A stretch of 64,000 nt of DNA from Propionispira arboris (GCF_900109225.1 NZ_FNZK01000010.1:1-64000); one strand, 5' to 3'. Shown: positions 1 through 64,000, counted from the stretch's first letter. The notes: generated by a model not told the origin, from the sequence alone. Numbers and translations: made by a program.

Positions 1-165
1 TGGTTGTTCGGTTACGCGTTTTGCTTTAGGGAATGGTTGATTGAAATCTTCGATTGCCAAATACTTGCGCACCGTTTTGCGATCACAAGAAAAGGTTTTT
101 GCAATTTGTGAAATATTGAGACCTTCCTCAAAGAACGCTTTTCTGATATAATCAATTTGGGTCAT
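1..165 (-). mobile_element. istA: IS21-family transposase IstA, 5' end (runs off left edge)
   Basis: The minus strand from 165 downwards is open for all 55 codons to the window edge and starts MTQIDYIRKAFFEEG. An N-terminal helix-turn-helix follows, with the typical CDRKTVRKYL stretch. This is the DNA-binding start of an IS21-type IstA transposase. A strong purine-rich ribosome site (GGAGGA) precedes the ATG. The same gene start recurs truncated at 40450. The rest of the element, including istB, lies outside the window, so whether this copy is intact cannot be judged. Confidence 0.85.
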
Positions 166-325
166 TGTGAGCATCCTCCAGTCCTCCCCCGTTAGTGTTT
201 TGTCACCTAATAAGGGTAGGTTATTTGGTTCTTGTTCGCAATGGCTTTTTGCATTTTTGAGGAATTCTGTTTTGCATAAGTGGGGATTTTTATTTGCAAC
301 TTTGTCCTATTTCATTATGCCATAA
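90..325 (-). repeat. IS21-type element end, left copy of an inverted pair
   Basis: This 236-base segment, reverse complemented, aligns without gaps to 40290-40525 with about 13 mismatches by my own count (about 94% identity). It contains the terminal non-coding leader of the IS and the first codons of istA. Similarity stops at 325 (outer end of the IS), where the sequence leading to gajA begins. The two copies point away from each other. Confidence 0.85.
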
Positions 326-378
326 ACAGTATATGGGCGTGTTTATAATAGATATAAAAATGAGGAGAGATATTTTAA

Positions 379-2181
379 GTGGATATAATAATAAAAAACA
401 TAAAAATTAATAATTTTCGTTCCCTCAAACAAGCATCTATTGAATTCGATGAGTACACTGTTTTAGTAGGTAAAAATAATTGTGGAAAATCAAATATTAT
501 TCAAGCGGTGGGGTTGGCATTTGATTTCACTACGGTACTTAGAGAAGATATATTTACATCTCCAGATGATCCTTATGATGAAACAAAAAAAATTATAATT
601 GATATAAGAATTCTACCAATAGATAGTAAAGGAACCGAGCAGAAAAATTTTAATGATAAATGGGCAAGAGCTTTTGGTGATAGTATAAGCATTGATAATA
701 CAACAGATAAAGAATATTTTGCATTTAGAACTGAGGTCGCTTATGATACAGATAAAGAAATATACACAAATATAAAATATAAAATAGATAATTGGGCAGA
801 TTCAGGTGAATCTAAAGTCGGAAATACCATAAAGCGTGAAACTATAGAGAGCATTGGGAATATACTAATTAATGCTCAAAGAGATATTTCATTGGATATT
901 AGAGACAAAAAATCAATTTGGGGGAAATTAACTTCTAGGATAAAAGTATCTGATAAAGTTAAGGCCAACATTGGAACGCAGTTAAACACACTAAACAAAA
1001 GAATTATTCGTGAAAGTGAGATATTAAAATCTATAGGTGAAGAACTGAAAGTATCAACGGCAGATAAAGAAAGTAAAGTCAATATTAGTCCAATAACGAG
1101 AGATATTGAATCACTTTATCGGGGAATGAATATTTACTATACAAGTAAGGATTCGTCGCCGACTTCTGTAGAAAATTTAGGGCTAGGTGTAAGAAGTTGG
1201 GCAGTGTTTTCAACTGTAAAGGCAGAAATTTTGGCGAAAATGAGAAAGCGAGCAGGGGATGATGTTGCATATCATCCATTAATTTTAGTTGAAGAACCTG
1301 AAGCCCATGTGCATCCCCAGGCACAGCGGCAGTTGTTTTCTGATATAAGTTCTATGCAAGGGCAAAAGATAATTACTACACATTCGCCATATATACTATC
1401 TCAAATTGAACTTCATAAAATAAGATATGTCAGAAAGGCAGGAGCCTACTCAAAAATTTTCCCGTTATTAGTTGATGGTCTTGGTGCAGATGATATTCGG
1501 AAAATTAGACGAACTGTCATGAATACTCGTGGTGAGATATTATATGCAAATGCAGTTATTATGGCAGAGGGAGAAACCGAAGAACAAGCAATAACTGTAT
1601 TTTTACGAGAATATTTCAGCAAAGAGCCTTTTGAATTAGGAATTAATATAATTGGCGTAGGTGGAGGTAATTATACACCTTTTATGAGGGTTTTAGAGAG
1701 GCTCGATATAAAATGGTATATTTTTAGTGATGGAGAAACACAGCCATTAAAAAATTTAATCGAATGTTTGGAGAAAATTAGCAAGACCGGTGTTAAACCC
1801 GATTTATTGGATTTTGACAATATATTTGTGCTTGAAAATGGTAACTGTTTTGAGACATATTGCCTTGAAAAAGGTTATATTAAAGAAATAACAAAGGCAA
1901 TATGTAGAATTGAAAGTGACGATAATTACATGAGCACTTATATTAACAAGAACAATACCAATAAGGAAAAAGGTGGGAAAAAAATAAGAAATTATACTGG
2001 TGATGCTGATGGAGGCTATTGTAGAGCTACAAAAGATTGTATAATGTCCGCTAAAACTAAATACCCAACCGCTATTGCAGAAGAAATATGTAGCAGTAAG
2101 CCAAAAACAAGACGAATACCACCAAAACTCAAAGAGTTATTTATTAAAATAGAACAAGATTTGAAAGATGGTGAAAAGTAA
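379..2181 (+). CDS. gajA: OLD-family ATPase/TOPRIM nuclease (Gabija GajA-like)
   Basis: A 600-residue protein. The N-terminal ABC-type ATPase domain has a Walker A motif GKNNCGKSN at residues 31-39, an ABC-like region and Walker B LILVEEPEAHVHP near 303-316, followed by a TTHSP switch histidine. A C-terminal TOPRIM domain begins near residue 390 (MAEGETEEQ) with an acidic YIFSDGE strand. This order defines OLD-family endonucleases, and pairing with the UvrD-like gene that follows is the Gabija anti-phage arrangement: GajA nicks DNA when nucleotide levels fall. The start is a GTG with AGGAGAGA about 10 bases upstream. A TATAAT at 344-349 may be the -10 element. The stop overlaps the next ATG by one base (TAATG), so the two are translationally coupled. 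Confident on family, fairly confident on system. Confidence 0.87.
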   Translation: MDIIIKNIKINNFRSLKQASIEFDEYTVLVGKNNCGKSNIIQAVGLAFDFTTVLREDIFTSPDDPYDETKKIIIDIRILPIDSKGTEQKNFNDKWARAFGDSISIDNTTDKEYFAFRTEVAYDTDKEIYTNIKYKIDNWADSGESKVGNTIKRETIESIGNILINAQRDISLDIRDKKSIWGKLTSRIKVSDKVKANIGTQLNTLNKRIIRESEILKSIGEELKVSTADKESKVNISPITRDIESLYRGMNIYYTSKDSSPTSVENLGLGVRSWAVFSTVKAEILAKMRKRAGDDVAYHPLILVEEPEAHVHPQAQRQLFSDISSMQGQKIITTHSPYILSQIELHKIRYVRKAGAYSKIFPLLVDGLGADDIRKIRRTVMNTRGEILYANAVIMAEGETEEQAITVFLREYFSKEPFELGINIIGVGGGNYTPFMRVLERLDIKWYIFSDGETQPLKNLIECLEKISKTGVKPDLLDFDNIFVLENGNCFETYCLEKGYIKEITKAICRIESDDNYMSTYINKNNTNKEKGGKKIRNYTGDADGGYCRATKDCIMSAKTKYPTAIAEEICSSKPKTRRIPPKLKELFIKIEQDLKDGEK

Positions 2182-4070
2182 TGGCAATAAATTTGTCTAA
2201 TACACAGAAGGCAGTTGTAGATTATCTGGGGGATAATTTACTCGTAATTGCGGGTGCAGGAAGTGGGAAAACGAGAGTCCTTACTGAACGAATAAAAAGA
2301 TTGATTTTAATATTAAAGAAAGGTGAGAAAGTACTAGCAATCACCTTTAGTAATAAAGCGGCTGAAGAATTAAAAGGAAGACTTGTGGAAACATTAGGGG
2401 AACAAAAATTAAATGAATGTACGTATATCGGTACAATACATAAATTTTGTTTAGATATTGTCACCTCACGGAGTAGTGCTATTGGTCTACCGGATGAGCT
2501 TCATATTTGTGATTCATATAATGATCGATTGCAAATATTTAAAGAAGCTATTGAGAGTATTCCTCAAATTAAAGCAAAGTATATAGGAACTGATACAAAA
2601 GAAAATCAAAAAAAAATCAAAAAGCTTCTGGATAATTTGAGTAATGCTAAAAGAAATTTAAAGTTTGCTGGAGATTATGCTAATAAGCCATTAATTCAAA
2701 AATTATTTGAAGAATATGACAATATGCTTATACAACAAGGGGTAATTGATTTTGATGATATTCTACGATATTCTTATCAAATTTTAACTGAGAGGGAAAG
2801 CGTGGCTCGACTTTATAGAAAAATTTATAAATACATTTGTATCGATGAAGCCCAAGACTTGAACAAAGCGCAGTACGAAATCATAAAAGCTCTTGCAGGG
2901 AATGAAATAGGAGTAACTATGGTTGGCGACCCTAATCAATCGATCTATGGATTTAATGGTTCCACAAGTGATTATATTGAAAGGCTTTTCTTAGATGATT
3001 TTAAGGCCGAAAAAATTGAACTTAATGAAAATTATCGTTCCTCAAAAAAAATTATAGAAGCCGCAAAAAAAATAGAAAGTTCATTTGAAGTATATGGAGT
3101 TTGCAAGTATGAAGGTGAATTTGAAATATTTAATTTTGACGATGAAAAAAAAGAGGCAGAGTTTATAGTTGAAAAAATTAAACGGTTAATAAAAAATGGA
3201 CACCCTGATGTTGAAAACAATGATATAACTCTTGAGCAGTGTGCAATAATTGCACGGAACAGATATATATTTAAATATATAGAGGAACTGTTAAAGGCTA
3301 ATAAGATGGAGTATACGTTAAAAGCATCTGCAAAAGGCTCTTTTTCAAGTGAATCGGACTTTGTAAAAGCGTTTGAATTAGGTATAAGATTATTAGTTAA
3401 TAGTAAAGATAAAATACATTTAGTGGAACTATCTAAATTAGTTAGTAGTAAGAAAAAATATAAGACATTTGAAGAACTTAAGCAGGATAAAGATTTATCT
3501 GAGCAGTGGGTGCTGTTATTAAATATCTTACGGAGTGCATGGGCTATACTGTTGGAAAATGACAATGAAATAAAATTTCATATAGCAATAAAAAAACTTA
3601 AAAATTATATGAACAACAGTCAATTAAATCTAGATGACCATGAATTAATATTAATTAGTGAAGACTTAAAAGCATGGGAAGAACATTGGAATTGCTATGT
3701 CAAAAATTCATCTGCTGGTGAAAGATCATTGGCGAATTTTGTACGAACGGTTTCGTTAGGTAGTACAAATATATCTGAGGATAAAGGAATTGTTTTAACC
3801 ACCGTCCATATGTCCAAAGGATTGCAGTATGATGTCGTTTTTATAATGGGATTAAATGAGGGCGTTTTTCCGGATTATAGAGCTGTATATGCCGATGACA
3901 ATTCCAAAGATAACAAACAACTTATTGAAGAACGTCATAATATGTTTGTAGCTATAACACGATCTAAAAGACTCTGTTATTTAACCTATCCTTTGTTAAA
4001 GAATACCAATTGGGGCGTGAAGGTTCAAAAACCTTCGAGATACATTCTTGAATTATCTGGAATAAAATAG
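2181..4070 (+). CDS. gajB: UvrD/Rep-type SF1 helicase (Gabija GajB-like)
   Basis: A 629-residue superfamily 1A helicase. Walker A is AGAGSGKT at about 24-31, motif II is IDEAQD, motif III-like is MVGDPNQSIYGFNG, and late motifs include TTVHMSKGLQYDVVF and the arginine motif AITRSKR near the C terminus. It is coupled to gajA by a one-base overlap. In Gabija, GajB binds the GajA tetramer and is thought to sense DNA ends. The protein is longer than the roughly 500-residue GajB of the Bacillus type system, with a fuller 2B-like region between motifs, so it may belong to a different Gabija branch or to a class 2 OLD/helicase pair. Confidence 0.85.
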   Translation: MAINLSNTQKAVVDYLGDNLLVIAGAGSGKTRVLTERIKRLILILKKGEKVLAITFSNKAAEELKGRLVETLGEQKLNECTYIGTIHKFCLDIVTSRSSAIGLPDELHICDSYNDRLQIFKEAIESIPQIKAKYIGTDTKENQKKIKKLLDNLSNAKRNLKFAGDYANKPLIQKLFEEYDNMLIQQGVIDFDDILRYSYQILTERESVARLYRKIYKYICIDEAQDLNKAQYEIIKALAGNEIGVTMVGDPNQSIYGFNGSTSDYIERLFLDDFKAEKIELNENYRSSKKIIEAAKKIESSFEVYGVCKYEGEFEIFNFDDEKKEAEFIVEKIKRLIKNGHPDVENNDITLEQCAIIARNRYIFKYIEELLKANKMEYTLKASAKGSFSSESDFVKAFELGIRLLVNSKDKIHLVELSKLVSSKKKYKTFEELKQDKDLSEQWVLLLNILRSAWAILLENDNEIKFHIAIKKLKNYMNNSQLNLDDHELILISEDLKAWEEHWNCYVKNSSAGERSLANFVRTVSLGSTNISEDKGIVLTTVHMSKGLQYDVVFIMGLNEGVFPDYRAVYADDNSKDNKQLIEERHNMFVAITRSKRLCYLTYPLLKNTNWGVKVQKPSRYILELSGIK

Positions 4071-4152
4071 AATTTCTAAGAAATCTAATTTATTATGGTG
4101 AGAGAAACAACGTATCGGATTGAAATGACTGAAGAAAAAATGACAAAATAAG

Positions 4153-4182
4153 GGCTTGGCAAATCGCCAAGCCTTTATTTTT
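4153..4182 (+). terminator. Probably bidirectional terminator after gajB
   Basis: An 8-bp stem GGCTTGGC/GCCAAGCC (4153-4160 with 4166-4173) is followed by a T-rich tail on the plus strand and preceded by an A-rich tract, so it can also end the minus-strand gene that stops at 4181. Confidence 0.8.
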
Positions 4183-4366
4183 AAGCTAAATTACTTTGAG
4201 TTTTTATATATTCAATAACCCCTTGTTTAGGGATTTTCCAGATTCGGTTAGACCGGAAACATTTTAGTTCACCGGATGCTAATAATTTGTAAGCCGCGTT
4301 TTTGCCGATGAAAAGCATTTCACAAAGCTCTTCTACCGTTACTAGATCGTTATATTGTTCAAACAT
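4181..4366 (-). CDS. Excisionase-like helix-turn-helix protein
   Basis: A 61-residue protein with one MerR/excisionase-type winged helix: VTVEELCEMLFIGKNAAYKLL is the HTH and CFRSNRIWKIPKQGVIEYI the wing. Proteins of this size and pattern are Xis-like recombination directionality factors or small regulators of mobile elements. It faces gajB and shares the terminator between them. The ribosome site GGAGG lies just upstream of the ATG. It could be a leftover of an element that carried the defence genes; no integrase is adjacent. Confidence 0.7.
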   Translation of the reverse strand: MFEQYNDLVTVEELCEMLFIGKNAAYKLLASGELKCFRSNRIWKIPKQGVIEYIKTQSNLA

Positions 4367-4623
4367 GATTTTTAAACCTCCATTTTTGTTATATTACTTA
4401 AATGTTTATTGAAAAAAGTATGATATTTATAATTTAGCACCAGCATAAAAATGCTTTAAAGTAACGTTGAAGGTGTAGGCTGTTTAGAAAATACTTTGCT
4501 GTATGGCGTAGCGATTGATACAGTGTTGTCCAGGAAACAGTATAAAAAAATCCTTATTCTGGGACAAGTATGTGGTAAAATGGAAGAAAGATTAAGTAAT
4601 TAGATACGAAAAGAGGGAATGTA

Positions 4624-6411
4624 ATGGCAAGTTCTTTCCATTCAAACGACAAAAGTATATCCGAGGTACTAATGTCAATTTCAAAAGCTGATGTACAACT
4701 GCCGGATTTTCAGCGTGGTTGGGTTTGGGATGATTATCGTATAAAGGCACTTATTGCGAGTATATCTAATTCATATCCAGTAGGAGCAGTAATGTTTCTC
4801 GAATATGGTGGTGATAATATAAGATTTAAGTATCGCCAATTTACAGGAGTTGATTTTGTCGCTAAACCAGACAAGCTTGTGCTTGATGGACAACAGCGTT
4901 TAACGTCTATTTTTTGCGCTATGTTTAGCAAAAAAGTAGTTAAAACTATAACGGAAAAGAAAGCTGATATTAAAAGGTTTTACTACCTGGATATAAAAAA
5001 TTGCCTAAACCCACAAATTGACAGAGTTGATGCAATTCTATCCATACCAGAGGACCGAAAGTTGAAGTCGGACTTTGGTCGGAAAATTGATTTAGACTTA
5101 TCGACTCGTGAAAAAGAATTTGAGCATCATATGTTCCCCCTTAATATTGTATATGACCTGATGGCTTGCAATACGTGGCAAAATGAATATCAAAAGTCTC
5201 ATAAATATAATCCAGATATTTTAGAAAGATATGCACGTTTCACTGTGGATGTCTTAGTTTTAATACAATCTTATAAATTACCAATTATTACCTTGGATAA
5301 AGCAATTCCAAAGGAAGCAGTATGCCAGGTTTTTGAGAATGTAAATACTGGAGGTATAGAACTTACAGTCTTTGAACTTGTTACAGCTACATTTGCAGCA
5401 GATGATTTCGAACTTAGAAAAGATTGGGAAAAAAGAAAAGAAGCTCTTAATAAACAATCTGTTTTGTCAAATGTAACGGCGACAGATTTTTTAACATCAA
5501 TGACTTTGCTTACTGGCTATAGTCGTCATAAAAATAGAGGAGCCGCAGTAAGTTGCAAGAAAAAGGATGTGCTTAACTTAACTTTAGAAGAATACAAAAA
5601 TAATGCTGATCAATTAGCGGATGGTTTTTTACAGGCAGCAAAATTTTTACAGGAGCAACGCATATTTTCTGAGCGTGATTTGCCATACAGTACACAGCTA
5701 ATTCCAATGGCCGCAACATTTACACTATTAGGGAGCAAAGTGCATGATAGTACAGTAAAACGTAAAATAGCTCGTTGGTATTGGTGTGGTGTTTTTGGTG
5801 AGATGTATGGCGGAGCTAATGAAACGAGGTATGCTCTTGACGTTACTGGACTCATTTCATGGATTACAGAAAACGGACAAGACCCTGACACAATAAGCAG
5901 ATCCTATTTTAATCCAACACGCCTAATATCACTACAAACTAGACTGAGCGCCGCATATAAAGGGGTAATGGCTCTGCTACTAAAAGCAGGTTGTTCTGAT
6001 TTTATTAGTGGGAGTGCCATGGATTTTACAACTTTTCTAGATGAAAATACAGATATTCATCATGTGTTTCCACGTGCTTATTGCGAAAAAAAAGGCTATA
6101 AGAGAGAAAAATGGAACTCTATTGTAAATAAGACTCCTCTATTTGCAAGAACTAATCGTATATTGGGAGGTAATGCTCCAAGTGAGTATCTGAATAAAAT
6201 TGAAAATGACAGCAAAGTAATTGCAGCAGATTTAGATAAATTTATAACGAGCCATAAGATTGATACAGCAATTATTCGTATTGACGATTTCGATGGATTT
6301 TTTGTAAACAGAGCAAAGAAGCTATTAGACCTTATTAGTATTGCGATGGGCAAAACGATATCTAATAGAGATAGTGAAGAGACTATTGCAGCATTTGGCG
6401 ACAAATTATAA
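4624..6411 (+). CDS. DUF262 plus DUF1524 (HNH-like) protein, GmrSD/SspE-like
   Basis: A 595-residue protein. The N-terminal DUF262 (ParB/Srx-like fold) begins at about residue 10 with the LPDFQRGWVWDD pattern and has the DGQQR nucleotide-binding motif near residue 88. The C-terminal region near 478 holds DIHHVFPRAY and a downstream NRIL segment, typical of the DUF1524 HNH-like nuclease. This architecture is shared by the type IV restriction enzyme GmrSD (modified-cytosine DNA) and SspE-type proteins. It stands alone, with its own GAGG ribosome site. Its position in a defence island supports a restriction role; the modification it would recognise cannot be read from the sequence. Confidence 0.75.
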   Translation: MASSFHSNDKSISEVLMSISKADVQLPDFQRGWVWDDYRIKALIASISNSYPVGAVMFLEYGGDNIRFKYRQFTGVDFVAKPDKLVLDGQQRLTSIFCAMFSKKVVKTITEKKADIKRFYYLDIKNCLNPQIDRVDAILSIPEDRKLKSDFGRKIDLDLSTREKEFEHHMFPLNIVYDLMACNTWQNEYQKSHKYNPDILERYARFTVDVLVLIQSYKLPIITLDKAIPKEAVCQVFENVNTGGIELTVFELVTATFAADDFELRKDWEKRKEALNKQSVLSNVTATDFLTSMTLLTGYSRHKNRGAAVSCKKKDVLNLTLEEYKNNADQLADGFLQAAKFLQEQRIFSERDLPYSTQLIPMAATFTLLGSKVHDSTVKRKIARWYWCGVFGEMYGGANETRYALDVTGLISWITENGQDPDTISRSYFNPTRLISLQTRLSAAYKGVMALLLKAGCSDFISGSAMDFTTFLDENTDIHHVFPRAYCEKKGYKREKWNSIVNKTPLFARTNRILGGNAPSEYLNKIENDSKVIAADLDKFITSHKIDTAIIRIDDFDGFFVNRAKKLLDLISIAMGKTISNRDSEETIAAFGDKL

Positions 6412-6514
6412 TACGAAGTAAATGAGTAGGATTTTTAGACCAACTAGTGTAGTATTTACCTTGAATTTAAATATATAGGATGCTCATAATTAAGTCATAA
6501 TCATGTATATTATT

Positions 6515-6658
6515 TCAGCAAAATCTAATACACCCAATATGAATAAACGTTAAGAATCGGTTTGTCAATTTTTCATAATGAGTAGCGATTCTTTGAAATT
6601 GCTTAAGTGTCTGAAAAAAGCATTCTACGGGTGTATCTACGATTTTGTTTGATGTCAT
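6515..6658 (-). pseudogene. IS5-family transposase, C-terminal remnant
   Basis: The minus strand encodes 47 residues ending at a TGA (6515-6517). They include VECFFQTLKQFQRIATHY and KLTNRFLTFIHIG, the classic C terminus of IS5-group DDE transposases (VExxFxxLKxFRRIATRYDK, then NFLA.hha). Everything upstream of it in the transposase is missing. It lies in the 316-base gap before the caspase gene, so an insertion and decay event took place here. Confidence 0.7.
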
Positions 6659-6727
6659 TAATCTCATAAATGTTTTTTTTAGAGCCAAATTCTAACTTTT
6701 TATAGTGAATTTATAGGGAGGCTTTAT

Positions 6728-8263
6728 ATGAATACGTTAAGAGCCTTGATTGTCGGTGTAAGTAATTATGATAGAATCCATCAAATAAATTTACCATTTT
6801 GTATTAATGATATTAGTGCTATGCGTGAAGCGTTAGTGTCTGGATTGAATTTTAATAAATTAAATATTATTACATGTGGTGAAAATGGAATTGTTACTGA
6901 AATTGAGTTTCTGACAGCGTTAAAACAAATGACTTCAATCGCTGATTCTAATGATACATTGGTTTTTTATTTTTCTGGACATGGTGGTACATCACAGTCA
7001 AGTCATCATTTGCTATTGAGTGATTCGTATATCAATACACAAGTTATAATAGAATATTTAGAGAAAATCCCTGCCAAAAATAAAATTATATTTATTGATA
7101 GCTGTATGTCAGGAGATTTTAATGTCAGCCAGACTGCTTCGTATAACATTAATGAAGCAATTAAGGATTTTCTAGGTCGAGGCTATGCAGTTTTTGCTTC
7201 AAGTAGAGATAACCAATACTCATATGGACACCCCGAGAAGCCATTAAGTCTGTTCACAAGTTTTTTGTGTGAAGTTTTGCAAGATGTTTATTTAATCCAA
7301 AAAGGGAAAAAGTCACTAGATGATATTAAAAAGCTACTATTTGTGTATCTTGATGTTTGGAATAAGCGTAATCCGGAGAGACAACAGCAGCCGATTTATA
7401 GAGCAAATATGGGTGGAACGATATTTTTTGATGTTCAGGAGTATCATCCTTTTCATGTTGCGCAAATTTATGAAGAAACCGATAATTATGTTATTTATTC
7501 TGTTAAGCCATTGCATCATGGTTTAGCGAAAAGATATGCAGTTAAAGTAATTTTAAAACGGCCATTCTCATTTGAAGAAATTTCTGTGATAAATCACGAG
7601 ATAGTGAAAAAAGCTAAGACCTTTGATATATATGAGAATGAAATAACGGAAAAACATTGGAGAGGAAAAGATGCTAATCTTGTATTTTGTTATTATGGGC
7701 GTGATGAGTCTGATATAGTAAATGGTAATTATCTTTGTGATACCACATGGGTTGACGATGCTCAAGATAAAGCGTGGTGGTACAGAGTAGAGGGTAGCTC
7801 TTCCATCATTAACAATGTTTATGTTCATTTTCATTCATATTATGAGTCTTTAAAAATTTTCAATACAAATAATTGTGGTACTAAAGATAATTTGATTAAT
7901 GAGTCTAAGATAATATTGGTGCAATTAGTTACATTAGCTGAACAAGTTATAGCATTGTATAATGAATTTTTAAATAAATCTAAAGATGAAAAAATGCTTG
8001 TTAATGAATTGGACAATATTATTCCAGTTATTGAAAGGCTTTTTTTGGAAGAAACAAATCTTTCAATACCACCAATTGAACTGCATGAATGGAGTCAGCG
8101 TTGTTCATATTTAGCTGGGACAATCTATGATCTTACATTATTTTATAATAAGAAAAATTTAGAGAGCAGAACTTATGAGAATAGAATGCAGTGTATGAAT
8201 TTGAAAATAAGAAGCTATTATGAGGATTTAGAAGAACTTAAAAAGGTTGAAGAAAATATATAG
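6728..8263 (+). CDS. Caspase-like (peptidase C14) protein with unknown C-terminal domain
   Basis: A 511-residue protein. Residues 1-215 are a caspase/metacaspase fold: the catalytic His85 lies in YFSGHGG and the catalytic Cys126 in FIDSCMSGDF, both in the usual strand-end context. Residues 230-511 match no family I recognise; this part contains aromatic-rich segments and a helical, coiled-coil-prone tail. Caspase-like proteases fused to sensor domains are known effectors in bacterial abortive-infection systems. No partner gene is coupled to it. The start ATG follows GGGAGG by 6 bases. Confidence 0.75.
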   Translation: MNTLRALIVGVSNYDRIHQINLPFCINDISAMREALVSGLNFNKLNIITCGENGIVTEIEFLTALKQMTSIADSNDTLVFYFSGHGGTSQSSHHLLLSDSYINTQVIIEYLEKIPAKNKIIFIDSCMSGDFNVSQTASYNINEAIKDFLGRGYAVFASSRDNQYSYGHPEKPLSLFTSFLCEVLQDVYLIQKGKKSLDDIKKLLFVYLDVWNKRNPERQQQPIYRANMGGTIFFDVQEYHPFHVAQIYEETDNYVIYSVKPLHHGLAKRYAVKVILKRPFSFEEISVINHEIVKKAKTFDIYENEITEKHWRGKDANLVFCYYGRDESDIVNGNYLCDTTWVDDAQDKAWWYRVEGSSSIINNVYVHFHSYYESLKIFNTNNCGTKDNLINESKIILVQLVTLAEQVIALYNEFLNKSKDEKMLVNELDNIIPVIERLFLEETNLSIPPIELHEWSQRCSYLAGTIYDLTLFYNKKNLESRTYENRMQCMNLKIRSYYEDLEELKKVEENI

Positions 8264-8654
8264 AAGTTTTCGTCAAATCACTGTTAAATTTTCACTGGAT
8301 TTTTAAATAATAATCAGGCTAACAGATGTAAAAGGCTGCTGATCTATACTATGGAAACGTCTAAAAAAGAAAAAATTATAAAAAATATTAAGAGGTGTAA
8401 GTTTTAGCGGTAGTTAACAGAGGTTTTTTGTTTACTTAATAAAAAAATATTTAAAGTGCATTTAGTTTGAATATCACAATTGCACCTTTTTATATTGAAT
8501 TAAAAAGGTGCAGGCTGCGTTATATAAAATGAAAAGAGCTATTCCATAAAAAGTAAAAGAAACATTTTACAGTTATATATTATAACTATGAATACTTGTG
8601 GTTCTTACGGATGCGGCGTAAAGCCCTTGCAAAGGATCATAAAAACATAGAAGA
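8264..8654. other. Intergenic stretch with a 12-bp inverted repeat and a possible RNA leader
   Basis: No convincing gene. A perfect 12-bp inverted repeat (8481-8492 with 8501-8512) has no T-tract after it. At 8585-8650 a short CTATG/CATAG pair could close a structured leader containing GCGGCGTAAAGCCC, lying directly before the radC attenuator-like hairpin. No known riboswitch class was recognised. Confidence 0.35.
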
Positions 8655-8681
8655 GCATCGACTTTGTGTCGGTGCTTTTTC
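8655..8681 (+). terminator. Attenuator-like hairpin directly before radC
   Basis: The stem GCATCGAC/GTCGGTGC (8655-8662 with 8668-8675, one G-T pair) is followed by TTTTTCATTTT. The radC ribosome site AAGGAGGAG begins only a few bases later, so there is no room for a promoter between them. Confidence 0.65.
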
Positions 8682-8701
8682 ATTTTAAGGAGGAGAATAA
8701 A

Positions 8702-9328
8702 ATGGACGATGTCAAAAAAGAAGTACCCCTGCAATATCTTTCGGAAGAAGAGCTGCTGCGTGAATTTATTTCACCACAAGCAGCCAGACAGCTGATCTGT
8801 GAATACAATAGTTTATACAATATCATGACGCACTTATCGCTGAAACAGTTGGCAGTTGCAAAAGGGATGGGGGAAAGTAAAGTCAGAAAGCTTGCTTGTG
8901 TGAGAGAGTTCATGAAGCGCATCCAGCAAGCAAGAAAGGCACAAATTACAAGAATTACGGCTCCGGCTGATGTAGCTGGCTACTTTGCGGATATGGAGGA
9001 TTTACAGCAGGAAGAGTTCAGAGTCCTGTTTTTGGATACGAAGAATCAAATTATGGGACAAAAAATTATTTTTATCGGAACCGTCAACGCAGCTCTTGTA
9101 TCTGCACGCGAGATTTTTCATGCCGCCATTCAAAATATGGCAACCAATATCATTTTGGTCCATAACCATCCCTCAGGAGATCCTTTTCCCAGCCGGGAAG
9201 ATAAACAAACAACGCTCCGATTGGTGCAATCGGGAAAATTGTTACATATTTTAATTTTAGATCATGTGATTCTTGGGAAAAATACGTATTACAGCATGAA
9301 AGAAAAAGGCTATATGGAAGATATCTAA
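8702..9328 (+). CDS. radC: RadC-family JAB/MPN protein
   Basis: A 208-residue protein. A helix-hairpin-helix-like N-terminal part (residues 45-70) precedes the JAMM metalloprotease-like domain with HNHPSGDPFPSRED (His154, His156, Ser164, Asp167). RadC proteins are common on plasmids, phages and integrative elements; their biochemical role is unsettled and the old DNA-repair assignment is doubtful. The ATG at 8702 was chosen because AAGGAGGAG sits 6 bases before it; a longer in-frame reading would start inside the upstream hairpin. A terminator follows. Confidence 0.85.
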   Translation: MDDVKKEVPLQYLSEEELLREFISPQAARQLICEYNSLYNIMTHLSLKQLAVAKGMGESKVRKLACVREFMKRIQQARKAQITRITAPADVAGYFADMEDLQQEEFRVLFLDTKNQIMGQKIIFIGTVNAALVSAREIFHAAIQNMATNIILVHNHPSGDPFPSREDKQTTLRLVQSGKLLHILILDHVILGKNTYYSMKEKGYMEDI

Positions 9329-9361
9329 GACCGATAGGCATTGCTGCTTATCGGTCTTTTT
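9329..9361 (+). terminator. Terminator between radC and the DUF932 gene
   Basis: The stem GACCGATA/TATCGGTC is followed by TTTTTATTT right after the radC stop. Confidence 0.85.
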
Positions 9362-9413
9362 ATTTGGTTACACATTATTTATATAGATTAAAAAAATGAA
9401 AAGAGGAATTCAT

Positions 9414-10529
9414 ATGAAACAAGGCAGAACGATCATGGAACTCGCGAAGGAATTAGAACGTCAAAGAGCTGTACGCAAAGATTATATTGCCGATACCCGC
9501 AGCTTGGAATTTATGACACAAAAGGGAATCAGCACATTATCATTAGGGATTAACGACGGTCTCGAACAGTTTGCGGTCAATGAACTCGCCCATCAGCAAA
9601 TTGCCAGCCGCTTGCAGATCCCACAGCGATATTACCATAAAATGCGGGAAGAATACCCAAGTTTACTCGATGAAAACATCAACAGTTGGTTTGATAAAAA
9701 TAGTGATCGCAGGATGATTCGTACTTTAGACGGCAGTGTTCGGGCTTTTTTATCGGATCGTTACCGGCGACTGGATAATTTAGAGCTTGCCGATGCCGTA
9801 TTACCCATTATCAAAGAGATGCGGGGTGCTGAAATCTTATCCAGTCAAGTTACTGAAACCCATATGTATATCAAAGTCATCAATAAAAAAATGAAAGCAG
9901 AAGTGGGTGTAGGAGATATTGTGCAGGCGGGTCTTGTTATATCAAACAGCGAAGTGGGGCTGGGAAGTCTCAAAGTAGAACCGCTTTTATATCGGCTGGT
10001 TTGTAAAAATGGTCTGATTGTCAAAGACTATACCCAAAAACGCTACCATGTAGGCAAACAGATTGAAACCGATGATACCGCTTACGAAATTTACTCCGAT
10101 GAAACCTTACAGGCGGATGATAAAGCTTTTTTTATGAAAGTGCAGGATACAGTTCGAACCGCTGTCGATGAAGCAAAATTTCAGCTGTCGGTAGAAAAAT
10201 TGATGCAGACGAAACAGGAAACAACAGGGAATGATCCGGTCAAAACCGTCGAACTCTTAGCGGATCAGTATATCTTAAATCAAAACGAACGAGGCAGTAT
10301 TTTGCGTCACTTCATTATGGCAGGTGATAATTCTAAATACGGTTTGATCAATGCGGTAACAAGGGGCAGTCAGGATGTAGAAAGTTATGGAAGGGCAACC
10401 GAATTAGAGCGGTTAGGTGGAGAACTTTTAGCTATGCCACCGATTCGGCGCAATCTCCTAACAAGTCATGCTACCGGTGCAGAAGTAGCCATGAAAAATA
10501 TAACCAATGTCATTTCGATGGCAAGATAG
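9414..10529 (+). CDS. DUF932 phage/plasmid-related protein
   Basis: A 371-residue protein matching DUF932 in order and wording: an N-terminal EFMTQKG region, a conserved IPQRYYHKM segment, then GSVRAFLSDRYRRLDN and LYRLVCKNGLIV. DUF932 proteins occur in phages, plasmids and integrative elements, often near RecT/ERF annealing proteins and RadC, as here. Their biochemical role is unknown. The ATG at 9414 has AGAGGAATTC upstream; the earlier in-frame ATG (9396) lacks a ribosome site. It is followed closely by a small gene with only a 21-base gap, implying one operon through 11710. Confidence 0.8.
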   Translation: MKQGRTIMELAKELERQRAVRKDYIADTRSLEFMTQKGISTLSLGINDGLEQFAVNELAHQQIASRLQIPQRYYHKMREEYPSLLDENINSWFDKNSDRRMIRTLDGSVRAFLSDRYRRLDNLELADAVLPIIKEMRGAEILSSQVTETHMYIKVINKKMKAEVGVGDIVQAGLVISNSEVGLGSLKVEPLLYRLVCKNGLIVKDYTQKRYHVGKQIETDDTAYEIYSDETLQADDKAFFMKVQDTVRTAVDEAKFQLSVEKLMQTKQETTGNDPVKTVELLADQYILNQNERGSILRHFIMAGDNSKYGLINAVTRGSQDVESYGRATELERLGGELLAMPPIRRNLLTSHATGAEVAMKNITNVISMAR

Positions 10530-10550
10530 GAACAGAAAGGTGTGGATATT

Positions 10551-10874
10551 ATGTGGATCGTCGATTGTTTAGAAAATAAAACCGTTCAAGCCGAAATTCG
10601 TCTAAAGAATCAGATCCTTGGCATTAATTTGCAAATGGACTTTGGGAAAACGATCAGTCTTACACTTAGCTATATACAAGCTAAAGTTTTAGCAGAAAAC
10701 ATCCTTGCGGCCGCGCAGCAAATGCAGATTACACTGGATGTAAAAGAAGATGCAGTATATGGATCAATTGAAATTACCCATAAAACACAGGGAAATGAAG
10801 GAGGAGAAACCCAATGCCAGCAAAATATTTTATCTGCCCTAGTGGAAAAACTGTCACAATCGAAACCTGCTTAA
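10551..10874 (+). CDS. Hypothetical protein of recombination operon
   Basis: A 107-residue protein with no recognised family. It starts MWIVDCLENKTVQAEIRL and is mostly alternating strands and helices without membrane segments. The start ATG has GAAAGG 10 bases upstream, which beats the GTG at 10542. Its last 61 bases overlap the next gene, an unusually long overlap, indicating coupled translation with the nuclease. Its position between DUF932 and a Cas4-like nuclease suggests an accessory role in DNA recombination; this is inference only. Confidence 0.6.
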   Translation: MWIVDCLENKTVQAEIRLKNQILGINLQMDFGKTISLTLSYIQAKVLAENILAAAQQMQITLDVKEDAVYGSIEITHKTQGNEGGETQCQQNILSALVEKLSQSKPA

Positions 10875-11710
10875 AAGCTTGCAGTCAAAGATGTATGTTC
10901 CTACCGACGCTGCGGGCCATTGCCAAAGCATCTGATCGGGGCTTGAGTGAACCTTCTGTTACAGAATTAATTGGCGGCACTAGAGAAGCCTATTTAAAGA
11001 AAATTACCGCCTATGCAGTAAAACCGCAAGATGCGGTCTATGCGATTCATGGCAGTGCTGTTCATACAATCAACGAAGGCTATACAGAAGGTAATATGCT
11101 CAGTGAAATTCGCTTGAAAGATGAAATTACCTCTGGTAAGTTTGATTTATATGGGCAGATTATCGATCACGATGAAGGGGTCCTGGGCGATATTAAAGTT
11201 ACCAGTTCCTATAAAATCATGAAAGCTCTTGGACACTATAAGATTGATGTGCCAACGGGAGAATTCTTTAAAACCGGAGTCCGAAAAGGTCAGCCGAAAT
11301 CCAAAAAACAATGGTGTTATAATGGCGTGAAAATGGTTATGGAATGGGCCCTGCAATTAAACTATTATCGAATTCTTCTTGAAAAACAAGGCTTTCCCGT
11401 GAATAAAATGGTGATTCAAGCCATGTGCCGAGATAACAACCTCCGGGTTGCCAGTGAACGTGGTATTGATCAGTCCATTTATTTAATCCCGATCCAAAAA
11501 ATAAGCAATCGCTGGATTAAGCGTTATTTTAAAACCAAAGCCCGTGCACTTCAGCAGGCTTTAAACCAGAAAAAACTACCTTCAATCTGTAAACCAAGAG
11601 AACGCTGGAACGGTAGAAAGTGCAAGGATTATTGCATTGTCGCCATGCAGTGCCCTTATGGAGCGAAAATACAGATACAAAGTGGAAAATTTCTACCGGA
11701 AGTTGGCTGA
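10814..11710 (+). CDS. Cas4/RecB-like PD-(D/E)XK nuclease with cysteine clusters
   Basis: A 298-residue protein. The PD-(D/E)XK core is visible: HGSAVH (helix with the metal-binding His), SGKFDLYGQ with the catalytic Asp strand, then GDIKVTSS as the D-x-K strand, and a QLNYYRILL helix with the motif IV Gln. Cysteines cluster at both ends (ICPSGK, ACSQRC; then CKPRERWNGRKC, DYC, QCPYG), which suggests an iron-sulfur cluster as in Cas4 and AddB. It is probably a 5'-3' exonuclease or end-processing enzyme working with the ERF annealing protein downstream. GAAGGAGGAG precedes the ATG. Confidence 0.72.
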   Translation: MPAKYFICPSGKTVTIETCLKACSQRCMFLPTLRAIAKASDRGLSEPSVTELIGGTREAYLKKITAYAVKPQDAVYAIHGSAVHTINEGYTEGNMLSEIRLKDEITSGKFDLYGQIIDHDEGVLGDIKVTSSYKIMKALGHYKIDVPTGEFFKTGVRKGQPKSKKQWCYNGVKMVMEWALQLNYYRILLEKQGFPVNKMVIQAMCRDNNLRVASERGIDQSIYLIPIQKISNRWIKRYFKTKARALQQALNQKKLPSICKPRERWNGRKCKDYCIVAMQCPYGAKIQIQSGKFLPEVG

Positions 11711-11748
11711 TCATGAAGCAATTTATAAAAACAGATATAAATACAAGA

Positions 11749-11782
11749 AAACCCGCTGCGAAAAAAGCAGTGGGTTTCTTTT
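11749..11782 (+). terminator. Hairpin terminator just before the ERF gene
   Basis: A stem of AACCCGCTGC with GCAGTGGGTT is followed by TCTTTTAT; the ERF ribosome site TAGGAGG begins immediately after the tail. Confidence 0.75.
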
Positions 11783-11797
11783 ATAGGAGGAACTATC

Positions 11798-12382
11798 ATG
11801 CAAAAAATAGCAAAAAAACTGGTACAAGTCATGCAAGAATGCAGTTATATTCAAAAAACAGGAACCAATGATTTCCACCATTACCGCTATGCAACCTCAG
11901 CAGATGTACTGGAAAAAATTAATATGGCGCTAGTGAAACAAAAACTTTGCTCGGTGGTACTGCCTGAGATTTTACAACAGGCAGATGTAACGACAGCTAA
12001 AGGCAATATTGAGCACATGGCTACAGTGAAAATTGATATTATGCTGATCGATGCGGAAAGTGGTGAATCGGTATCTTTTTCAGGGATTGGTACAGGGCAG
12101 GACAGTGGTGATAAAGCCGTTATGAAAGCCCAGACTGCCGCTATAAAATATGCCTATCTTCTTAGCATGGCAATTAGCACTGGCGATGATCCGGAAGCAG
12201 ATACCAAAACGGATCAAATGACAAGCATACCAGTTAAAGACAAACAACAAATACAAAGTGTTCAAACAATTTGCTGTGAATGTGGTATAAAATTGACAAC
12301 CGGAGTACGTAATGTTTCGCTTAATAAATATGGTCGTCCTTTATGTATGAAATGTCAGAAAAAATTGCAAGGGGTAGCATGA
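11798..12382 (+). CDS. erf: ERF-family single-strand annealing protein with C-terminal zinc ribbon
   Basis: A 194-residue protein. Residues 1-135 match the ERF superfamily: an N-terminal helix, TNDFHHYRYATSADVLEKIN (the characteristic YxYA segment), a central strand block, and SGIGTGQDSGDKAVMKAQTAAIKYA, the hallmark GxAxDxGDKAxxKAxTxAxKYa pattern. ERF proteins anneal complementary single strands in phage recombination. The C terminus carries a four-cysteine zinc ribbon (CCECG and CMKC) not found in the minimal family. It partners naturally with the upstream nuclease as an exonuclease/annealase pair. Confidence 0.85.
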   Translation: MQKIAKKLVQVMQECSYIQKTGTNDFHHYRYATSADVLEKINMALVKQKLCSVVLPEILQQADVTTAKGNIEHMATVKIDIMLIDAESGESVSFSGIGTGQDSGDKAVMKAQTAAIKYAYLLSMAISTGDDPEADTKTDQMTSIPVKDKQQIQSVQTICCECGIKLTTGVRNVSLNKYGRPLCMKCQKKLQGVA

Positions 12383-12401
12383 AATGTAAACAAATGTAAC
12401 T

Positions 12402-13706
12402 TTACGCTTCTATTTGAATATTAATATCTAATAAAGTATCAATTAATTGATTTCCAATTATAAACAGAGCTTTTTCTGTTTGTTGATTTATCTCTATTTC
12501 GATAAGTGTGGTAATTACGGAATAGAGAAGAGGCAGGTCGGTAGTTGGAATGTATTTGGCGGGCAAGGCCAGATCATCTAGAATTTTATAAACAAGGTGC
12601 TGTTTTTTATCTAAATTGGTAGGCGTTATATCTATGTATTGCTCAATCATTGCTGGGTGAGCAGCTAGGTATTGATTTATCGTTTGTTTAACCTGTTTTG
12701 TATATGACTTTTTATAGCTGAAAAAGTCAGTGAATTCTTCATCGGTGCAGCCATAGCTAGGCATATTTTCAAAGCAATCGATATTGCTTTGTGTAATTCT
12801 TATAGTTAGTGGTACAGACAGAGTGACTTTTTCATCATACTCGTAATTACTATAATACCATTCACAAAGATTCGTTGATTCGGAAAAAATATAATGAGAT
12901 AACTCAACGTCAACTGCTGAATTTTGGCTGAAATAATGGCATAAGTCCAAGAAAAAATTTACTAGATCAATAATATTATTAAAGTTTTTGCCGTTATCGG
13001 CTGCAATTTGATAAGATTTGTATGACCAAAGTTTATCCCATTCAAAATGAAAATTTTCTGTTTTGCAAAAACGAGCTTTATGTTTGCTGATAACTTGATA
13101 AATAAATATCGGTGCAATGTGCAATAATTCTTCATTGTTGGCCATCAGAGAACATATTAGTGCAATATTATCCATAATGATTTCGGAATCATTATTTCTA
13201 GCAATGGCGAAATACTTAGTGAAAGTTTGGAATACAAAATAAATGTCCGCTTCAGTACCTGATTTTTGTAGTGGAATGTTCGTTAAACTGCACTGGTTTT
13301 TCAGTTTGCTGAAGGTGCTTTTGTAGGTAGCTTTTCTAGAAAATTCATCGAAACATTTTTTCAAGTCTTTTTTTAGGGTAAGGTAACAACCTATATCCTG
13401 TTCACTTGTACGATTAGTACGTTCTATGTCAAATATTAAACCTTTATCATATAGAATAGCCGTATAAAGTAAAAATAGGTCTTGTGGAGAAAGATTTTGC
13501 ATAATTTGAGAAAGCTTTTGAGGGAATTTAGACTTGTTATTGAGCGGCAAGCTGTAGGTAGCGCAAAGATCTTTAAGCTGAGCAATAAAATGCGTCATAT
13601 TTTTCTTTGCCTGTATAAAAGTAAGATTTGCCTGCTGTAACTTGACTTCTAAAGTTTCGGTAGTATCAATTAATTGATTTAAAAGATCATATTCATCAAA
13701 ATCCAT
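12402..13706 (-). CDS. Hypothetical protein, 434 residues
   Basis: I do not recognise this protein. It is mainly helical, with a coiled-coil-prone N terminus (residues 5-45), no membrane segment, no signal peptide and no recognisable catalytic motif. The ATG at 13706 was preferred because GAGGTG lies 7 bases before it; the GTG at 13715 overlaps that site. It is transcribed opposite to the recombination genes and divergent from the gene at 13871, which suggests an independent cargo gene. Confidence 0.6.
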   Translation of the reverse strand: MDFDEYDLLNQLIDTTETLEVKLQQANLTFIQAKKNMTHFIAQLKDLCATYSLPLNNKSKFPQKLSQIMQNLSPQDLFLLYTAILYDKGLIFDIERTNRTSEQDIGCYLTLKKDLKKCFDEFSRKATYKSTFSKLKNQCSLTNIPLQKSGTEADIYFVFQTFTKYFAIARNNDSEIIMDNIALICSLMANNEELLHIAPIFIYQVISKHKARFCKTENFHFEWDKLWSYKSYQIAADNGKNFNNIIDLVNFFLDLCHYFSQNSAVDVELSHYIFSESTNLCEWYYSNYEYDEKVTLSVPLTIRITQSNIDCFENMPSYGCTDEEFTDFFSYKKSYTKQVKQTINQYLAAHPAMIEQYIDITPTNLDKKQHLVYKILDDLALPAKYIPTTDLPLLYSVITTLIEIEINQQTEKALFIIGNQLIDTLLDINIQIEA

Positions 13707-13757
13707 TCGTTTCACCTCTAAGTAACTATTGTAACAAAGAATTGAAAAAAGATATAT

Positions 13758-13809
13758 CCGTTTTGTTTCCGAAAAATAAAGATAGAATTCGGAAATGAAA
13801 CGGGTTTTT
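13758..13809. promoter_or_regulatory. Long imperfect inverted repeat between divergent genes
   Basis: CCGTTTTGTTTCCGAA pairs with TTCGGAAATGAAACGG (two mismatches) and is followed by TTTTTT on the plus strand. It sits in the intergenic space of two divergent genes, so it is either an operator shared by both or a terminator/attenuator upstream of the plus-strand gene. Confidence 0.5.
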
Positions 13810-13870
13810 TCGTAATGCCAATATTGTTATTCTGTAATCAATGAAATGAGCTTTGAAGGGCGGTGGAACG

Positions 13871-14461
13871 ATGAAGTGCTCATACAATATTGAACAGGCA
13901 TTGCGCTTATTTAAGAAAGAAAAGGGTAAGAAAAAAGCCTTTTTATTTCATCAAGGTCAAATGTTTTACTTTTACGATCATGAATTCTGTGAACTTGACT
14001 ATGTGAATCTATCATTATCATGTCGGCAAATATTAGTTGAATATCAAAGGCATGTCAGCTCTATAGATTCAATCTTCATCCGTATAGACGAAGAAAAAAT
14101 TTTGGTTGTGAAGGACAAAGAGAGAGTTGCTTTTAATAGCAAAAGTTCAGATAATGATTCATTTAAACTAGCACTGTCGTATGGTATTTGCTATGACAAA
14201 GCGGAAAAACAGTATTTACGTGGCATAGTGTATGTGAATGCCAAAATTAATTCACAAATTTTCAGTGCTTATTTTACTGAAGCAGATATTGCTGCATTAT
14301 TTGAACAACTGATTTTTTATAGGAAAGTAACTACGCCCACTGGACTATGTAAAAATAATTTTACGATTGGGGATTTTGCAAAAAAAATCAATCGTAAAAG
14401 CATTAAAGGTTTATCAAAACTGTATTTGCAAGGTAAAAATGTAACTACTTTTGAATGTTAA
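13871..14461 (+). CDS. Hypothetical protein, 196 residues
   Basis: No family recognised. The sequence is a soluble mixed strand/helix protein; the C terminus (NNFTIGDFAKKINRKSIKGL) resembles a DNA-binding helix pair but is not conclusive. The ATG at 13871 follows GGTGG; an upstream TTG at 13853 is possible but has no better ribosome site. The next regulator's open frame begins inside its last bases. Confidence 0.5.
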   Translation: MKCSYNIEQALRLFKKEKGKKKAFLFHQGQMFYFYDHEFCELDYVNLSLSCRQILVEYQRHVSSIDSIFIRIDEEKILVVKDKERVAFNSKSSDNDSFKLALSYGICYDKAEKQYLRGIVYVNAKINSQIFSAYFTEADIAALFEQLIFYRKVTTPTGLCKNNFTIGDFAKKINRKSIKGLSKLYLQGKNVTTFEC

Positions 14462-14573
14462 AAGATATTTTGCTAATATTGGCACTATTTATGTTAATAA
14501 TCATACCTTTTTTGACAACACGCATTATGGCATCTGTGAAATAATAGGTAATAGGCAAATGGAGATGAATTGT

Positions 14574-14828
14574 ATGCTTGCTTTTAAATATAAACAAATT
14601 GGCAGAAAAATAGCTTATTATCGTCGGATGAAAAATTTAACTCAAGGTGATTTAGCAAGGAAAATTAATATTAGTACAAGTTATCTCAGTAAGATTGAGT
14701 GTGGAAGCTATCCCAAGAGTGTATCTTTATCGGTGCTAATAGCCATAGCGCAAGGGTTGGACATGGAATTATATCTATTATTCAAATTTGATGAAGAAGC
14801 TATAGTCGCGGATGATCTTAGTCGGTGA
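14574..14828 (+). CDS. XRE-family (Cro/CI-type) transcriptional regulator
   Basis: An 84-residue protein that is essentially one HTH_3 domain: IGRKIAYYRRMKNLTQGDLARKINISTSYLSKIECG is the canonical helix set, with the recognition helix at STSYLSKIE. The frame stays open up to 14451, but ATG 14574 with GGAGA upstream gives a standard compact regulator. It may control the flagellin-like gene downstream or the mobile-element genes around it. Confidence 0.8.
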   Translation: MLAFKYKQIGRKIAYYRRMKNLTQGDLARKINISTSYLSKIECGSYPKSVSLSVLIAIAQGLDMELYLLFKFDEEAIVADDLSR

Positions 14829-14887
14829 ATATGGTGTTTGTTATGATCAATATAACTATTTAATGCAGAAGAAAAGAAGGTGCAGCT

Positions 14888-16516
14888 TTGCCAAAAATAG
14901 CATCTGCCATGCCTCTTGAATTATTAAATCAGGTTGGATTTAATAAGAAAAAACGCGATAAATTCATGAAAAACGTTGCAAGTGGTATGAAAATTCAGGA
15001 TGCATCCGATGATGCGTCTGGGTATCAAATCTCAGAACGGATGCGTGTGCAATTACGCAGTTTAGAACAAGCCACAAGGAATACGCAAAATGGAAGTTCC
15101 TTATTGAAGGTAGCCTCAGGTGGTATTCAAACGGTTGTTGAGAATTTAAAGACCATGAAAGAACTCGCTTTGCGATCTAGCAACGGAATCTATACAGATA
15201 GTGACCGCTTGGCGATGGAAAAAGAATTTAAAAGCTGTCAGGATTCCATTGATACCACTGCGGAAACAACGACCTTTAATTCAAAATTATTACTCGACGG
15301 AACCTATCGAAATCAAGATTTGCGAGCCGTTGACGCTGTTGTTGCACCTAAAATCATCAAAGGCAGTATCGGTGCAGCGAATGCGGGAGAATATACCATT
15401 TCGCAAGATGGTATTTATGAAGTTGATGCTGGTTTTACGGGAACTATAAAAATTGATGCCACCAATGTTCAACTTAAAGGGTCGACGAGTTCAAACCTAG
15501 CTAATATAAATATCGAATGCGAACAAGAAGGGATGAATTTATCCCTCAGCAATGTCTTTATTACCAATGACAGTAGCCATAAAAACAACATTTTAAAATT
15601 TACTGGTATCGGCAATTCGTTAACAATTTCAGGAACCTGTGGATTTCAATATAATGCTTTAAGTAATAATGCATCATTAAATATTGGACAGGAACTTGAA
15701 ATTACCAATCATGGCAGTCTGACCGTAAAAAATCTGGGGCTTGGTTTTGGTGCGGCGATTGGAACGAACAGCAATCAAACAGCAAAACGTCTTACCATAG
15801 TTGGCGGTACGCTAAATGCAGGATCGTATTCAAGTGGAGCTGCTATTGGAGCAGGCAGCGGTGGTGGGGTTGATACCATTAACTTGCTGAATGTGAAAAT
15901 CGATGAAGTTGCCACCAATGGAGCCAGTGCTGCCATTGGTTGTGGTGTCGGTACGTCTAAATTTAGCAATATTACCCTTAGCGGATGCAGTGGTAAAGTT
16001 GATACGCTTGTCTTTAAGGGGGACTTTGGACAAAATGAAGCGGGTACTGGATTTCTCGGAAGAACATCCGTTTTTGATAGTTCCGTTCTCTTTAACAGTA
16101 AAATGATGGACACTACAATCTTGAATCCATTAAAACTTCAAACAGGAGTCCGTGCAGATGGTCAAATGTCTACCTATATGAATCAACTGGATTGTGATTC
16201 ATTAGGTGTTGATGTTTTAAGCGTGACGACGGATCAAAAAGCTAAAATTGCCATGAAACGTCTGGATAGTTCGCTCGACTATGCACTGCATGAAAGTACA
16301 CGCATTGGTGCTTATATCGATCGGCTAGACTATACCGAAGCCAACAATACAACGGAATATGAAAATGTAACCAATTCTGAAAGCACCATTCGTGATGCCG
16401 ATATGGCAAAAGAAATGGTGTCGTATACCAAATACCAAGTTTTATCACAGGCATCACAAACGATGCTCGCACAGGCGAATCAACAACGAAGCAGCATTTT
16501 AACACTGCTTCAATAA
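14888..16516 (+). CDS. Flagellin-like protein with inserted beta-helix domain
   Basis: A 542-residue protein with the two-ended flagellin plan. Residues 30-150 match the flagellin D1 N-terminal helices (SGMKIQDASDDASGYQISERMR, then NGSSLLKVASGG and ELALRSSNG). The last 100 residues match the C-terminal D1/D0 helices (SLDYALHESTRIGAYIDRLDY; SESTIRDADMAKEM; ASQTMLAQANQQ). In between, residues 165-390 form a repetitive strand-rich region with AAIGTN and AAIGAGSGGG repeats, typical of right-handed beta-helices. The extreme N terminus (MPKIASAMPLELLN) is unlike the usual MxINxNxxAL start. The start is TTG with AAGAAGG upstream. No other flagellar gene is nearby. Confidence 0.8.
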   Translation: MPKIASAMPLELLNQVGFNKKKRDKFMKNVASGMKIQDASDDASGYQISERMRVQLRSLEQATRNTQNGSSLLKVASGGIQTVVENLKTMKELALRSSNGIYTDSDRLAMEKEFKSCQDSIDTTAETTTFNSKLLLDGTYRNQDLRAVDAVVAPKIIKGSIGAANAGEYTISQDGIYEVDAGFTGTIKIDATNVQLKGSTSSNLANINIECEQEGMNLSLSNVFITNDSSHKNNILKFTGIGNSLTISGTCGFQYNALSNNASLNIGQELEITNHGSLTVKNLGLGFGAAIGTNSNQTAKRLTIVGGTLNAGSYSSGAAIGAGSGGGVDTINLLNVKIDEVATNGASAAIGCGVGTSKFSNITLSGCSGKVDTLVFKGDFGQNEAGTGFLGRTSVFDSSVLFNSKMMDTTILNPLKLQTGVRADGQMSTYMNQLDCDSLGVDVLSVTTDQKAKIAMKRLDSSLDYALHESTRIGAYIDRLDYTEANNTTEYENVTNSESTIRDADMAKEMVSYTKYQVLSQASQTMLAQANQQRSSILTLLQ

Positions 16517-16672
16517 GAACATAGACACTGGAGTTTGATCCTTAGAAAAAGGAAATAAATTTAACTTGCTATAGATTTATATGGAATTTATAGCAAGAAT
16601 GTCGTATTTTACGCAAAGGCAGTTTTACAAAATGTAGTATTGCCTTGTTTTAGTAAGAAGGAGTACATGAAA

Positions 16673-16882
16673 ATGGAACTTATTTTATTTGGAGTATATG
16701 TATTTTTCGGAGCTATGGCAAATTCATTTTTAAAGCATAACCTTTTACATATTCAAACAGCTTATGTATTTAGTATGAGCAATTTTATTACAGAAAAAAT
16801 TATTCTGGCTTGTCTGTTAGGTTGGATTACGATTCCAGTTGCAATGATAATGCGAATTTTTGGTGTAGGGAAATCTGTTTGA
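16673..16882 (+). CDS. Small membrane protein
   Basis: A 69-residue protein with two predicted membrane helices (residues about 1-22 and 42-62), no recognised family. The ATG at 16673 has AAGGAG 8 bases upstream. It begins a run of membrane and exported proteins lying on the same strand. Confidence 0.5.
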   Translation: MELILFGVYVFFGAMANSFLKHNLLHIQTAYVFSMSNFITEKIILACLLGWITIPVAMIMRIFGVGKSV

Positions 16883-16999
16883 TACTTAAGACATATGTAA
16901 ATATGATCCATTTAGGAAAAGGCAGTGGTAGTAAAAATGCGGGATAAAGCAACAGGCGATTTAAGATAAATAACGTGAAAACGAAAGAAGGAAAATAGT

Positions 17000-17467
17000 A
17001 TGAAAAAGTTTGAATTTATTACGCAAAAACAATCATTAGGTTTTGGTGCTAGCTATGGTATTAAGGCAGCGGAGATTACGGTAGATTTAGAACAAGCAAT
17101 TATACATATTTCACAATATGAGCGTATATTGTTCTTTCGCAAATACGCAAAAACCGAGCGAGATATTTTAATTTCCGATATGAAAGAAATTACAGTGCAA
17201 AAGAAAATAAAAAAAGGAACTATTGTTATGATCCTTTTAGGTTTGGTTGGATTTTTTGCTTTTGGAAAACTAAGCTTCATGTTATGCTTTGCTGCACTTT
17301 TTGGTCTTTATCATAAAAAGGTATGGATTTCTACAACAACGGAAAAAGTTCAGCTAAATATAACGGCATCATCTAATGAACTAAGTGAGTTAGTTGGCAC
17401 ATTACAAGGAATTAATCCACAAATCAGTATGGCTATGCCCGGGCAAAATGGATATGTTCAATTTTAA
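17000..17467 (+). CDS. Membrane protein with PH-like strands
   Basis: A 155-residue protein. An N-terminal strand-rich part (residues 1-75) resembles PH-like domains of bacterial membrane proteins. A hydrophobic pair at about 76-107 (TIVMILLGLVGFFAFG and SFMLCFAALFGLYH) and a C-terminal soluble strand/helix follow. No enzymatic motif. A GAAGGAAAA ribosome site lies before the ATG. Confidence 0.55.
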   Translation: MKKFEFITQKQSLGFGASYGIKAAEITVDLEQAIIHISQYERILFFRKYAKTERDILISDMKEITVQKKIKKGTIVMILLGLVGFFAFGKLSFMLCFAALFGLYHKKVWISTTTEKVQLNITASSNELSELVGTLQGINPQISMAMPGQNGYVQF

Positions 17468-17610
17468 TCAAATATTATAAAGACGGTATAGTTTTAATGG
17501 GAATAAAAACAGTTATATGCGGTTGCACATTTGACAAAATATGCAGTGAATTTATAGCGGAATTTGTTATACAAAATAAATTTAATTCAAAATTGAGAGG
17601 AGTACAAATC

Positions 17611-18126
17611 ATGCAAAAAAATTATTGTTCTACTTGTGGCACACAACTTATGGAGGAAAATGGACTTTGCTCAAAATGCGATGCGAAGGTAGAAGTTAAT
17701 AGGTATTTAGAAGAGAATGAAGTTGAAATGAAACAGCTAGCTGTAAATGAAAAAAGGTTGCCCGCCATTTCCAATCAGGAAGGAATAAAAAGCAAGTTTT
17801 TTACATCGAAAGGAAGGTTAAATCGGAAGGTTTATTTTCTACGGGTTATAGTTCTTACGGTTTTTGGTCTTATATTTTCTCTTTTAGCAAGTGTGCTTGA
17901 TACGGTGGCAGCGATTTTTGTATTTATTGTAACCGTGGTTCCTTTTCTGATTTCTAGTGTGATGTTACAGATACGGAGATGTCATGATTTAAATAAATCT
18001 GGTTGGTTCATCTTATTGTTTTATATACCGATCGTAGGAATTATAGTGGGACTATATGTGTTGTTTGCAGCAGGTACGAAGGGCGATAATACATATGGAG
18101 CTGATCCGTTAAACCAGGAAATCTAA
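17611..18126 (+). CDS. DUF805 membrane protein with N-terminal zinc ribbon
   Basis: A 171-residue protein. The first 25 residues form a zinc ribbon (CSTCG and CSKCD). From residue 65 a DUF805 domain follows, with GRLNRKVYFLR at its start, then three or four membrane helices, the RRCHDLNKSGW signature loop and a NTYGADPL tail. DUF805 proteins (E. coli YhaH-like) are inner-membrane proteins of unknown role. The ATG at 17611 follows GAGAGGAG; a longer frame back to 17497 lacks a good ribosome site. Confidence 0.8.
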   Translation: MQKNYCSTCGTQLMEENGLCSKCDAKVEVNRYLEENEVEMKQLAVNEKRLPAISNQEGIKSKFFTSKGRLNRKVYFLRVIVLTVFGLIFSLLASVLDTVAAIFVFIVTVVPFLISSVMLQIRRCHDLNKSGWFILLFYIPIVGIIVGLYVLFAAGTKGDNTYGADPLNQEI

Positions 18127-18282
18127 GAAGTTTTTTGATAGATACAAAATAGAAGTATTTTTCTTTACGACAGACAGATATACACGGGAACGTGTAGTTT
18201 GATAATTGGAGGGCATCAGCAGTGACTGGTGCCCATTTTAGGTTCAATCGAAAACAGATAAAGAATAGGGGATAAAGGTGAG

Positions 18283-19236
18283 ATGAAAAAAAGAATTTTG
18301 GCGGTAGGTATTTTATTTCTTATGGTATTTTTAATTACAGGCTGTGGTGGCGATGATAAGGCCAACGCTTTGACCAGTCTTGACCAGAGAACCAACGTTG
18401 TGCGAGATGGGCATTTGAATGAACATCCTGACGTAAAGATCAGTGATGCCTATAATGCATTTTTCAGTAATCCACAATGGAAATATTTTGAAAGCAAGGA
18501 TGGCAAAAAAGTTGTGGAATTCAGTGGTAACTGCATGTATCAAGAAAAAGAAATCAATGTAAGGCAACAATTTATTCTGGGGGATGGAAATAGTTTTACG
18601 GTAGGAGCATTATCTTTCAATGAAATAGAGCAGAATAAATTAATTTCGGCAGCATTGATTTCAAAAGTATACGATGAATATTATAAGAAAAATTTAGGCA
18701 CTAACCCATCAGAGCAAAAAATAGGAGTAATTCAAAAAGCACAAAAATTGCTGAATGATAAAGGTGTACAAGGTACTGTCTTAGCGACTTCTTTAGAACA
18801 TAGTTCGGATGGTTTTTTATCGTTGGTAAAAAACGATAAGCAATATAAGTATATTCTTTGTGATAATGTAAATCAGCAAATTGCTGAAGTACCATTTTCG
18901 TGGAAAACATATAATTTCCTTGAAAATAAAAAACAAAAGAATGCACCACCACTTATATTTGATATGATAATTTTAAATGCTGTTCAAGATCTGGACCTAA
19001 AGGATGGGGCTTGGAATGGCGTTAATCATACGATTCCAATGTATGCACTATACAAATTTGATGGAAATGGGAACGTAATACCGGGTATGCTGTATAGTGG
19101 ATGGAGTGCGAAGCCGTCACATTATCAGGAACCTCTAAAAGAACAGAAAAATGTGGATATAGCCAATTTGTTTTTGACAGAAATGGTAGCATTACATGAA
19201 AATGTTCACTCAAATAAAGTTGACTTACCTGACTGA
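18283..19236 (+). CDS. Exported lipoprotein
   Basis: A 317-residue protein. The N terminus is a lipoprotein signal (KKR, hydrophobic stretch, lipobox LITGC with the modified Cys near residue 21). The remainder is soluble. Residues about 45-110 read YNAFFSNPQWKYFES with a following strand set, as in small surface lipoproteins whose domain measures the effect of a residue stretch on gene neighbours; no named family can be assigned. It is followed by two further exported proteins, suggesting a functional surface cluster. Confidence 0.65.
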   Translation: MKKRILAVGILFLMVFLITGCGGDDKANALTSLDQRTNVVRDGHLNEHPDVKISDAYNAFFSNPQWKYFESKDGKKVVEFSGNCMYQEKEINVRQQFILGDGNSFTVGALSFNEIEQNKLISAALISKVYDEYYKKNLGTNPSEQKIGVIQKAQKLLNDKGVQGTVLATSLEHSSDGFLSLVKNDKQYKYILCDNVNQQIAEVPFSWKTYNFLENKKQKNAPPLIFDMIILNAVQDLDLKDGAWNGVNHTIPMYALYKFDGNGNVIPGMLYSGWSAKPSHYQEPLKEQKNVDIANLFLTEMVALHENVHSNKVDLPD

Positions 19237-19330
19237 TTGTGAGGGGAATGCATGTAAGTAACGAAAAAAATAGATGTTTATTTTGTATTGGTAGCATATA
19301 AATATTTATAAAATTTGCGAGGACTGAAAT

Positions 19331-19900
19331 ATGATGTTAAAAAAATACAAGATATTATGCCTCATCGGGTTTATTATGGTTTTGTTTTCCAATGTGGTTT
19401 TTGCTGCTTCTTTTCAAACCGTAGCGGACACATTTTTGTCGCTTTATAAAGTAAATGAGGTAGATAAGAGTATTCTATATAATGAAGACATGCGTAAAAT
19501 AACGATTCGTATCCACAAAGTGGCTACTACAACAGATGAAATGCTTGTTTATAAAGATCAAACGGTTATTTATCAAAAGGAAATGCCTCATAACTGGTCA
19601 TATAGGATTTATCAATTAAAAAATGCCAGCGATGATCGTTTCGTTTATGCGATTAACTCTAACAAGGATCATTGGCTGATGGGCTATGATGCTACGAAAG
19701 ATAAATGGCAGGTTTATGCATCTAGTGCTGATTTTTATAATTCAGTACAAGGGGATCCATGGATTCAAGAAAAACATGGTGATATAATTTTGTCGTTTCA
19801 TGATATGGGAAAAGACAATCCAACACAGGAATACAGATTGTTCTGGGATACTCGTTCCAATTGGTTTGGGTATGAAGATTTAGGAATACATAGTAATTAA
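19331..19900 (+). CDS. Secreted hypothetical protein
   Basis: A 189-residue protein with a Sec signal peptide (residues 1-25, ending VVFAAS). The mature part is strand-rich with several tryptophans (WLMGYD, WQVYAS, WDTRSNWFGYED). No family recognised. GAGGA precedes the ATG. Confidence 0.6.
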   Translation: MMLKKYKILCLIGFIMVLFSNVVFAASFQTVADTFLSLYKVNEVDKSILYNEDMRKITIRIHKVATTTDEMLVYKDQTVIYQKEMPHNWSYRIYQLKNASDDRFVYAINSNKDHWLMGYDATKDKWQVYASSADFYNSVQGDPWIQEKHGDIILSFHDMGKDNPTQEYRLFWDTRSNWFGYEDLGIHSN

Positions 19901-19933
19901 AAAATGAAATTATAAATTTGGGAGGTTCTATCA

Positions 19934-20431
19934 ATGAGGAATATAGGCAAGCATTTGCATATTGCGAGGCTTTTGGTGGCAGGTTTTTTAGGGTTAAGTA
20001 TCAGTATGGCTATTGTTCCGTGTCAGGCTTACTTTAAAGGGGCACCCGCGTACAATTCAAATTATCGTCCTATTTATGCACATCAGGGCGTAGAAGTTTA
20101 TGTGGATTTAGCGTCAATTCACATTATGAAGGAAGATAATAAGAATTTGGAATTTACTGTTCTTACCGCATTTTGTGAGGAAGATGCAGATATGGTCACT
20201 GAAAGCGGCAAGACGATGCACTTTTTAGTCAATAAAAGCACACGACAGGCTTGGATATGGGCAGAAAATAAACAAACGTGGATGTATCTTGATTTAAATA
20301 GAACACCATATGGCTATGAAGAAAGTTCATTTACAGCGGTTAACCTGTGCTATGCATATCTGCATGGTGAATTTTTAAATGATTCTTCCGGTGACGCAAC
20401 AGCAGTTGGCGGAAATTATAAAGGCAATTAA
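19934..20431 (+). CDS. Secreted hypothetical protein
   Basis: A 165-residue protein with a Sec signal (residues 1-32, cleaved after CQA). The mature part is strand-rich: GVEVYVDLASIHI and FLVNKSTRQAWIWAENKQTW recall the short exported 'YxD...V' beta domains common in Negativicutes, but no firm family can be named. A GGGAGG ribosome site lies before the ATG. Only 33 bases separate it from the preceding secreted gene, so the two are probably co-transcribed. Confidence 0.6.
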   Translation: MRNIGKHLHIARLLVAGFLGLSISMAIVPCQAYFKGAPAYNSNYRPIYAHQGVEVYVDLASIHIMKEDNKNLEFTVLTAFCEEDADMVTESGKTMHFLVNKSTRQAWIWAENKQTWMYLDLNRTPYGYEESSFTAVNLCYAYLHGEFLNDSSGDATAVGGNYKGN

Positions 20432-20580
20432 ACGGCAGAGAAAACATAAACAATTAGCTAGCTAAGTAAGGTGAATACCGAATAATATGGGGGCAGTTGA
20501 TGAACTGTATTTTAGATTAAACACGGTTATTTTTGCTTGTTTTATTTTAAAACGTATATAACATAATAGTAATAGGGATA

Positions 20581-20619
20581 AGATATAAGAGTAGGCTTCG
20601 TCTACTCTTATATCTTTTT
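20581..20619 (+). terminator. Strong terminator after the exported-protein cluster
   Basis: A perfect 14-bp stem (AGATATAAGAGTAG with its complement at 20602-20615), loop GCTTCGT, followed by TTTTT. Confidence 0.85.
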
Positions 20620-20969
20620 CACTCGATTTGATTCCGCTTAATCCTAAACATCTCATAAGTCAGTGGCTAGCAACACGCTAGCTGGAATGAGATAATATAC
20701 CAAAGTAAAATTTTTTAAGCTTTTATAGTTTACTTGAAAAACTTGGAGAAGGTATATTTTTTCGTATCCAAATGTTATTGTGTTATATTGCGAAAGTTGA
20801 AATATTAATAGAAAACTAATGTAAATAAAAGATAGATAATGATATTTAACCTTAATAACATATTAATGATATATGTACAATATGATAACGAAGAATATCT
20901 GTAATATAATACTATATAAATAGAAGATAAGGTATAGGTAAAAAAGGGTGGCAAAAACAAGTTTAGAAA

Positions 20970-20993
20970 GTTATGTATAGAAATATACATAAC
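20970..20993. repeat. 10-bp perfect inverted repeat (possible oriT element)
   Basis: GTTATGTATA and its exact complement are separated by GAAA, about 105 bases upstream of the MobC-like gene. Relaxase-binding sites at transfer origins are typically inverted repeats next to the mob genes. The nick site cannot be identified by eye. Confidence 0.4.
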
Positions 20994-21050
20994 AAGATAG
21001 CATTTGTATAGCAGCGATATTTAAAAAAATATTTTCATACGAACAAAAAT

Positions 21051-21073
21051 GTAATTGAGATAATCAATTACAT
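21051..21073 (+). terminator. Hairpin directly before the MobC-like gene
   Basis: The stem TGTAATTGA/TCAATTACA with loop GATAA is followed by TTTTATTATTTT and then at once by the ribosome site GGAGATG. It can be an attenuator, or an operator of the RHH protein encoded downstream. Confidence 0.5.
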
Positions 21074-21098
21074 TTTATTATTTTGGAGATGATTCGTA

Positions 21099-21506
21099 AT
21101 GAAAAAGCAAAGCGTAGGAAAAGAAAAACAAATTAATGTAAGGCTGGATGAGAAGTCATTTTTGATGTTACAAGACAAACAAAAAATGACTGGATTAACA
21201 GCCAGCGAAATTGTTCGAGAATTAATTCAACATGGTGCTGTTAATTATATGCCAGAAGGCAAAGCGATTCTTGGGCAAGTCACAACTTTTCGTGATGAAG
21301 TCAATCAGGCTACATTGAAAATTGATGAACAGATCAATTTTGTAAAAAAAGAAATTCTTGAATTGAAAAATGATCCTCAAAAGTGTGGGTATTCTATTGA
21401 ACAAGAATTGCACAGAAAAGAAATGGAATTAGAAAGTTTACGCAAAATTTGGCAACAAGAAAAAGAAAAAGCCAGTAAAGGGGTTGATGATTGTGTCAGT
21501 ATTTAA
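21099..21506 (+). CDS. MobC-like ribbon-helix-helix relaxosome protein
   Basis: A 135-residue protein. The N-terminal 50 residues are a ribbon-helix-helix domain (KQINVRLDEKSFLML, then GLTASEIVRELIQHGAV). A coiled-coil tail (residues 65-130) follows. This plan, and the overlap with a relaxase-like gene, match MobC-type accessory proteins that load the relaxase at oriT and often autoregulate. Confidence 0.7.
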   Translation: MKKQSVGKEKQINVRLDEKSFLMLQDKQKMTGLTASEIVRELIQHGAVNYMPEGKAILGQVTTFRDEVNQATLKIDEQINFVKKEILELKNDPQKCGYSIEQELHRKEMELESLRKIWQQEKEKASKGVDDCVSI

Positions 21507-22002
21507 AGTTATCTCTAATGAGAATAATACGCCAGAAATTTTATACGATAAAATAATTTATATTATGAATCATTCGGCAACTCAATTAGATTATATTTAT
21601 GGTGTTAATGTTAATCCTTTTATGGCGTATAAAGAAATGATTTTCGCAAAAAAAGTGTTTGGTAAAATGCAGGGGAATGCGTTTTTGCACTTTGTTCTAA
21701 GTTTTGATAATGAAGATAAAATTAATTTTTCTACAATAATGGAAGTTGGCAAAAAAATTGGATATTTCTTAGCATACAATAATATCGTTGGATCACATCA
21801 AGTTTTATTGGCTATGCATACAGGAACGGATAATGTGCATTTTCATTTCCTTATGAATACGATAGATATTAAGTCTGGAGCTAGAATCGATTTATGGAAA
21901 CCAGAGCTTTATGCAATGAAGGATAGAATCAGTGAGATTTTACAATCGTATGATTTATCGACGATTAGAAAATATACTTTAGCAGATTTTAAGACGGCTT
22001 GA
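21487..22002 (+). CDS. Mini-relaxase (MobA/VirD2-like) of the mobilisation module
   Basis: About 171 residues. The HTGTDNVHFHFLMN segment (near residues 115-128) is the three-histidine metal-binding motif III of relaxases, and an upstream helix (YGVNVNPFMAYKEM) fits the family. No C-terminal primase or helicase domain is present: the protein is about the size of the catalytic domain alone. It overlaps the MobC-like gene by about 20 bases; ATG 21487 and GTG 21493 are both possible starts, the latter with better spacing to AAAGGGG. Together these indicate a mobilisable element relying on another element's transfer channel. Confidence 0.7.
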   Translation: MIVSVFKVISNENNTPEILYDKIIYIMNHSATQLDYIYGVNVNPFMAYKEMIFAKKVFGKMQGNAFLHFVLSFDNEDKINFSTIMEVGKKIGYFLAYNNIVGSHQVLLAMHTGTDNVHFHFLMNTIDIKSGARIDLWKPELYAMKDRISEILQSYDLSTIRKYTLADFKTA

Positions 22003-22017
22003 AAGGAGCAGAAAATT

Positions 22018-22215
22018 ATGGATACTAAAATTTTGTCGGAAAAGCAATTAGCAGCGGAATTACAATTATCATCTTGGACTGTTAGATCCTTGAGATTGCA
22101 AGCTGGGCTTCCGTACTTTAGGACAGCTGGAAGGATTTTTTATAGAATGTCCAGTGTCATAGAGTGGATGAGCGAAGAAGAAAAGAAAAATATGGAAAAG
22201 CACATATCCGCTTAA
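22018..22215 (+). CDS. xis: Excisionase-like HTH protein
   Basis: A 65-residue protein made of one MerR/Xis-type HTH (LSEKQLAAELQLSSWTVRSLR) and wing (GRIFYRMSSVIEWM). It lies directly upstream of the integrase, the classic place of the recombination directionality factor. AAAGGAG lies before the ATG; the gene starts 15 bases after the relaxase stop. Confidence 0.72.
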   Translation: MDTKILSEKQLAAELQLSSWTVRSLRLQAGLPYFRTAGRIFYRMSSVIEWMSEEEKKNMEKHISA

Positions 22216-22236
22216 AATAAAATTCATGGATAGGAA

Positions 22237-22270
22237 AATGCAGTCACAAAAATGTGGCTGCATTTTTTAT
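22237..22270 (+). terminator. Terminator between xis and int
   Basis: The stem ATGCAGTCACA with TGTGGCTGCAT (one mismatch tolerated) is followed by TTTTTTAT. The integrase ribosome site starts about 30 bases later. Confidence 0.75.
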
Positions 22271-22311
22271 ATGAAAATTTTATACGGAAATATAGAAAAG
22301 AGGTAAATATT

Positions 22312-23487
22312 ATGCCATCAAAAATGAGAAAACGTGGAGAAAATTCATATGAATTGACGGTTACAAATGGGTATGATTTTCAAGGGAAACAGATTATGAT
22401 TCGGAAGACGATCCAAGCTACTAGTGATAGAGATGCAAGAAAACAGTATAGTCAGTTTGAAGCCGAAGTCAGAAGTGGGGCTATTATTAAAACAGGCAAA
22501 CTAAAACTTGCAGAATTTGCTGAACAATGGTTTAGGGATTATTGCCAGGTGAAGCTTGCACCTATGACATTGCGTAATTATAAAAGATATCTAGAAAGAA
22601 GAATAATACCAGCAATGGGACACATTGATATGGTTGATTTGAAACCATATCATATTGTACCTTTTATTAATAGTTTACTAACGCCGGAGAAAAGGCTTGA
22701 TGGTAAATCTGAACCTGTTACGGGGCAAGCTGCGGCCTATTGTTATCGAGTACTGTCATCTATGTTAAATACAGCTGTGAAATGGCAGGTGATTCCATCC
22801 AATCCTTGCGATAGAGTTGATCCACCAGTTATAAAAAGACCTCATACAAGTGCTTTTACAGAAAATGAAGCGCTGAATATGTTGAATATGCTCTCTAATG
22901 AAGAAATAAAGTACAGAATTATGATTTCATTAGCGGTGACAACAGGATTGAGGTTGGGTGAATTGTTAGGTCTCATGTGGACAGATATAGATTTTTATAG
23001 AAATGTTTTGCAGGTTAACAGAAGTTGTCAGTCGTTAGCTGGACATGGCGTATTTACAAAGGAACCAAAGAATGAAAGTTCAATTCGTTGCGTAACATTG
23101 CCCAATACTATAATGGAAATGTTTATACAGTATAAAGCATGGCAGGATCAAGAAAAAGCTCAATTGGGGAATCAATGGATGCAAGGCGATTGGGTATTTA
23201 CCACATGGAATGGATCACTTTTAAATCCATCGACAGTATCACATTGGTTCCATAAATTTTTGAAGCGTAACGGTTTGCCAGAGATCCCTTTTCATGGATT
23301 ACGGCATACTTCAGCCACTTTGTTGTTAAGTGAAGGGGCTTCCCTTAAAAATGTAAGCAGCAGATTAGGTCATTCCGATATAAGAACGACGGGGAATATC
23401 TATGCGCATGCGTTACAAAGTGTGGATAAACAGCTGGCTCAAAAGATGGATGTGTTTTTGAATAAAGGTTCAGATAAAGAGCTATGA
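22312..23487 (+). CDS. int: Tyrosine recombinase/integrase
   Basis: A 391-residue phage/ICE-type integrase. An N-terminal arm-binding domain (residues 1-60), a SAM-like core-binding domain (65-165) and a catalytic domain with the full catalytic set: Arg214 (TTGLRLGE), His328 and Arg331 (HGLRH), His354 (LGHSD) and the nucleophile Tyr364 (NIYAHAL). All key residues are present, so it should be active. The start ATG (22312) has AGAGG upstream. It closes the mobilisation module (MobC, relaxase, Xis, Int), as in integrative mobilisable elements. Confidence 0.9.
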   Translation: MPSKMRKRGENSYELTVTNGYDFQGKQIMIRKTIQATSDRDARKQYSQFEAEVRSGAIIKTGKLKLAEFAEQWFRDYCQVKLAPMTLRNYKRYLERRIIPAMGHIDMVDLKPYHIVPFINSLLTPEKRLDGKSEPVTGQAAAYCYRVLSSMLNTAVKWQVIPSNPCDRVDPPVIKRPHTSAFTENEALNMLNMLSNEEIKYRIMISLAVTTGLRLGELLGLMWTDIDFYRNVLQVNRSCQSLAGHGVFTKEPKNESSIRCVTLPNTIMEMFIQYKAWQDQEKAQLGNQWMQGDWVFTTWNGSLLNPSTVSHWFHKFLKRNGLPEIPFHGLRHTSATLLLSEGASLKNVSSRLGHSDIRTTGNIYAHALQSVDKQLAQKMDVFLNKGSDKEL

Positions 23488-23951
23488 ATTTAAAATGAAT
23501 AAGAACGGTTTGGTTTCTTAGGTCGGCAATAGAATGGTATTTCGAAAGGATAAGAATATAGATGCTTTTAAGAATGTAGATCCGGTGGAAAGTAACCTTC
23601 GTTCTGTTTTTATTAAATATAGATTATAGTAATAGAAGACAAAAAACGGCATTTTTAAATAAATGCCGTTTTTAGGTGTAATTATTTTGCTTAGCGGATT
23701 TTTATTAGCTTTATGAAATCAATAGTAGCAAGGGGATTGAGCATTCTATAAAAAGCGCGATAAAAAACGGCAAGCAACTATAATAACGTGTATGGCCGTT
23801 TTGTGTTTTGTTGATATTTGTGTTACCTGTTTTGTTTTTAGAATTTTAGTTATTAAATTGATGTATAATAATTCTCTAAAAGGATATTTGCTTTATAGAC
23901 TTGGTTCATTGACTCAAGAGTCTTAGCCAGTTTGGTTTTTGTATAAGAGCT
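23488..23951. other. Intergenic region after int (probable element end)
   Basis: No gene. Contains a terminator (23641-23673) and a second CGGC/GCCG hairpin near 23767-23805. An attachment site would be expected here given the integrase at its edge, but no tRNA fragment or matching direct repeat was found by eye. Confidence 0.4.
23641..23673 (+). terminator. Terminator downstream of int
   Basis: AAAACGGCATTT pairs with AAATGCCGTTTT around a short AT loop, with A- and T-tracts on both sides, so it is potentially bidirectional. Confidence 0.8.
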
Positions 23952-26471
23952 CTACTCTTTTAGCAATAACCAATAGGTTGATTTTTTTTGTGTGATAACC
24001 GCGAACGAGCTTTTTTCGATATGATAATCAGGACTTTTGTCAGTGAGACATTTATTTATTTTGTTTAAAGAATATGGAGCAGACTTTGTTTTATCTTCCG
24101 GTCGCTTTCCATACGCATTTTTATATAGAGACTCAAACTTGTTTTTGAATGTATTTTGTTTGATTGAATCCATCCCGTAATCCAGATAAATTTTTTTTTT
24201 GTCTACTTGCAATTTGAATTTGGATTCTGGTTGTGCATTTTCGTCAAGAAAATGAATCAGTTCTTCGATGGAATCTTTAGTCTGTTGTACTTGCTGTTTT
24301 TGTATTGGCGAACTACAATAATTTTTCATATTGAACGACGCTATTTGTTCAATCCAGACAAGTTGCTCTATAATAGTAACATCAATTGTAGCATCATATT
24401 TTTGGCTTTTATGATTAAAAATAGACCGATATTTTTCTTGTTCAGAGATTAATATGGTTTTCTTCTCTTGTAAATCCTCTAGGTCCTTAAGTGGTGGATT
24501 AGTAGTTAATATAGTTTCAATTTTGTCAATTTCATTTGAAAAAAATTCGTATTTTTTCAAATAAGAATAATCAGTAAAGGATAGATGTGGATTATCTTCG
24601 GAGAGATTACCATTTCTGCTTTTTTCCAGATCACTAAGTTGTTGAGCTAGTTCTTTTGGCTTGAGATTGTTCCAGCTTTCAGGAATATGGATATTTTCAT
24701 CTGAAATTAAAGAAGGTTCTGTGCCAGGCTGTTTCGATATTATCTTTTCTAAAAATTTAGATTCATTTAATAAATTTATTTTTGCAAGGTGATTGTACAT
24801 TAACTTTTCATTTTTCTTTAATCCAAAGATGTTTTTAATGTGACTATCCTGCTGTATTAAACGATCATGGAAATTCCGCCGTTCTCTAGGATCCATGGTG
24901 TCAAAATCGGTAAGATCGTTCAAAATCCTCCTTTTAGTGGAAAAAATTTTTTTTAGATACGTAGAACTATATGCGGGAATATATAAATTTACTTGTATAC
25001 GATTAGTCTTGTCAATCCGCAGCCTTCCTAACATTTGCAAGAATTGAGTGCGATCAAAAAGGAAAATAACGATGTGTTTGACAGCTGTATCAGAAATATT
25101 GACACCATTTTCTATAACTGAAGTGGAGATTAAGACCTTAGCTGGAAAGGTTTCAGTTTTGACGATTTGTGTATAATTATCAGCGTCGATAGCATCTTGA
25201 TGGTTATTGGATGAGTATTTAGATTCCATGCTTATAAAAGTAGCCGTATTTTCAGCCTCTTTGTTAAGTTCGTTTTTTAGGAATTCACCAGCCTTTTTAG
25301 AGGGGACAAATACTATCCATTTTTCTTTTGGCTTTTCAATAAGCGTAGTTTTAATTATTCCTAAAATTGGACAATATTGATGTAAAGCATTGTCTTTGTT
25401 ATTTTCATTGTTTTTCTTTGATGAGGAGGAAAAAGAAAAATATTTTGGCTGAATGTAATCGTAGTTGCGAGTTATATCATAGATAACAGCATTTTTTTTA
25501 TTATAAAGAGGCGTTAGTGGTATGGTTTTATTGTTGTGACTGTAGGAAACAAATGTATTTGGTGAATCTGAATCTAAATCCAGATTAAAGTAAAAGTTGG
25601 GAGTAGGTATTCCTACTCGAAAGCTAATTTGTGGCAATGAAAATGGAAATGGAAAAGAATAATAGATATCTTTATTATTGGCAATATGTTTTTCACAGAA
25701 CTTACTAAATAGAAAAGGGAGAGACACTTGTTTGACGTAAAGTGCAAGAGGCGTATTAGGATTATCGAGTGTGAAATCAGCATCGTTGGCAAATAATGGG
25801 ATTTGAGAGTTGTCTGTGATGGAAGCAATGTTCGGTAAACATTCTTTTTTGATAATGCAAGGAATAACATCATCTAGTGTTGCTGACATATATATTCGAA
25901 TAGAATTTTTAAATCTTGTAGTAATGGTTTGGAGAATATGCTCGGTTATATGGTTAAATTTTGCATCTGAAAAGAAAAAATGACATTCATCTATAATGAC
26001 AAAAGCATATTTGTCGTTTAATAAATCTTGATTTCCTAACAAACTTTGATATGAACAAATTTTTATATTTCCAAAATCAAAATAGTTATCGAAGCCCTTA
26101 TCACTATAATTTTCTAATTCTGGTACATATTTTTTGTCGTGTCTGTCAGTTAGGAAATCAATTTTTTCTGCAAGACGTTGTTTTGTTTGCCGACCCAATG
26201 CAATTCTGTTACTGAGTATTAAAATTTTTTCTGGCAGGAAAGAAGTATTTTGATTGTGCTCTAAAATAGCAGGAACCAGGGTGTTTTCAATAAAATAATT
26301 TTTCCCCGAGCCAGTTTGTGCAGAAATAAAAACAGGGGTTTTTGGAGTCCATTTATAAAGCCAGTCATTGCCGATAGCTTCGCTAACAGATGAATTATCA
26401 AAAACGTTATATTGTGTATTTTTTAAATAGCTCATAGGTGAGTCATTGTTGCGAAAAAGCGTTGTGCTCAT
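23952..26471 (-). CDS. SF2 DEAD/DEAH-type helicase, 839 residues
   Basis: A superfamily 2 helicase. Walker A AQTGSGKN at 51-58 (Asn instead of the usual Thr/Ser after Lys), motif II VIIDECHFFF near 165, motif III YMSATL. The C-terminal helicase domain has VLISTSVIENGVNISD and QMLGRLRID (motif VI arginines). The N-terminal 40 and the C-terminal 300 residues are not recognised; the latter are charged and coiled-coil-rich. It is divergent from the dynamin operon, with about 395 bases between them. AAGGAGGATGA precedes the ATG. The role is unknown; the helicase and dynamin genes may form one unit. Confidence 0.75.
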   Translation of the reverse strand: MSTTLFRNNDSPMSYLKNTQYNVFDNSSVSEAIGNDWLYKWTPKTPVFISAQTGSGKNYFIENTLVPAILEHNQNTSFLPEKILILSNRIALGRQTKQRLAEKIDFLTDRHDKKYVPELENYSDKGFDNYFDFGNIKICSYQSLLGNQDLLNDKYAFVIIDECHFFFSDAKFNHITEHILQTITTRFKNSIRIYMSATLDDVIPCIIKKECLPNIASITDNSQIPLFANDADFTLDNPNTPLALYVKQVSLPFLFSKFCEKHIANNKDIYYSFPFPFSLPQISFRVGIPTPNFYFNLDLDSDSPNTFVSYSHNNKTIPLTPLYNKKNAVIYDITRNYDYIQPKYFSFSSSSKKNNENNKDNALHQYCPILGIIKTTLIEKPKEKWIVFVPSKKAGEFLKNELNKEAENTATFISMESKYSSNNHQDAIDADNYTQIVKTETFPAKVLISTSVIENGVNISDTAVKHIVIFLFDRTQFLQMLGRLRIDKTNRIQVNLYIPAYSSTYLKKIFSTKRRILNDLTDFDTMDPRERRNFHDRLIQQDSHIKNIFGLKKNEKLMYNHLAKINLLNESKFLEKIISKQPGTEPSLISDENIHIPESWNNLKPKELAQQLSDLEKSRNGNLSEDNPHLSFTDYSYLKKYEFFSNEIDKIETILTTNPPLKDLEDLQEKKTILISEQEKYRSIFNHKSQKYDATIDVTIIEQLVWIEQIASFNMKNYCSSPIQKQQVQQTKDSIEELIHFLDENAQPESKFKLQVDKKKIYLDYGMDSIKQNTFKNKFESLYKNAYGKRPEDKTKSAPYSLNKINKCLTDKSPDYHIEKSSFAVITQKKSTYWLLLKE

Positions 26472-26866
26472 TATTATGTCATCCTCCTTATTAAGAGCAA
26501 GATAAATATCTATAAAAATGAATTTCTATTAAAAAAAAAGATGTCCTGCTGAGAATTCAAAAAAATTAAAAATGACCATCGGTATTGCAGAAAATATTTA
26601 TAGCATCGAGGCATCAATATCCATTATTTTAGAAAAGGAACGATCCTAATCATTTTTACAGGCTGTTTGGAAATATTTAGGATGAGAAACGCAAAGGTGA
26701 CAAATTATTTACTAGGGAAAATATATCTTAAAATGAGCTGTTTTGCCTAAGAATATAACTAGAACAGAATGTTGGAAATGACAATATTGGTAAAAAAAGG
26801 CTTGCGTAGAAGCGTGTCGAATATTATTTAAATAGTTTACCAACTATAAGCTTGTGAGGTGATGAT
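26472..26866. promoter_or_regulatory. Divergent intergenic region, helicase versus dynamin operon
   Basis: No gene. The divergent promoters of the helicase gene and the six-gene dynamin operon must lie here. A short inverted pair ATCCTAA/TTAGGAT (26643-26685) is visible; no strong promoter could be assigned by eye. Confidence 0.35.
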
Positions 26867-29128
26867 ATGGTAATGAATAAAACAGATCTGTTGCATATTA
26901 TAGACAAAATAAAATTGCTACCCTATATAACAGAAGATATGAAAGAAAAGTATGGTCTACTGCTTAGTGAAATGGAGAGGAGCATGTATGAGCAAGAACT
27001 GCGCATTGCAGTTGTTGGTGAGTTTAGTTCAGGAAAATCTACATTTTTGAATGCCCTGATTGGAAAGGACTTGTTTCCGCATGCAGTTACGGAAACAACA
27101 GCAACGATTACATATATTCATAATGTTATGCCGGATGATTCTCGCTGCAATTCGATGCGAGTTGATTTTTACGATGAAAAAAAGGAAGCAATTACTCTGG
27201 ATTTTGCAGACAACCAATCTATTTTAAAAGATTATTTAACGACAGAATCAAAGATACTTAATGTAGCACAAGATATACAAGCTGTACACGTATTTTGCAA
27301 AGTATTTCCTGACAATCGAAATATTACTATTGTTGATACACCCGGTTTAAATGGAATGGCCGAAGGGCATAGGAAAATTACGATTGAGGAAATATCAAGA
27401 GCACATGCTAGTATTTATTTGTTTAATATTCGTGGAGTTTCAGCAACGGAATTGGATGTTTTGAAGCTTTTGATGGTATACCAGAGCCATTTCATTTTTG
27501 TTTTGAACTTCATTGATCATTTAAATATTGATGAAGGTGAAACTGCTGAAAATAAACTGTGTGAGTTTAAAAAACAGTTATCACAGTATGGAACGAATGA
27601 ATGTATTTCTGATAAAGCATGTTTTGCGATATCCGCGTTGTATGCATTAGTTGCCAGAGATAAAAGTATAAAAAAATTATATAAAGATGATATAACAGAG
27701 GTCACGGATGAACAACGTGAAAAATTAATTATAGACTCTCATATGCAAAACTTAGAAACATATTTATGGAATTTGGCAGGGGAAAACTTTGCGACCTTTT
27801 TGCAGCAGGCGGTTCAGAGTAAGGTACTATTAATATTAAAAGAAATGCAGGATGATATAAATTATTATCAAATGCAACGCAGTATCGTTAATTCAGAAAA
27901 TAATAAAAATGCAATACAAGATCAGTTGGTTCAACGCAATAGTCGCTTTATGACATATCAGCAAAATTTGCAGGAGTATATTCAAAGAGAATGTAGTTCT
28001 CTTCAGAATGCGTTAAGCGACAAAGTAAGAAAGAATATAAAAGATTTTGAAATGGAAAAAAAACGAGAAATAAATGAACTTCAGATTGAAAATGATGAAG
28101 ACATAGAGGCGTTTGTTCGAAATACGAACTCTGCTAAACAACAAATGACGGTTCAATATCAATATCAAGTCTTAAATTTGTTGGAGTCGGTTTATCAGAA
28201 TTCTATCTGTAAAGCAGACGCATTTGTTTCTAAAGTGCAGATACAAAATAATGGCGATATTGCTTTTCAAAAGATGGAGGAACCGCAAGATGTAATGACA
28301 ATAAGAAAAAAAGTTGATGAGTATGACGCACAAATCAATGAACTTGGTGATAAATTAGATAAAGAAAAAGCCGAAAGAAATCAATTGAAGCGTGATGTTG
28401 CAAAATGGCGGGATGCAATTCCCTGTAAGGAAACGGAAAAAAATCGAGCAATAGCCATGACTGATATAGCCATTAAACAGCTGAGCATATGCCCAGCAAT
28501 AGAAGAAAAACCTGTTACTAGGTATCGTGAGAAAGAAACTCACTGGTATAATCCATTTTCATGGGCTGGCGGGATGGAAACTTATACAGCGTATGAAAAA
28601 GATTCATCAAAAAAGAGCGTATGGGAGAGAAAAAAGGCAGAGCTTGAATTTGTTAAAAAAGAAAAAATACGAAATTTTAACTACGACATCGAAGAATTGC
28701 AAAGCAAAATTGAGCTGACCGAACAGAAAATAAACAAGGCAGATTTGATTCGTGAATATTTATATCGAATAGAGCATGTCGAAACATACAAAAAAGAGTA
28801 TCTTGCATTACAAGAAAAAATGCAAAAACAAGCACATCAGGAATTTTTGCAGAGTGAACGAAAAAAAATTCAAGAAAAAATAGACGACTTTACGAGACTT
28901 GTGGGTGAAACATTAGTGCAATCAATAAAGCTAGCAGTCGAAGAAAATAAAAATAGAATATGTACGGATGTTTTGCGGCATCATGGTTTGCTGTGGGAAA
29001 CCGAAGTGAAAAGATTAAATGGGCTGATGAATAAATATCAAAAAAGCAATGTAACAGAAAATGGAATATCTTTATTCAAAAAGCAAGTCGAATTACTTAT
29101 AGGTATATTTCATGTAGGAGTTGAATAA
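26867..29128 (+). CDS. Dynamin-like GTPase 1
   Basis: A 753-residue protein. The GTPase domain has G1 GEFSSGKS at 51-58, switch Thr in TETTATIT, and G3 DTPGLNG. The G4 position reads LNFIDHLN, which lacks the usual Lys of N/T-K-x-D, so guanine selectivity may be altered. A long helical stalk with extensive coiled coil (residues 320-540 and 600-750) follows, and a tryptophan/aromatic loop HWYNPFSWAGGME near residue 559 could contact membrane, as the paddle does in bacterial dynamins. First gene of a six-gene, tightly spaced operon. GAGGTGAT precedes the ATG. Confidence 0.8.
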   Translation: MVMNKTDLLHIIDKIKLLPYITEDMKEKYGLLLSEMERSMYEQELRIAVVGEFSSGKSTFLNALIGKDLFPHAVTETTATITYIHNVMPDDSRCNSMRVDFYDEKKEAITLDFADNQSILKDYLTTESKILNVAQDIQAVHVFCKVFPDNRNITIVDTPGLNGMAEGHRKITIEEISRAHASIYLFNIRGVSATELDVLKLLMVYQSHFIFVLNFIDHLNIDEGETAENKLCEFKKQLSQYGTNECISDKACFAISALYALVARDKSIKKLYKDDITEVTDEQREKLIIDSHMQNLETYLWNLAGENFATFLQQAVQSKVLLILKEMQDDINYYQMQRSIVNSENNKNAIQDQLVQRNSRFMTYQQNLQEYIQRECSSLQNALSDKVRKNIKDFEMEKKREINELQIENDEDIEAFVRNTNSAKQQMTVQYQYQVLNLLESVYQNSICKADAFVSKVQIQNNGDIAFQKMEEPQDVMTIRKKVDEYDAQINELGDKLDKEKAERNQLKRDVAKWRDAIPCKETEKNRAIAMTDIAIKQLSICPAIEEKPVTRYREKETHWYNPFSWAGGMETYTAYEKDSSKKSVWERKKAELEFVKKEKIRNFNYDIEELQSKIELTEQKINKADLIREYLYRIEHVETYKKEYLALQEKMQKQAHQEFLQSERKKIQEKIDDFTRLVGETLVQSIKLAVEENKNRICTDVLRHHGLLWETEVKRLNGLMNKYQKSNVTENGISLFKKQVELLIGIFHVGVE

Positions 29129-29131
29129 ATA

Positions 29132-31480
29132 ATGAGTGAAATAAAAAATGAAGCAATACTGTACAAAAAAGCTCATTCAGAGAGAAAAAACAATATAATG
29201 TCATTGCTTCTCGATACAAAAAAATTTTTTCTTGAATATCATAAAGAACAGGCCGATACGTTTGAAAAATTATATGATGATTTAAAAAACGGGGATTTTT
29301 CAATTGTTGTAGTTGGTGAATTTAGTGCGGGTAAGTCAACTTTTTTAAATGCACTAATGCAAAAAGTTTATTTGCCTTCCTATTCAAGTGAAACTACGGC
29401 GACGGTGAATTTTTTAAAGCATATAGATAAAGCACCTGACGGGCATAGTTTGTGCGTATATTATAATGATACTCAAAAGGAAACATTATATGGCATAGCG
29501 AATGAAAATTCATTGGCTGATTTTGTCACCACAAGAAGCTCACTGGATGTTGCTTCACAGATTAATCGAGTTGAATTATATGTAGATTCAAAGTTTTTAG
29601 AAGATGGTGTCGTCCTAGTTGACAGCCCAGGGTTGAATGGTGTGGCCAAGGGGCATCGTGAAATAACAGAAAAGCAGATTGAAAAATCACATGCTTGTAT
29701 TTTTTTGTTTTCCGCTGAACAGCCAGGACGTTGTAGCGATTTTGATTTTTTGCAGCAGTTGACCGCAAAAGTAGACCGCGTTTTTCTCGTGTTAAATAAA
29801 ATTGACATGATTAAAGAAGAGGAACAAACCGTGGTTGATGTGGTTCGTATTATTAAAGATAGCTATCATATTAAGTTTCCTAATGCCAAAATACCGGAAA
29901 TTTATCCAGTGGCGGCTTATCCGGCTTTGGTTGCTCGTTCTGATCGACCATTATCTTATCTGCAAAAAAAAGAGCATTCGGGTGAAGCGAAAGCATCATA
30001 TTTAAAAAATTCGCAAATTGAAGCTTTTGAAGAACGTTTATGGAAGTTTTTAACGTGTGGAGAAAAAACAAAAGAAGAATTAATGGCACCTATCCAGAAA
30101 ATAGAAAAATTGGTTGATCAATATCGACAAATGCTTATGAATAAAAAATCGGTATTAGAAGAAAGGAAAGATACAGGTGAACTGGAAAATGCAATTCTCA
30201 TGTTGCAAGATGAAATACAAAAATTGAATATAGAAACGACCGATCAAAATAACCAAGTCGCTAAAATGCTAAAAACTGCAATTAGGTCTTTAGAAATAGA
30301 AGTAAAAAACGTGCAAAGAAGAGTTGGTGACAACTTTAAAGCGCAGATCGATGATTGGGTAAGTATTGAAGATATTGCCAGTGAAGTGAAAAATTTTCAA
30401 ACTAACGTAGTATCTGCTTATACTCGTGAGATTGAAGATCTATTTTATACTTTTGACAATCAAATTAGTGACTCGATTTTTGGAATTGTTTCCGGTAATT
30501 TAATGGAAATTGATAAAAAACTAGCAACTGTTAGTAAAATAGCTCTAGAAATTCAAACAGAGCCGAATTTGGAAAATATTATAAAATATCATAATAAAGA
30601 TAAGTATGATGAAGATATAGAGAAAATCGAAAAAGACTTACAATCTTTAAATGATAGTGTAGAACAAGGAATCTATGATCTTAAGTCGGCTGAGAATATT
30701 ACTAAAGAACGTGACAATTTAAATAAAAATTTGCAAAAGATAAAAGATGATAAATTATTGTCAGTTGAGTCTTTTATACCTCCCATAAGATATAATGAGA
30801 AAGAGGAGAGAATTTTGCGCGATCGCCGTGGTTGGGGCGGGAAATTAATGCAAATATTCGTTGGGAAAAAAGATGATATTAAGATGGTAACTAATAGGGA
30901 TGATAGTGATCAAAAAGATTTTCTGCAAAAACGAAAGATAAAATTAGAAGAATACGAAAAACAAGAAAATGAAATAAAAGTGGAATTATCTAATTTGGGG
31001 AAACCAAATTCTCTCCTTGATTATGAACAAATATGTTCCAAAGAAAAACGATTGCGTGCAGTTAAAGAAAAAGAATTAGAAGAGTTTAAAAAAGACTTCA
31101 AAGAAAAATTTGAAAAGGGAAATAGGGAGTCATTAAGGAAATTAAAAATTCAATTACGAAGGTTTTTGGACGACTGTTACGATGAGATACATAAGCAGAT
31201 TCAAAATGAGTATAGCCAAAAGCAACGGAAAATTGCAGAGCTTTTGAATGAACAGATTAACGCGTCTACAATTGAAATCATTATGAATAAACAGCAACAG
31301 ATCGAAAATGTACAAAGTCAATTGAAATCGTCGGTAGAAGAACGCAATGATAAAATCGCAGAGTACCAAAATCAAATAGAAGTAAGTGGTGTGTTGTTAC
31401 AAAAAGCAGCTTCGTTGAGACTGGATATTGAGGTAATCGAAACGGATATGATCAAAATGGAGGATTATAGTGAAAAATAA
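29132..31480 (+). CDS. Dynamin-like GTPase 2
   Basis: A 782-residue protein. G1 GEFSAGKST at 62-70, switch Thr in ETTATV, G3 DSPGLNGVAKGH, and a canonical G4 LNKIDMI. The rest is a long helical stalk rich in coiled coil. It begins three bases after the stop of GTPase 1 and its own end overlaps GTPase 3 by 11 bases. It is clearly related to GTPase 1 (GEFS-GKSTFLNAL and PGLNG-A-GHR are shared), so the first two probably arose by duplication. Confidence 0.82.
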   Translation: MSEIKNEAILYKKAHSERKNNIMSLLLDTKKFFLEYHKEQADTFEKLYDDLKNGDFSIVVVGEFSAGKSTFLNALMQKVYLPSYSSETTATVNFLKHIDKAPDGHSLCVYYNDTQKETLYGIANENSLADFVTTRSSLDVASQINRVELYVDSKFLEDGVVLVDSPGLNGVAKGHREITEKQIEKSHACIFLFSAEQPGRCSDFDFLQQLTAKVDRVFLVLNKIDMIKEEEQTVVDVVRIIKDSYHIKFPNAKIPEIYPVAAYPALVARSDRPLSYLQKKEHSGEAKASYLKNSQIEAFEERLWKFLTCGEKTKEELMAPIQKIEKLVDQYRQMLMNKKSVLEERKDTGELENAILMLQDEIQKLNIETTDQNNQVAKMLKTAIRSLEIEVKNVQRRVGDNFKAQIDDWVSIEDIASEVKNFQTNVVSAYTREIEDLFYTFDNQISDSIFGIVSGNLMEIDKKLATVSKIALEIQTEPNLENIIKYHNKDKYDEDIEKIEKDLQSLNDSVEQGIYDLKSAENITKERDNLNKNLQKIKDDKLLSVESFIPPIRYNEKEERILRDRRGWGGKLMQIFVGKKDDIKMVTNRDDSDQKDFLQKRKIKLEEYEKQENEIKVELSNLGKPNSLLDYEQICSKEKRLRAVKEKELEEFKKDFKEKFEKGNRESLRKLKIQLRRFLDDCYDEIHKQIQNEYSQKQRKIAELLNEQINASTIEIIMNKQQQIENVQSQLKSSVEERNDKIAEYQNQIEVSGVLLQKAASLRLDIEVIETDMIKMEDYSEK

Positions 31481-33857
31481 ATTAGAACAAACTATTGTTG
31501 TTGCTAAATATTTAGATGATAGCAAAAATATATCAATACTCGAACATATGCTTAATACTTACCAAAACAAACAGTTCTATTTGCCGTTTATTGGCCAATT
31601 TAGTGCAGGTAAATCAAGGTTAATTAATGAATTATTGGGAGAAAAAATTCTTCCAGTACGGTTAACAGAAACAACAAGTGCAATTACTGAAATTTCTTAT
31701 GGAAACAATGCAATTGTATTGCATATGAAAGATGGAAGTACGGACTGTCGTGAACTATCTGATTTGTTGCAAATCTATCAGGGGAATTCTGAACTGGAGA
31801 TTGAGACGATTCAAAACATTGATGTTGCATTGGAAAATGAACTATTGCAAGCTGGTATGATTCTTGTCGATACACCGGGGCTTAATACAATCATTGAGCA
31901 GCATGAGCGGTTTTCCTATGAAATATTGCCGTATGCAGGTGCAGTGATTTATGTGATGGAAAAATCATTAACGCAGACAGACAAACGAATCATTGAAAAT
32001 TTAGGAAAATTAGGAATCAAATTAATTTTTGTAAGAACGAAAATTGATTTGATTCATGATACAGAAGATGAACTCGATTCAGTCTTAGAAAAAGACAAGA
32101 ATACTCTGAAAAGCGTTTTGGCAGATAAAAATGATTTGCTATATTATGCAGTAAGTGTAGAGGATTCTTCAATTACTCCTGCTGATAGAAAAATGAGTTG
32201 GCAGGCATTTGAAAATTATTTAAAAATATCTTTAGTTGACAATATCACGGCGGTTTGTGAAGTTTCGACCCAACATAGATTGGAAAAAATTTGCAGTGAA
32301 TTACAAGAACAGCTAAAAAGAAAACTAGTAGCAATACAAAGCCAAAAAGAAAAGAGCATCCAAGAAATAGAAGCAAATTTAATAGATGTAAACAGGTTAG
32401 AGGAGGATTTTTTAGATAATAAAAAGGCGATTGCTCTTGAACAGAAGCGAAAATTAAGTAAGCTAAATAGCTATCTAATTGATTCTACAGAGATGAAGGT
32501 ACAGCAGTCAGTTCATCAATATGAGAATAAACTACAGCAAATCAGTGATCGCAATGAATTATACAAAAACGGAAATGAACTGATGCGAAAAGATGGTGAC
32601 TTATTACTTGCTGCCTTGAAAAAAAATATCTCCGTAGAAACAAAACAATATTTTAGTTCCCTAAAACAAGAGTATATTACTTGTTTACAAGGGCTCGCTA
32701 GTATACTAGAGGTTTCAGCGGATATGCAAGACGTAGAGACGGAGCAGCCGCAAGACATAGATTCTATCAGCCAATATATGGATGAGAAAATCTATTTTTA
32801 TCAGCAAAATTTAGCGGATTTAAAACTTCTTAGTCATAAAAATGACAATGAATTAAAAAATATGGGACTTCAGCGGGATGAAATAGAACAGCTTTTGAAG
32901 GAGACGGCTGAACAAAAAAATGCTGCATCTAGTCAGATAAATGAATTAGGACCGTATGTTCCAAATATGATACAAATTGAAGGCAATGATGATGGATCGA
33001 AATTGGGTCGAAAAATCGGTGATACATTGGATGTTGCAATAACACTAGCGATGCTTTTTTGCCCAGCCACAACAGCTAGCGGAGCAGCAAAAGGGGCTGC
33101 CCTAGCTGGTAAAGGTGCCAAAATAGTGAAAAATGTATCGAAAGTCAATAAAATTCTTGCGACAACTAGAAAAGCAGTTGATGGAGTTAAAAAAGTGGCT
33201 GAATTAGTAGCACAGCGGAAAAAAGAAAAAATGATGGAGACTAGCCCCATGGAACAGGGAAAAGAAGGTAGATTGAAATTTTTAGACTATCTTGATTTAG
33301 GTCATTGGGGAGAAACTATAGGGTCTACGTTTGATACACCAGCGATATTGCAGGAAGATCTTGAATTTAAGAGAGAATATGTGGAAGCACAAGGTATTCT
33401 TAACAGGAAATATAATGATGCTATAGAAAACCAAGTGCGTAAAGAACGTGAAAAACAAATACTGATAAGCGATCTGGCAGAAAAACAACGCAGGCAGGAA
33501 CTGCTGGTGCGAAAAGAAAAACAAATACAGGTCGAGTTAGAAAAAAAACAGCAAGAAATTAGGAATAAACAGCTAGAAAGAGATATGGAAAAACATCGCC
33601 ATCAGCTTTGTGATCAATATAAAGTCAAAGGTAAAGCGTTGCAGGAGCACCTGATGGAAAGGTGGGAACAGTATATGCATGAAAATATGATGCAAGTGGT
33701 TCTTTATAACACATTGGAAGTGGAAAAAGGTATACATAATGAGAGGGCCAGTCTTGAAGATATAATTGTTCATAAAAATGAAAGGAAAAGTTGTTATCAG
33801 CAAAAAGAGCAAGAAATAAGTGGCTATATGAAAATCTTACAGCAGAATGCCTTGTGA
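31470..33857 (+). CDS. Dynamin-like GTPase 3 with hydrophobic segment
   Basis: A 795-residue protein. G1 GQFSAGKSRLINEL at 42-55, switch TETTSAI, G3 DTPGLNT, and G4 VRTKIDLI. It is more divergent than the first two. Near residues 518-560 there is a hydrophobic, glycine/alanine-rich stretch (AITLAMLFCPATTASGAA, then GAALAGKGAKIV), a candidate membrane-inserting paddle; the two other GTPases lack it. Its C terminus is a long charged coiled coil. The start is GTG with GGAGG 7 bases upstream, inside the end of GTPase 2. Confidence 0.8.
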   Translation: MKNKLEQTIVVAKYLDDSKNISILEHMLNTYQNKQFYLPFIGQFSAGKSRLINELLGEKILPVRLTETTSAITEISYGNNAIVLHMKDGSTDCRELSDLLQIYQGNSELEIETIQNIDVALENELLQAGMILVDTPGLNTIIEQHERFSYEILPYAGAVIYVMEKSLTQTDKRIIENLGKLGIKLIFVRTKIDLIHDTEDELDSVLEKDKNTLKSVLADKNDLLYYAVSVEDSSITPADRKMSWQAFENYLKISLVDNITAVCEVSTQHRLEKICSELQEQLKRKLVAIQSQKEKSIQEIEANLIDVNRLEEDFLDNKKAIALEQKRKLSKLNSYLIDSTEMKVQQSVHQYENKLQQISDRNELYKNGNELMRKDGDLLLAALKKNISVETKQYFSSLKQEYITCLQGLASILEVSADMQDVETEQPQDIDSISQYMDEKIYFYQQNLADLKLLSHKNDNELKNMGLQRDEIEQLLKETAEQKNAASSQINELGPYVPNMIQIEGNDDGSKLGRKIGDTLDVAITLAMLFCPATTASGAAKGAALAGKGAKIVKNVSKVNKILATTRKAVDGVKKVAELVAQRKKEKMMETSPMEQGKEGRLKFLDYLDLGHWGETIGSTFDTPAILQEDLEFKREYVEAQGILNRKYNDAIENQVRKEREKQILISDLAEKQRRQELLVRKEKQIQVELEKKQQEIRNKQLERDMEKHRHQLCDQYKVKGKALQEHLMERWEQYMHENMMQVVLYNTLEVEKGIHNERASLEDIIVHKNERKSCYQQKEQEISGYMKILQQNAL

Positions 33858-35014
33858 GAACATTATTTTCAATTGTAGAGCAATATCCGCAGATGGTTTT
33901 TATTGGTGATGGAAGATATCAATTACTTCGAGAAATTCAAAAAAGTTGTTATCAATTTACAATTCAAAATCAAATAAACGCAACTTATGATGTTGTGTTA
34001 TATCCATGCACAAATATAAAGCCTTTTGCAAAACTTTACAATAGTGTCTATATTTCAATTGGTGATTTGGAAGAATTAGAACAGGCAGATACGATATATT
34101 TTCCTTTTTTTAAAGAGGATTTTGTTCCTGAACTCTGTTATTGTTTTTCTCGAGCAAATTTAAAAGAAAATTTTATGGAAAATAGAAATATTGAAAAATT
34201 GGTTCTCATAGATGAGTATCCATGGGGACAAGAAAGTCTCTCATGGTTGTTAAGACAGCTTGAATTTATGCTAGATCAACAACGACGATATATAGATGTA
34301 CAGGTTGTGCTTTTATCTGATGAACGGCGCTATGGAGCAACGGATATCAGTGATAATAGAATGGCATTAGAAAAAGCCTGTGCTTTTTATCAAACAGAGA
34401 CGATGTGTTCCAATATTACTGAATTTAGTACAGAAAAATTTTCTTTGAAATTGTTTGCCGCGAATCTCAAGAGAAATGATAAATTTCTACAAAGTTTTTT
34501 TGATGTTCAACAGAGAAAGTTTTCGAGACAAAAAGAACAATTTAGAGAAATGTTTGAAATTGAATGGAGTATGAAAGGTTATTTACAAAAAATAGAGTTT
34601 CATACAATTTTTGATTTTACACAAGAAATGGAAACAAAAGGTTATCAAGAAGTATGGGTTGAGTCTATTGGAAAATTTTTACAAAGGCATGTTTATCAGG
34701 ACGTAGTTATATGGATAAGAAGTGAACTAGGAATTTTGTATAATGAAAAAGAAATACAAACTTTTTTATGTGAGTTAAAAAATGGATGGATTCAAAAAAT
34801 TACAAAGATCATAAAAATGGAAAAAGTAGTATATCCTAAAACCAAAATCGAATATTATGAGTTCGTTTCAATAAGTCAACGACGTCAAATTGAAAAAATA
34901 ACACAAGAGCATGTACAACAAAATATAAAAGATGCGATAGAGACCATTATTAATAAAAAGTATGAAGCTTGGATTGAAAAAGTGGAGAAAGACAGGGTGA
35001 GCCGTACACGATGA
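33854..35014 (+). CDS. Unknown protein of the dynamin operon
   Basis: A 386-residue protein without a recognised family. The first 130 residues alternate strands and helices in a Rossmann-like way (MVFIGDGRYQLLREI, then NIEKLVLIDEYPWG), suggesting a nucleotide-binding or receiver-like fold without a P-loop. The rest is helical and basic. The GTG at 33854 overlaps the previous stop as GTGA, so translation is coupled; an upstream frame back to 33791 is only a continuation into GTPase 3. Confidence 0.55.
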   Translation: MRTLFSIVEQYPQMVFIGDGRYQLLREIQKSCYQFTIQNQINATYDVVLYPCTNIKPFAKLYNSVYISIGDLEELEQADTIYFPFFKEDFVPELCYCFSRANLKENFMENRNIEKLVLIDEYPWGQESLSWLLRQLEFMLDQQRRYIDVQVVLLSDERRYGATDISDNRMALEKACAFYQTETMCSNITEFSTEKFSLKLFAANLKRNDKFLQSFFDVQQRKFSRQKEQFREMFEIEWSMKGYLQKIEFHTIFDFTQEMETKGYQEVWVESIGKFLQRHVYQDVVIWIRSELGILYNEKEIQTFLCELKNGWIQKITKIIKMEKVVYPKTKIEYYEFVSISQRRQIEKITQEHVQQNIKDAIETIINKKYEAWIEKVEKDRVSRTR

Positions 35015-36090
35015 AAAATAGATTACTTATAGCAATATTGTCAGGAATCACATTGGTTTTATTTTGTGGGATTTTTGTTGTAGATCCGTCAATACGCATT
35101 ATCATAGTAGGCGTATTTGGAACTTTGGCAGCTTGTTTAATATATATAGGATTAGATTTTATAAATACACGTTTGTTAAAGGATGAAGCAAAACGAGCAG
35201 AGACTTTGTCTGAAAAATTTAGTGGTTTGAGTGATATAGCGTTGACATGGCGAAAAGATTTTAATGATTATTTGGTGACAAGAAACGATACGCATAGAAA
35301 TAATGGAATAGTTATATCACAAATTAGCGGTGAGATTAATCTTTTAATTGATTCAATAAGTAGACAAACAGAAACACTTCTGCAAATAAAAGAAGATGAT
35401 AATATTGTGAAAAGTTTGGATGAAATTGAAGCACAGATTCAAACTTTAAATCGGATGAATGCAGAAACACAAAAAATGCATAATAAAACACTGCTAGAAA
35501 AATTTGAGGGGCTGGGCACACAAAATAAAGAAATTATTCAAAGTATGTATAATATAGAAAAAAATACTTGTGAGATAAATAAAATTAGTGAAAAACAATT
35601 TTTACATATGCAGGAAAATATAGAATTACTATTTAGGTCAGTCGAAAAGGTTGTATCTCAAGATGAAAAAGTTCAAGAGAAATTATCAACAGAGATTACT
35701 TCAATGCAGATGACTTTATTAGAAGTACAGAAACAGTTCGCTGAAAACGCTAAGATGCAATTGCAAGAGCAAACACAATTGATGCAAAACTATCTAAATA
35801 AGATGGAGAAAACAATAAAAGGGATAATGGAAAGCTTTGAAGATAATAGTCAGCAATGTCTTAATGGTATAGAAGACAATGTGAGCCATGACGTAAAGGC
35901 GCTATGCAATGATATATTGGATGTAGTTGAGACCATGGAAGTGCAACAAGAAGGTTTAAATAAAATCATCCAGGAGCAGCCTAAGCTTATTGAATCCTTT
36001 AAAAATGAATTGACTAATATGCATGAAGAATATTGTAGCATGAATGAAAACGATATTACTTTGATGGAGAAAATGCTAAATGCAAAATGA
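35011..36090 (+). CDS. Membrane-anchored coiled-coil protein of the dynamin operon
   Basis: A 359-residue protein. Two membrane helices lie at residues about 5-23 and 27-50, then a long, mostly uninterrupted coiled coil runs to residue about 350 (E/K/Q-rich, with repeated NIEK, QTETLLQI and MQENIE patterns). The architecture recalls stator or tail proteins of membrane-tethered defence complexes (for example ZorA) but with no sequence evidence of homology. It overlaps the previous gene by ATGA and the next by 11 bases. Confidence 0.65.
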   Translation: MKNRLLIAILSGITLVLFCGIFVVDPSIRIIIVGVFGTLAACLIYIGLDFINTRLLKDEAKRAETLSEKFSGLSDIALTWRKDFNDYLVTRNDTHRNNGIVISQISGEINLLIDSISRQTETLLQIKEDDNIVKSLDEIEAQIQTLNRMNAETQKMHNKTLLEKFEGLGTQNKEIIQSMYNIEKNTCEINKISEKQFLHMQENIELLFRSVEKVVSQDEKVQEKLSTEITSMQMTLLEVQKQFAENAKMQLQEQTQLMQNYLNKMEKTIKGIMESFEDNSQQCLNGIEDNVSHDVKALCNDILDVVETMEVQQEGLNKIIQEQPKLIESFKNELTNMHEEYCSMNENDITLMEKMLNAK

Positions 36091-36370
36091 AGAAATATAT
36101 TTTATTCAAAATGCGCTTATTCATCGAATAATAGAAAATATAAAAGAAGAAACGATTTATAATCAAGAGATTCAAAAAATATTAGCGCAAGCAGTGATGC
36201 GAAATAATCATCAAACAATTATGGACAGATTGGCGCTGATGAATGGTCTTATTGGTCAAATATACGAGAATTTGTCTTTGCGAAATTATCGTCGGGTTAT
36301 GCATTTATTAATTATATTAGAATTGCAGAAAAGGAAATTAATGATTGTTGGAGAGTCATTAATTTCTTGA
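36080..36370 (+). CDS. Small helical protein, last gene of the dynamin operon
   Basis: A 96-residue, all-helical protein of unknown family. It starts within the end of the coiled-coil gene and ends the six-gene run; a weak hairpin with a T-rich tail (about 36392-36418) follows. Confidence 0.5.
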   Translation: MQNEEIYFIQNALIHRIIENIKEETIYNQEIQKILAQAVMRNNHQTIMDRLALMNGLIGQIYENLSLRNYRRVMHLLIILELQKRKLMIVGESLIS

Positions 36371-36811
36371 TTATTGATGATAATTAAAAATATTTTAGCC
36401 TTAAAATAGAGGCTTCGGTCTTATTCTTATTTGATAATAAGGGGCATTAATGGTTAGCATGGTTAAGTCCTATTTTTATCGCTAATAGAATTTGGACATA
36501 TATAACCAAAATACTATGGGGTGATTTTCATTTTGTTAGGGAAAACAATAGTTTGGCTGCAATCAATAAGAGCAAATATAATGTATCAGTTAATGAGAAA
36601 TCGAATTTAAAAATGAAAGATGAAAAGAGTAAATAATTTGCATTTAAACTTTTTAATTTTGTTGTTTAAGTTAGTGAGAATATACTTTAGGAAGAGCGTG
36701 TATAGATATTTGATTAAATTCGGCAGGATATGGGCGCCTTCTGAGGAATATATTTAAATGAATTATTTATAAAAATTCAATAGAGGAAAGTAGCTTAGGA
36801 GGAGATATTTC
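36371..36811. other. Intergenic stretch with a possible gene remnant
   Basis: A frame is open on the plus strand from 36451 to a stop at 36636 without a start codon; its first part (AWLSPIFIANRIWTYITKI) looks like the tail of a small membrane protein. It may be the truncated end of a gene. Nothing else is seen. Confidence 0.3.
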
Positions 36812-37639
36812 TTGATAACATGTTTTAATCCTGCACTAACTATATCGGAAGTGGAGCCTTTATTTGAAAATTTGAAATTTTTAGATGTACTGAAACCTGG
36901 CGCTGAAGGAGCGGTATTTAAATGTTGTAGTGTGAAAGATGGTAAAGAAGTTTTGCTTAAAATTTATGGACCAGATCGTCCAATAAGAAGAACAGAATTA
37001 GAAATTAGCAAGCTTTTAACAGCAAGAAGTCCATATTTATGCCATTTGATTTCAAGTGGGAAAAAGAGTGTTAGATCTAGAGATTGCCGTTATTTAATAA
37101 CAGATTATATAAATGGTACAAATTTAGCGGATTTTCTTAATTCAGGGGAAAAACTTAATAATGATCAAGCAGAAAAACTGGTTTTACATATAGCACATGC
37201 GGTGCAAGCATTGTGGAATGTAAAGGTTGTTCATAGTGATATAAAGCCAGATAACATAATACTTAGTAGTACAGGTGAATTTATATTGATTGATCTAGGT
37301 GTTGCTAAACATTTAGATGCAGAACAAATTACAGAAATAACTGTTTTATGCTTTGGAACTAATGGGTATTTGGCACCAGAACAATTTACTGGCCGTAAAA
37401 ACTTAACTTTAAGGGCGGACTTTTATGCTGTTGGTATTACTGCATGGCAAGCGATTGTTGGTTATCATCCATTTGGTTACAACCAAGCATTAATGAAACA
37501 GCCGCTTCCCCCATTTCCAGAAGGGATAATAATTAAACCTAATTTAGCAGGGGCAATTCGCAATTTATCAAATCCTGTTGTTTATAGACGCCCAGTTAGT
37601 TATGCTGTGATAGCTAAAGAAATTAAGGGGGATAAATAA
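36812..37639 (+). CDS. Serine/threonine protein kinase
   Basis: A 275-residue eukaryotic-type kinase with only the catalytic domain. The glycine loop is weak (KPGAEGAVF), Lys50 is in VLLKIYG, the catalytic loop is HSDIKPDN (Asp143), the metal loop is DLG (161-163, in place of DFG), and the activation segment ends GTNGYLAPEQ. No membrane or PASTA domain is present, unlike PrkC/StkP housekeeping kinases. The start is TTG with GGAGGAG 7 bases before it. It overlaps the next gene by one base (TAATG). Confidence 0.85.
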   Translation: MITCFNPALTISEVEPLFENLKFLDVLKPGAEGAVFKCCSVKDGKEVLLKIYGPDRPIRRTELEISKLLTARSPYLCHLISSGKKSVRSRDCRYLITDYINGTNLADFLNSGEKLNNDQAEKLVLHIAHAVQALWNVKVVHSDIKPDNIILSSTGEFILIDLGVAKHLDAEQITEITVLCFGTNGYLAPEQFTGRKNLTLRADFYAVGITAWQAIVGYHPFGYNQALMKQPLPPFPEGIIIKPNLAGAIRNLSNPVVYRRPVSYAVIAKEIKGDK

Positions 37640-38883
37640 TGTTTTTATATAACAGAGGTTACCATTCAACTCTAAATGATGTTAGTCCAGCAGGTGTGAT
37701 TCTTTGTACATCATTGCTAGATCATCCCACTTTGAAAAAAAGGAATTTTGATTATAAAGTTAACATGGCATTATTAGATCCGCAAATTTATCTTTGGTCG
37801 GTTGATGAAAATGAATGTCTGTCAACTCATAAAAAAATTATTTCTTATCCGTGGGTGAAAACAATGTCAGTAGATGATCCGTTAAGGTTTGATGCAGGAT
37901 GTATTATTACACCTAAGACAGACGCAGAAATAACAGCCTGTTTAACAAAGTGTTTTGAAATTCAAAAAAGTTTTGGTGCTACTCAAATTATAATTCCAAC
38001 ACCGCTTGCTATTGCAAGGGAAGATCAATTTAGTGAACAGTTAAGATGGCTAGAGTTAGCGGAGCCATTTAAAAATAAATATGATGAACCATTTTTTGCT
38101 ACAATTGCATTATCTGATAAAACACTTTTAAATTGTAAATTTGAAAATAATCTGATGCTTCAAACGATATTAGATAATGCTGCGTTAATGCAGCATATTG
38201 ATGGGTATTACATTGTAGTTGAACGAGATTCACCAATAATTCAAATCGTTGAAGTAAATATTGCAAGGGCGCTACTTGAATTGACCTATAATCTGGGTCA
38301 TTGTCAAGATAAGGCTGTTGTAGTTAACTTTGCTGATGTTTTTGGACTCGTATGTATGGCGGTTGGTGCTACCGCATTTGGAAGTGGATACACAACGAAA
38401 GAACGACGATTATCTTTTGATGATTTTATTGACCAGAAGGGAGGAATGGCATTGCCACGCTATTATTCAAGTAATTTAATAGGTGATTTTTATTCTGAAC
38501 GTGATTTAAATAAAATTATCGGCATAAAATTACTTAGATACATTTCGGAGGATATTATCACATCGCATAGCAATGTATTAATTACTGCGTTAAAACAAAA
38601 AAATTCAGTAGATAAAATAGCGGCATGGAAGGAAAGTCGAAGCAATACCGCTGCAGCTTCAAAACATCGAGTAGCTTGTTTAACAAAGCAAGTTAGTGAT
38701 ATTATGCAATATAATACAATTGAGGAAAAGCTTGAATGTGTTTTAATATGGATTCAAGATGCTGAGGCGAAGATGGAATACCTAAAATCTAGGCTTAAAG
38801 ATGATCCGTTGAATGAAGATGGACGGCATCTTAGTGTATGGCGTAAAGCACTTGATGAATTTATGATATCAAATAAGCTATAA
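37639..38883 (+). CDS. Unknown partner of the kinase, 414 residues
   Basis: I do not recognise the family. Strand-helix alternation through residues 15-260 (GVILCTSLL, TQIIIPTPLAIA, DGYYIVVERDSP, KAVVVNFADVFGLV, ATAFGSGYT) resembles a TIM barrel. The C terminus is helical. Tight coupling to the kinase suggests a substrate or partner; a role in defence is inferred from the neighbourhood only. A strong terminator follows. Confidence 0.55.
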   Translation: MFLYNRGYHSTLNDVSPAGVILCTSLLDHPTLKKRNFDYKVNMALLDPQIYLWSVDENECLSTHKKIISYPWVKTMSVDDPLRFDAGCIITPKTDAEITACLTKCFEIQKSFGATQIIIPTPLAIAREDQFSEQLRWLELAEPFKNKYDEPFFATIALSDKTLLNCKFENNLMLQTILDNAALMQHIDGYYIVVERDSPIIQIVEVNIARALLELTYNLGHCQDKAVVVNFADVFGLVCMAVGATAFGSGYTTKERRLSFDDFIDQKGGMALPRYYSSNLIGDFYSERDLNKIIGIKLLRYISEDIITSHSNVLITALKQKNSVDKIAAWKESRSNTAAASKHRVACLTKQVSDIMQYNTIEEKLECVLIWIQDAEAKMEYLKSRLKDDPLNEDGRHLSVWRKALDEFMISNKL

Positions 38884-38910
38884 AGTAGCAGCAATAGTGT
38901 ATAAAAATAT

Positions 38911-38969
38911 AAAAGTCATTGATCTATGTCATGTATTATGAAAAAAGATCAATGACTTTTATATTTTTT
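38911..38969 (+). terminator. Long terminator after the kinase pair
   Basis: The 15-bp arms AAAAGTCATTGATCT and AGATCAATGACTTTT (38911-38925 with 38946-38960) are followed by an ATATTTTTT tail. Confidence 0.85.
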
Positions 38970-39081
38970 AAGGATACAGACACTAAAATAAGTATCTTCA
39001 AAAAAAATTCAGAATTTTCTAGATTTCATATTGGGTGAGTTTAATGTTTGTATATGGGTGAATCAACAGATTTTAATCGGA

Positions 39082-39804
39082 TTATAAAATGGTTTGGATT
39101 GTATGCCATTTTTGTTGAAGCGCTAATCCTTGAATGATTTTAATGCGCTGAGATACATATAAATTTTTATCATATTTCTTATTTTTTTTGGGGGTAAATA
39201 AAGGTTCGATTGCCCCATTGTTACTCACTACTAATAAACCAATGTTCTTTTTTTTAAAAAAAGGTAGTATATCGTTTTTATCAGAAATTCTTGATTTATC
39301 AAGAGCAACAAAAGAAAAATCAGAAAAGAGCAAGTTGAATTCAGCTTGCTCAAGAGCTTCTTTCCAATTGTAGAGTTTTAGCTCAATCGAAATTAGACCT
39401 AATTCTTTCAATGACTTCAATTCTGTTGCTGTATAGCTATTTTTTGAAACTTGAGTAATCAAATTACATTTCAGGAGTTTGCTAACATATTTTTCGATAA
39501 CTTTTTGATCCAAAAACAACTCGTTTTGCAACTTTTGAATGGAGACTTTATTGTACAACCAAAATTGAGATAATATGCCGATTGAAAAACCATTTAAGTA
39601 TTTAAAACATTTGAGTGTCGAGATATCATTAGTTAAAAAATCAGGAAGTGCATACGCGATAGCAACATCAATTATACGATATTTAACAGGAAATTCCAAC
39701 GCTAAGGCAGAAGAAGAGCATTCGATAGATTCGCTTAGAGCAGCAGATAAATGTTTTAAGCTATTTGTTAGAATCGGCGTCATTTGCTTTTCTAAAACAA
39801 ACAT
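39082..39804 (-). CDS. Winged-helix protein with PD-(D/E)XK-like C-terminal half
   Basis: A 240-residue protein. The middle contains a winged helix (SIGILSQFWLYNKVSIQKL, then KYVSKLLKCNLITQV). Downstream, ISIELKLYNWKEALEQAEFN followed by SFVALDKS reads like the E-x-K strand and following helix of a PD-(D/E)XK nuclease-like fold. This architecture fits a DNA-binding or cleaving effector. It faces the kinase pair and shares the terminator region. A very good ribosome site (AAAGGAGG) lies before the ATG. Family assignment is tentative. Confidence 0.55.
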   Translation of the reverse strand: MFVLEKQMTPILTNSLKHLSAALSESIECSSSALALEFPVKYRIIDVAIAYALPDFLTNDISTLKCFKYLNGFSIGILSQFWLYNKVSIQKLQNELFLDQKVIEKYVSKLLKCNLITQVSKNSYTATELKSLKELGLISIELKLYNWKEALEQAEFNLLFSDFSFVALDKSRISDKNDILPFFKKKNIGLLVVSNNGAIEPLFTPKKNKKYDKNLYVSQRIKIIQGLALQQKWHTIQTIL

Positions 39805-39834
39805 AAGATTACCTCCTTTTGATAAAATAAGCTA

Positions 39835-39857
39835 TGCCGCCTAAAAAGGCGGCAAAT
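39835..39857 (-). promoter_or_regulatory. GC-rich hairpin upstream of the winged-helix gene
   Basis: GCCGCC and GGCGGC around TTTTTA in the 5' leader of the minus-strand gene that starts at 39804, about 30 bases from its ATG. It could regulate expression by attenuation or be a protein-binding site. Confidence 0.4.
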
Positions 39858-40103
39858 AAATTTATTAGTATTGAGTACAGAAACTTAATAAATGGTTTTT
39901 ATCAAGTATATAATATTATGGGTGGCAATTCAATGGTTAAGAGCATTATAATGATGGGTGAAATAATTTAGATTAAATCCAATGTTACATAGTGATAATT
40001 TTAATCTAGATTGTAAAAAAAGTAAAACAAGTAAATCATAGAATGTAATCTGATATTATTGAACCAATTAACACAATATGTCAGCTGTAACTTTAATGAA
40101 TCA

Positions 40104-40248
40104 AAGGCTTTCCCTTAATAAATTCTACTGTTTTGTTTTGGGCGATACTATAGTCGACTATTTCATTATTAAACAAATTGATGAGAATATATATATAATT
40201 CCAGCTATTTCTAAGTAGGACATATGTTAAATCAATTACAATAATCTT
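40104..40248 (-). pseudogene. IS3-family OrfB transposase, internal fragment
   Basis: The minus strand encodes VIDLTYVLLRNSWNYIYILI, then NLFNNEIVDYSIAQNKTVEF: the catalytic-core region of IS3/IS150 transposases (D-x-T-Y, then W-x-Y-hxxhIDLFxREIVGYS). Only about 48 codons remain, without start or stop context. It lies between AT-rich sequence and the IS21 end. Confidence 0.65.
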
Positions 40249-40289
40249 AAGATATGTTTAGTTATTAATAAATTCGTTACGGTTGATTG

Positions 40290-40542
40290 TTATGGCATAA
40301 TGAAATAGGATAAAGTTGTAAATAAAAATTCCCACTTATACAAAACAGAATTCCTCAAAAATGCAAAAAACCATTGCGGACAAGAATCAAATAACCTACC
40401 ATTATTAGGTGACAAAACACTAAAAGGGGAGGACTGGAGGCTGCTCACAATGGACCAAATTGATTATATCAGAAAAGCGTTCTTTGAGGAAGGTCTCAAT
40501 ATTTCACAAATTGCAAAAACCTTTTATGGTGAGTTCGGATGA
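40290..40542 (+). pseudogene. istA: IS21-family end with truncated istA start, right copy of an inverted pair
   Basis: Bases 40290-40525 are the mirror of 90-325 (ungapped, about 94%). The istA ATG is at 40450 with GGAGGACTGGAGG upstream. The protein reads MDQIDYIRKAFFEEG for 25 family residues and is then broken, with a TGA at 40540-40542. The rest of the IS is gone, so it is not mobile. Confidence 0.8.
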
Positions 40543-40564
40543 ATTTATCCTCTTTTGGGACTCA

Positions 40565-40579
40565 TGATGATAGGAATTG
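40565..40579. repeat. 15-bp direct repeat of the tRNA-Thr 3' part (possible att remnant)
   Basis: TGATGATAGGAATTG occurs here and again at 40860-40874, inside the 3' half of the tRNA-Thr gene and in the same orientation. Integration into tRNA 3' ends duplicates just such a segment. Confidence 0.45.
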
Positions 40580-40815
40580 TGTGATGTTTTAGAAATTTAC
40601 AAAGTGTGGATATCAAATGCAAAATAATTTATGATGAAATTTTTTTGCAATTTAAAGAGACGCTATTTGTCATGTCAGAATAAAACCATGAGGGTTTTTG
40701 TAGTGGTATATAGCTGAAGTGGATTTTTGACCTGTATTTTTTAGAATAAATAAAGATAATTGTAGATTTTTTCGTTAAGGCGCAAATAAGGCGCATTGCC
40801 TTAAATTTAGACAAT

Positions 40816-40842
40816 AAAAAAGCCTCCGAAAACCTCGGAGGC
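40816..40842 (-). terminator. Terminator of the tRNA-Thr gene
   Basis: On the minus strand the stem GCCTCCGAGG/CCTCGGAGGC-like pairing (GCCTCCGA with TCGGAGGC) is followed by TTTTTTATTG, 11 bases past the CCA. Confidence 0.85.
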
Positions 40843-40853
40843 ATTGATAACAC

Positions 40854-40929
40854 TGGAGCTGATGATAGGAATTGAACCTACGACCTGCTCATTACGAATG
40901 AGCTGCTCTACCAACTGAGCTACATCAGC
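40854..40929 (-). tRNA. tRNA-Thr (anticodon CGT)
   Basis: A 76-base cloverleaf on the minus strand: acceptor stem GCTGATG/CATCAGC, D arm GCTC/GAGC, anticodon stem GCTCA/TGAGC with loop TTCGTAA (anticodon CGT), T arm GTAGG-TTCAATT-CCTAT, and an encoded CCA end. It marks the right border of the accessory block and is a classic integration target. Confidence 0.95.
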
Positions 40930-41015
40930 GCGATCACACAACATATTTTAACGTAGTATTGAAAAAATGTCAAGAAATTGTAAAAAATAATACAGAAAAT
41001 CAGTTTCATTTCAGT

Positions 41016-42506
41016 TTAAGAGTTTTGGTATGTATTATTAGCAGTGGCGAAACAATCTTTGCCGCTGCTTTTTATTTGATATAAAGCATGATCGGCGGCA
41101 TCAAGTAATTCTTTGTACGTAGCTCCATTTTGCGGGGAAATGGCGATACCGATGCTGGCCGATACCATGCAGTCTTTATTACCAGCATATTGATTTTGGC
41201 GGAGGGTATGTGAAATGGCGTTGGCTTTGCGAAATACTGTTTTTGTAGAACGGATATCATGCATAAAAGCAACAAATTCATCACCGCCAATTCGGCCGAT
41301 GACATCATTTGGTCCGAAAAGTGATTGAAGCTGCATCGAAAATGTTTTGAGCACTTCATCACCAATCAAATGACCGAACGTGTCATTGATATCTTTGAAA
41401 TCATCAATATCAATAATCATCAAGGCGTGGATTGCTTTGGATTTTGGCGTTTTTTTTAGGAAACTATTGATCATAGTTTCTGTGACGGCTTTGTTATATA
41501 AATCGGTTAAAGGGTCTTTACAGGCCTTTTTTTCGAGTGATAATAATGTCTTTTTCTGTGTATCGATATTGACGATTTTACCAATGACTTTAATAGGTTC
41601 ATGTCGTATATTATAGATTGTTTGACTGTTGATATGAAACCACGCGTAGGAGCCTTCAATGTTACGAAGTTTGAGCTCAGTGGAAAATTTAGGTTCACCT
41701 GAACGAAATGAATTGATTAATTTTTTGATGGTATCGATATCTTTACGATAGACAAAATTGTCTTTGTATATGTTTTTTGAAAAATTTATACAGCGAGCCT
41801 GACGACCGAATAATTCAGTATATTTGGCACTGTGTTCAATTATATCAGTCTCAATATCATATTCGAATATGACATCATTTGTCATTTCTGTAGCAATATG
41901 ATAACGTTCTTTTTCTAATAATAGTTTTTGTTGGTACATTTTTGATTTTGTAATATCTAGCAATAAGTAAGATACCGTATCGTATCGATTGTTGGATCGA
42001 TGGTAGCGGTAACAGTTTGCTCGCAACCATACGAATGTGCCATCCGTTCTTTTTAGCGTGAAATCAAATGTCAAATTATCAATATTAGGTGTAATTGTAT
42101 CGGAAACAATAATTTTGCTGAGAAGTTTTTCTGCACCGATAAAATTACGACCGCTATTGTTGAATTTTTGTCTGACTTGTGCAGGGGAATAACCGATTAA
42201 TTTATAATAACCTGCATTTGCATATAAAATCGTTAAGTTATCATCCAAAGCATATGTAACGATACCACAAGATACAGTGTCCATTAGTGAATCGAATTCA
42301 AGATTTTGTTGATCGTATGCTCGAACATTTTCTTGCAATTTTAAACAATAATAAAGTGCAGTGAAAAGTAGGATGACTATAAGTGCTTTTCCGGCAATAT
42401 AATCTTGGATAAAAGGCATTTCAACACAAATCGTTAAAACAATAGAAAAAGATAATAACACAGAAATATGTTTCAAATAATGCTTTTTCATTTTTGTTCG
42501 GTTCAT
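41016..42506 (-). CDS. PAS-GGDEF diguanylate cyclase
   Basis: A 496-residue protein. Two membrane helices lie near residues 10-50, then two PAS domains (about 70-190, and 195-315 including GSYAWFHINSQT) and a C-terminal GGDEF domain with the intact active site RIGGDEFVAF. This makes cyclic di-GMP from two GTP and is usually linked to biofilm/motility control. ATG 42506 fits AAGG spacing better than the GTG at 42515. The first gene beyond the tRNA, with a more balanced base composition. Confidence 0.9.
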   Translation of the reverse strand: MNRTKMKKHYLKHISVLLSFSIVLTICVEMPFIQDYIAGKALIVILLFTALYYCLKLQENVRAYDQQNLEFDSLMDTVSCGIVTYALDDNLTILYANAGYYKLIGYSPAQVRQKFNNSGRNFIGAEKLLSKIIVSDTITPNIDNLTFDFTLKRTDGTFVWLRANCYRYHRSNNRYDTVSYLLLDITKSKMYQQKLLLEKERYHIATEMTNDVIFEYDIETDIIEHSAKYTELFGRQARCINFSKNIYKDNFVYRKDIDTIKKLINSFRSGEPKFSTELKLRNIEGSYAWFHINSQTIYNIRHEPIKVIGKIVNIDTQKKTLLSLEKKACKDPLTDLYNKAVTETMINSFLKKTPKSKAIHALMIIDIDDFKDINDTFGHLIGDEVLKTFSMQLQSLFGPNDVIGRIGGDEFVAFMHDIRSTKTVFRKANAISHTLRQNQYAGNKDCMVSASIGIAISPQNGATYKELLDAADHALYQIKSSGKDCFATANNTYQNS

Positions 42507-43130
42507 AGGAATCACGACCTTATCTTATCGAATGAAATGATCATGTAAATAAGAAAACAATTATCCTATTGTGCATTCATAAATCCAAGTTAAATTTTCT
42601 AAAAAAACCATTAATGCTAAGTTCCAGCAATGAAAAATAATCGCCAACACATGGTTACAATTAATAATTGTAACATAGTTTGGTGAACATTTAAACAGAT
42701 TATTATACTATCATTAATGGTTATTATAGTAGTATGAATAGACAAATTATTCATACTAAATAAGTAAGGATTTGTTAGTGATCATCTTGAAAAATGCGGA
42801 TTTTATTGTGGCGATAACTGCCTTAATTTATTTATGTATGAAATAATTTTAAACTCAATCCGTTGCTTGAAATGATTGCAAAAATAAACTTTTTTCATAG
42901 TACAATTCACTCCATATAATATAGGACAATTATACTATTTAAATGGGAAATAATCAATTGCACCTATATTGCAAGATGCAGCGGGTTTATTTGAATTTAA
43001 AGGAGTTATGCGGGATGAGATATTTGATTTTTCTATGAGAAAAGGATTCATTTTCATTTGTTTTGTGGTAAAATGAGAGGGTATTCGATGCATATGCTTA
43101 ACTTTTGTTAAGAGGAAAGGATGTGTTTTT
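42507..43130. other. AT-rich intergenic region
   Basis: About 620 bases between divergent genes with no convincing reading frame, RNA or repeat; it must contain the promoters of both neighbours. Confidence 0.5.
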
Positions 43131-43817
43131 ATGCATGAAGTTGTCATTAAGGCTCGGCTTAGTCTCGAGGAAATTTTAAATGCGGTGACGCATGGTGTTG
43201 GTACAGCAATGGCGGTTGTTGCACTTGTTGGAATGTTGGTGCTCTATTATGATGAAGGTACCTGGCATGTTACGAGCTGTATAATTTATGGGATTTCCCT
43301 TATCTTATTGTATCTTGCGTCCACGTTATACCATAGTTTTACGAATGAGAAGCTCAAGTCAATTTTTAAATTTATTGATCATGCTGCGATTTATGTTTTG
43401 ATTGCAGGCAACTATACGCCCTTTACATTAATTCCTCTACATGGTGAAGTTGGGTGGACAATCTTTGGAATTGTTTGGTCACTAGCTGCAGCGGGGATTG
43501 TTTTCCAGATATTTTGTGTTAAAAAATTTAAGGTTTTGGGTACACTATGTTATTTGGCGATGGGCTGGTTTGCGGTGGTGATGATTCGTCCGCTTTTGGG
43601 TCTGCTGCCCATTGAAGCGATTTATTGGATGATTGCCGGGGGTGTTTTTTATACGGTAGGTGCAGTTTTTTATCTTGTAAAAAAAATTCCTTATAATCAT
43701 GCGATTTGGCATTTGTTTGTGTTAGCTGGAAGTATTGCTCATTTTGTGGCGATTTTTAAATTCGTTTTACCTCTGCCAGAAGTAGTCATTCATATGACTT
43801 CATTAGGAATTATGTAA
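43131..43817 (+). CDS. Hemolysin III family membrane protein (PAQR-like)
   Basis: A 228-residue protein with seven predicted membrane helices. Typical motifs: EEILNAVTHGVG at the start, SxxYHSF (LASTLYHSF), FIDHAAIYVLIAGNYTPF, and a final NHAIWHLFVLAGSIAHF with the two metal-binding histidines. HlyIII/TrhA proteins are linked to membrane-energy homeostasis; the haemolysin name is historical. AAAGG precedes the ATG. Confidence 0.9.
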   Translation: MHEVVIKARLSLEEILNAVTHGVGTAMAVVALVGMLVLYYDEGTWHVTSCIIYGISLILLYLASTLYHSFTNEKLKSIFKFIDHAAIYVLIAGNYTPFTLIPLHGEVGWTIFGIVWSLAAAGIVFQIFCVKKFKVLGTLCYLAMGWFAVVMIRPLLGLLPIEAIYWMIAGGVFYTVGAVFYLVKKIPYNHAIWHLFVLAGSIAHFVAIFKFVLPLPEVVIHMTSLGIM

Positions 43818-43829
43818 AATGGAATTTTA

Positions 43830-43859
43830 TTGACACTTGTAAAGTTGTTATGTTAGAAT
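43830..43859 (+). promoter_or_regulatory. Sigma-A type promoter of the SAM riboswitch/metA transcript
   Basis: TTGACA at 43830-43835, an 18-base spacer and TAGAAT at 43854-43859; transcription would start some 30 bases before the riboswitch. Confidence 0.75.
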
Positions 43860-43893
43860 TAATCATTGATTTATGACGTTAAAATTTCATATT

Positions 43894-43996
43894 ACTCTTA
43901 TCAAGAGTGGTCGAGGGACTGGCCCGATGACACCCGGCAACCGGCGCATGCGCAAGGTGCTAAATCCAGCAGGAAAATTCCTGGAAGATGAGAGGG
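43894..43996 (+). ncRNA. SAM-I (S-box) riboswitch
   Basis: The conserved core is complete: CTCTTATCAAGAGTGGTCGAG, GGACTGGCCCGATGACACC, CGGCAACC, AAGGTGCTAAATCC, and the closing GATGAGAG, which pairs with CTCTTATC. It senses S-adenosylmethionine and switches off metA by favouring the terminator at 44010-44041. Confidence 0.95.
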
Positions 43997-44009
43997 AACA
44001 CGCTTAAAA

Positions 44010-44041
44010 AGGTCCCTTTCATTTGAATGGGATCTTTTTCT
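44010..44041 (+). terminator. Riboswitch expression-platform terminator
   Basis: A GGTCCC...GGGATC stem with a short AT loop is followed by TTTTTC. It lies between the aptamer and metA, as expected for SAM-I control by premature termination. Confidence 0.85.
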
Positions 44042-44090
44042 TGCTTAGAGTAAGAGAAATCTTTCGTTTTTAAAGGGAGGATAAACGAAT

Positions 44091-45038
44091 ATGCCAATCA
44101 AAATACCAAATAATTTACCAGCAACCAATATTTTAGAAAGTGAAAATATTTTTGTCATGGATACCGATCGGGCTTATAAACAGGATATTAGACCGCTTAA
44201 GATCTTGATTGTGAATCTAATGCCGGTGAAATCAATTACGGAGACGCAGCTGCTGCGGCTGTTAGGCAATTCACCAATTCAGGTTGAAGTCGATTTTATT
44301 TATACGGAATCCTATGTGCCGCAACATACATCACAAGATTATTTGACGGAATTTTATGGTACATTTGCCGAGGTACGGCATAAAAAATATGATGGACTGA
44401 TTATTACAGGTGCTCCAGTTGAACAGATGGATTTTGAAGATGTTGCGTATTGGGATGAAATCTGTGAAATTATGGAATGGAGTAAATCACATGCATATTC
44501 AACATTTCATATTTGTTGGGGAGCACAAGCCGGTCTTTATTATCATTATGGAATCAAAAAGCATGCAGTCTCACCGAAAATTTTCGGTGTATATAAACAT
44601 CATTTGAGTGTGGAACATGAAAAATTATTTCGCGGTTTTGATGATGAATTTTATGTTCCACATTCACGTCATACGGAAGTACGTAAGGAGGATATTGAAA
44701 AAGTAGAAGCGCTGACTATTTTATCAGAAGCTGAAGGAGCGGCAGGCGTTTATGCCATCGCGAATCTAGCGAAACGACAATTTTTTATTACGGGACATGC
44801 TGAATATGATCCACTGACATTAAAAGGTGAATATGACCGCGATGTAAAAGCGGGGATGAAAATAGAAATTCCACAAAACTATTATCCAAATGATGATCCG
44901 ACGAAGCAGCCAGTTATGAAATGGCGAAGTGTTGCCAATTTACTTTTTGCTAATTGGCTCAATTATTATGTATATCAGGAAACGCCATATAATTTAGATG
45001 AACTTTATGCAGCGAATGACTATATGTATTATATTTAA
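44091..45038 (+). CDS. metA: Homoserine O-acyltransferase MetA, probably acetyl-CoA-specific
   Basis: A 315-residue, full-length MetA. The catalytic Cys142 is in HICWGAQAG and the downstream GHAEYD carries the catalytic His/Glu pair. Position 111 is Glu (GAPVEQMDF), where E. coli succinyl-transferring MetA has Gly. In the literature on Bacillus MetA, Glu111 selects acetyl-CoA, so this enzyme probably makes O-acetylhomoserine despite its MetA (not MetX) fold. Controlled by the SAM-I riboswitch upstream. AAAGGGAGG precedes the ATG. Confidence 0.92.
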
Positions 45039-45185
45039 CTGATGAAACAAGGCTTTGTGGCTGGACTTTAGACTCATTTTAGCGAAATTGTGAAAAATCT
45101 AAGAGAAATCAAAGAATAGCTGTATAAAATTAACAAGATAAAGTATAGATATCAGTAAAATACAGCTATGAATAGGGGATTTATA

Positions 45186-45770
45186 ATGAAAAAACAGGTT
45201 ATTCTTTTAATGAGTACGATTTTAGTTCTTTTGGTGATGATGCCGGCAGCTTTGGCGCAGGAGCAGTCCAATGGAATAAAAGGCTACCAGTGGGCATTTT
45301 CTTCCGATCAGACCAATTATTATTTTGGTAGTGATAAAATGTCGTATGCTGTTGATAAACATGGCAAAATTGATAAAAGCAGGTTGTTGTTTTCGTCTAT
45401 TATGACATATGAAGAACCGAAACCACAGGCGGTTATTACGCAGCGTGAAGCGCGTGGTCAAAAATTGACGGGTTATGAAAATTTCCATGGAATTATTGAA
45501 GTCAGAGAAATTGATTTAGATAAAAAAACGGTTTGGATACGAAGTCATCAAGATATTGATACGGCATTTAAAGTATTGACTGCCGAAAGTTCGGATCAGC
45601 TTTATGATCTCAAAGTTTTACCAAAAGATCAGCCGGAATATATTTTTGCTCAGCAGGTCATTGATTATGCGGCAAAACATGCAGATGATCTTAATCATAA
45701 TACAAAAACCATGCAGCGCGAGTTGAAAAAAGCTCAAAAGACAGCAGAAAAACAAAATAATAAAGAATGA
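45186..45770 (+). CDS. Exported protein, paralogue of the next gene
   Basis: A 194-residue protein with a Sec signal (residues 1-24, ending ALAQ). The mature part carries a domain shared with the next gene: GYQWAFSSDQTNYYFGSDKM corresponds to SYKWVQSSARINYYFNTSEI, then VDKHGKID to VDDTGRVD. The function is unknown; the strand pattern suggests a small surface beta domain. The charged C-terminal tail is a helix. ATG 45186 has AGGGGA upstream, better than 45168. Confidence 0.6.
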   Translation: MKKQVILLMSTILVLLVMMPAALAQEQSNGIKGYQWAFSSDQTNYYFGSDKMSYAVDKHGKIDKSRLLFSSIMTYEEPKPQAVITQREARGQKLTGYENFHGIIEVREIDLDKKTVWIRSHQDIDTAFKVLTAESSDQLYDLKVLPKDQPEYIFAQQVIDYAAKHADDLNHNTKTMQRELKKAQKTAEKQNNKE

Positions 45771-45788
45771 CAACCAAATTGGTTTGAT

Positions 45789-45832
45789 AAAAAAGTTTGA
45801 ATTAAAATTTTAATTTTAATTCAAACTTTTTT
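45789..45832 (+). terminator. Terminator between the two exported paralogues
   Basis: AAAAAGTTTGAATTAAAATT pairs with the complementary arm ending in TTCAAACTTTTTT. Confidence 0.85.
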
Positions 45833-46005
45833 AGTAGCAGAGAATTGACAGACGTACTAAAATAATATTATGATTACTAGGGAGTAGTAATCATTTGAAA
45901 ATGTTTGGATGGTTTAGGCTGCTGTTTTGCGATGGAAAGCGGAAAATACCAGCCTAAGTTATTCAGATGTGAGCAGGTTTAAGTTTAATCGATAGGAGAA
46001 TGCTG

Positions 46006-46557
46006 ATGCGAAAAAATTTTTTTTTGTATTTTGTAGTACTAGTGTGTATAGGGTTGATTTTACCTCGGACAGCTTTCGCAGAATTGGCCATTTCGGACAG
46101 TTCTTATAAATGGGTACAGTCCTCAGCACGAATTAACTATTATTTTAACACCAGCGAAATACGTTTTTTTGTAGACGATACGGGACGTGTCGATCGTAAT
46201 ATTTTGCTGGTGAAAACGGTTAAAAGTTTTGACTGGCTTCAAATCCAGGATATTGTAGAAAAACGTAACTGGAAAGGGTTAGATACAGCGGGGTATGAGA
46301 ACCTGGCTGGATCAGCGGAAGATCTGATTATTGATTTACAGCATCAAACTGTATTCGTGAAAACATATACAGAGCTGGATACAAACTGGAATGCGCTGGA
46401 TAGCAGCGAACCAAATCGTCTATGCGATTTGACTAAATTATCCACTAAAAGTTTCGATCATATTTTTTATGAGGAAATCATAAAGTATGCTGCTTTGCAT
46501 CAGGCAGAATTACAGGATCGTAGTATAGCGTATGCTGCCCAATTATATACAAAGTAG
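46006..46557 (+). CDS. Exported protein, paralogue of the previous gene
   Basis: A 183-residue protein with a Sec signal (residues 1-26, ending AFAEL). It aligns along most of its length to the preceding exported protein (KW-SS-INYYF, VD-GR-D, LDTAGYENLAG versus LTGYENFHG, and a common LYDL/LCDL site). ATG 46006 was preferred to ATG 46000 for ribosome-site spacing (AGGAGA). The role is unknown. Confidence 0.6.
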   Translation: MRKNFFLYFVVLVCIGLILPRTAFAELAISDSSYKWVQSSARINYYFNTSEIRFFVDDTGRVDRNILLVKTVKSFDWLQIQDIVEKRNWKGLDTAGYENLAGSAEDLIIDLQHQTVFVKTYTELDTNWNALDSSEPNRLCDLTKLSTKSFDHIFYEEIIKYAALHQAELQDRSIAYAAQLYTK

Positions 46558-46562
46558 TCTGG

Positions 46563-46601
46563 AAAAACGTGGATGAGGCCTTGGCTTTAGTCCACGTTTT
46601 T
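46563..46601 (+). terminator. Terminator before hydE
   Basis: AAAAACGTGGA and TCCACGTTTTT form an 11-bp stem around a 17-base loop. Confidence 0.85.
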
Positions 46602-46616
46602 GTGTAAAGGTTTTGT

Positions 46617-46646
46617 TTGCGAAGTTCTCGCTAAATGATATATACT
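46617..46646 (+). promoter_or_regulatory. Promoter of hydE
   Basis: TTGCGA (46617-46622), an 18-base spacer and TATACT (46641-46646). It overlaps the first possible ATG (46635), which supports the ATG at 46680 as the real start. Confidence 0.6.
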
Positions 46647-46679
46647 AATATGGATTATTATAACGAAAAGGTGTTACTT

Positions 46680-47726
46680 ATGGATTATCATGAATTGATT
46701 AACAAAGCGGAACAGACACATAAATTGGCAGGCAGTGAGATTGTTGCATTATTAAAAAACGAAGAATATCAAGAAGAGCTTGCTCAGGCAGCGGATCGAG
46801 TTCGTCATGTCTTTGTGGGTGATGAAGTTCACTTGCGTGGATTGATTGAATTTTCTAATATATGTAAACAGAATTGTCTCTATTGCGGGCTGCGGCGCGA
46901 TAATAAAAAGGTGGAACGATATAGGCTATCGGAAGCAGAAATTCTTGATTTTGCAGCAAAGGCGAAATCGTATGGCTATAAAACTGTCGTGATGCAATCT
47001 GGTGAAGATATGCATTTTAGCGTTGACATTCTTAGCCGTGTTTTACGAAAAATAAAAAAAATGGATCTTGCGATTACACTCAGTATTGGTGAGAAAACAT
47101 ATGAAGAATATAAGGCTTATAAGGAAGCCGGTGCTGATCGTTATTTGATTCGTATTGAAACAACCGATAGGGAGTTATATGAAGCTTTAAATCCAGGTAT
47201 GAGTTTTGAAAATCGCCTTCGCTGCCTGTCTGATCTTAAGCGATTAGGTTATGAAGTTGGTACGGGATCGCTGGTTGGCCTGCCAAATCAACCCATTGAA
47301 TCATTGGCCCGGGATCTTTTATTTTTTCAGGAAATCGATGCTGATATGGTTGGTATAGGTCCTTTTATTCCCAATGGTGATACGCCTTTACATAATGCAA
47401 AAGGCGGTTCGTTTCTACTGGCGAGATCTTTTGTTGCGTTATTGAGGCTTTTGCTGCCAGAGGCTAATATTCCTGCAACGACTGCGATGGAAACACTGGA
47501 TCGTAATGCGAGAATCATTGCTCTGCAGTCGGGAGCCAATGTTGTGATGCCAAATGTAACCGAGGGAGATTATCGGCGCAAATATGCATTGTATCCGGGT
47601 AAAATATGTATTTCTGATACACCTGCGCATTGTCGTGGCTGTATTAGCGGGAAAATTATGGCAATTGGACGGAAAATTTCAGAACATAAGGGATTTCGTT
47701 GTCATGCAAATAGTAATAAAGTGTAG
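46680..47726 (+). CDS. hydE: [FeFe]-hydrogenase maturase HydE (radical SAM)
   Basis: A 348-residue radical SAM enzyme. The C-x3-C-x2-C motif is Cys62, Cys66, Cys69 (CKQNCLYCG). A second cluster motif at Cys310, Cys318, Cys321 (CISDTPAHCRGC) matches the C311/C319/C322 set of Thermotoga HydE. HydE helps build the H-cluster dithiolate with HydF and HydG, neither of which is in the window. ATG 46680 has AAAGGTG upstream. The enzyme implies an [FeFe] hydrogenase elsewhere in the genome, besides the [NiFe] operon below. Confidence 0.92.
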   Translation: MDYHELINKAEQTHKLAGSEIVALLKNEEYQEELAQAADRVRHVFVGDEVHLRGLIEFSNICKQNCLYCGLRRDNKKVERYRLSEAEILDFAAKAKSYGYKTVVMQSGEDMHFSVDILSRVLRKIKKMDLAITLSIGEKTYEEYKAYKEAGADRYLIRIETTDRELYEALNPGMSFENRLRCLSDLKRLGYEVGTGSLVGLPNQPIESLARDLLFFQEIDADMVGIGPFIPNGDTPLHNAKGGSFLLARSFVALLRLLLPEANIPATTAMETLDRNARIIALQSGANVVMPNVTEGDYRRKYALYPGKICISDTPAHCRGCISGKIMAIGRKISEHKGFRCHANSNKV

Positions 47727-47856
47727 ATTCTTAAACGGGGCTGGCAACAGCTCTTTTTTCGGAAAAGTGGGATAGAAATCCTATAAAATCATTTCCAAAT
47801 GAATTGATATAATGTATAATTAAATCTAAGTAAGAATAGTTCTAGAAATTTATGGG

Positions 47857-49653
47857 GTGATTAAAATAAAAGGGACAGTTGTAGCAACGTGGATTAGTAC
47901 AGCAAAAAAGCTTTGGGGCGAAGCTGTAGTCGCTGAAATCATGGGGAATCTTGGTTGGGAGTCGACAAGGATTTTTTTGCCAACCGAAGATGTAGAAGAT
48001 AATAAACCAAAACAGATGGTAGAAATGCTGTCAAAAAAAACAGGGCAATCAGTCAAACAAATTTGGCATGCCATCGGGAAAGATAACGTTACCGCATTTT
48101 TTAACGTTTATCCCGCATTTTTTCAAAATAAGACATTATATTCTTTTTTAGCATCACTGTATGATATACATGTGGAAGTGGTGAAACGTATCGCTGGTGC
48201 AAAACCGCCGGAGGTTATCATGACTCCGATCAGTGAACATGAAGCAATTTTCTCTTACCGTTCAGAACGAGCCATGTTCGATTATTTTCTTGGTTTATTG
48301 GATGGGTCCGCCGAACATTACCATGAAGCATTGGGAATAGAAGTGTTGGAACAAACTTCAAATTCTTTAAAATTGAAGCTGAAATTTGCTCAATCGATTA
48401 CCCATACGCAAACTTTTGGTCTTAATAAATGGCTGGGGTTTGTCGGCGGTCTTGCAGCTAAAATCGGCTTACTGGTAACGGTTGCTGTGTTCGTAGCACT
48501 GCTTATTGTTCGAACCTTTACGGAAGTATCCTTGTGGACCTCATTGGTAGCGGGTTTTGTATCCTATATTTCCGCAGCGGTTCTATTGCGTCCAATGCAG
48601 TCTATAAAAATGCAGATGGATCGACTTTTAGAACATCGCTATATTGAGACCTTTACTTTACATACAAAAGATGAATTTGAGCGACTCAACTGTAAGATTG
48701 AAGAATATAAGAAACGGATCAAAGCAGATTTTACTGGCTTTAAAGGAACGACAGATGAATTGAACCGCTATGGTGGAACCTTTAATACGCTCGCGGGTAA
48801 TATGGGTTCGGCTTCTGATCATATTACAAATATTATGGATGAAGTAGCCGTGTCAGTACTTCATGAAGCAACTTCGACTACGGATGCAGTCGGAATTTTA
48901 AACGGTAATATTGTAACGCTCAAAACGGTTGTGGATCAACAAATTGAAAATAACCAGCATTTGCAAAATGCTGTTGATAAAATTGATCGCGGCTTTGGGG
49001 ATGTTCACAGTTCAAGCGATAAGATCCATGATAGTATGGTTAATTTTGCTAAAGTTAAAAAAGATGTAGGAAAATTAAGTGTGCAGACACAGAAAATTAC
49101 AGAAATCACGGGTATGGTGGCAGCAATTGCCGGACAGACGAATATGCTTGCACTTAATGCAGCGATTGAAGCAGCCAGAGCAGGTGAACAAGGTCGTGGC
49201 TTTGCAGTTGTAGCGCAGGAAGTTGGACGACTCGCCGAAGAGTCGCAGCAGCATTCCGAAATTATTTCGGCAGATGTTTTGGTTATTACCCATACAATTC
49301 AGGATGTTGTGAAATCTGTTGATGAAGAATATGCTCTTTTGTCAACGGAAAGTAAACAGCTTATCGGTGTCGTAAATGAGAATGCAGAACATGTTGCTAA
49401 TATTAGAGCTGTTTCAGCAGGAATTGTGGATATGATATCTAAGCTGGAACATGAAATGGAAGATATCAATTCTGTCTATGGAAATATTGAATCGATTGCG
49501 GCAATTTCCGAAGAAAATTCCGCAGCAACCCAGGAAGTTAATTCAGCCGTTCGTATTTACAATGATAAATTACAGGATATGATTGGGAAAATTGGCGAAT
49601 TTAAGAAAATGACGCAGAATTTCGCAGTGGATATTAATCAGTATAAAATTTAA
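47857..49653 (+). CDS. H-NOX domain methyl-accepting chemotaxis protein
   Basis: About 598 residues. The first 180 form a haem-NO/O2-binding (H-NOX) domain. Counting from the family start (MKGT, codon ATA at 47866), the haem ligand is His102, the YxSxR motif is Tyr131-Ser133-Arg135, and the distal triad is Trp9, Asn74, Tyr140, exactly as in the oxygen-binding H-NOX of Caldanaerobacter. Two membrane helices (about 205-260), a HAMP-like segment and a chemotaxis signalling domain with [17 protein letters not shown] follow. The GTG at 47857 is the conventional start; the strong GGGGTGAT ribosome site suggests a different one. Confidence 0.92.
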
Positions 49654-49663
49654 TAAGACAATA

Positions 49664-49713
49664 AAAAAACTGCCCTCCAGAGATTAGATTTAGGTCTAAC
49701 TTATGGGGGGCAG
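49664..49713 (-). terminator. Terminator of mgsA (minus strand)
   Basis: On the minus strand CTGCCCCCC pairs with GGAGGGCAG and is followed by TTTTTTTATTG. Confidence 0.8.
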
Positions 49714-49742
49714 CTCATTTCGATCGTCTGTTTTTTATTGTC

Positions 49743-50123
49743 TTATTTGTTTTGTTCTGTAACTAGCCATTTTACTAATATATGAGCACTACGGCGATTG
49801 GTAGCCAATGGAATGTTATGTACATCGCAGATTCGCAGCAATGCTGTAATATCTGGTTCGTGAGGTTGTGACGTCAGCGGGTCACGCAGGAAAATAACAA
49901 GATCAACTTTTTCTGTTGCGACGAGTGCACCAATTTGTTGGTCACCGCCGAGTGGACCGGACATCAGAGTTTTTACATTTAAATGAAATTTTTCATTGAT
50001 GAGGGTTCCGGTTGTTCTGGTAGCAATGAGGTCGTATTGAGAAAGTACGTCTTTATGATGGTCGACAAATTCTAACATTTCAGTTTTTTTCTTGTCATGG
50101 GCAATTAAAGCGATTGTTTTCAT
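49743..50123 (-). CDS. mgsA: Methylglyoxal synthase
   Basis: A 126-residue protein of usual length. Motifs [18 protein letters not shown] and [15 protein letters not shown] hold the catalytic aspartates and histidine and the phosphate-binding loop. It converts dihydroxyacetone phosphate to methylglyoxal, a glycolytic overflow under phosphate limitation. Monocistronic, with its own terminator. Confidence 0.95.
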
Positions 50124-50365
50124 GAATACACCTGCTTTGATAGATTTTATTTACTATAAATTACTATCTTAGTATAGCGTATTTGTGAAAACAGGTAAAT
50201 AGCAGAATTCTTAGAAAAATATTTTTGATCTTATAGGGTTTTGTTTCAGTAGTTTTTATCATTGTGTTTATTGTGCAACAATTATGAAAACCAATAACTT
50301 TAGGGACAGATATTGCATCACACATAGGACTTATGATAAAATATCTCCGAATGGAGTGAATGTAA

Positions 50366-51124
50366 GTGGCAAGAAAAGCAAGAGTGAAAAGTAGTACCGG
50401 AATTTATCATATTATTATACGCGGTCTGGATATGCAAACAGTATTTGAAGAGGACGAGGACAAAACAGCTTTTTTAAAGTTGGTGCATGATTATAAAGCA
50501 ATCTGCGGCTACGCTGTGTTTGGTTATGTGGTGATGGATCATCATGTCCATCTTGTGATTCGTGAAGGGCAGAATACCGTCAGTAATATTATGAAGCGTA
50601 TCGGGGTTAAGTATGTTGCACGCTATAACGCAAAATATGCGCGTGAAGGGCAGTTGTTTCATGATCGTTTTAAGAGTGAGCCAATTGAGTCGGATGATTA
50701 TTTAAAAACAGTTTTACGTTATATTCATCAAGAACCTGTTCGTACTGGTGCGGTAACTGAAATTAGCAGATATCCGTGGAGCAGTTTTAAAGAATACATA
50801 GATACGGATTCGATTGTTGATACACAAAAAGTTTTAGCTATTTTTGGTAAAGAAGAAGCAGCGCAGCGCATTGCTTTTCGCAAGTATATGAATGAACCTT
50901 CCGAGGATAAATGTTTAGAAGCTTGTCGGGAAAAGATTGCTGATGCAGATTTGCTGGCCCTTTTACTTCGTTTAGCCCGAGTAAAAACGGTGGAGGAATT
51001 AAAACGTTTATCGAAACCAGACCGCAATGAAATGTTGAGAGAAGTGAAATCACTGGATACAACGTCTACATGGCAAATTGCTAAAGTGAGTGGTTTTAGC
51101 CAAAGTGTTGTCGCAAAAATATAA
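50366..51124 (+). CDS. RAYT-type Y1 (HUH) transposase
   Basis: A 252-residue REP-associated tyrosine transposase family protein. The HUH motif is MDHHVHLVI and the nucleophilic tyrosine lies in KYVARYNAKY; GQLFHDRFKSEPI and LRYIHQEPVR are family signatures. A C-terminal helix-turn-helix (TWQIAKVSGFSQSVVAKI) is added. Such proteins are domesticated relatives of IS200/IS605 enzymes and act on short palindromic repeats. No REP-like array was seen nearby. GTG start with GGAGTG upstream. Confidence 0.85.
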   Translation: MARKARVKSSTGIYHIIIRGLDMQTVFEEDEDKTAFLKLVHDYKAICGYAVFGYVVMDHHVHLVIREGQNTVSNIMKRIGVKYVARYNAKYAREGQLFHDRFKSEPIESDDYLKTVLRYIHQEPVRTGAVTEISRYPWSSFKEYIDTDSIVDTQKVLAIFGKEEAAQRIAFRKYMNEPSEDKCLEACREKIADADLLALLLRLARVKTVEELKRLSKPDRNEMLREVKSLDTTSTWQIAKVSGFSQSVVAKI

Positions 51125-51235
51125 AAAACAATAAAATTTAAAGAGCTCCTATAGTATAATCGGCTGAAAAAGCTTGTTATATACAGGGGCTCTTCTTGTT
51201 TGAAAAATTTTTAAAATAAAACGTGTACTCCATTC

Positions 51236-51264
51236 TTGACGATTGCCATATTAGGATATTTAAT
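51236..51264 (+). promoter_or_regulatory. Possible promoter of the hyf operon
   Basis: TTGACG at 51236-51241, 17-base spacer and TTTAAT at 51259-51264, leaving about 120 bases of leader before hyfB. Confidence 0.45.
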
Positions 51265-51386
51265 GTACCTTATAATAACATTTATATATTTTTTTTATCT
51301 TTTGTGCAGTATTCGCTTGTGTATTTAATTGATATGTAGTATATTCAAATAATCAGATATTCAGTAGTACAGATATTGGAGGTAGT

Positions 51387-53423
51387 ATGTTTTTGTTAAC
51401 ACAGGATTTATTTAATAATTTATTTGAGCTGGGTGTGCTCTTTTTTATTTTGGGCGGTATATTTCCGCTGCTTTTGCATAAATGGCAGCACTTTGCGACT
51501 GCTTTTGCCAATGGTTGTTCTTTTGTCGGCGGTGTTTTGATGACAATTGTGGCGGGGCGGTTGCTTTTGTTTCAGGAAACCTTAAACTTGACGGCGTGGA
51601 CGATTATGGACCCAATCATATTGAAAGTTCATTTTGATATGCTATCGTCCTTCTTTTTATTGATTATTGGCAGTATGGTTTTAATTTGTGCTATTTACGC
51701 ACAGGGAGATGTGGTTTCTAATAAACAACTGGATGGTAGAAACTATCTTGGGGCTATTATGAATTTTTTTATCCTTTCCCTTATTGGCGTTGTTGGTGTT
51801 GATACTTCCGTGACCTTTTTGATCTTTTGGGAGTTCATGGCGTTGACGTCTTTTGCGCTGGTGATATTTGAACATGAAAAAAAGAAAGTTCGTTCCGCGG
51901 GCTATATTTATTTGACGATGACACATGTAATCGGCGTTTGTTTGAGTATCGCTTTTTTATTGTTGTATTGGTATACGGGCAGTTTGGAGTTTGCTGCTTA
52001 TAAGAATATTGGGTCACAGGTATCAGAACTGACAGGATCCATAATCTTTTTTTTGTTTTTTATTGGTTTTGCTGCAAAAATGGGATTGTTTCCAATTAAT
52101 GTATGGCTGCCACGGGCTTATCCGGCAGCACCATCGAGCGCAACGACGCTGATGGCTTCAGCAATGATCAAAATGCCTGTATATGCATTACTACGTGTAT
52201 CTTTTGATTTTTTTGGCACAGGCCCGCTCTGGTGGGGGCTGTGCCTTATTGGAATAGGAACGGTTTCTATGTTTGCGGGCAGTTTGTTAGGTGCTTTGCA
52301 AAATGATACGAAACGGTTTCTTGCTTATAGTAGTGTGGAGAATATGGGACTTCTTTGTGTGGGAATTGGAGCAAGTTTGTATTTTAATGCAGTGGGCGCA
52401 TTTACGTTGGCGGCACTGGCTTTTTCGGGTACATTGTACCATGTTTTCAGTCACTGCATCTTTAAATCTCTGTTGTTTATGGGAGCTGGAGTTATGCTGC
52501 GGGCAACGGGAACATGCAATATAAGTCGTCTCGGCGGTCTTATTCATCGGATGCCTTGGACGGCGGGTGCTTTTTTGATTGGCGGGATGACCTTGGCTTC
52601 TTTACCACCGTTTACTGGATTTATGAGTGAGTGGCTTTTGCTGCAATCGATGCTGCATATGGCCTTTGAACCATCAACGCCATTTATTAAACTTTTTGCT
52701 GCCATGGTTGTGGCGGCCATGGGGCTGTCTGGAGCGTTGGCGGCGGCAGCTGTGGTTAAACACTTTGGCATCGCTTTTTTAGGCAAGGCACGTACTCCAG
52801 CGGCGGCTGAGATGCAAGATGTTAATGGAAGTATGCGCGTTGGAATGATGGTGCTTTGTTTTTTGTCGCTCGTATTGGGAATATATCCTGGTGGAGCATT
52901 CTTGTTTATTAATGCGGTGACGAGTGGGTATTTTTCTGTGGTGTTTAAGAGTGATTTTATCGTCCTTGTTCCGTTTGTTGGAGCTGCCGAAAAGTTGACA
53001 CTTTCAACGGGCATTGTGGCAGGTTTGATTTTTGTCATTTTACTGTTTACATATCTTTTGATTCGCCGCTTGTATGGACGGAGTCGTTATGAACTAGAAT
53101 TTGTCTGGACTTGCGGGGGGGAACATCTTCCTGTTATGGAATATACAGCAGCATCCTATTCACAGCCGTTACTGCGTATTTTCAAGAGAATTCTTGGAGC
53201 ACATAACAAGATTGTGACACAAGCTGAATATCAATATTATCCAAAGCGAATCGAGCATCGTATCAATATCGATGCTCGTGTTGGTGATAATGTTTATAAA
53301 CCTTGTATTGGACTTATGGTAAAACTATTTAAGCAAGTTAAAATCATTCAAAATGGTAATTTGCAGGCTTATGTGGCTTATATGGTTGCAGCTTTAATTA
53401 TTACTTTGTTATGGATTAGGTAG
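51387..53423 (+). CDS. hyfB: Hydrogenase-4 subunit B (NuoL-like)
   Basis: A 678-residue membrane protein of the proton-pumping antiporter-like family (HyfB/HycC/NuoL). About 15 membrane helices; the core WEFMALTSFALVIFE, the charged helix (KMGLFPINVWLPRAYPAAPS) with the conserved Lys, and HxxxKSLLFMGAG carry the proton-channel residues. It begins an operon of seven hydrogenase genes and one regulator. GGAGG is 7 bases before the ATG. Confidence 0.92.
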   Translation: MFLLTQDLFNNLFELGVLFFILGGIFPLLLHKWQHFATAFANGCSFVGGVLMTIVAGRLLLFQETLNLTAWTIMDPIILKVHFDMLSSFFLLIIGSMVLICAIYAQGDVVSNKQLDGRNYLGAIMNFFILSLIGVVGVDTSVTFLIFWEFMALTSFALVIFEHEKKKVRSAGYIYLTMTHVIGVCLSIAFLLLYWYTGSLEFAAYKNIGSQVSELTGSIIFFLFFIGFAAKMGLFPINVWLPRAYPAAPSSATTLMASAMIKMPVYALLRVSFDFFGTGPLWWGLCLIGIGTVSMFAGSLLGALQNDTKRFLAYSSVENMGLLCVGIGASLYFNAVGAFTLAALAFSGTLYHVFSHCIFKSLLFMGAGVMLRATGTCNISRLGGLIHRMPWTAGAFLIGGMTLASLPPFTGFMSEWLLLQSMLHMAFEPSTPFIKLFAAMVVAAMGLSGALAAAAVVKHFGIAFLGKARTPAAAEMQDVNGSMRVGMMVLCFLSLVLGIYPGGAFLFINAVTSGYFSVVFKSDFIVLVPFVGAAEKLTLSTGIVAGLIFVILLFTYLLIRRLYGRSRYELEFVWTCGGEHLPVMEYTAASYSQPLLRIFKRILGAHNKIVTQAEYQYYPKRIEHRINIDARVGDNVYKPCIGLMVKLFKQVKIIQNGNLQAYVAYMVAALIITLLWIR

Positions 53424-53432
53424 GTGGAATGG

Positions 53433-54374
53433 ATGATAGAAAAAATAGTATATATGGTCTGTCAGGTTTTGTTGGTTTTATTTGTAGCACCATTGGTAGA
53501 GGGGATCATAAAAAAAGTGAAGGCTCGGTTGCAAAATCGTATTGGTGCTGATCTTGTGCAGCCATATCGTGATTTATTTAAATATCTGCGTAAAGATGCT
53601 GTTCTTGCCAAAGAGGCTTCCTGGCTCACGAGGACAACACCTTATCTTGTTTTTGCTGTTGTCCTGGGTTCAGTAAGTTTGCTGCCCATGGCGGCATTAT
53701 ATTCACCGCTGACCTTTACTGGTGATATCATTTTACTGGTTTACCTTTTTGCCGTCGTGCGTTTTTTTCTAGCTATTACGGCATTGGATTCCGGCAGTGC
53801 TTTTGGCGGGATGGGATCAAGCCGGGAAATGATTATGTCTGCTATTTGTGAAGCAGCGCTGCTGCTTGCGGTGATTGCTGTACTTATGCAGGTTGGCACA
53901 ACCAATCTGGGGGTGATTGTCGAATCTTTGCTTACGGGGGGACGGGATTTATTCAATTATGCGTATTGGCTCTCATTTGTGGCATTTTTGCTTGTGGTCA
54001 TTGTTGAAACAGGGCGGATACCTTATGATAACCCGGATACACATCTGGAACTTACCATGATTCATGAAGCTATGCTGCTTGAATATTCGGGCCGTTATTG
54101 GGGCCTTTTGCATTGGGCTCTTTTGGTGAAGCAAATTCTTGTTTTTACTTTATTTATCGATCTTTTTATCCCATGGGGGATTGCCAAAGAATTTACCGGT
54201 TTGGCAATTTTTGAAGGCAGTATTTTTTATTTGCTTAAAGTTATTCTGCTTGGTATATTGCTGGCGGTGATTGAAACGCTTTATGCAAAAATGAGGTTGT
54301 TTAAAGTACCCAAATTGTTGGTAGTTTCAATGGCGTTATCGGTTTTGGCGATTGTTTTGCAAATTGCTGTATAA
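53433..54374 (+). CDS. hyfC: Hydrogenase-4 subunit C (NuoH-like)
   Basis: A 313-residue NuoH/HycD-family membrane protein. Motifs GADLVQPYRDLFKYLRKD, FGGMGSSREM and RIPYDNPDTHLELTMIHE are the family's quinone-site/coupling loop signatures. It anchors the peripheral arm to the membrane. ATG 53433 fits the AGGTGG ribosome site; it starts 10 bases after hyfB. Confidence 0.93.
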   Translation: MIEKIVYMVCQVLLVLFVAPLVEGIIKKVKARLQNRIGADLVQPYRDLFKYLRKDAVLAKEASWLTRTTPYLVFAVVLGSVSLLPMAALYSPLTFTGDIILLVYLFAVVRFFLAITALDSGSAFGGMGSSREMIMSAICEAALLLAVIAVLMQVGTTNLGVIVESLLTGGRDLFNYAYWLSFVAFLLVVIVETGRIPYDNPDTHLELTMIHEAMLLEYSGRYWGLLHWALLVKQILVFTLFIDLFIPWGIAKEFTGLAIFEGSIFYLLKVILLGILLAVIETLYAKMRLFKVPKLLVVSMALSVLAIVLQIAV

Positions 54375-54393
54375 AGGGGGAAGAAAAATACAA

Positions 54394-55029
54394 ATGGATA
54401 GTTTTATTACGGTGATTTTACTCGTAAGTACGCTGCTTTTATTTAGGACGAAAAAGACGATGGATGCTGTATTTATTATAACAATCCAATCAGCTGGTCT
54501 GGCTGTAATCGGATTTATTATGTGGTATCGCACGGGACTGGTGCATCTTTTAATCGGAGCAGTCTTAACGTTGGTCGTTAAGACGTTTCTGATACCCTAT
54601 ATATTGTATTATACGGTGCGTAAGACGAAAGAGCACCGAAACATTGTACGGAGTATGGGGCAGTTTCCTACGATGCTGATAGCCCTTTTACTAACGGTGC
54701 TGGGGCAGTATGTAGCGTCTCATTTGATGCTGCCGGGAGCGGAACATGGGATGCGTTATCTGTCAGCAGCCATTGGTTTGGTATTTTTAGGAACATTTAC
54801 GATTATCAATAATAAGCAAGTTTTGATGGAAGGAATTGGTGTCATTGTGATTGAAAACGGTTTATTTTTGATTACACAGTCGTTAAGCTACGGAATGCCT
54901 CTAGCCGTTGAACTAGGGATTTTCTTTGATTTATTTGTAGCGGTTGTAATTATTGCGAGTTTGACATTTAAGATTCATTCTGTTTTCCATAGTTTGAATA
55001 CAGAAAAAATGCAGGATTTAAGGGGATAA
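54394..55029 (+). CDS. hyfE: Hydrogenase-4 subunit E
   Basis: A 211-residue HyfE-family membrane protein with six to seven helices. Features include PYILYYTVRKTKEHRN, the TIINNKQVLMEGIGVIVIEN stretch characteristic of HyfE, and a NuoK-like core. The start ATG 54394 has an A/G-rich ribosome site (GGGGGAAG) rather far upstream. Three bases separate its stop from hyfF. Confidence 0.88.
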   Translation: MDSFITVILLVSTLLLFRTKKTMDAVFIITIQSAGLAVIGFIMWYRTGLVHLLIGAVLTLVVKTFLIPYILYYTVRKTKEHRNIVRSMGQFPTMLIALLLTVLGQYVASHLMLPGAEHGMRYLSAAIGLVFLGTFTIINNKQVLMEGIGVIVIENGLFLITQSLSYGMPLAVELGIFFDLFVAVVIIASLTFKIHSVFHSLNTEKMQDLRG

Positions 55030-55032
55030 GTT

Positions 55033-56499
55033 ATGTTGGCAATAGGATTATTTGTAGTTACGCTTTTGAGTGGTGCTTTGGGCGGGCTGTTTAGCAGACA
55101 TAAATTTGCCGATTTCTTGCAGGCCACAGGGTCCTTTGTTTCATTGCTGCTGGCAGGCTGGATTGCAAAAATTGTAATTTTTGATGGGAACATACTTATC
55201 TATTCAGATCATTTGATTTATATTGATGCCCTGGGTGCTTTTAATATTATGTTGATCGCGATGGTCGGGTTTGTGGCAGCGGTTTATTCGGTTGGTTACA
55301 TGCGTTATGAAGTGGCAGAAGGATTCATAACACGGGTGCAGTTAGGTAGATATTATTTCTTTTTTCATTGTTTTATTTTATCGATGCTGTGGGTGAGTTC
55401 GGTTGATAATTTGGGCATGTTATGGGTTGGAATAGAGCTTACTACATTGATTTCAGCCTTATTAGTATCCTTTTATGGAACACAACATGCATTGGAGGCA
55501 GCTTGGAAATACCTTATTATGGGGGTGGTCGGAATTGGTTTTGCCCTTTTGGGTATTGTATTTCTCTATATGTCAGGGCTCAACACCATGAATCCGGCAG
55601 CGGCACTGCAGTGGTCTTCACTTATGGTGGTGGCGGATCAATTGAATCCACAATGGGTTGAAATCGGTTTTATTTTTATTTTGATTGGTTTTGGCACAAA
55701 GGCAGGGCTGGCACCTATGCATTTTTGGCTGCCGGATGCACATAGTCAGGCTCCAGCACCAGTTAGTGCGGTTTTATCCGGGGTACTTTTGAATACCGCC
55801 CTTTATGGTATTTTTCGTATTTTTGCGATTGCAAATCTTACGCTGCATGGACAGGCCGCTAAATATTTAATTGGGTTTGGATTGTTTTCAATTGCGGTGA
55901 CAGTACCTTTTATCATGGTGCAGAAGGATTTAAAGCGTATGCTGGCATTTTCGAGTGTTGAGCATATGGGAATTATTACATTAGCTGTTGGCTTTGGTGG
56001 ACCGTTGGGGTTATATGGAGCGTTTTTGCATATGTTTAATCATTCCATGACCAAATCTTTACTGTTTTTTGCTGCGGGTGATGTGGCGCAAAAATACCAT
56101 ACGAAATTTATGGATCGTATTTTTGGGGTACTTAAGGCGCTTCCTTTTACGGGAATTGTCATGCTTATTGCAGCTTTTGGTGTTGCCGGGGCACCACCGT
56201 TTAGCATCTTTTTGAGTGAGTTTACAATCATGTTAGCGGGTGCAGCTTCTGGTAACATTTTTGCCGCAGGTATTTTTGCTTTGTTGATTGTACTGATTTT
56301 TGCGGGAATGTCTTATTATGTGTTAAAGATGGCTTTTGGGAAAATGCCGGTTCGGACCGTGCATCAAACGGATTTTTGGATGAAAACTGCCATGAGTATA
56401 CTGCTTGTGTTTGTTATAGTCGGGGGTCTATATGTACCAGACCCACTTGTTTATGCAATCCATGCAGCAGTCGCTATATTCCAGGGGGGGATTAAATAA
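55033..56499 (+). CDS. hyfF: Hydrogenase-4 subunit F (NuoN/L-like)
   Basis: A 488-residue antiporter-like subunit. Conserved segments: WVGIELTTLISALLVSFYG, the charged GTKAGLAPMHFWLPDAHSQAP helix, VQKDLKRMLAFSSVEHMGI and FNHSMTKSLLFFAAGD. Its last base is shared with the start of hyfG (TAATG). Confidence 0.93.
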   Translation: MLAIGLFVVTLLSGALGGLFSRHKFADFLQATGSFVSLLLAGWIAKIVIFDGNILIYSDHLIYIDALGAFNIMLIAMVGFVAAVYSVGYMRYEVAEGFITRVQLGRYYFFFHCFILSMLWVSSVDNLGMLWVGIELTTLISALLVSFYGTQHALEAAWKYLIMGVVGIGFALLGIVFLYMSGLNTMNPAAALQWSSLMVVADQLNPQWVEIGFIFILIGFGTKAGLAPMHFWLPDAHSQAPAPVSAVLSGVLLNTALYGIFRIFAIANLTLHGQAAKYLIGFGLFSIAVTVPFIMVQKDLKRMLAFSSVEHMGIITLAVGFGGPLGLYGAFLHMFNHSMTKSLLFFAAGDVAQKYHTKFMDRIFGVLKALPFTGIVMLIAAFGVAGAPPFSIFLSEFTIMLAGAASGNIFAAGIFALLIVLIFAGMSYYVLKMAFGKMPVRTVHQTDFWMKTAMSILLVFVIVGGLYVPDPLVYAIHAAVAIFQGGIK

Positions 56500-58078
56500 T
56501 GGAGCGAAGAAGACGGATTTTAAAAGAAATAGAACAACATATTCAGCCGTTATTGCTTGCTAAAATAGAAAAAAACAGGAAGTCCTGTTTGAGGTGCATA
56601 AAGAACATTTGCTGCCAGCTTGTCAATACATTCATGGTGAACGCAAGGCGCGCCTTTTCACAATGGTTGGTAATGATGAACGGCAAATTAATGGAAGCTT
56701 TAGCTTGTATTATGTATTTGCGATTGATGAAATACATTTTTTTGTTACCATTAAAATTGCCCTGTCACAGGTCGATCCGACATTTCCTTCGCTGGCCGCG
56801 TATATACCGGCACTGGATTGGTATGAACGAGAAGTCAATGACTTATTGGGGCTTCGGGCGATTGGTCATCCCAACCGTGTACCGTTGATTTTACATGGAG
56901 ACTCTCTGGGGATACATCCGCTTTGTAAAGACTATGTTGAGACGGGTTTATTGCCACAGACATCGGATATGACGGATACGGTAGAGTATATGGGAGAAGA
57001 CGTGACGCAGATTCCCGTCGGTCCGATTCATGCCGGTATTATAGAACCTGGACATTTTCGTTTTGGTGCGGTTGGTGATACGATTTTACATCTGGATGCT
57101 AAACTTTTTTATACACATCGTGGGATTGAAAAAACACTGGAAGGCAAGACCGTGCAAGAAGCCAGATTTTTAATTGAACGTATTTGCTGTGTTTGCAATG
57201 TTTCTCATTCAGCTTCTTTTGCGCAAGCGGTGGAATCGGCAGCTGGAATTGAAATTTCGCAGCGAGCTAAATTTTTGCGGTGCCTATATTTAGAATTAGA
57301 GCGGCTTTACAATCATGTGGGAGATGTTGGAAATATTTGTTCGGGCTATGGTTTTGCGGTTGGAAGCAGCCAGGGCGCAAGGCTTAAAGAACAGCTTTTG
57401 CAACTGAATGAACGGCTTACAGGGCATCGCTATTTGCGCGGAACCATCGTGCCGGGTGGGGTGAACTGTGATCTGGATGAAGCGGAACTTGTCTTACTGA
57501 TGGAATCTATTAATGAAATTGATGTTGATTTTCAGGAATTTGTTGATATTTTATTGGGTCATGAAATTGCTATGGATCGTATGGAGACAACGGGGAAACT
57601 GTCGCTTCAGCAGGTTGATGATTTTGAGGCAGTTGGTATAGCCGCCAGAGCATCGGGGCGTGATGTTGACTGCCGACGTGATTTTCCTTATGCTGCCTAT
57701 GAACAACTTGATTTTGCGGTTGTTTTGCAAACAGAAGGCGATGTTTTAGCACGGATAAAGGTACGCATCGTTGAAGCTTTTAATTCGATGCTTTTGATCC
57801 GGCAAATTTTAAGCCGCTTGCCGAAGGGGGCTAGCCAAACTGACATTCCTTTGATTGAACCTTATACAAGTTCTTTGGGGTGGTCGGAATCAGCACGTGG
57901 TGAAAATACACATTGGATCATGTTTGATAAAAACAATACGATTTACCGTTATCGTATACGATCCGCGGCCTATAGCAATTGGCCCGTTGTACCGCTCGCA
58001 GTAGAAGGAAACATTATTCCGGATTTTCCGCTCATAAATAAGAGCTTTGAATTATGTTATGCGTGTTGTGATCGGTAA
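56499..58078 (+). CDS. hyfG: Hydrogenase-4 large subunit HyfG, split by a -1 frameshift
   Basis: The natural start (ATG 56499, sharing a base with hyfF) reads EQHIQPLLLAKIEK and then goes out of frame. The frame that encodes the rest (EVLFEVHKEHLLPACQY onward, stop at 58078) is -1 relative to it. The shift point is a run of seven A (56569-56575) forming the in-frame heptamer A-AAA-AAC. The protein has the NuoC-like domain (GNDERQINGSFSLYYVF, EREVNDLLGLRAIGHP) and NuoD-like domain. The [NiFe] ligands are intact: RICCVCNVSH and the C-terminal ELCYACCDR. Either a programmed frameshift, a real mutation or a sequence error; the isolated 494-codon frame starts with a GTG at 56594. Confidence 0.85.
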
Positions 58079-58099
58079 TGCTTGGAAGGAGAATTAAGT

Positions 58100-58414
58100 A
58101 TGTTTGATATGATTCGCAAGATATGGAAGGTTGGTACGGTGACTCGAAGGCAGCCATTTTCTGAGGCACCATTAAAATATAAAGGTAAAATTAAAATAAA
58201 ATTTGTGCCGAAGACCAATTGGGCCGAATGTGCGGCGGCTTGTCCAAGCAGAGCCCTTATAATAGAAGCTGGACAGGTACGGTTATTCTATGGCAATTGT
58301 ATTATGTGTGGAAATTGTGTAAAAATATGTAATACAGATGCAATCAGGCAAACGAATGATTGCTATTTAGCAGTTATGGATAAAAACAAACTTTGGGTGG
58401 CTGTGACGATATAA
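58100..58414 (+). CDS. hyfH: Hydrogenase-4 iron-sulfur subunit HyfH, one cluster incomplete
   Basis: A 104-residue HycF/NuoI-like ferredoxin. The second cluster motif is complete (Cys67, 70, 73, 77 in CIMCGNCVKICN). The first, normally C-x2-C-x2-C-x3-C-P, retains only the last two cysteines (Cys44 and Cys48 in WAECAAACPS). It is therefore probably a one-cluster electron carrier between the HyfI cluster and the partner. ATG 58100 has GGAGAA upstream and was preferred to an earlier TTG. Confidence 0.85.
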   Translation: MFDMIRKIWKVGTVTRRQPFSEAPLKYKGKIKIKFVPKTNWAECAAACPSRALIIEAGQVRLFYGNCIMCGNCVKICNTDAIRQTNDCYLAVMDKNKLWVAVTI

Positions 58415-58436
58415 TGGCAAAAAAGGAGAAATTCTG

Positions 58437-58901
58437 ATGAATGAAGAACTAGGAAAAGACATGAAAGCACGAATTACGAAAGTCTTAGGCGGATCTTTAC
58501 ATATTCGTCATGTAGATACGGGGTCTTGTAATGGCTGTGATTTTGAAATGGGAGCTTTGTCTAATCCCATTTATGATATTTCTCGTTTTGGTGTGAGTTT
58601 TTCAGCATCGCCCCGTCAGGCGGATATGCTAATGGTAACGGGCGGTGTGACGCGAGCCCTGCAAAAAGCACTGCTGAGAACATATGCTGCGGTGCCCAAT
58701 CCTAAAATTGTTTTGGCAGTGGGAGCTTGTGCGATCGGTGGCGGGGTTTTTGGCGAAACGTATGCCAATGCGGGCGGCATTGATCAATTTGTGCCGGTTT
58801 ATGTCTATATACCAGGCTGTCCGCCAAGACCGGAAGCCTTGATGCAGGGAATCTTGAGCGCAATTGATAAATATGAAGAAGTTTTAAAGCGGGGGAACTA
58901 A
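58437..58901 (+). CDS. hyfI: Hydrogenase-4 small subunit HyfI (NuoB-like)
   Basis: A 154-residue NuoB-family protein carrying the proximal [4Fe-4S] cluster. Ligands: Cys31 and Cys34 (GSCNGCDFE), Cys in VGACAIGGG and Cys in IPGCPPRPEA. These four match the NuoB/HycG set. It is the electron exit of the [NiFe] site in HyfG. AGGAGA precedes the ATG; the next gene starts one base after its stop. Confidence 0.94.
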   Translation: MNEELGKDMKARITKVLGGSLHIRHVDTGSCNGCDFEMGALSNPIYDISRFGVSFSASPRQADMLMVTGGVTRALQKALLRTYAAVPNPKIVLAVGACAIGGGVFGETYANAGGIDQFVPVYVYIPGCPPRPEALMQGILSAIDKYEEVLKRGN

Positions 58902-58902
58902 T

Positions 58903-59247
58903 ATGGATTTAACAGTGCAACAATTTAAAGCAGATTTTTTCAAAGCCCTGGCGCATCCACTGCGTATTCGAATTTTAGAAGTGTTGAGCCAGGGAGATAA
59001 AAATGTCAATGAACTGCAAAGTATTATCGGTAGTGAAGGGTCGGCCGTATCACAGCAGCTATCTGTTTTACGCAGTCGAAATATCGTTAAGGGGACAAAA
59101 GACGGTAATAAGGTAACCTATTCACTTTGCGATCCAGCTATTCCGGAACTTTTGAATGTAGCAAAACAAATTTTTAATCATCATTTGATCGATACGATTT
59201 CCATGCTGGACAAAGTGAATGATGATAATATGAAGGCTATGTCCTGA
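58903..59247 (+). CDS. ArsR-family winged-helix regulator
   Basis: A 114-residue ArsR-type regulator: FKALAHPLRIRILEVLSQGDKNVNEL, the recognition helix GSAVSQQLSVLRSRNIV and the wing DGNKVTYSL. The CxC/metal motif of the classic ArsR is absent (one Cys only, in SLCDP), so the signal is unknown. It starts one base after hyfI and is in the operon, so it probably controls hydrogenase expression or is co-regulated with it. Confidence 0.88.
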   Translation: MDLTVQQFKADFFKALAHPLRIRILEVLSQGDKNVNELQSIIGSEGSAVSQQLSVLRSRNIVKGTKDGNKVTYSLCDPAIPELLNVAKQIFNHHLIDTISMLDKVNDDNMKAMS

Positions 59248-59407
59248 TAAAAATTTAGAAAGCAGCTGGTGGTGTTCTGGTTTTTAGAAATTTTCCGCCT
59301 CGCAGACAGGACAAATTGCTCGTTTACAACTCTTATGGTTTATTTGAAAGTGACTTTGTGTTAAGCTAAGAATAGAGTAATAATGGTTTTATTATAGGAG
59401 GGACATC

Positions 59408-60097
59408 ATGGCAGTTGGTAATATTTATACAGCAAAGAAAATTTGCCCGGTATGCGGCGAAGAAATTTCAGTAACGAAAGTGAGATCAAGACTCATCTCG
59501 GTAAAGACAGATGATGATTTTTGTGTACATTATAAAGATTTTAATCCTTATTATTATGCGATTTGGGTTTGTGAAAAATGCGGCTATGCAGCAGATGAAA
59601 ATCATTTTACGGGACATATGCATCCCAAACATCAAGAACTAATTCGAAATTTTTTAAATGAACGAAAGATAGGTTTGGAACATCATGAAGTGAGAACGCT
59701 TGCTGAAACGGTTACATCCTACAAACTAGCGATTTTTTTCGCAGAACTTATTAGTGCATCTGCAGGTCATATTGCAGGGCTGTATTTAAAGCTGGCTTGG
59801 ATCTATCGGGATGCCAAAGACAAAGAAAAAGAAGATGAAGCTTTGGCAAAAGCAGTTGAATATTATGATAAGTCTTTGGCGACAGAACGTTATCCAATGG
59901 GAACGATGACCGATAATGCGGTTATTTATCTTATCGGGGCTATCCATAAACGTATGGGCAATTATGAATCAGCTACACAATATTTAAGTCGTGTCATTGG
60001 TGATCAGCGGGCTCGCTCGGAAACAACGATTTTTAATAAAGCCCGTGATCTTTGGCAGGATATCCGTTCCGATAAAGAAACACCAGAGCACTCCTGA
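59408..60097 (+). CDS. DUF2225 protein with zinc-binding cysteines and TPR-like helices
   Basis: A 229-residue DUF2225 protein. The N-terminal CPVCGEEISVTKVRSR and CEKCGYAA pairs bind zinc. A TPR-like helical part with DKEKEDEALAKAVEYYDKSL follows. Common in Firmicutes; function unknown. AGGAGGG precedes the ATG. Confidence 0.88.
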   Translation: MAVGNIYTAKKICPVCGEEISVTKVRSRLISVKTDDDFCVHYKDFNPYYYAIWVCEKCGYAADENHFTGHMHPKHQELIRNFLNERKIGLEHHEVRTLAETVTSYKLAIFFAELISASAGHIAGLYLKLAWIYRDAKDKEKEDEALAKAVEYYDKSLATERYPMGTMTDNAVIYLIGAIHKRMGNYESATQYLSRVIGDQRARSETTIFNKARDLWQDIRSDKETPEHS

Positions 60098-60233
60098 TAT
60101 TTTGTTTTATAATGACTGACAGGCGATTTTTTTATGACATAACAGATGAATTGCTGTATAATAAAAATGCTATTGCAGGCACTTTTGCCGGTGTATGCAA
60201 TAGCATAAATTTTATGATGAAGCAGGGATTGTT

Positions 60234-60908
60234 ATGGATATGCCTACAGTTATTTCAGCTCAGGCACTGAACTCAATTGATTTTAATGACATAAGCAGTA
60301 CAATAGAAAACTATAGTCCGGTTATTGATGTGGTAAAAAAGACCTGGACAAAAGAATCTTTGCTGGATATTTTAGCCGGGAAAATTTCGATACCGGATGA
60401 TGTGATCAATGCATCCATTGCCGATCAAATCGATGAGACCTCTAAAGTGAAGTCTCTTATTGTTACTTCTCAAGCGAATGGAAAACTGAAAATCAACGCC
60501 GATACCAAAGCAATGGGACGTTTGGAGCTTGCGGGAACAATTGATGAATTTGTTCACAGGGGGGATACGTCCTATGTGAAATTTACAGTTAAAGAAAGAG
60601 AACTTCCGGATCATAAAGTCATGTCTTGGATTTTTTCCCGGATTTCGTTGTCGATGGCGCAAAAAATAGTGGGGAAGATTGACCTTGCTGATGATTTGAA
60701 AACGGATATCAACCATAATACAATTACCGTGGATTATCAAGACATGTTATTGAAATCAGATTTTGGACAAGTTTCATTTCAAGGCTATAATCTTCTGGAT
60801 GCACTTGTGATTGAGAAGGCCGAACCCAAAGATGGCTATATTGAATTTACAACAGGACTAAATCTTCCTGAGCCTGTCAAAACGATGTTATTGAATATAC
60901 TTTTATAG
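60234..60908 (+). CDS. Hypothetical protein
   Basis: A 224-residue protein without a recognised family. It is soluble, without signal peptide, and ends in a strand-rich half. It starts 25 residues before a TWTKES segment; no catalytic motif. It is 14 bases upstream of the DUF4127 gene, so the two are probably one operon. Confidence 0.55.
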   Translation: MDMPTVISAQALNSIDFNDISSTIENYSPVIDVVKKTWTKESLLDILAGKISIPDDVINASIADQIDETSKVKSLIVTSQANGKLKINADTKAMGRLELAGTIDEFVHRGDTSYVKFTVKERELPDHKVMSWIFSRISLSMAQKIVGKIDLADDLKTDINHNTITVDYQDMLLKSDFGQVSFQGYNLLDALVIEKAEPKDGYIEFTTGLNLPEPVKTMLLNILL

Positions 60909-60922
60909 AGGGGGTTGTATTT

Positions 60923-62503
60923 TTGAAAAAAATAGTTTGCTTGCTGCTTATGTGTTTTTGTATTGTGGCGCTAACACTGCCAGTTTTGGCATCACCGCTT
61001 AAACCAAAAATTTTATTTGTACCTCATGATGATCGACCTGTTTCGTTTGCACAGACAGCCGATACCGTGCGTAATTTAGACTATGACCTGGTATTGCCAC
61101 CGCAAAATCTCTTGGGGAATCGTACGGATCTTGGACATCCTGATGAACTGTGGCAATGGGTATTCGCTCAGGCAAAGAATGCAGATGCACTGGTTTTATC
61201 TTCGGATTCTCTACTCTACGGAAGTCTGGTAGGGTCTAGAAAGCATGCCTATACACAAGCAGATATCATCAAACGTGTTGAACAGTTTGCGCAGCTTAAA
61301 GCGCAAAATCCCCGTTTAAAAATTTATGTTTTTGGTTCGATTATGCGTACTCCCCGTGATGGTGCAGCTTCAGGGACGGAAGAACCAAGCTATTATGCTA
61401 AATATGGTGCTTCGATATTTCGTTTAACAGAACTGCAAGATAAAAGCGAAACGGAAGGGTTATCAGGCAGTGAAAAAAAAGAACAGGCTAAATTAGAAAC
61501 GGTGATTCCAACAAAGGCAATCGGCGATTGGATGAAACGCCGCCAGACTAATTTTGCTGCGAGCAGTCGTCTGATTGAATTATCCCGGGCGGGAACTTTT
61601 AATTATCTTGCTTTAGGACGCGATGATAATGCACCATATTCGCAGACGCACAAAGAAAGCAGGCTGCTGTCAAAACAGGGTGAGGATTTAGGCGTTACGA
61701 AATTTCAAGCTTTAGCGGGAATTGATGAAATTGGTATGGTCTTGATGACGCGGGCCGTAAACGATTTAAGTTCTAATATTCCCTTTGTAACAGTTCGTTA
61801 TGCCGATGGCATAGGTGCGGCTACGGTACCGTCTTATTCCGATGAAGCAATTAGTCAATCGATTCGTTCTCATCTTCTGGCTGCCGGGGCAATTCAGATT
61901 CCAGGACTCAAACGAGCGGATCTGGTACTTTTGGTGAATACGAATAAAGATGGGAAAACCTTAGAGGCAAATTGGCCGCAAAATACGATAGTGCCAAGAG
62001 ATAATACGCTTTCATTTGCCAAAATGGTGGATTTATATGTGTCACAAGGTTATCATGTTGGTGTCGGGGATATTGCTTTTTCCAATGGGGCTGACAATGC
62101 ATTGATGGCTGAGTTGGCAAAACGTAATCTTTTGCCGAAACTCACAGCTTATTCGGGATGGAATACGGCGACAAATAGTACAGGCTTTGTGTTAGGACAG
62201 GGGATTATGGCTCCAAAAATGACGCTGCAGGCAAAAAACAATTTATTGGCAGTTCGGTATTTGGATGATTGGGCTTATCAAGCTAATATTCGGCAGAGTG
62301 TTGCTGGAGAGCTATCAAAAATACCCGGAACTGGCAGTTATGGACAGTTGGATCAAAAAAAAGCAGATGCCGTAAAAGCTACAGTCGAAAAAATGAATAT
62401 ATTTGTCAAGCAGAACTTGTCAGATATGGAGATTGATAAAATTTCGATTGATTTTCCCTGGAATAGAATGTTTGAAACTGCGGTTACGATACAATCTCGA
62501 TAA
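60923..62503 (+). CDS. Exported DUF4127 protein
   Basis: A 526-residue protein with a Sec signal (residues 1-25, ending PVLAS) and the DUF4127 fold: the opening ILFVPHDDRPVSF, then DALVLSSDSLLYGSLVGSRKH, YLALGRDDNAPYSQTHKE, GIDEIGMVLMTRA, and VGVGDIAFSNGADN. The family is widespread in Firmicutes; its enzymatic role is unknown, but the conserved acidic residues suggest a hydrolase. TTG start with GGGGG upstream. A terminator follows. Confidence 0.88.
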   Translation: MKKIVCLLLMCFCIVALTLPVLASPLKPKILFVPHDDRPVSFAQTADTVRNLDYDLVLPPQNLLGNRTDLGHPDELWQWVFAQAKNADALVLSSDSLLYGSLVGSRKHAYTQADIIKRVEQFAQLKAQNPRLKIYVFGSIMRTPRDGAASGTEEPSYYAKYGASIFRLTELQDKSETEGLSGSEKKEQAKLETVIPTKAIGDWMKRRQTNFAASSRLIELSRAGTFNYLALGRDDNAPYSQTHKESRLLSKQGEDLGVTKFQALAGIDEIGMVLMTRAVNDLSSNIPFVTVRYADGIGAATVPSYSDEAISQSIRSHLLAAGAIQIPGLKRADLVLLVNTNKDGKTLEANWPQNTIVPRDNTLSFAKMVDLYVSQGYHVGVGDIAFSNGADNALMAELAKRNLLPKLTAYSGWNTATNSTGFVLGQGIMAPKMTLQAKNNLLAVRYLDDWAYQANIRQSVAGELSKIPGTGSYGQLDQKKADAVKATVEKMNIFVKQNLSDMEIDKISIDFPWNRMFETAVTIQSR

Positions 62504-62507
62504 ATAT

Positions 62508-62541
62508 AAAACCTGCTAATTTTTTTAGCAGGTTTTTTTAT
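62508..62541 (+). terminator. Terminator after the DUF4127 gene
   Basis: AAACCTGCTAA pairs with TTAGCAGGTTT and is followed by TTTT. Confidence 0.85.
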
Positions 62542-62679
62542 TGAAAGCACGAATACTAAATGAGTAGTGTTTCCCTCGAAATAAAGCAAAATCTGAAGGA
62601 AGTTCACGTGCAGTACCGGAGTTTGGCAGTTTGCATAGCTTAAGATTGTATAAATTGAAAATGGAAGAGGGCGGAAATT

Positions 62680-64000
62680 TTGTTTGACTTTTTTAAGAAA
62701 AAAACAGATCGGCCGTTTCAAAATGAAGATTTATCGAACAGACAGCAGACCGTAACAGAACAGATGGATTCCGTAAGTCAAAAAGATCATGCCGCGGAAT
62801 TGCACTGCAAGGTAAACTATTTTTCAGAACAGGATATAAATGCACAGAGTTTAACGGAATTTTTGGCTGTGGCGGGCGGTCCGGCACTCGTTTTAGGGTA
62901 TGTTTCCCCGGATGCTTCAATGAAGGAAATTTCCAGTAAACTTAAGAGTTTGCTGCCACAAACAGCGAAGCTGTTATTGGTTTCAACGGCGGGAGAACTT
63001 TGCAATGTAAATGCACAAGCCTCTTTATACCAAAGTGATGATGCTGGCCGCAAAAAAGTTTTATTACAAGTTTTTTCGCAAAAAATGATTCGGAATTGTC
63101 AGATCATATCGATTCCATTGCCAAATGAGGATATTTTGGCAGGGAAAGATACATTTTCAATGAAAAAACGGATTGATATGATTAAAGCGGAGCTGGCGCA
63201 GCAACCCATTAAATTCAAAATATCTTCGCCCGATACGATAGCGATTACCTATATTGATGGTGTTTCAAATTGTGAAACATTTTTTATGGAGGCAATTTAT
63301 GCAAGTCATAAGTATCCTTGTACTTTTATTGGTGGTTCGGCTGGCGGAAAATTTGATTTTGTAAGCACCGATATTTTTGATGGCACAAAAGTACTGCATC
63401 ATCATGCAGTTATGTGTTTTGTCCAGTTGAATAAAGATTTTCGCTTTGGCATATTGAAAACGCAGGGATTTAGTAAAACGGATACAAAATATATTGTCAG
63501 CAGTTCTAATTCAGCTTTGCGTTATGTAAGTGAAGTCCTCGATGAAAATGGTAATAGCGTTAGCTTGATTGATATACTGAAACGTAAATTTAGCTGCCAG
63601 AGTATCGAACAGTTGGAGAATGTTTTAAATGGCTATAGTTTTGCGATTGAGATCAACGATGAGATCTTTATTCGCAGTATAGCCAAGATCGCAACGGCTG
63701 AAAATCGAATTTATTTCTTTTGCGATTTAGCACCAGGTGAATATCTGCATTTGGTTAAGCGTGAAGGTTTTGTAAAGAATATGCGGGATGATTGGCAGAA
63801 ATTCTGCTTGAATAAACCCAAACCTTTTGGCGGGATTTTGAATGATTGCGTAATTCGCCGTTTAATGAATCCACAAGAATTGAAAGATGTTCCTAAATTT
63901 GAAGGGATTCCCGTCGCTGGTTTTTCGAGTTTTGGTGAACTTCTAGGTATTCACATGAATGAAACATTGACGGCATTATTCTTTTACTACGTTCCAAACG
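62680..64000 (+). CDS. FIST-domain sensory protein, partial (runs off right edge)
   Basis: 440 codons are visible without a stop. After a short N-terminal linker rich in charged residues, residues about 65-250 form a FIST N domain (PALVLGYVSPDAS, LLLVSTAGEL, TFIGGSAGGKFDF), followed by a FIST C domain (GVSNCETFF upstream, then FEGIPVAGFSSFGELLG). FIST proteins bind small ligands, often amino acids, and usually feed chemotaxis or two-component systems; the C-terminal partner domain lies outside the window. The start is TTG with GAGGGCGG upstream. Confidence 0.85.
   Translation, partial: MFDFFKKKTDRPFQNEDLSNRQQTVTEQMDSVSQKDHAAELHCKVNYFSEQDINAQSLTEFLAVAGGPALVLGYVSPDASMKEISSKLKSLLPQTAKLLLVSTAGELCNVNAQASLYQSDDAGRKKVLLQVFSQKMIRNCQIISIPLPNEDILAGKDTFSMKKRIDMIKAELAQQPIKFKISSPDTIAITYIDGVSNCETFFMEAIYASHKYPCTFIGGSAGGKFDFVSTDIFDGTKVLHHHAVMCFVQLNKDFRFGILKTQGFSKTDTKYIVSSSNSALRYVSEVLDENGNSVSLIDILKRKFSCQSIEQLENVLNGYSFAIEINDEIFIRSIAKIATAENRIYFFCDLAPGEYLHLVKREGFVKNMRDDWQKFCLNKPKPFGGILNDCVIRRLMNPQELKDVPKFEGIPVAGFSSFGELLGIHMNETLTALFFYYVPN

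What the first reader, a model, noticed from the sequence alone, without database searches (positions are those of the whole stretch)
26867..36370. Six-gene operon with three dynamin-like GTPases and a membrane-anchored coiled-coil protein
Seen directly: three large GTPases with intact P-loops, all on one strand, spaced 3, -11 and -4 bases, then an unknown Rossmann-like protein, a two-helix membrane protein with a 300-residue coiled coil, and a 96-residue helical protein, all with overlapping starts and stops. Known: pairs of bacterial dynamins tubulate or fuse membranes, and LeoA/LeoBC (Eleos) is an anti-phage system. Inferred: this is an expanded, membrane-acting defence system. Only GTPase 3 has a hydrophobic paddle-like segment, and GTPase 1 lacks the G4 lysine, suggesting division of labour.
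Basis: partly seen in the sequence, partly recalled or inferred. Interest (0 to 1): 0.82.

Follow-up and report, generated by a model that had tools for sequence, protein, structure and literature searches.

The report
Mobile four-dynamin membrane-remodelling operon
A six-gene cassette that recurs in scattered bacteria and on a plasmid encodes three membrane-shaping GTPases of the dynamin family, a fourth dynamin-like protein that seems to have lost its GTP-binding loop, a membrane-anchored coiled coil and a small helper, and probably works as one membrane-remodelling machine, perhaps against viruses.

Summary
In detail: six same-strand genes (gaps 3, -11, -4, -4, -11 bp), three with intact dynamin GTPase motifs. 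The order GT1-GT2-GT3-D4-E5-F6 recurs in nine other loci (seven in full, one with a shortened GT3, one without a recognised F6), including a Lysinibacillus plasmid, Bacillus, Clostridia and a Bacteroidales MAG. A second subtype fills the last three places with other proteins. The three GTPases were inherited together, but their tree does not follow host taxonomy, so the unit moves horizontally. The window copy lies in an island beside a tRNA-Thr; a sister species lacks it. New here: D4, an 'unknown Rossmann-like' protein, is predicted to have a dynamin-type GTPase fold without a P-loop, so the operon encodes four dynamin-family proteins. E5 keeps a C-terminal motif while its length varies from 252 to 1286 aa. 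Defence is plausible (Gabija, restriction or candidate defence genes near several copies) but unproven: neighbours were not compared with a random control, and a four-gene version without GT3 and E5 sits at a fixed place in most species of one Oscillospiraceae genus, as a host gene would. I found no description of it; best filed as a new variant of bacterial dynamin operons.

The parts
26867..29128 (+). GT1, dynamin-like GTPase, 753 aa; P-loop GEFSSGKS, G3 DTPGLN, G4 NFID (no lysine)
   Evidence: PDB Cj-DLP2 5owv_C E 5.6e-13
28493..28639 (+). tip region of GT1 (residues 543-591), short aromatic/Gly loop followed by D-S-S
   Evidence: family alignment
29132..31480 (+). GT2, dynamin-like GTPase, 782 aa; most conserved member; G4 NKID
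   Evidence: family profile hits BDLP1 2j68 E 4.2e-26
30776..30937 (+). tip region of GT2 (residues 549-602), RRGWGGKLMQIFVGKK...DDS
   Evidence: family alignment
31470..33857 (+). GT3, dynamin-like GTPase, 795 aa; P-loop GQFSAGKS, G4 TKID
   Evidence: PDB BDLP1 2j68 E 3.2e-10
32967..33344 (+). hydrophobic tip insert of GT3 (residues 500-625), conserved in nine aligned orthologues
33854..35014 (+). D4, 386 aa (GTG start): predicted dynamin-like GTPase fold (residues 3-207) plus helical stalk, no P-loop (IGDGRY in its place)
35011..36090 (+). E5, 359 aa: N-terminal two-helix membrane hairpin, long coiled coil, conserved C-terminal motif
35011..35154 (+). E5 membrane hairpin (about residues 1-48)
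   Evidence: hydropathy and alignment
36031..36087 (+). E5 conserved C-terminal motif (window: MNENDITLMEKML)
36080..36370 (+). F6, 96 aa helical protein with conserved R-x-A/V-[LM] ... LLxxLE motif
   Evidence: HMM hits; alignment
22252..23487 (+). tyrosine integrase upstream in the same island (context, not part of the operon)
   Evidence: Pfam Phage_integrase E 1.7e-29
40774..40929 (.). right junction of the island: synteny with the sister species starts at 40774, next to tRNA-Thr(cgt) 40854-40929 on the - strand

Best explanation
A horizontally moving operon for one heteromeric membrane-remodelling complex. GT1, GT2 and GT3 are BDLP/mitofusin-type GTPases that form mixed oligomers (inferred). 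D4 is a dynamin-fold protein that has lost its P-loop and acts as a non-hydrolysing partner or brake (inferred). E5 anchors the assembly to the cytoplasmic membrane through its hairpin and reaches into the cytoplasm with a coiled coil of variable length, its conserved C-terminal motif docking the complex (inferred). F6 is an adaptor or sensor (inferred). When the membrane is perturbed, GTP-driven assembly tethers, seals or otherwise remodels it (inferred from B. subtilis DynA and Cj-DLP1/2). The most likely use is protection of the population against phage or envelope attack. Shown here: gene content, conservation, GTPase motifs, co-inheritance, horizontal spread, predicted D4 fold. Inferred: complex formation, membrane action, defence.
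For: Three intact GTPases with full-length homology (GT1-GT2 hhalign E 5.5e-85, GT2-GT3 6e-44), closest solved proteins BDLP1 and the Cj-DLP pair. GT1, GT2 and GT3 each form one clade and their distance matrices correlate at 0.84-0.96, with 0 of 2000 permutations as high: they travel together. D4: Foldseek top hits Cj-DLP2 (7e-7), EHD4, LeoA (6.5e-5), mitofusin-1; VIA-align Z 12.8 to Cj-DLP2 and 11-13 to small GTPases; same fold from the window protein at lower confidence. Conserved E5 hairpin and C-terminal motif. Mobility: plasmid pFN9A, tRNA-Thr island absent from the sister species, tree at odds with host taxonomy, operon GC 0.33 against 0.39 in the downstream chromosome. Defence context: Gabija GajA/GajB elsewhere in the island, type I restriction, PDC-S02, PDC-S26, PDC-S27, GajB or Orf5/HEC genes beside other copies, WYL regulators near three, patatin or EcsC genes just downstream in two. 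Literature: DynA delays phage-induced lysis and needs GTPase activity (PMC8844932); Cj-DLP1/2 tethers membranes as a tetramer (PMC6104087).
Against: No experiment. The four-gene version: GT2 is present in 10 of 11 species of one genus, with shared flanks in most of the copies read, more like a host function. Defence neighbours were not compared with a random control, and the adjacent genes tested were picked by eye. No complex was modelled. The D4 models have moderate confidence (pLDDT 60 and 77) and D4 shows no profile similarity to the GTs. Flanks of L022, L023, L024 and L025 are mostly ordinary genes.
Confidence: 0.5

Rival explanations
1. A membrane maintenance or stress-repair machine for the host cell (as proposed for DynA and IniA), not a dedicated anti-phage system; its patchiness reflects niche-specific stress.
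For: GT1-GT2-D4-F6 occupies a fixed chromosomal place with shared flanks in most species of one genus; several copies lie among metabolic genes; bacterial dynamins respond to membrane damage generally (PMC8844932).
Against: Rare and patchy elsewhere: 4 of 300 in the window's class (GT3 search), 3 of 349 Bacilli including the query genome, only the query genome in 345 and 398 others; plasmid and island settings; adjacent restriction and candidate defence genes. The reduced version lacks GT3 and E5, so it may have been repurposed.
Confidence: 0.3
2. Abortive infection: once triggered, the dynamins permeabilise or fragment the infected cell's own membrane, and the downstream phospholipase of one variant adds to this.
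For: Patatin-like phospholipase about 16 bp downstream of F6 in L028; GT3 hydrophobic insert; an anchored tether and a non-hydrolysing partner could hold a toxic machine in check.
Against: The best-studied relative, DynA, protects membranes (PMC8844932); the patatin occurs in one locus only; the D4, F6 and E5 slots are mostly constant rather than exchanged like effectors; a core version in one genus argues against toxicity.
Confidence: 0.15
3. A function serving the mobile element itself, such as membrane vesicle release or exclusion of rival elements, rather than the host.
For: Found on a plasmid and in an integrase- and relaxase-bearing island; leo dynamins affect vesicle-associated secretion in E. 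coli (PMC4159319).
Against: A reduced version sits at a fixed chromosomal place in one genus; no full relative was found in the phage and viral collections.
Confidence: 0.05

Closest known systems
Eleos (LeoA / LeoBC)
   Same: Tandem bacterial dynamins on a genomic island; GT1 and GT2 match the PADLOC LeoBC model (3e-17, 4.5e-22) and GT2 the LeoA model (6.5e-18); a D4 model resembles LeoA 4aur.
   Different: Three GTPases plus a P-loop-less fourth, a membrane coiled coil and a small helper; curated LeoA/HP0731 cut-off not reached (15-18 of 325 bits); GT3 matches no Leo model.
Campylobacter Cj-DLP1/Cj-DLP2 pair
   Same: Heterotypic dynamins encoded side by side, BDLP/mitofusin-like (PMC6104087); among the closest solved structures.
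   Different: Two proteins, not four; no E5 or F6; Cj-DLP2 is a GTPase with its motifs, whereas D4 has no P-loop.
Bacillus subtilis DynA
   Same: More than one dynamin unit acting at the membrane; published role in delaying phage lysis (PMC8844932).
   Different: Single fused chromosomal protein. The window's genome has its own separate 1243-aa two-GTPase frame elsewhere.
Nostoc BDLP1
   Same: Best sequence match of GT2 and GT3 among solved structures.
   Different: Not part of a six-gene operon of this kind (from general knowledge; not tested here).
Zorya ZorA
   Same: Membrane anchor followed by a long intracellular tail; weak tail matches of E5 (1e-4).
   Different: E5 has only a short hairpin; no MotA/ExbB motor domain was found.

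Membership tests
Bacterial dynamin-like proteins (GT1, GT2, GT3) | Dynamin_N GTPase domain above the curated cut-off | tested here: met
   86, 89, 71 bits against 27
Bacterial dynamin-like proteins (GT1, GT2, GT3) | G1 to G3 motifs intact | tested here: met
Bacterial dynamin-like proteins (GT1, GT2, GT3) | membrane binding and GTP-dependent oligomerisation | not testable with these tools
   needs biochemistry
Eleos | LeoA of the LeoA/HP0731 family | tested here: not met
   NCBIfam NF041922 15.2 (GT1) and 17.8 (GT2) bits, cut-off 325; PADLOC LeoA matches GT2 only
Eleos | LeoBC partner next to LeoA | tested here: inconclusive
   PADLOC LeoBC matches GT1 and GT2 over part of the model, but so might other dynamins
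Dynamin superfamily (D4) | GTPase fold followed by helical stalk | tested here: met
   predicted models only: Foldseek E 7e-7 to Cj-DLP2, VIA-align Z 11-13
Dynamin superfamily (D4) | P-loop GxxxxGK[ST] | tested here: not met
   G[DE] followed within a few residues by [RK][YF] stands in its place in the 15 aligned D4 proteins
Dynamin superfamily (D4) | sequence-profile similarity to known dynamins | tested here: not met
   hhalign against GT1-GT3 about as weak as shuffled controls; no PDB sequence match
Anti-phage defence system | lowers phage plating or infection in a test host | not testable with these tools
   no experiment
Anti-phage defence system | enriched next to known defence genes | tested here: inconclusive
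   present at several loci but no random control was run
Zorya | ZorA MotA/ExbB-type motor domain | tested here: not met
   no such Pfam match in E5; only weak coiled-coil matches to ZorA

The most novel reading that the evidence does not exclude
A previously undescribed immune machine built from four dynamin-family proteins, one of them an inactive partner, held at the membrane by a coiled-coil tether whose length varies about fivefold between species, which senses and reshapes the membrane during phage attack.
Probability: 0.3. Interest if true: 0.82.

Novelty: new variant of a known kind. Interest (0 to 1): 0.6.

Why it matters
Bacterial dynamins are known mostly as singles, fusions or pairs, and what they do in cells is largely open. 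A compact, mobile operon with three GTPases, a built-in P-loop-less partner, a membrane tether and a small helper gives a genetically separable system in which roles can be tested one by one, with a natural experiment: the version lacking exactly GT3 and the tether. If it is defensive, it would add a many-part dynamin system to the short list of anti-phage mechanisms that act on membranes, and a bacterial parallel to Mx and other antiviral dynamin-superfamily GTPases.

Tried and rejected
D4 as an ordinary Rossmann enzyme: no significant Pfam, NCBIfam, PADLOC, PHROG or PDB sequence match; the structural evidence points to a GTPase fold. D4 related to the GTs by sequence profile: none found. The middle proteins of the divergent subtype (L034, L109, L110) as D4: not detectable. 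Membership in Eleos: rejected on the curated LeoA cut-off. Kinase and next gene (36812-38883) as part of the unit: 441 bp away and not seen beside other copies. Phage or viral origin: viral scans found nothing and the phage collection one weak partial match; a viral scan with the D4 alignment could not be run. Attachment-site repeat in 20000-44000: none found; the contig starts at window base 1, so the left end of the island is unseen. A short end-like sequence near 40522-40901 recurs in the sister genome but was not resolved into att sites. Promoter matches no more than in shuffled sequence. First tree script was stopped by a labelling error, redone. A control for the defence neighbourhood was considered and not run.

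Full report
Observation. The first three score far above the Dynamin_N cut-off and keep the G1, G2 and G3 motifs. The fourth gene starts at a GTG at 33854. GTPase 1 lacks the G4 lysine, as do all 13 family members compared; some GT2 and GT3 orthologues lack it too, so the feature is real but alone does not show division of labour.

Recurrence. A plasmid search found a 38% identical GT2 on Lysinibacillus capsici pFN9A, inside the same six-gene order. Searches of the window's class and of GTDB contigs, with HMMs built from the hits, gave more. Outside the window the full order, GT1 to F6, is in L020 (pFN9A), L022, L023 and L024 (window's class), L025 (Bacillus), L027 (Pseudoflavonifractor) and L128 (a second copy in genome G1666); L028 (a Clostridiaceae MAG) has a GT3 of only 448 aa; L030 (a Bacteroidales MAG) has no recognised F6. 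L130 (genome G1668) has three GTs, a distant D4, a coiled-coil protein without a detected hairpin but with the E5 C-terminal motif, and a 99-aa protein in the F6 slot. L034, L109 and L110 form a divergent subtype: three GTs followed by different proteins, the last with a membrane segment and coiled coil. L026, L035 and L061 are cut by contig ends. Most gene pairs overlap or lie within about 30 bp in the full copies.

Inheritance. GT1, GT2 and GT3 form three clades (best-clade F1 0.90, 0.93, 0.93; the GT1 node itself is weakly supported). Their distance matrices correlate at 0.84 to 0.96, none of 2000 permutations as high. D4 follows less tightly (0.36 to 0.43), as expected for a fast-changing protein. 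The GT1+GT2 tree puts the window copy with Bacilli and Bacteroidales copies (0.99), away from its class mates, which group with Clostridia (1.00): horizontal transfer. The four-gene copies nest inside the three-GT tree beside a six-gene copy, so GT3 and E5 were probably lost together once. That is one event and is weak evidence that they form a functional pair.

Setting in the window. The operon lies in an AT-rich region (GC 0.33 against 0.39 downstream) with a Gabija pair (GajA 5e-177, GajB 7e-214), a GmrSD-type gene, a caspase-like gene, an ERF recombination gene, a relaxase and a tyrosine integrase. In the only other genome held of its genus, 98% identical sequence begins at window 40774, beside tRNA-Thr, and the operon is absent. 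The left end is not visible because the contig starts at window base 1.

D4. Sequence searches found nothing significant. A model of the window protein had mean pLDDT 60 but already resembled Arf- and Rag-type GTPases over residues 3-207 (VIA-align Z near 10) and a dynamin stalk over 208-382 (Z 8.8). A model of the orthologue in L031, pLDDT 77, gave Cj-DLP2 (7e-7), EHD4, LeoA (6.5e-5) and mitofusin-1 as top Foldseek hits and VIA-align Z 11-13, 964 of 999 chains at Z 8 or more. Strands and helices alternate as in a GTPase domain and a helical stalk follows. The P-loop is missing: strand 1 is followed by G[DE] and, a few residues on, [RK][YF] in the 15 aligned orthologues. A distant relative, L130, reads IIGEFSSLISFL there, close to the GTs' VVGEFSSGKSTFL; being one sequence, this is a hint only. 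A shared fold does not prove function, and profile comparison with the GTs is negative.

E5 and F6. In the copies of the main type E5 runs from 252 to 1286 aa with a conserved C-terminus of the form (M/L)(N/T)xxD(M/V/I)xx(L/I) in most, and an N-terminal membrane hairpin in all but L130. Conserved ends with a middle of free length suggest a tether. F6 is short and helical with a conserved R-x-A-[LM]...LLxxLE segment. L028 carries a patatin phospholipase about 16 bp after F6, L023 an EcsC-family gene about 21 bp after F6.

Distribution. Full-length GT3 was found in 4 of 300 genomes of the class, the window's included. GT2 at E 1e-100 was found in 3 of 349 Bacilli (one being the query genome) and only in the query genome among 345 and 398 others. 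By contrast, 10 of 11 species in one genus have GT2. In most copies read there it is the four-gene version GT1-GT2-D4-F6 with shared flanks. G1668 showed only a six-gene copy, and G1666 has both kinds.

Function. For defence: mobile setting, rarity, and strong PADLOC matches near several copies: type I restriction and PDC-S02 (L110), PDC-S26 (L109), PDC-S27 (L030), GajB (L034), Orf5 and HEC-07 (L027); WYL regulators near L025, L027 and L128, a family often linked to defence (PMC9122601). Against: no random control, hand-picked neighbours, metabolic neighbours at L022, and the fixed four-gene version. B. subtilis DynA delays phage lysis and needs its GTPase lysines (PMC8844932); Cj-DLP1/2 tethers membranes as a mixed tetramer (PMC6104087). 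By analogy I infer a mixed dynamin complex at the membrane, with D4 as a non-hydrolysing partner and E5 as anchor. I rate the shared machine likely (about 0.7) and defence as its main role about even; 0.5 for the whole statement.

Novelty. The searches of the paper library found no description of a three- or four-dynamin operon with these partners, but only openly licensed papers are held. The family is known, the assembly is not: new variant of a known kind.

Noticed in passing
L021 8960-15908 (Lysinibacillus pFN9B) and L038 6735-13871: A different three-dynamin operon with a small trailing gene; the first GTPase is about 1000 aa with SH3-like repeats in its tail (by eye). Found on a second plasmid of the same strain and on the L. 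yapensis chromosome.
   Followed up: partly
window 36812-38883: Ser/Thr kinase followed directly by a 414-aa protein without significant family matches, just downstream of the operon; possibly a separate two-gene unit.
   Followed up: no
window 23952-26471 (- strand): Divergent 839-aa DEAD/ResIII-type helicase with no PADLOC match at 1e-6, next to the operon.
   Followed up: no
window 14888-16516: Flagellin gene with a long repeat-rich middle insert inside the mobile island.
   Followed up: no
window 6728-8263: Caspase-like protein (Peptidase_C14 2e-19) between a GmrSD-type gene and a RadC-like gene.
   Followed up: no
window 83-115 and 40500-40532: A 33-base sequence recurs near the ends of many contigs of this genome, probably an insertion sequence that breaks the assembly.
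   Followed up: no
L029, L031, L032, L033 and L132-L134: A DUF7005-type gene upstream and a four-helix membrane protein on the opposite strand downstream accompany the four-gene version; a functional link is possible.
   Followed up: partly
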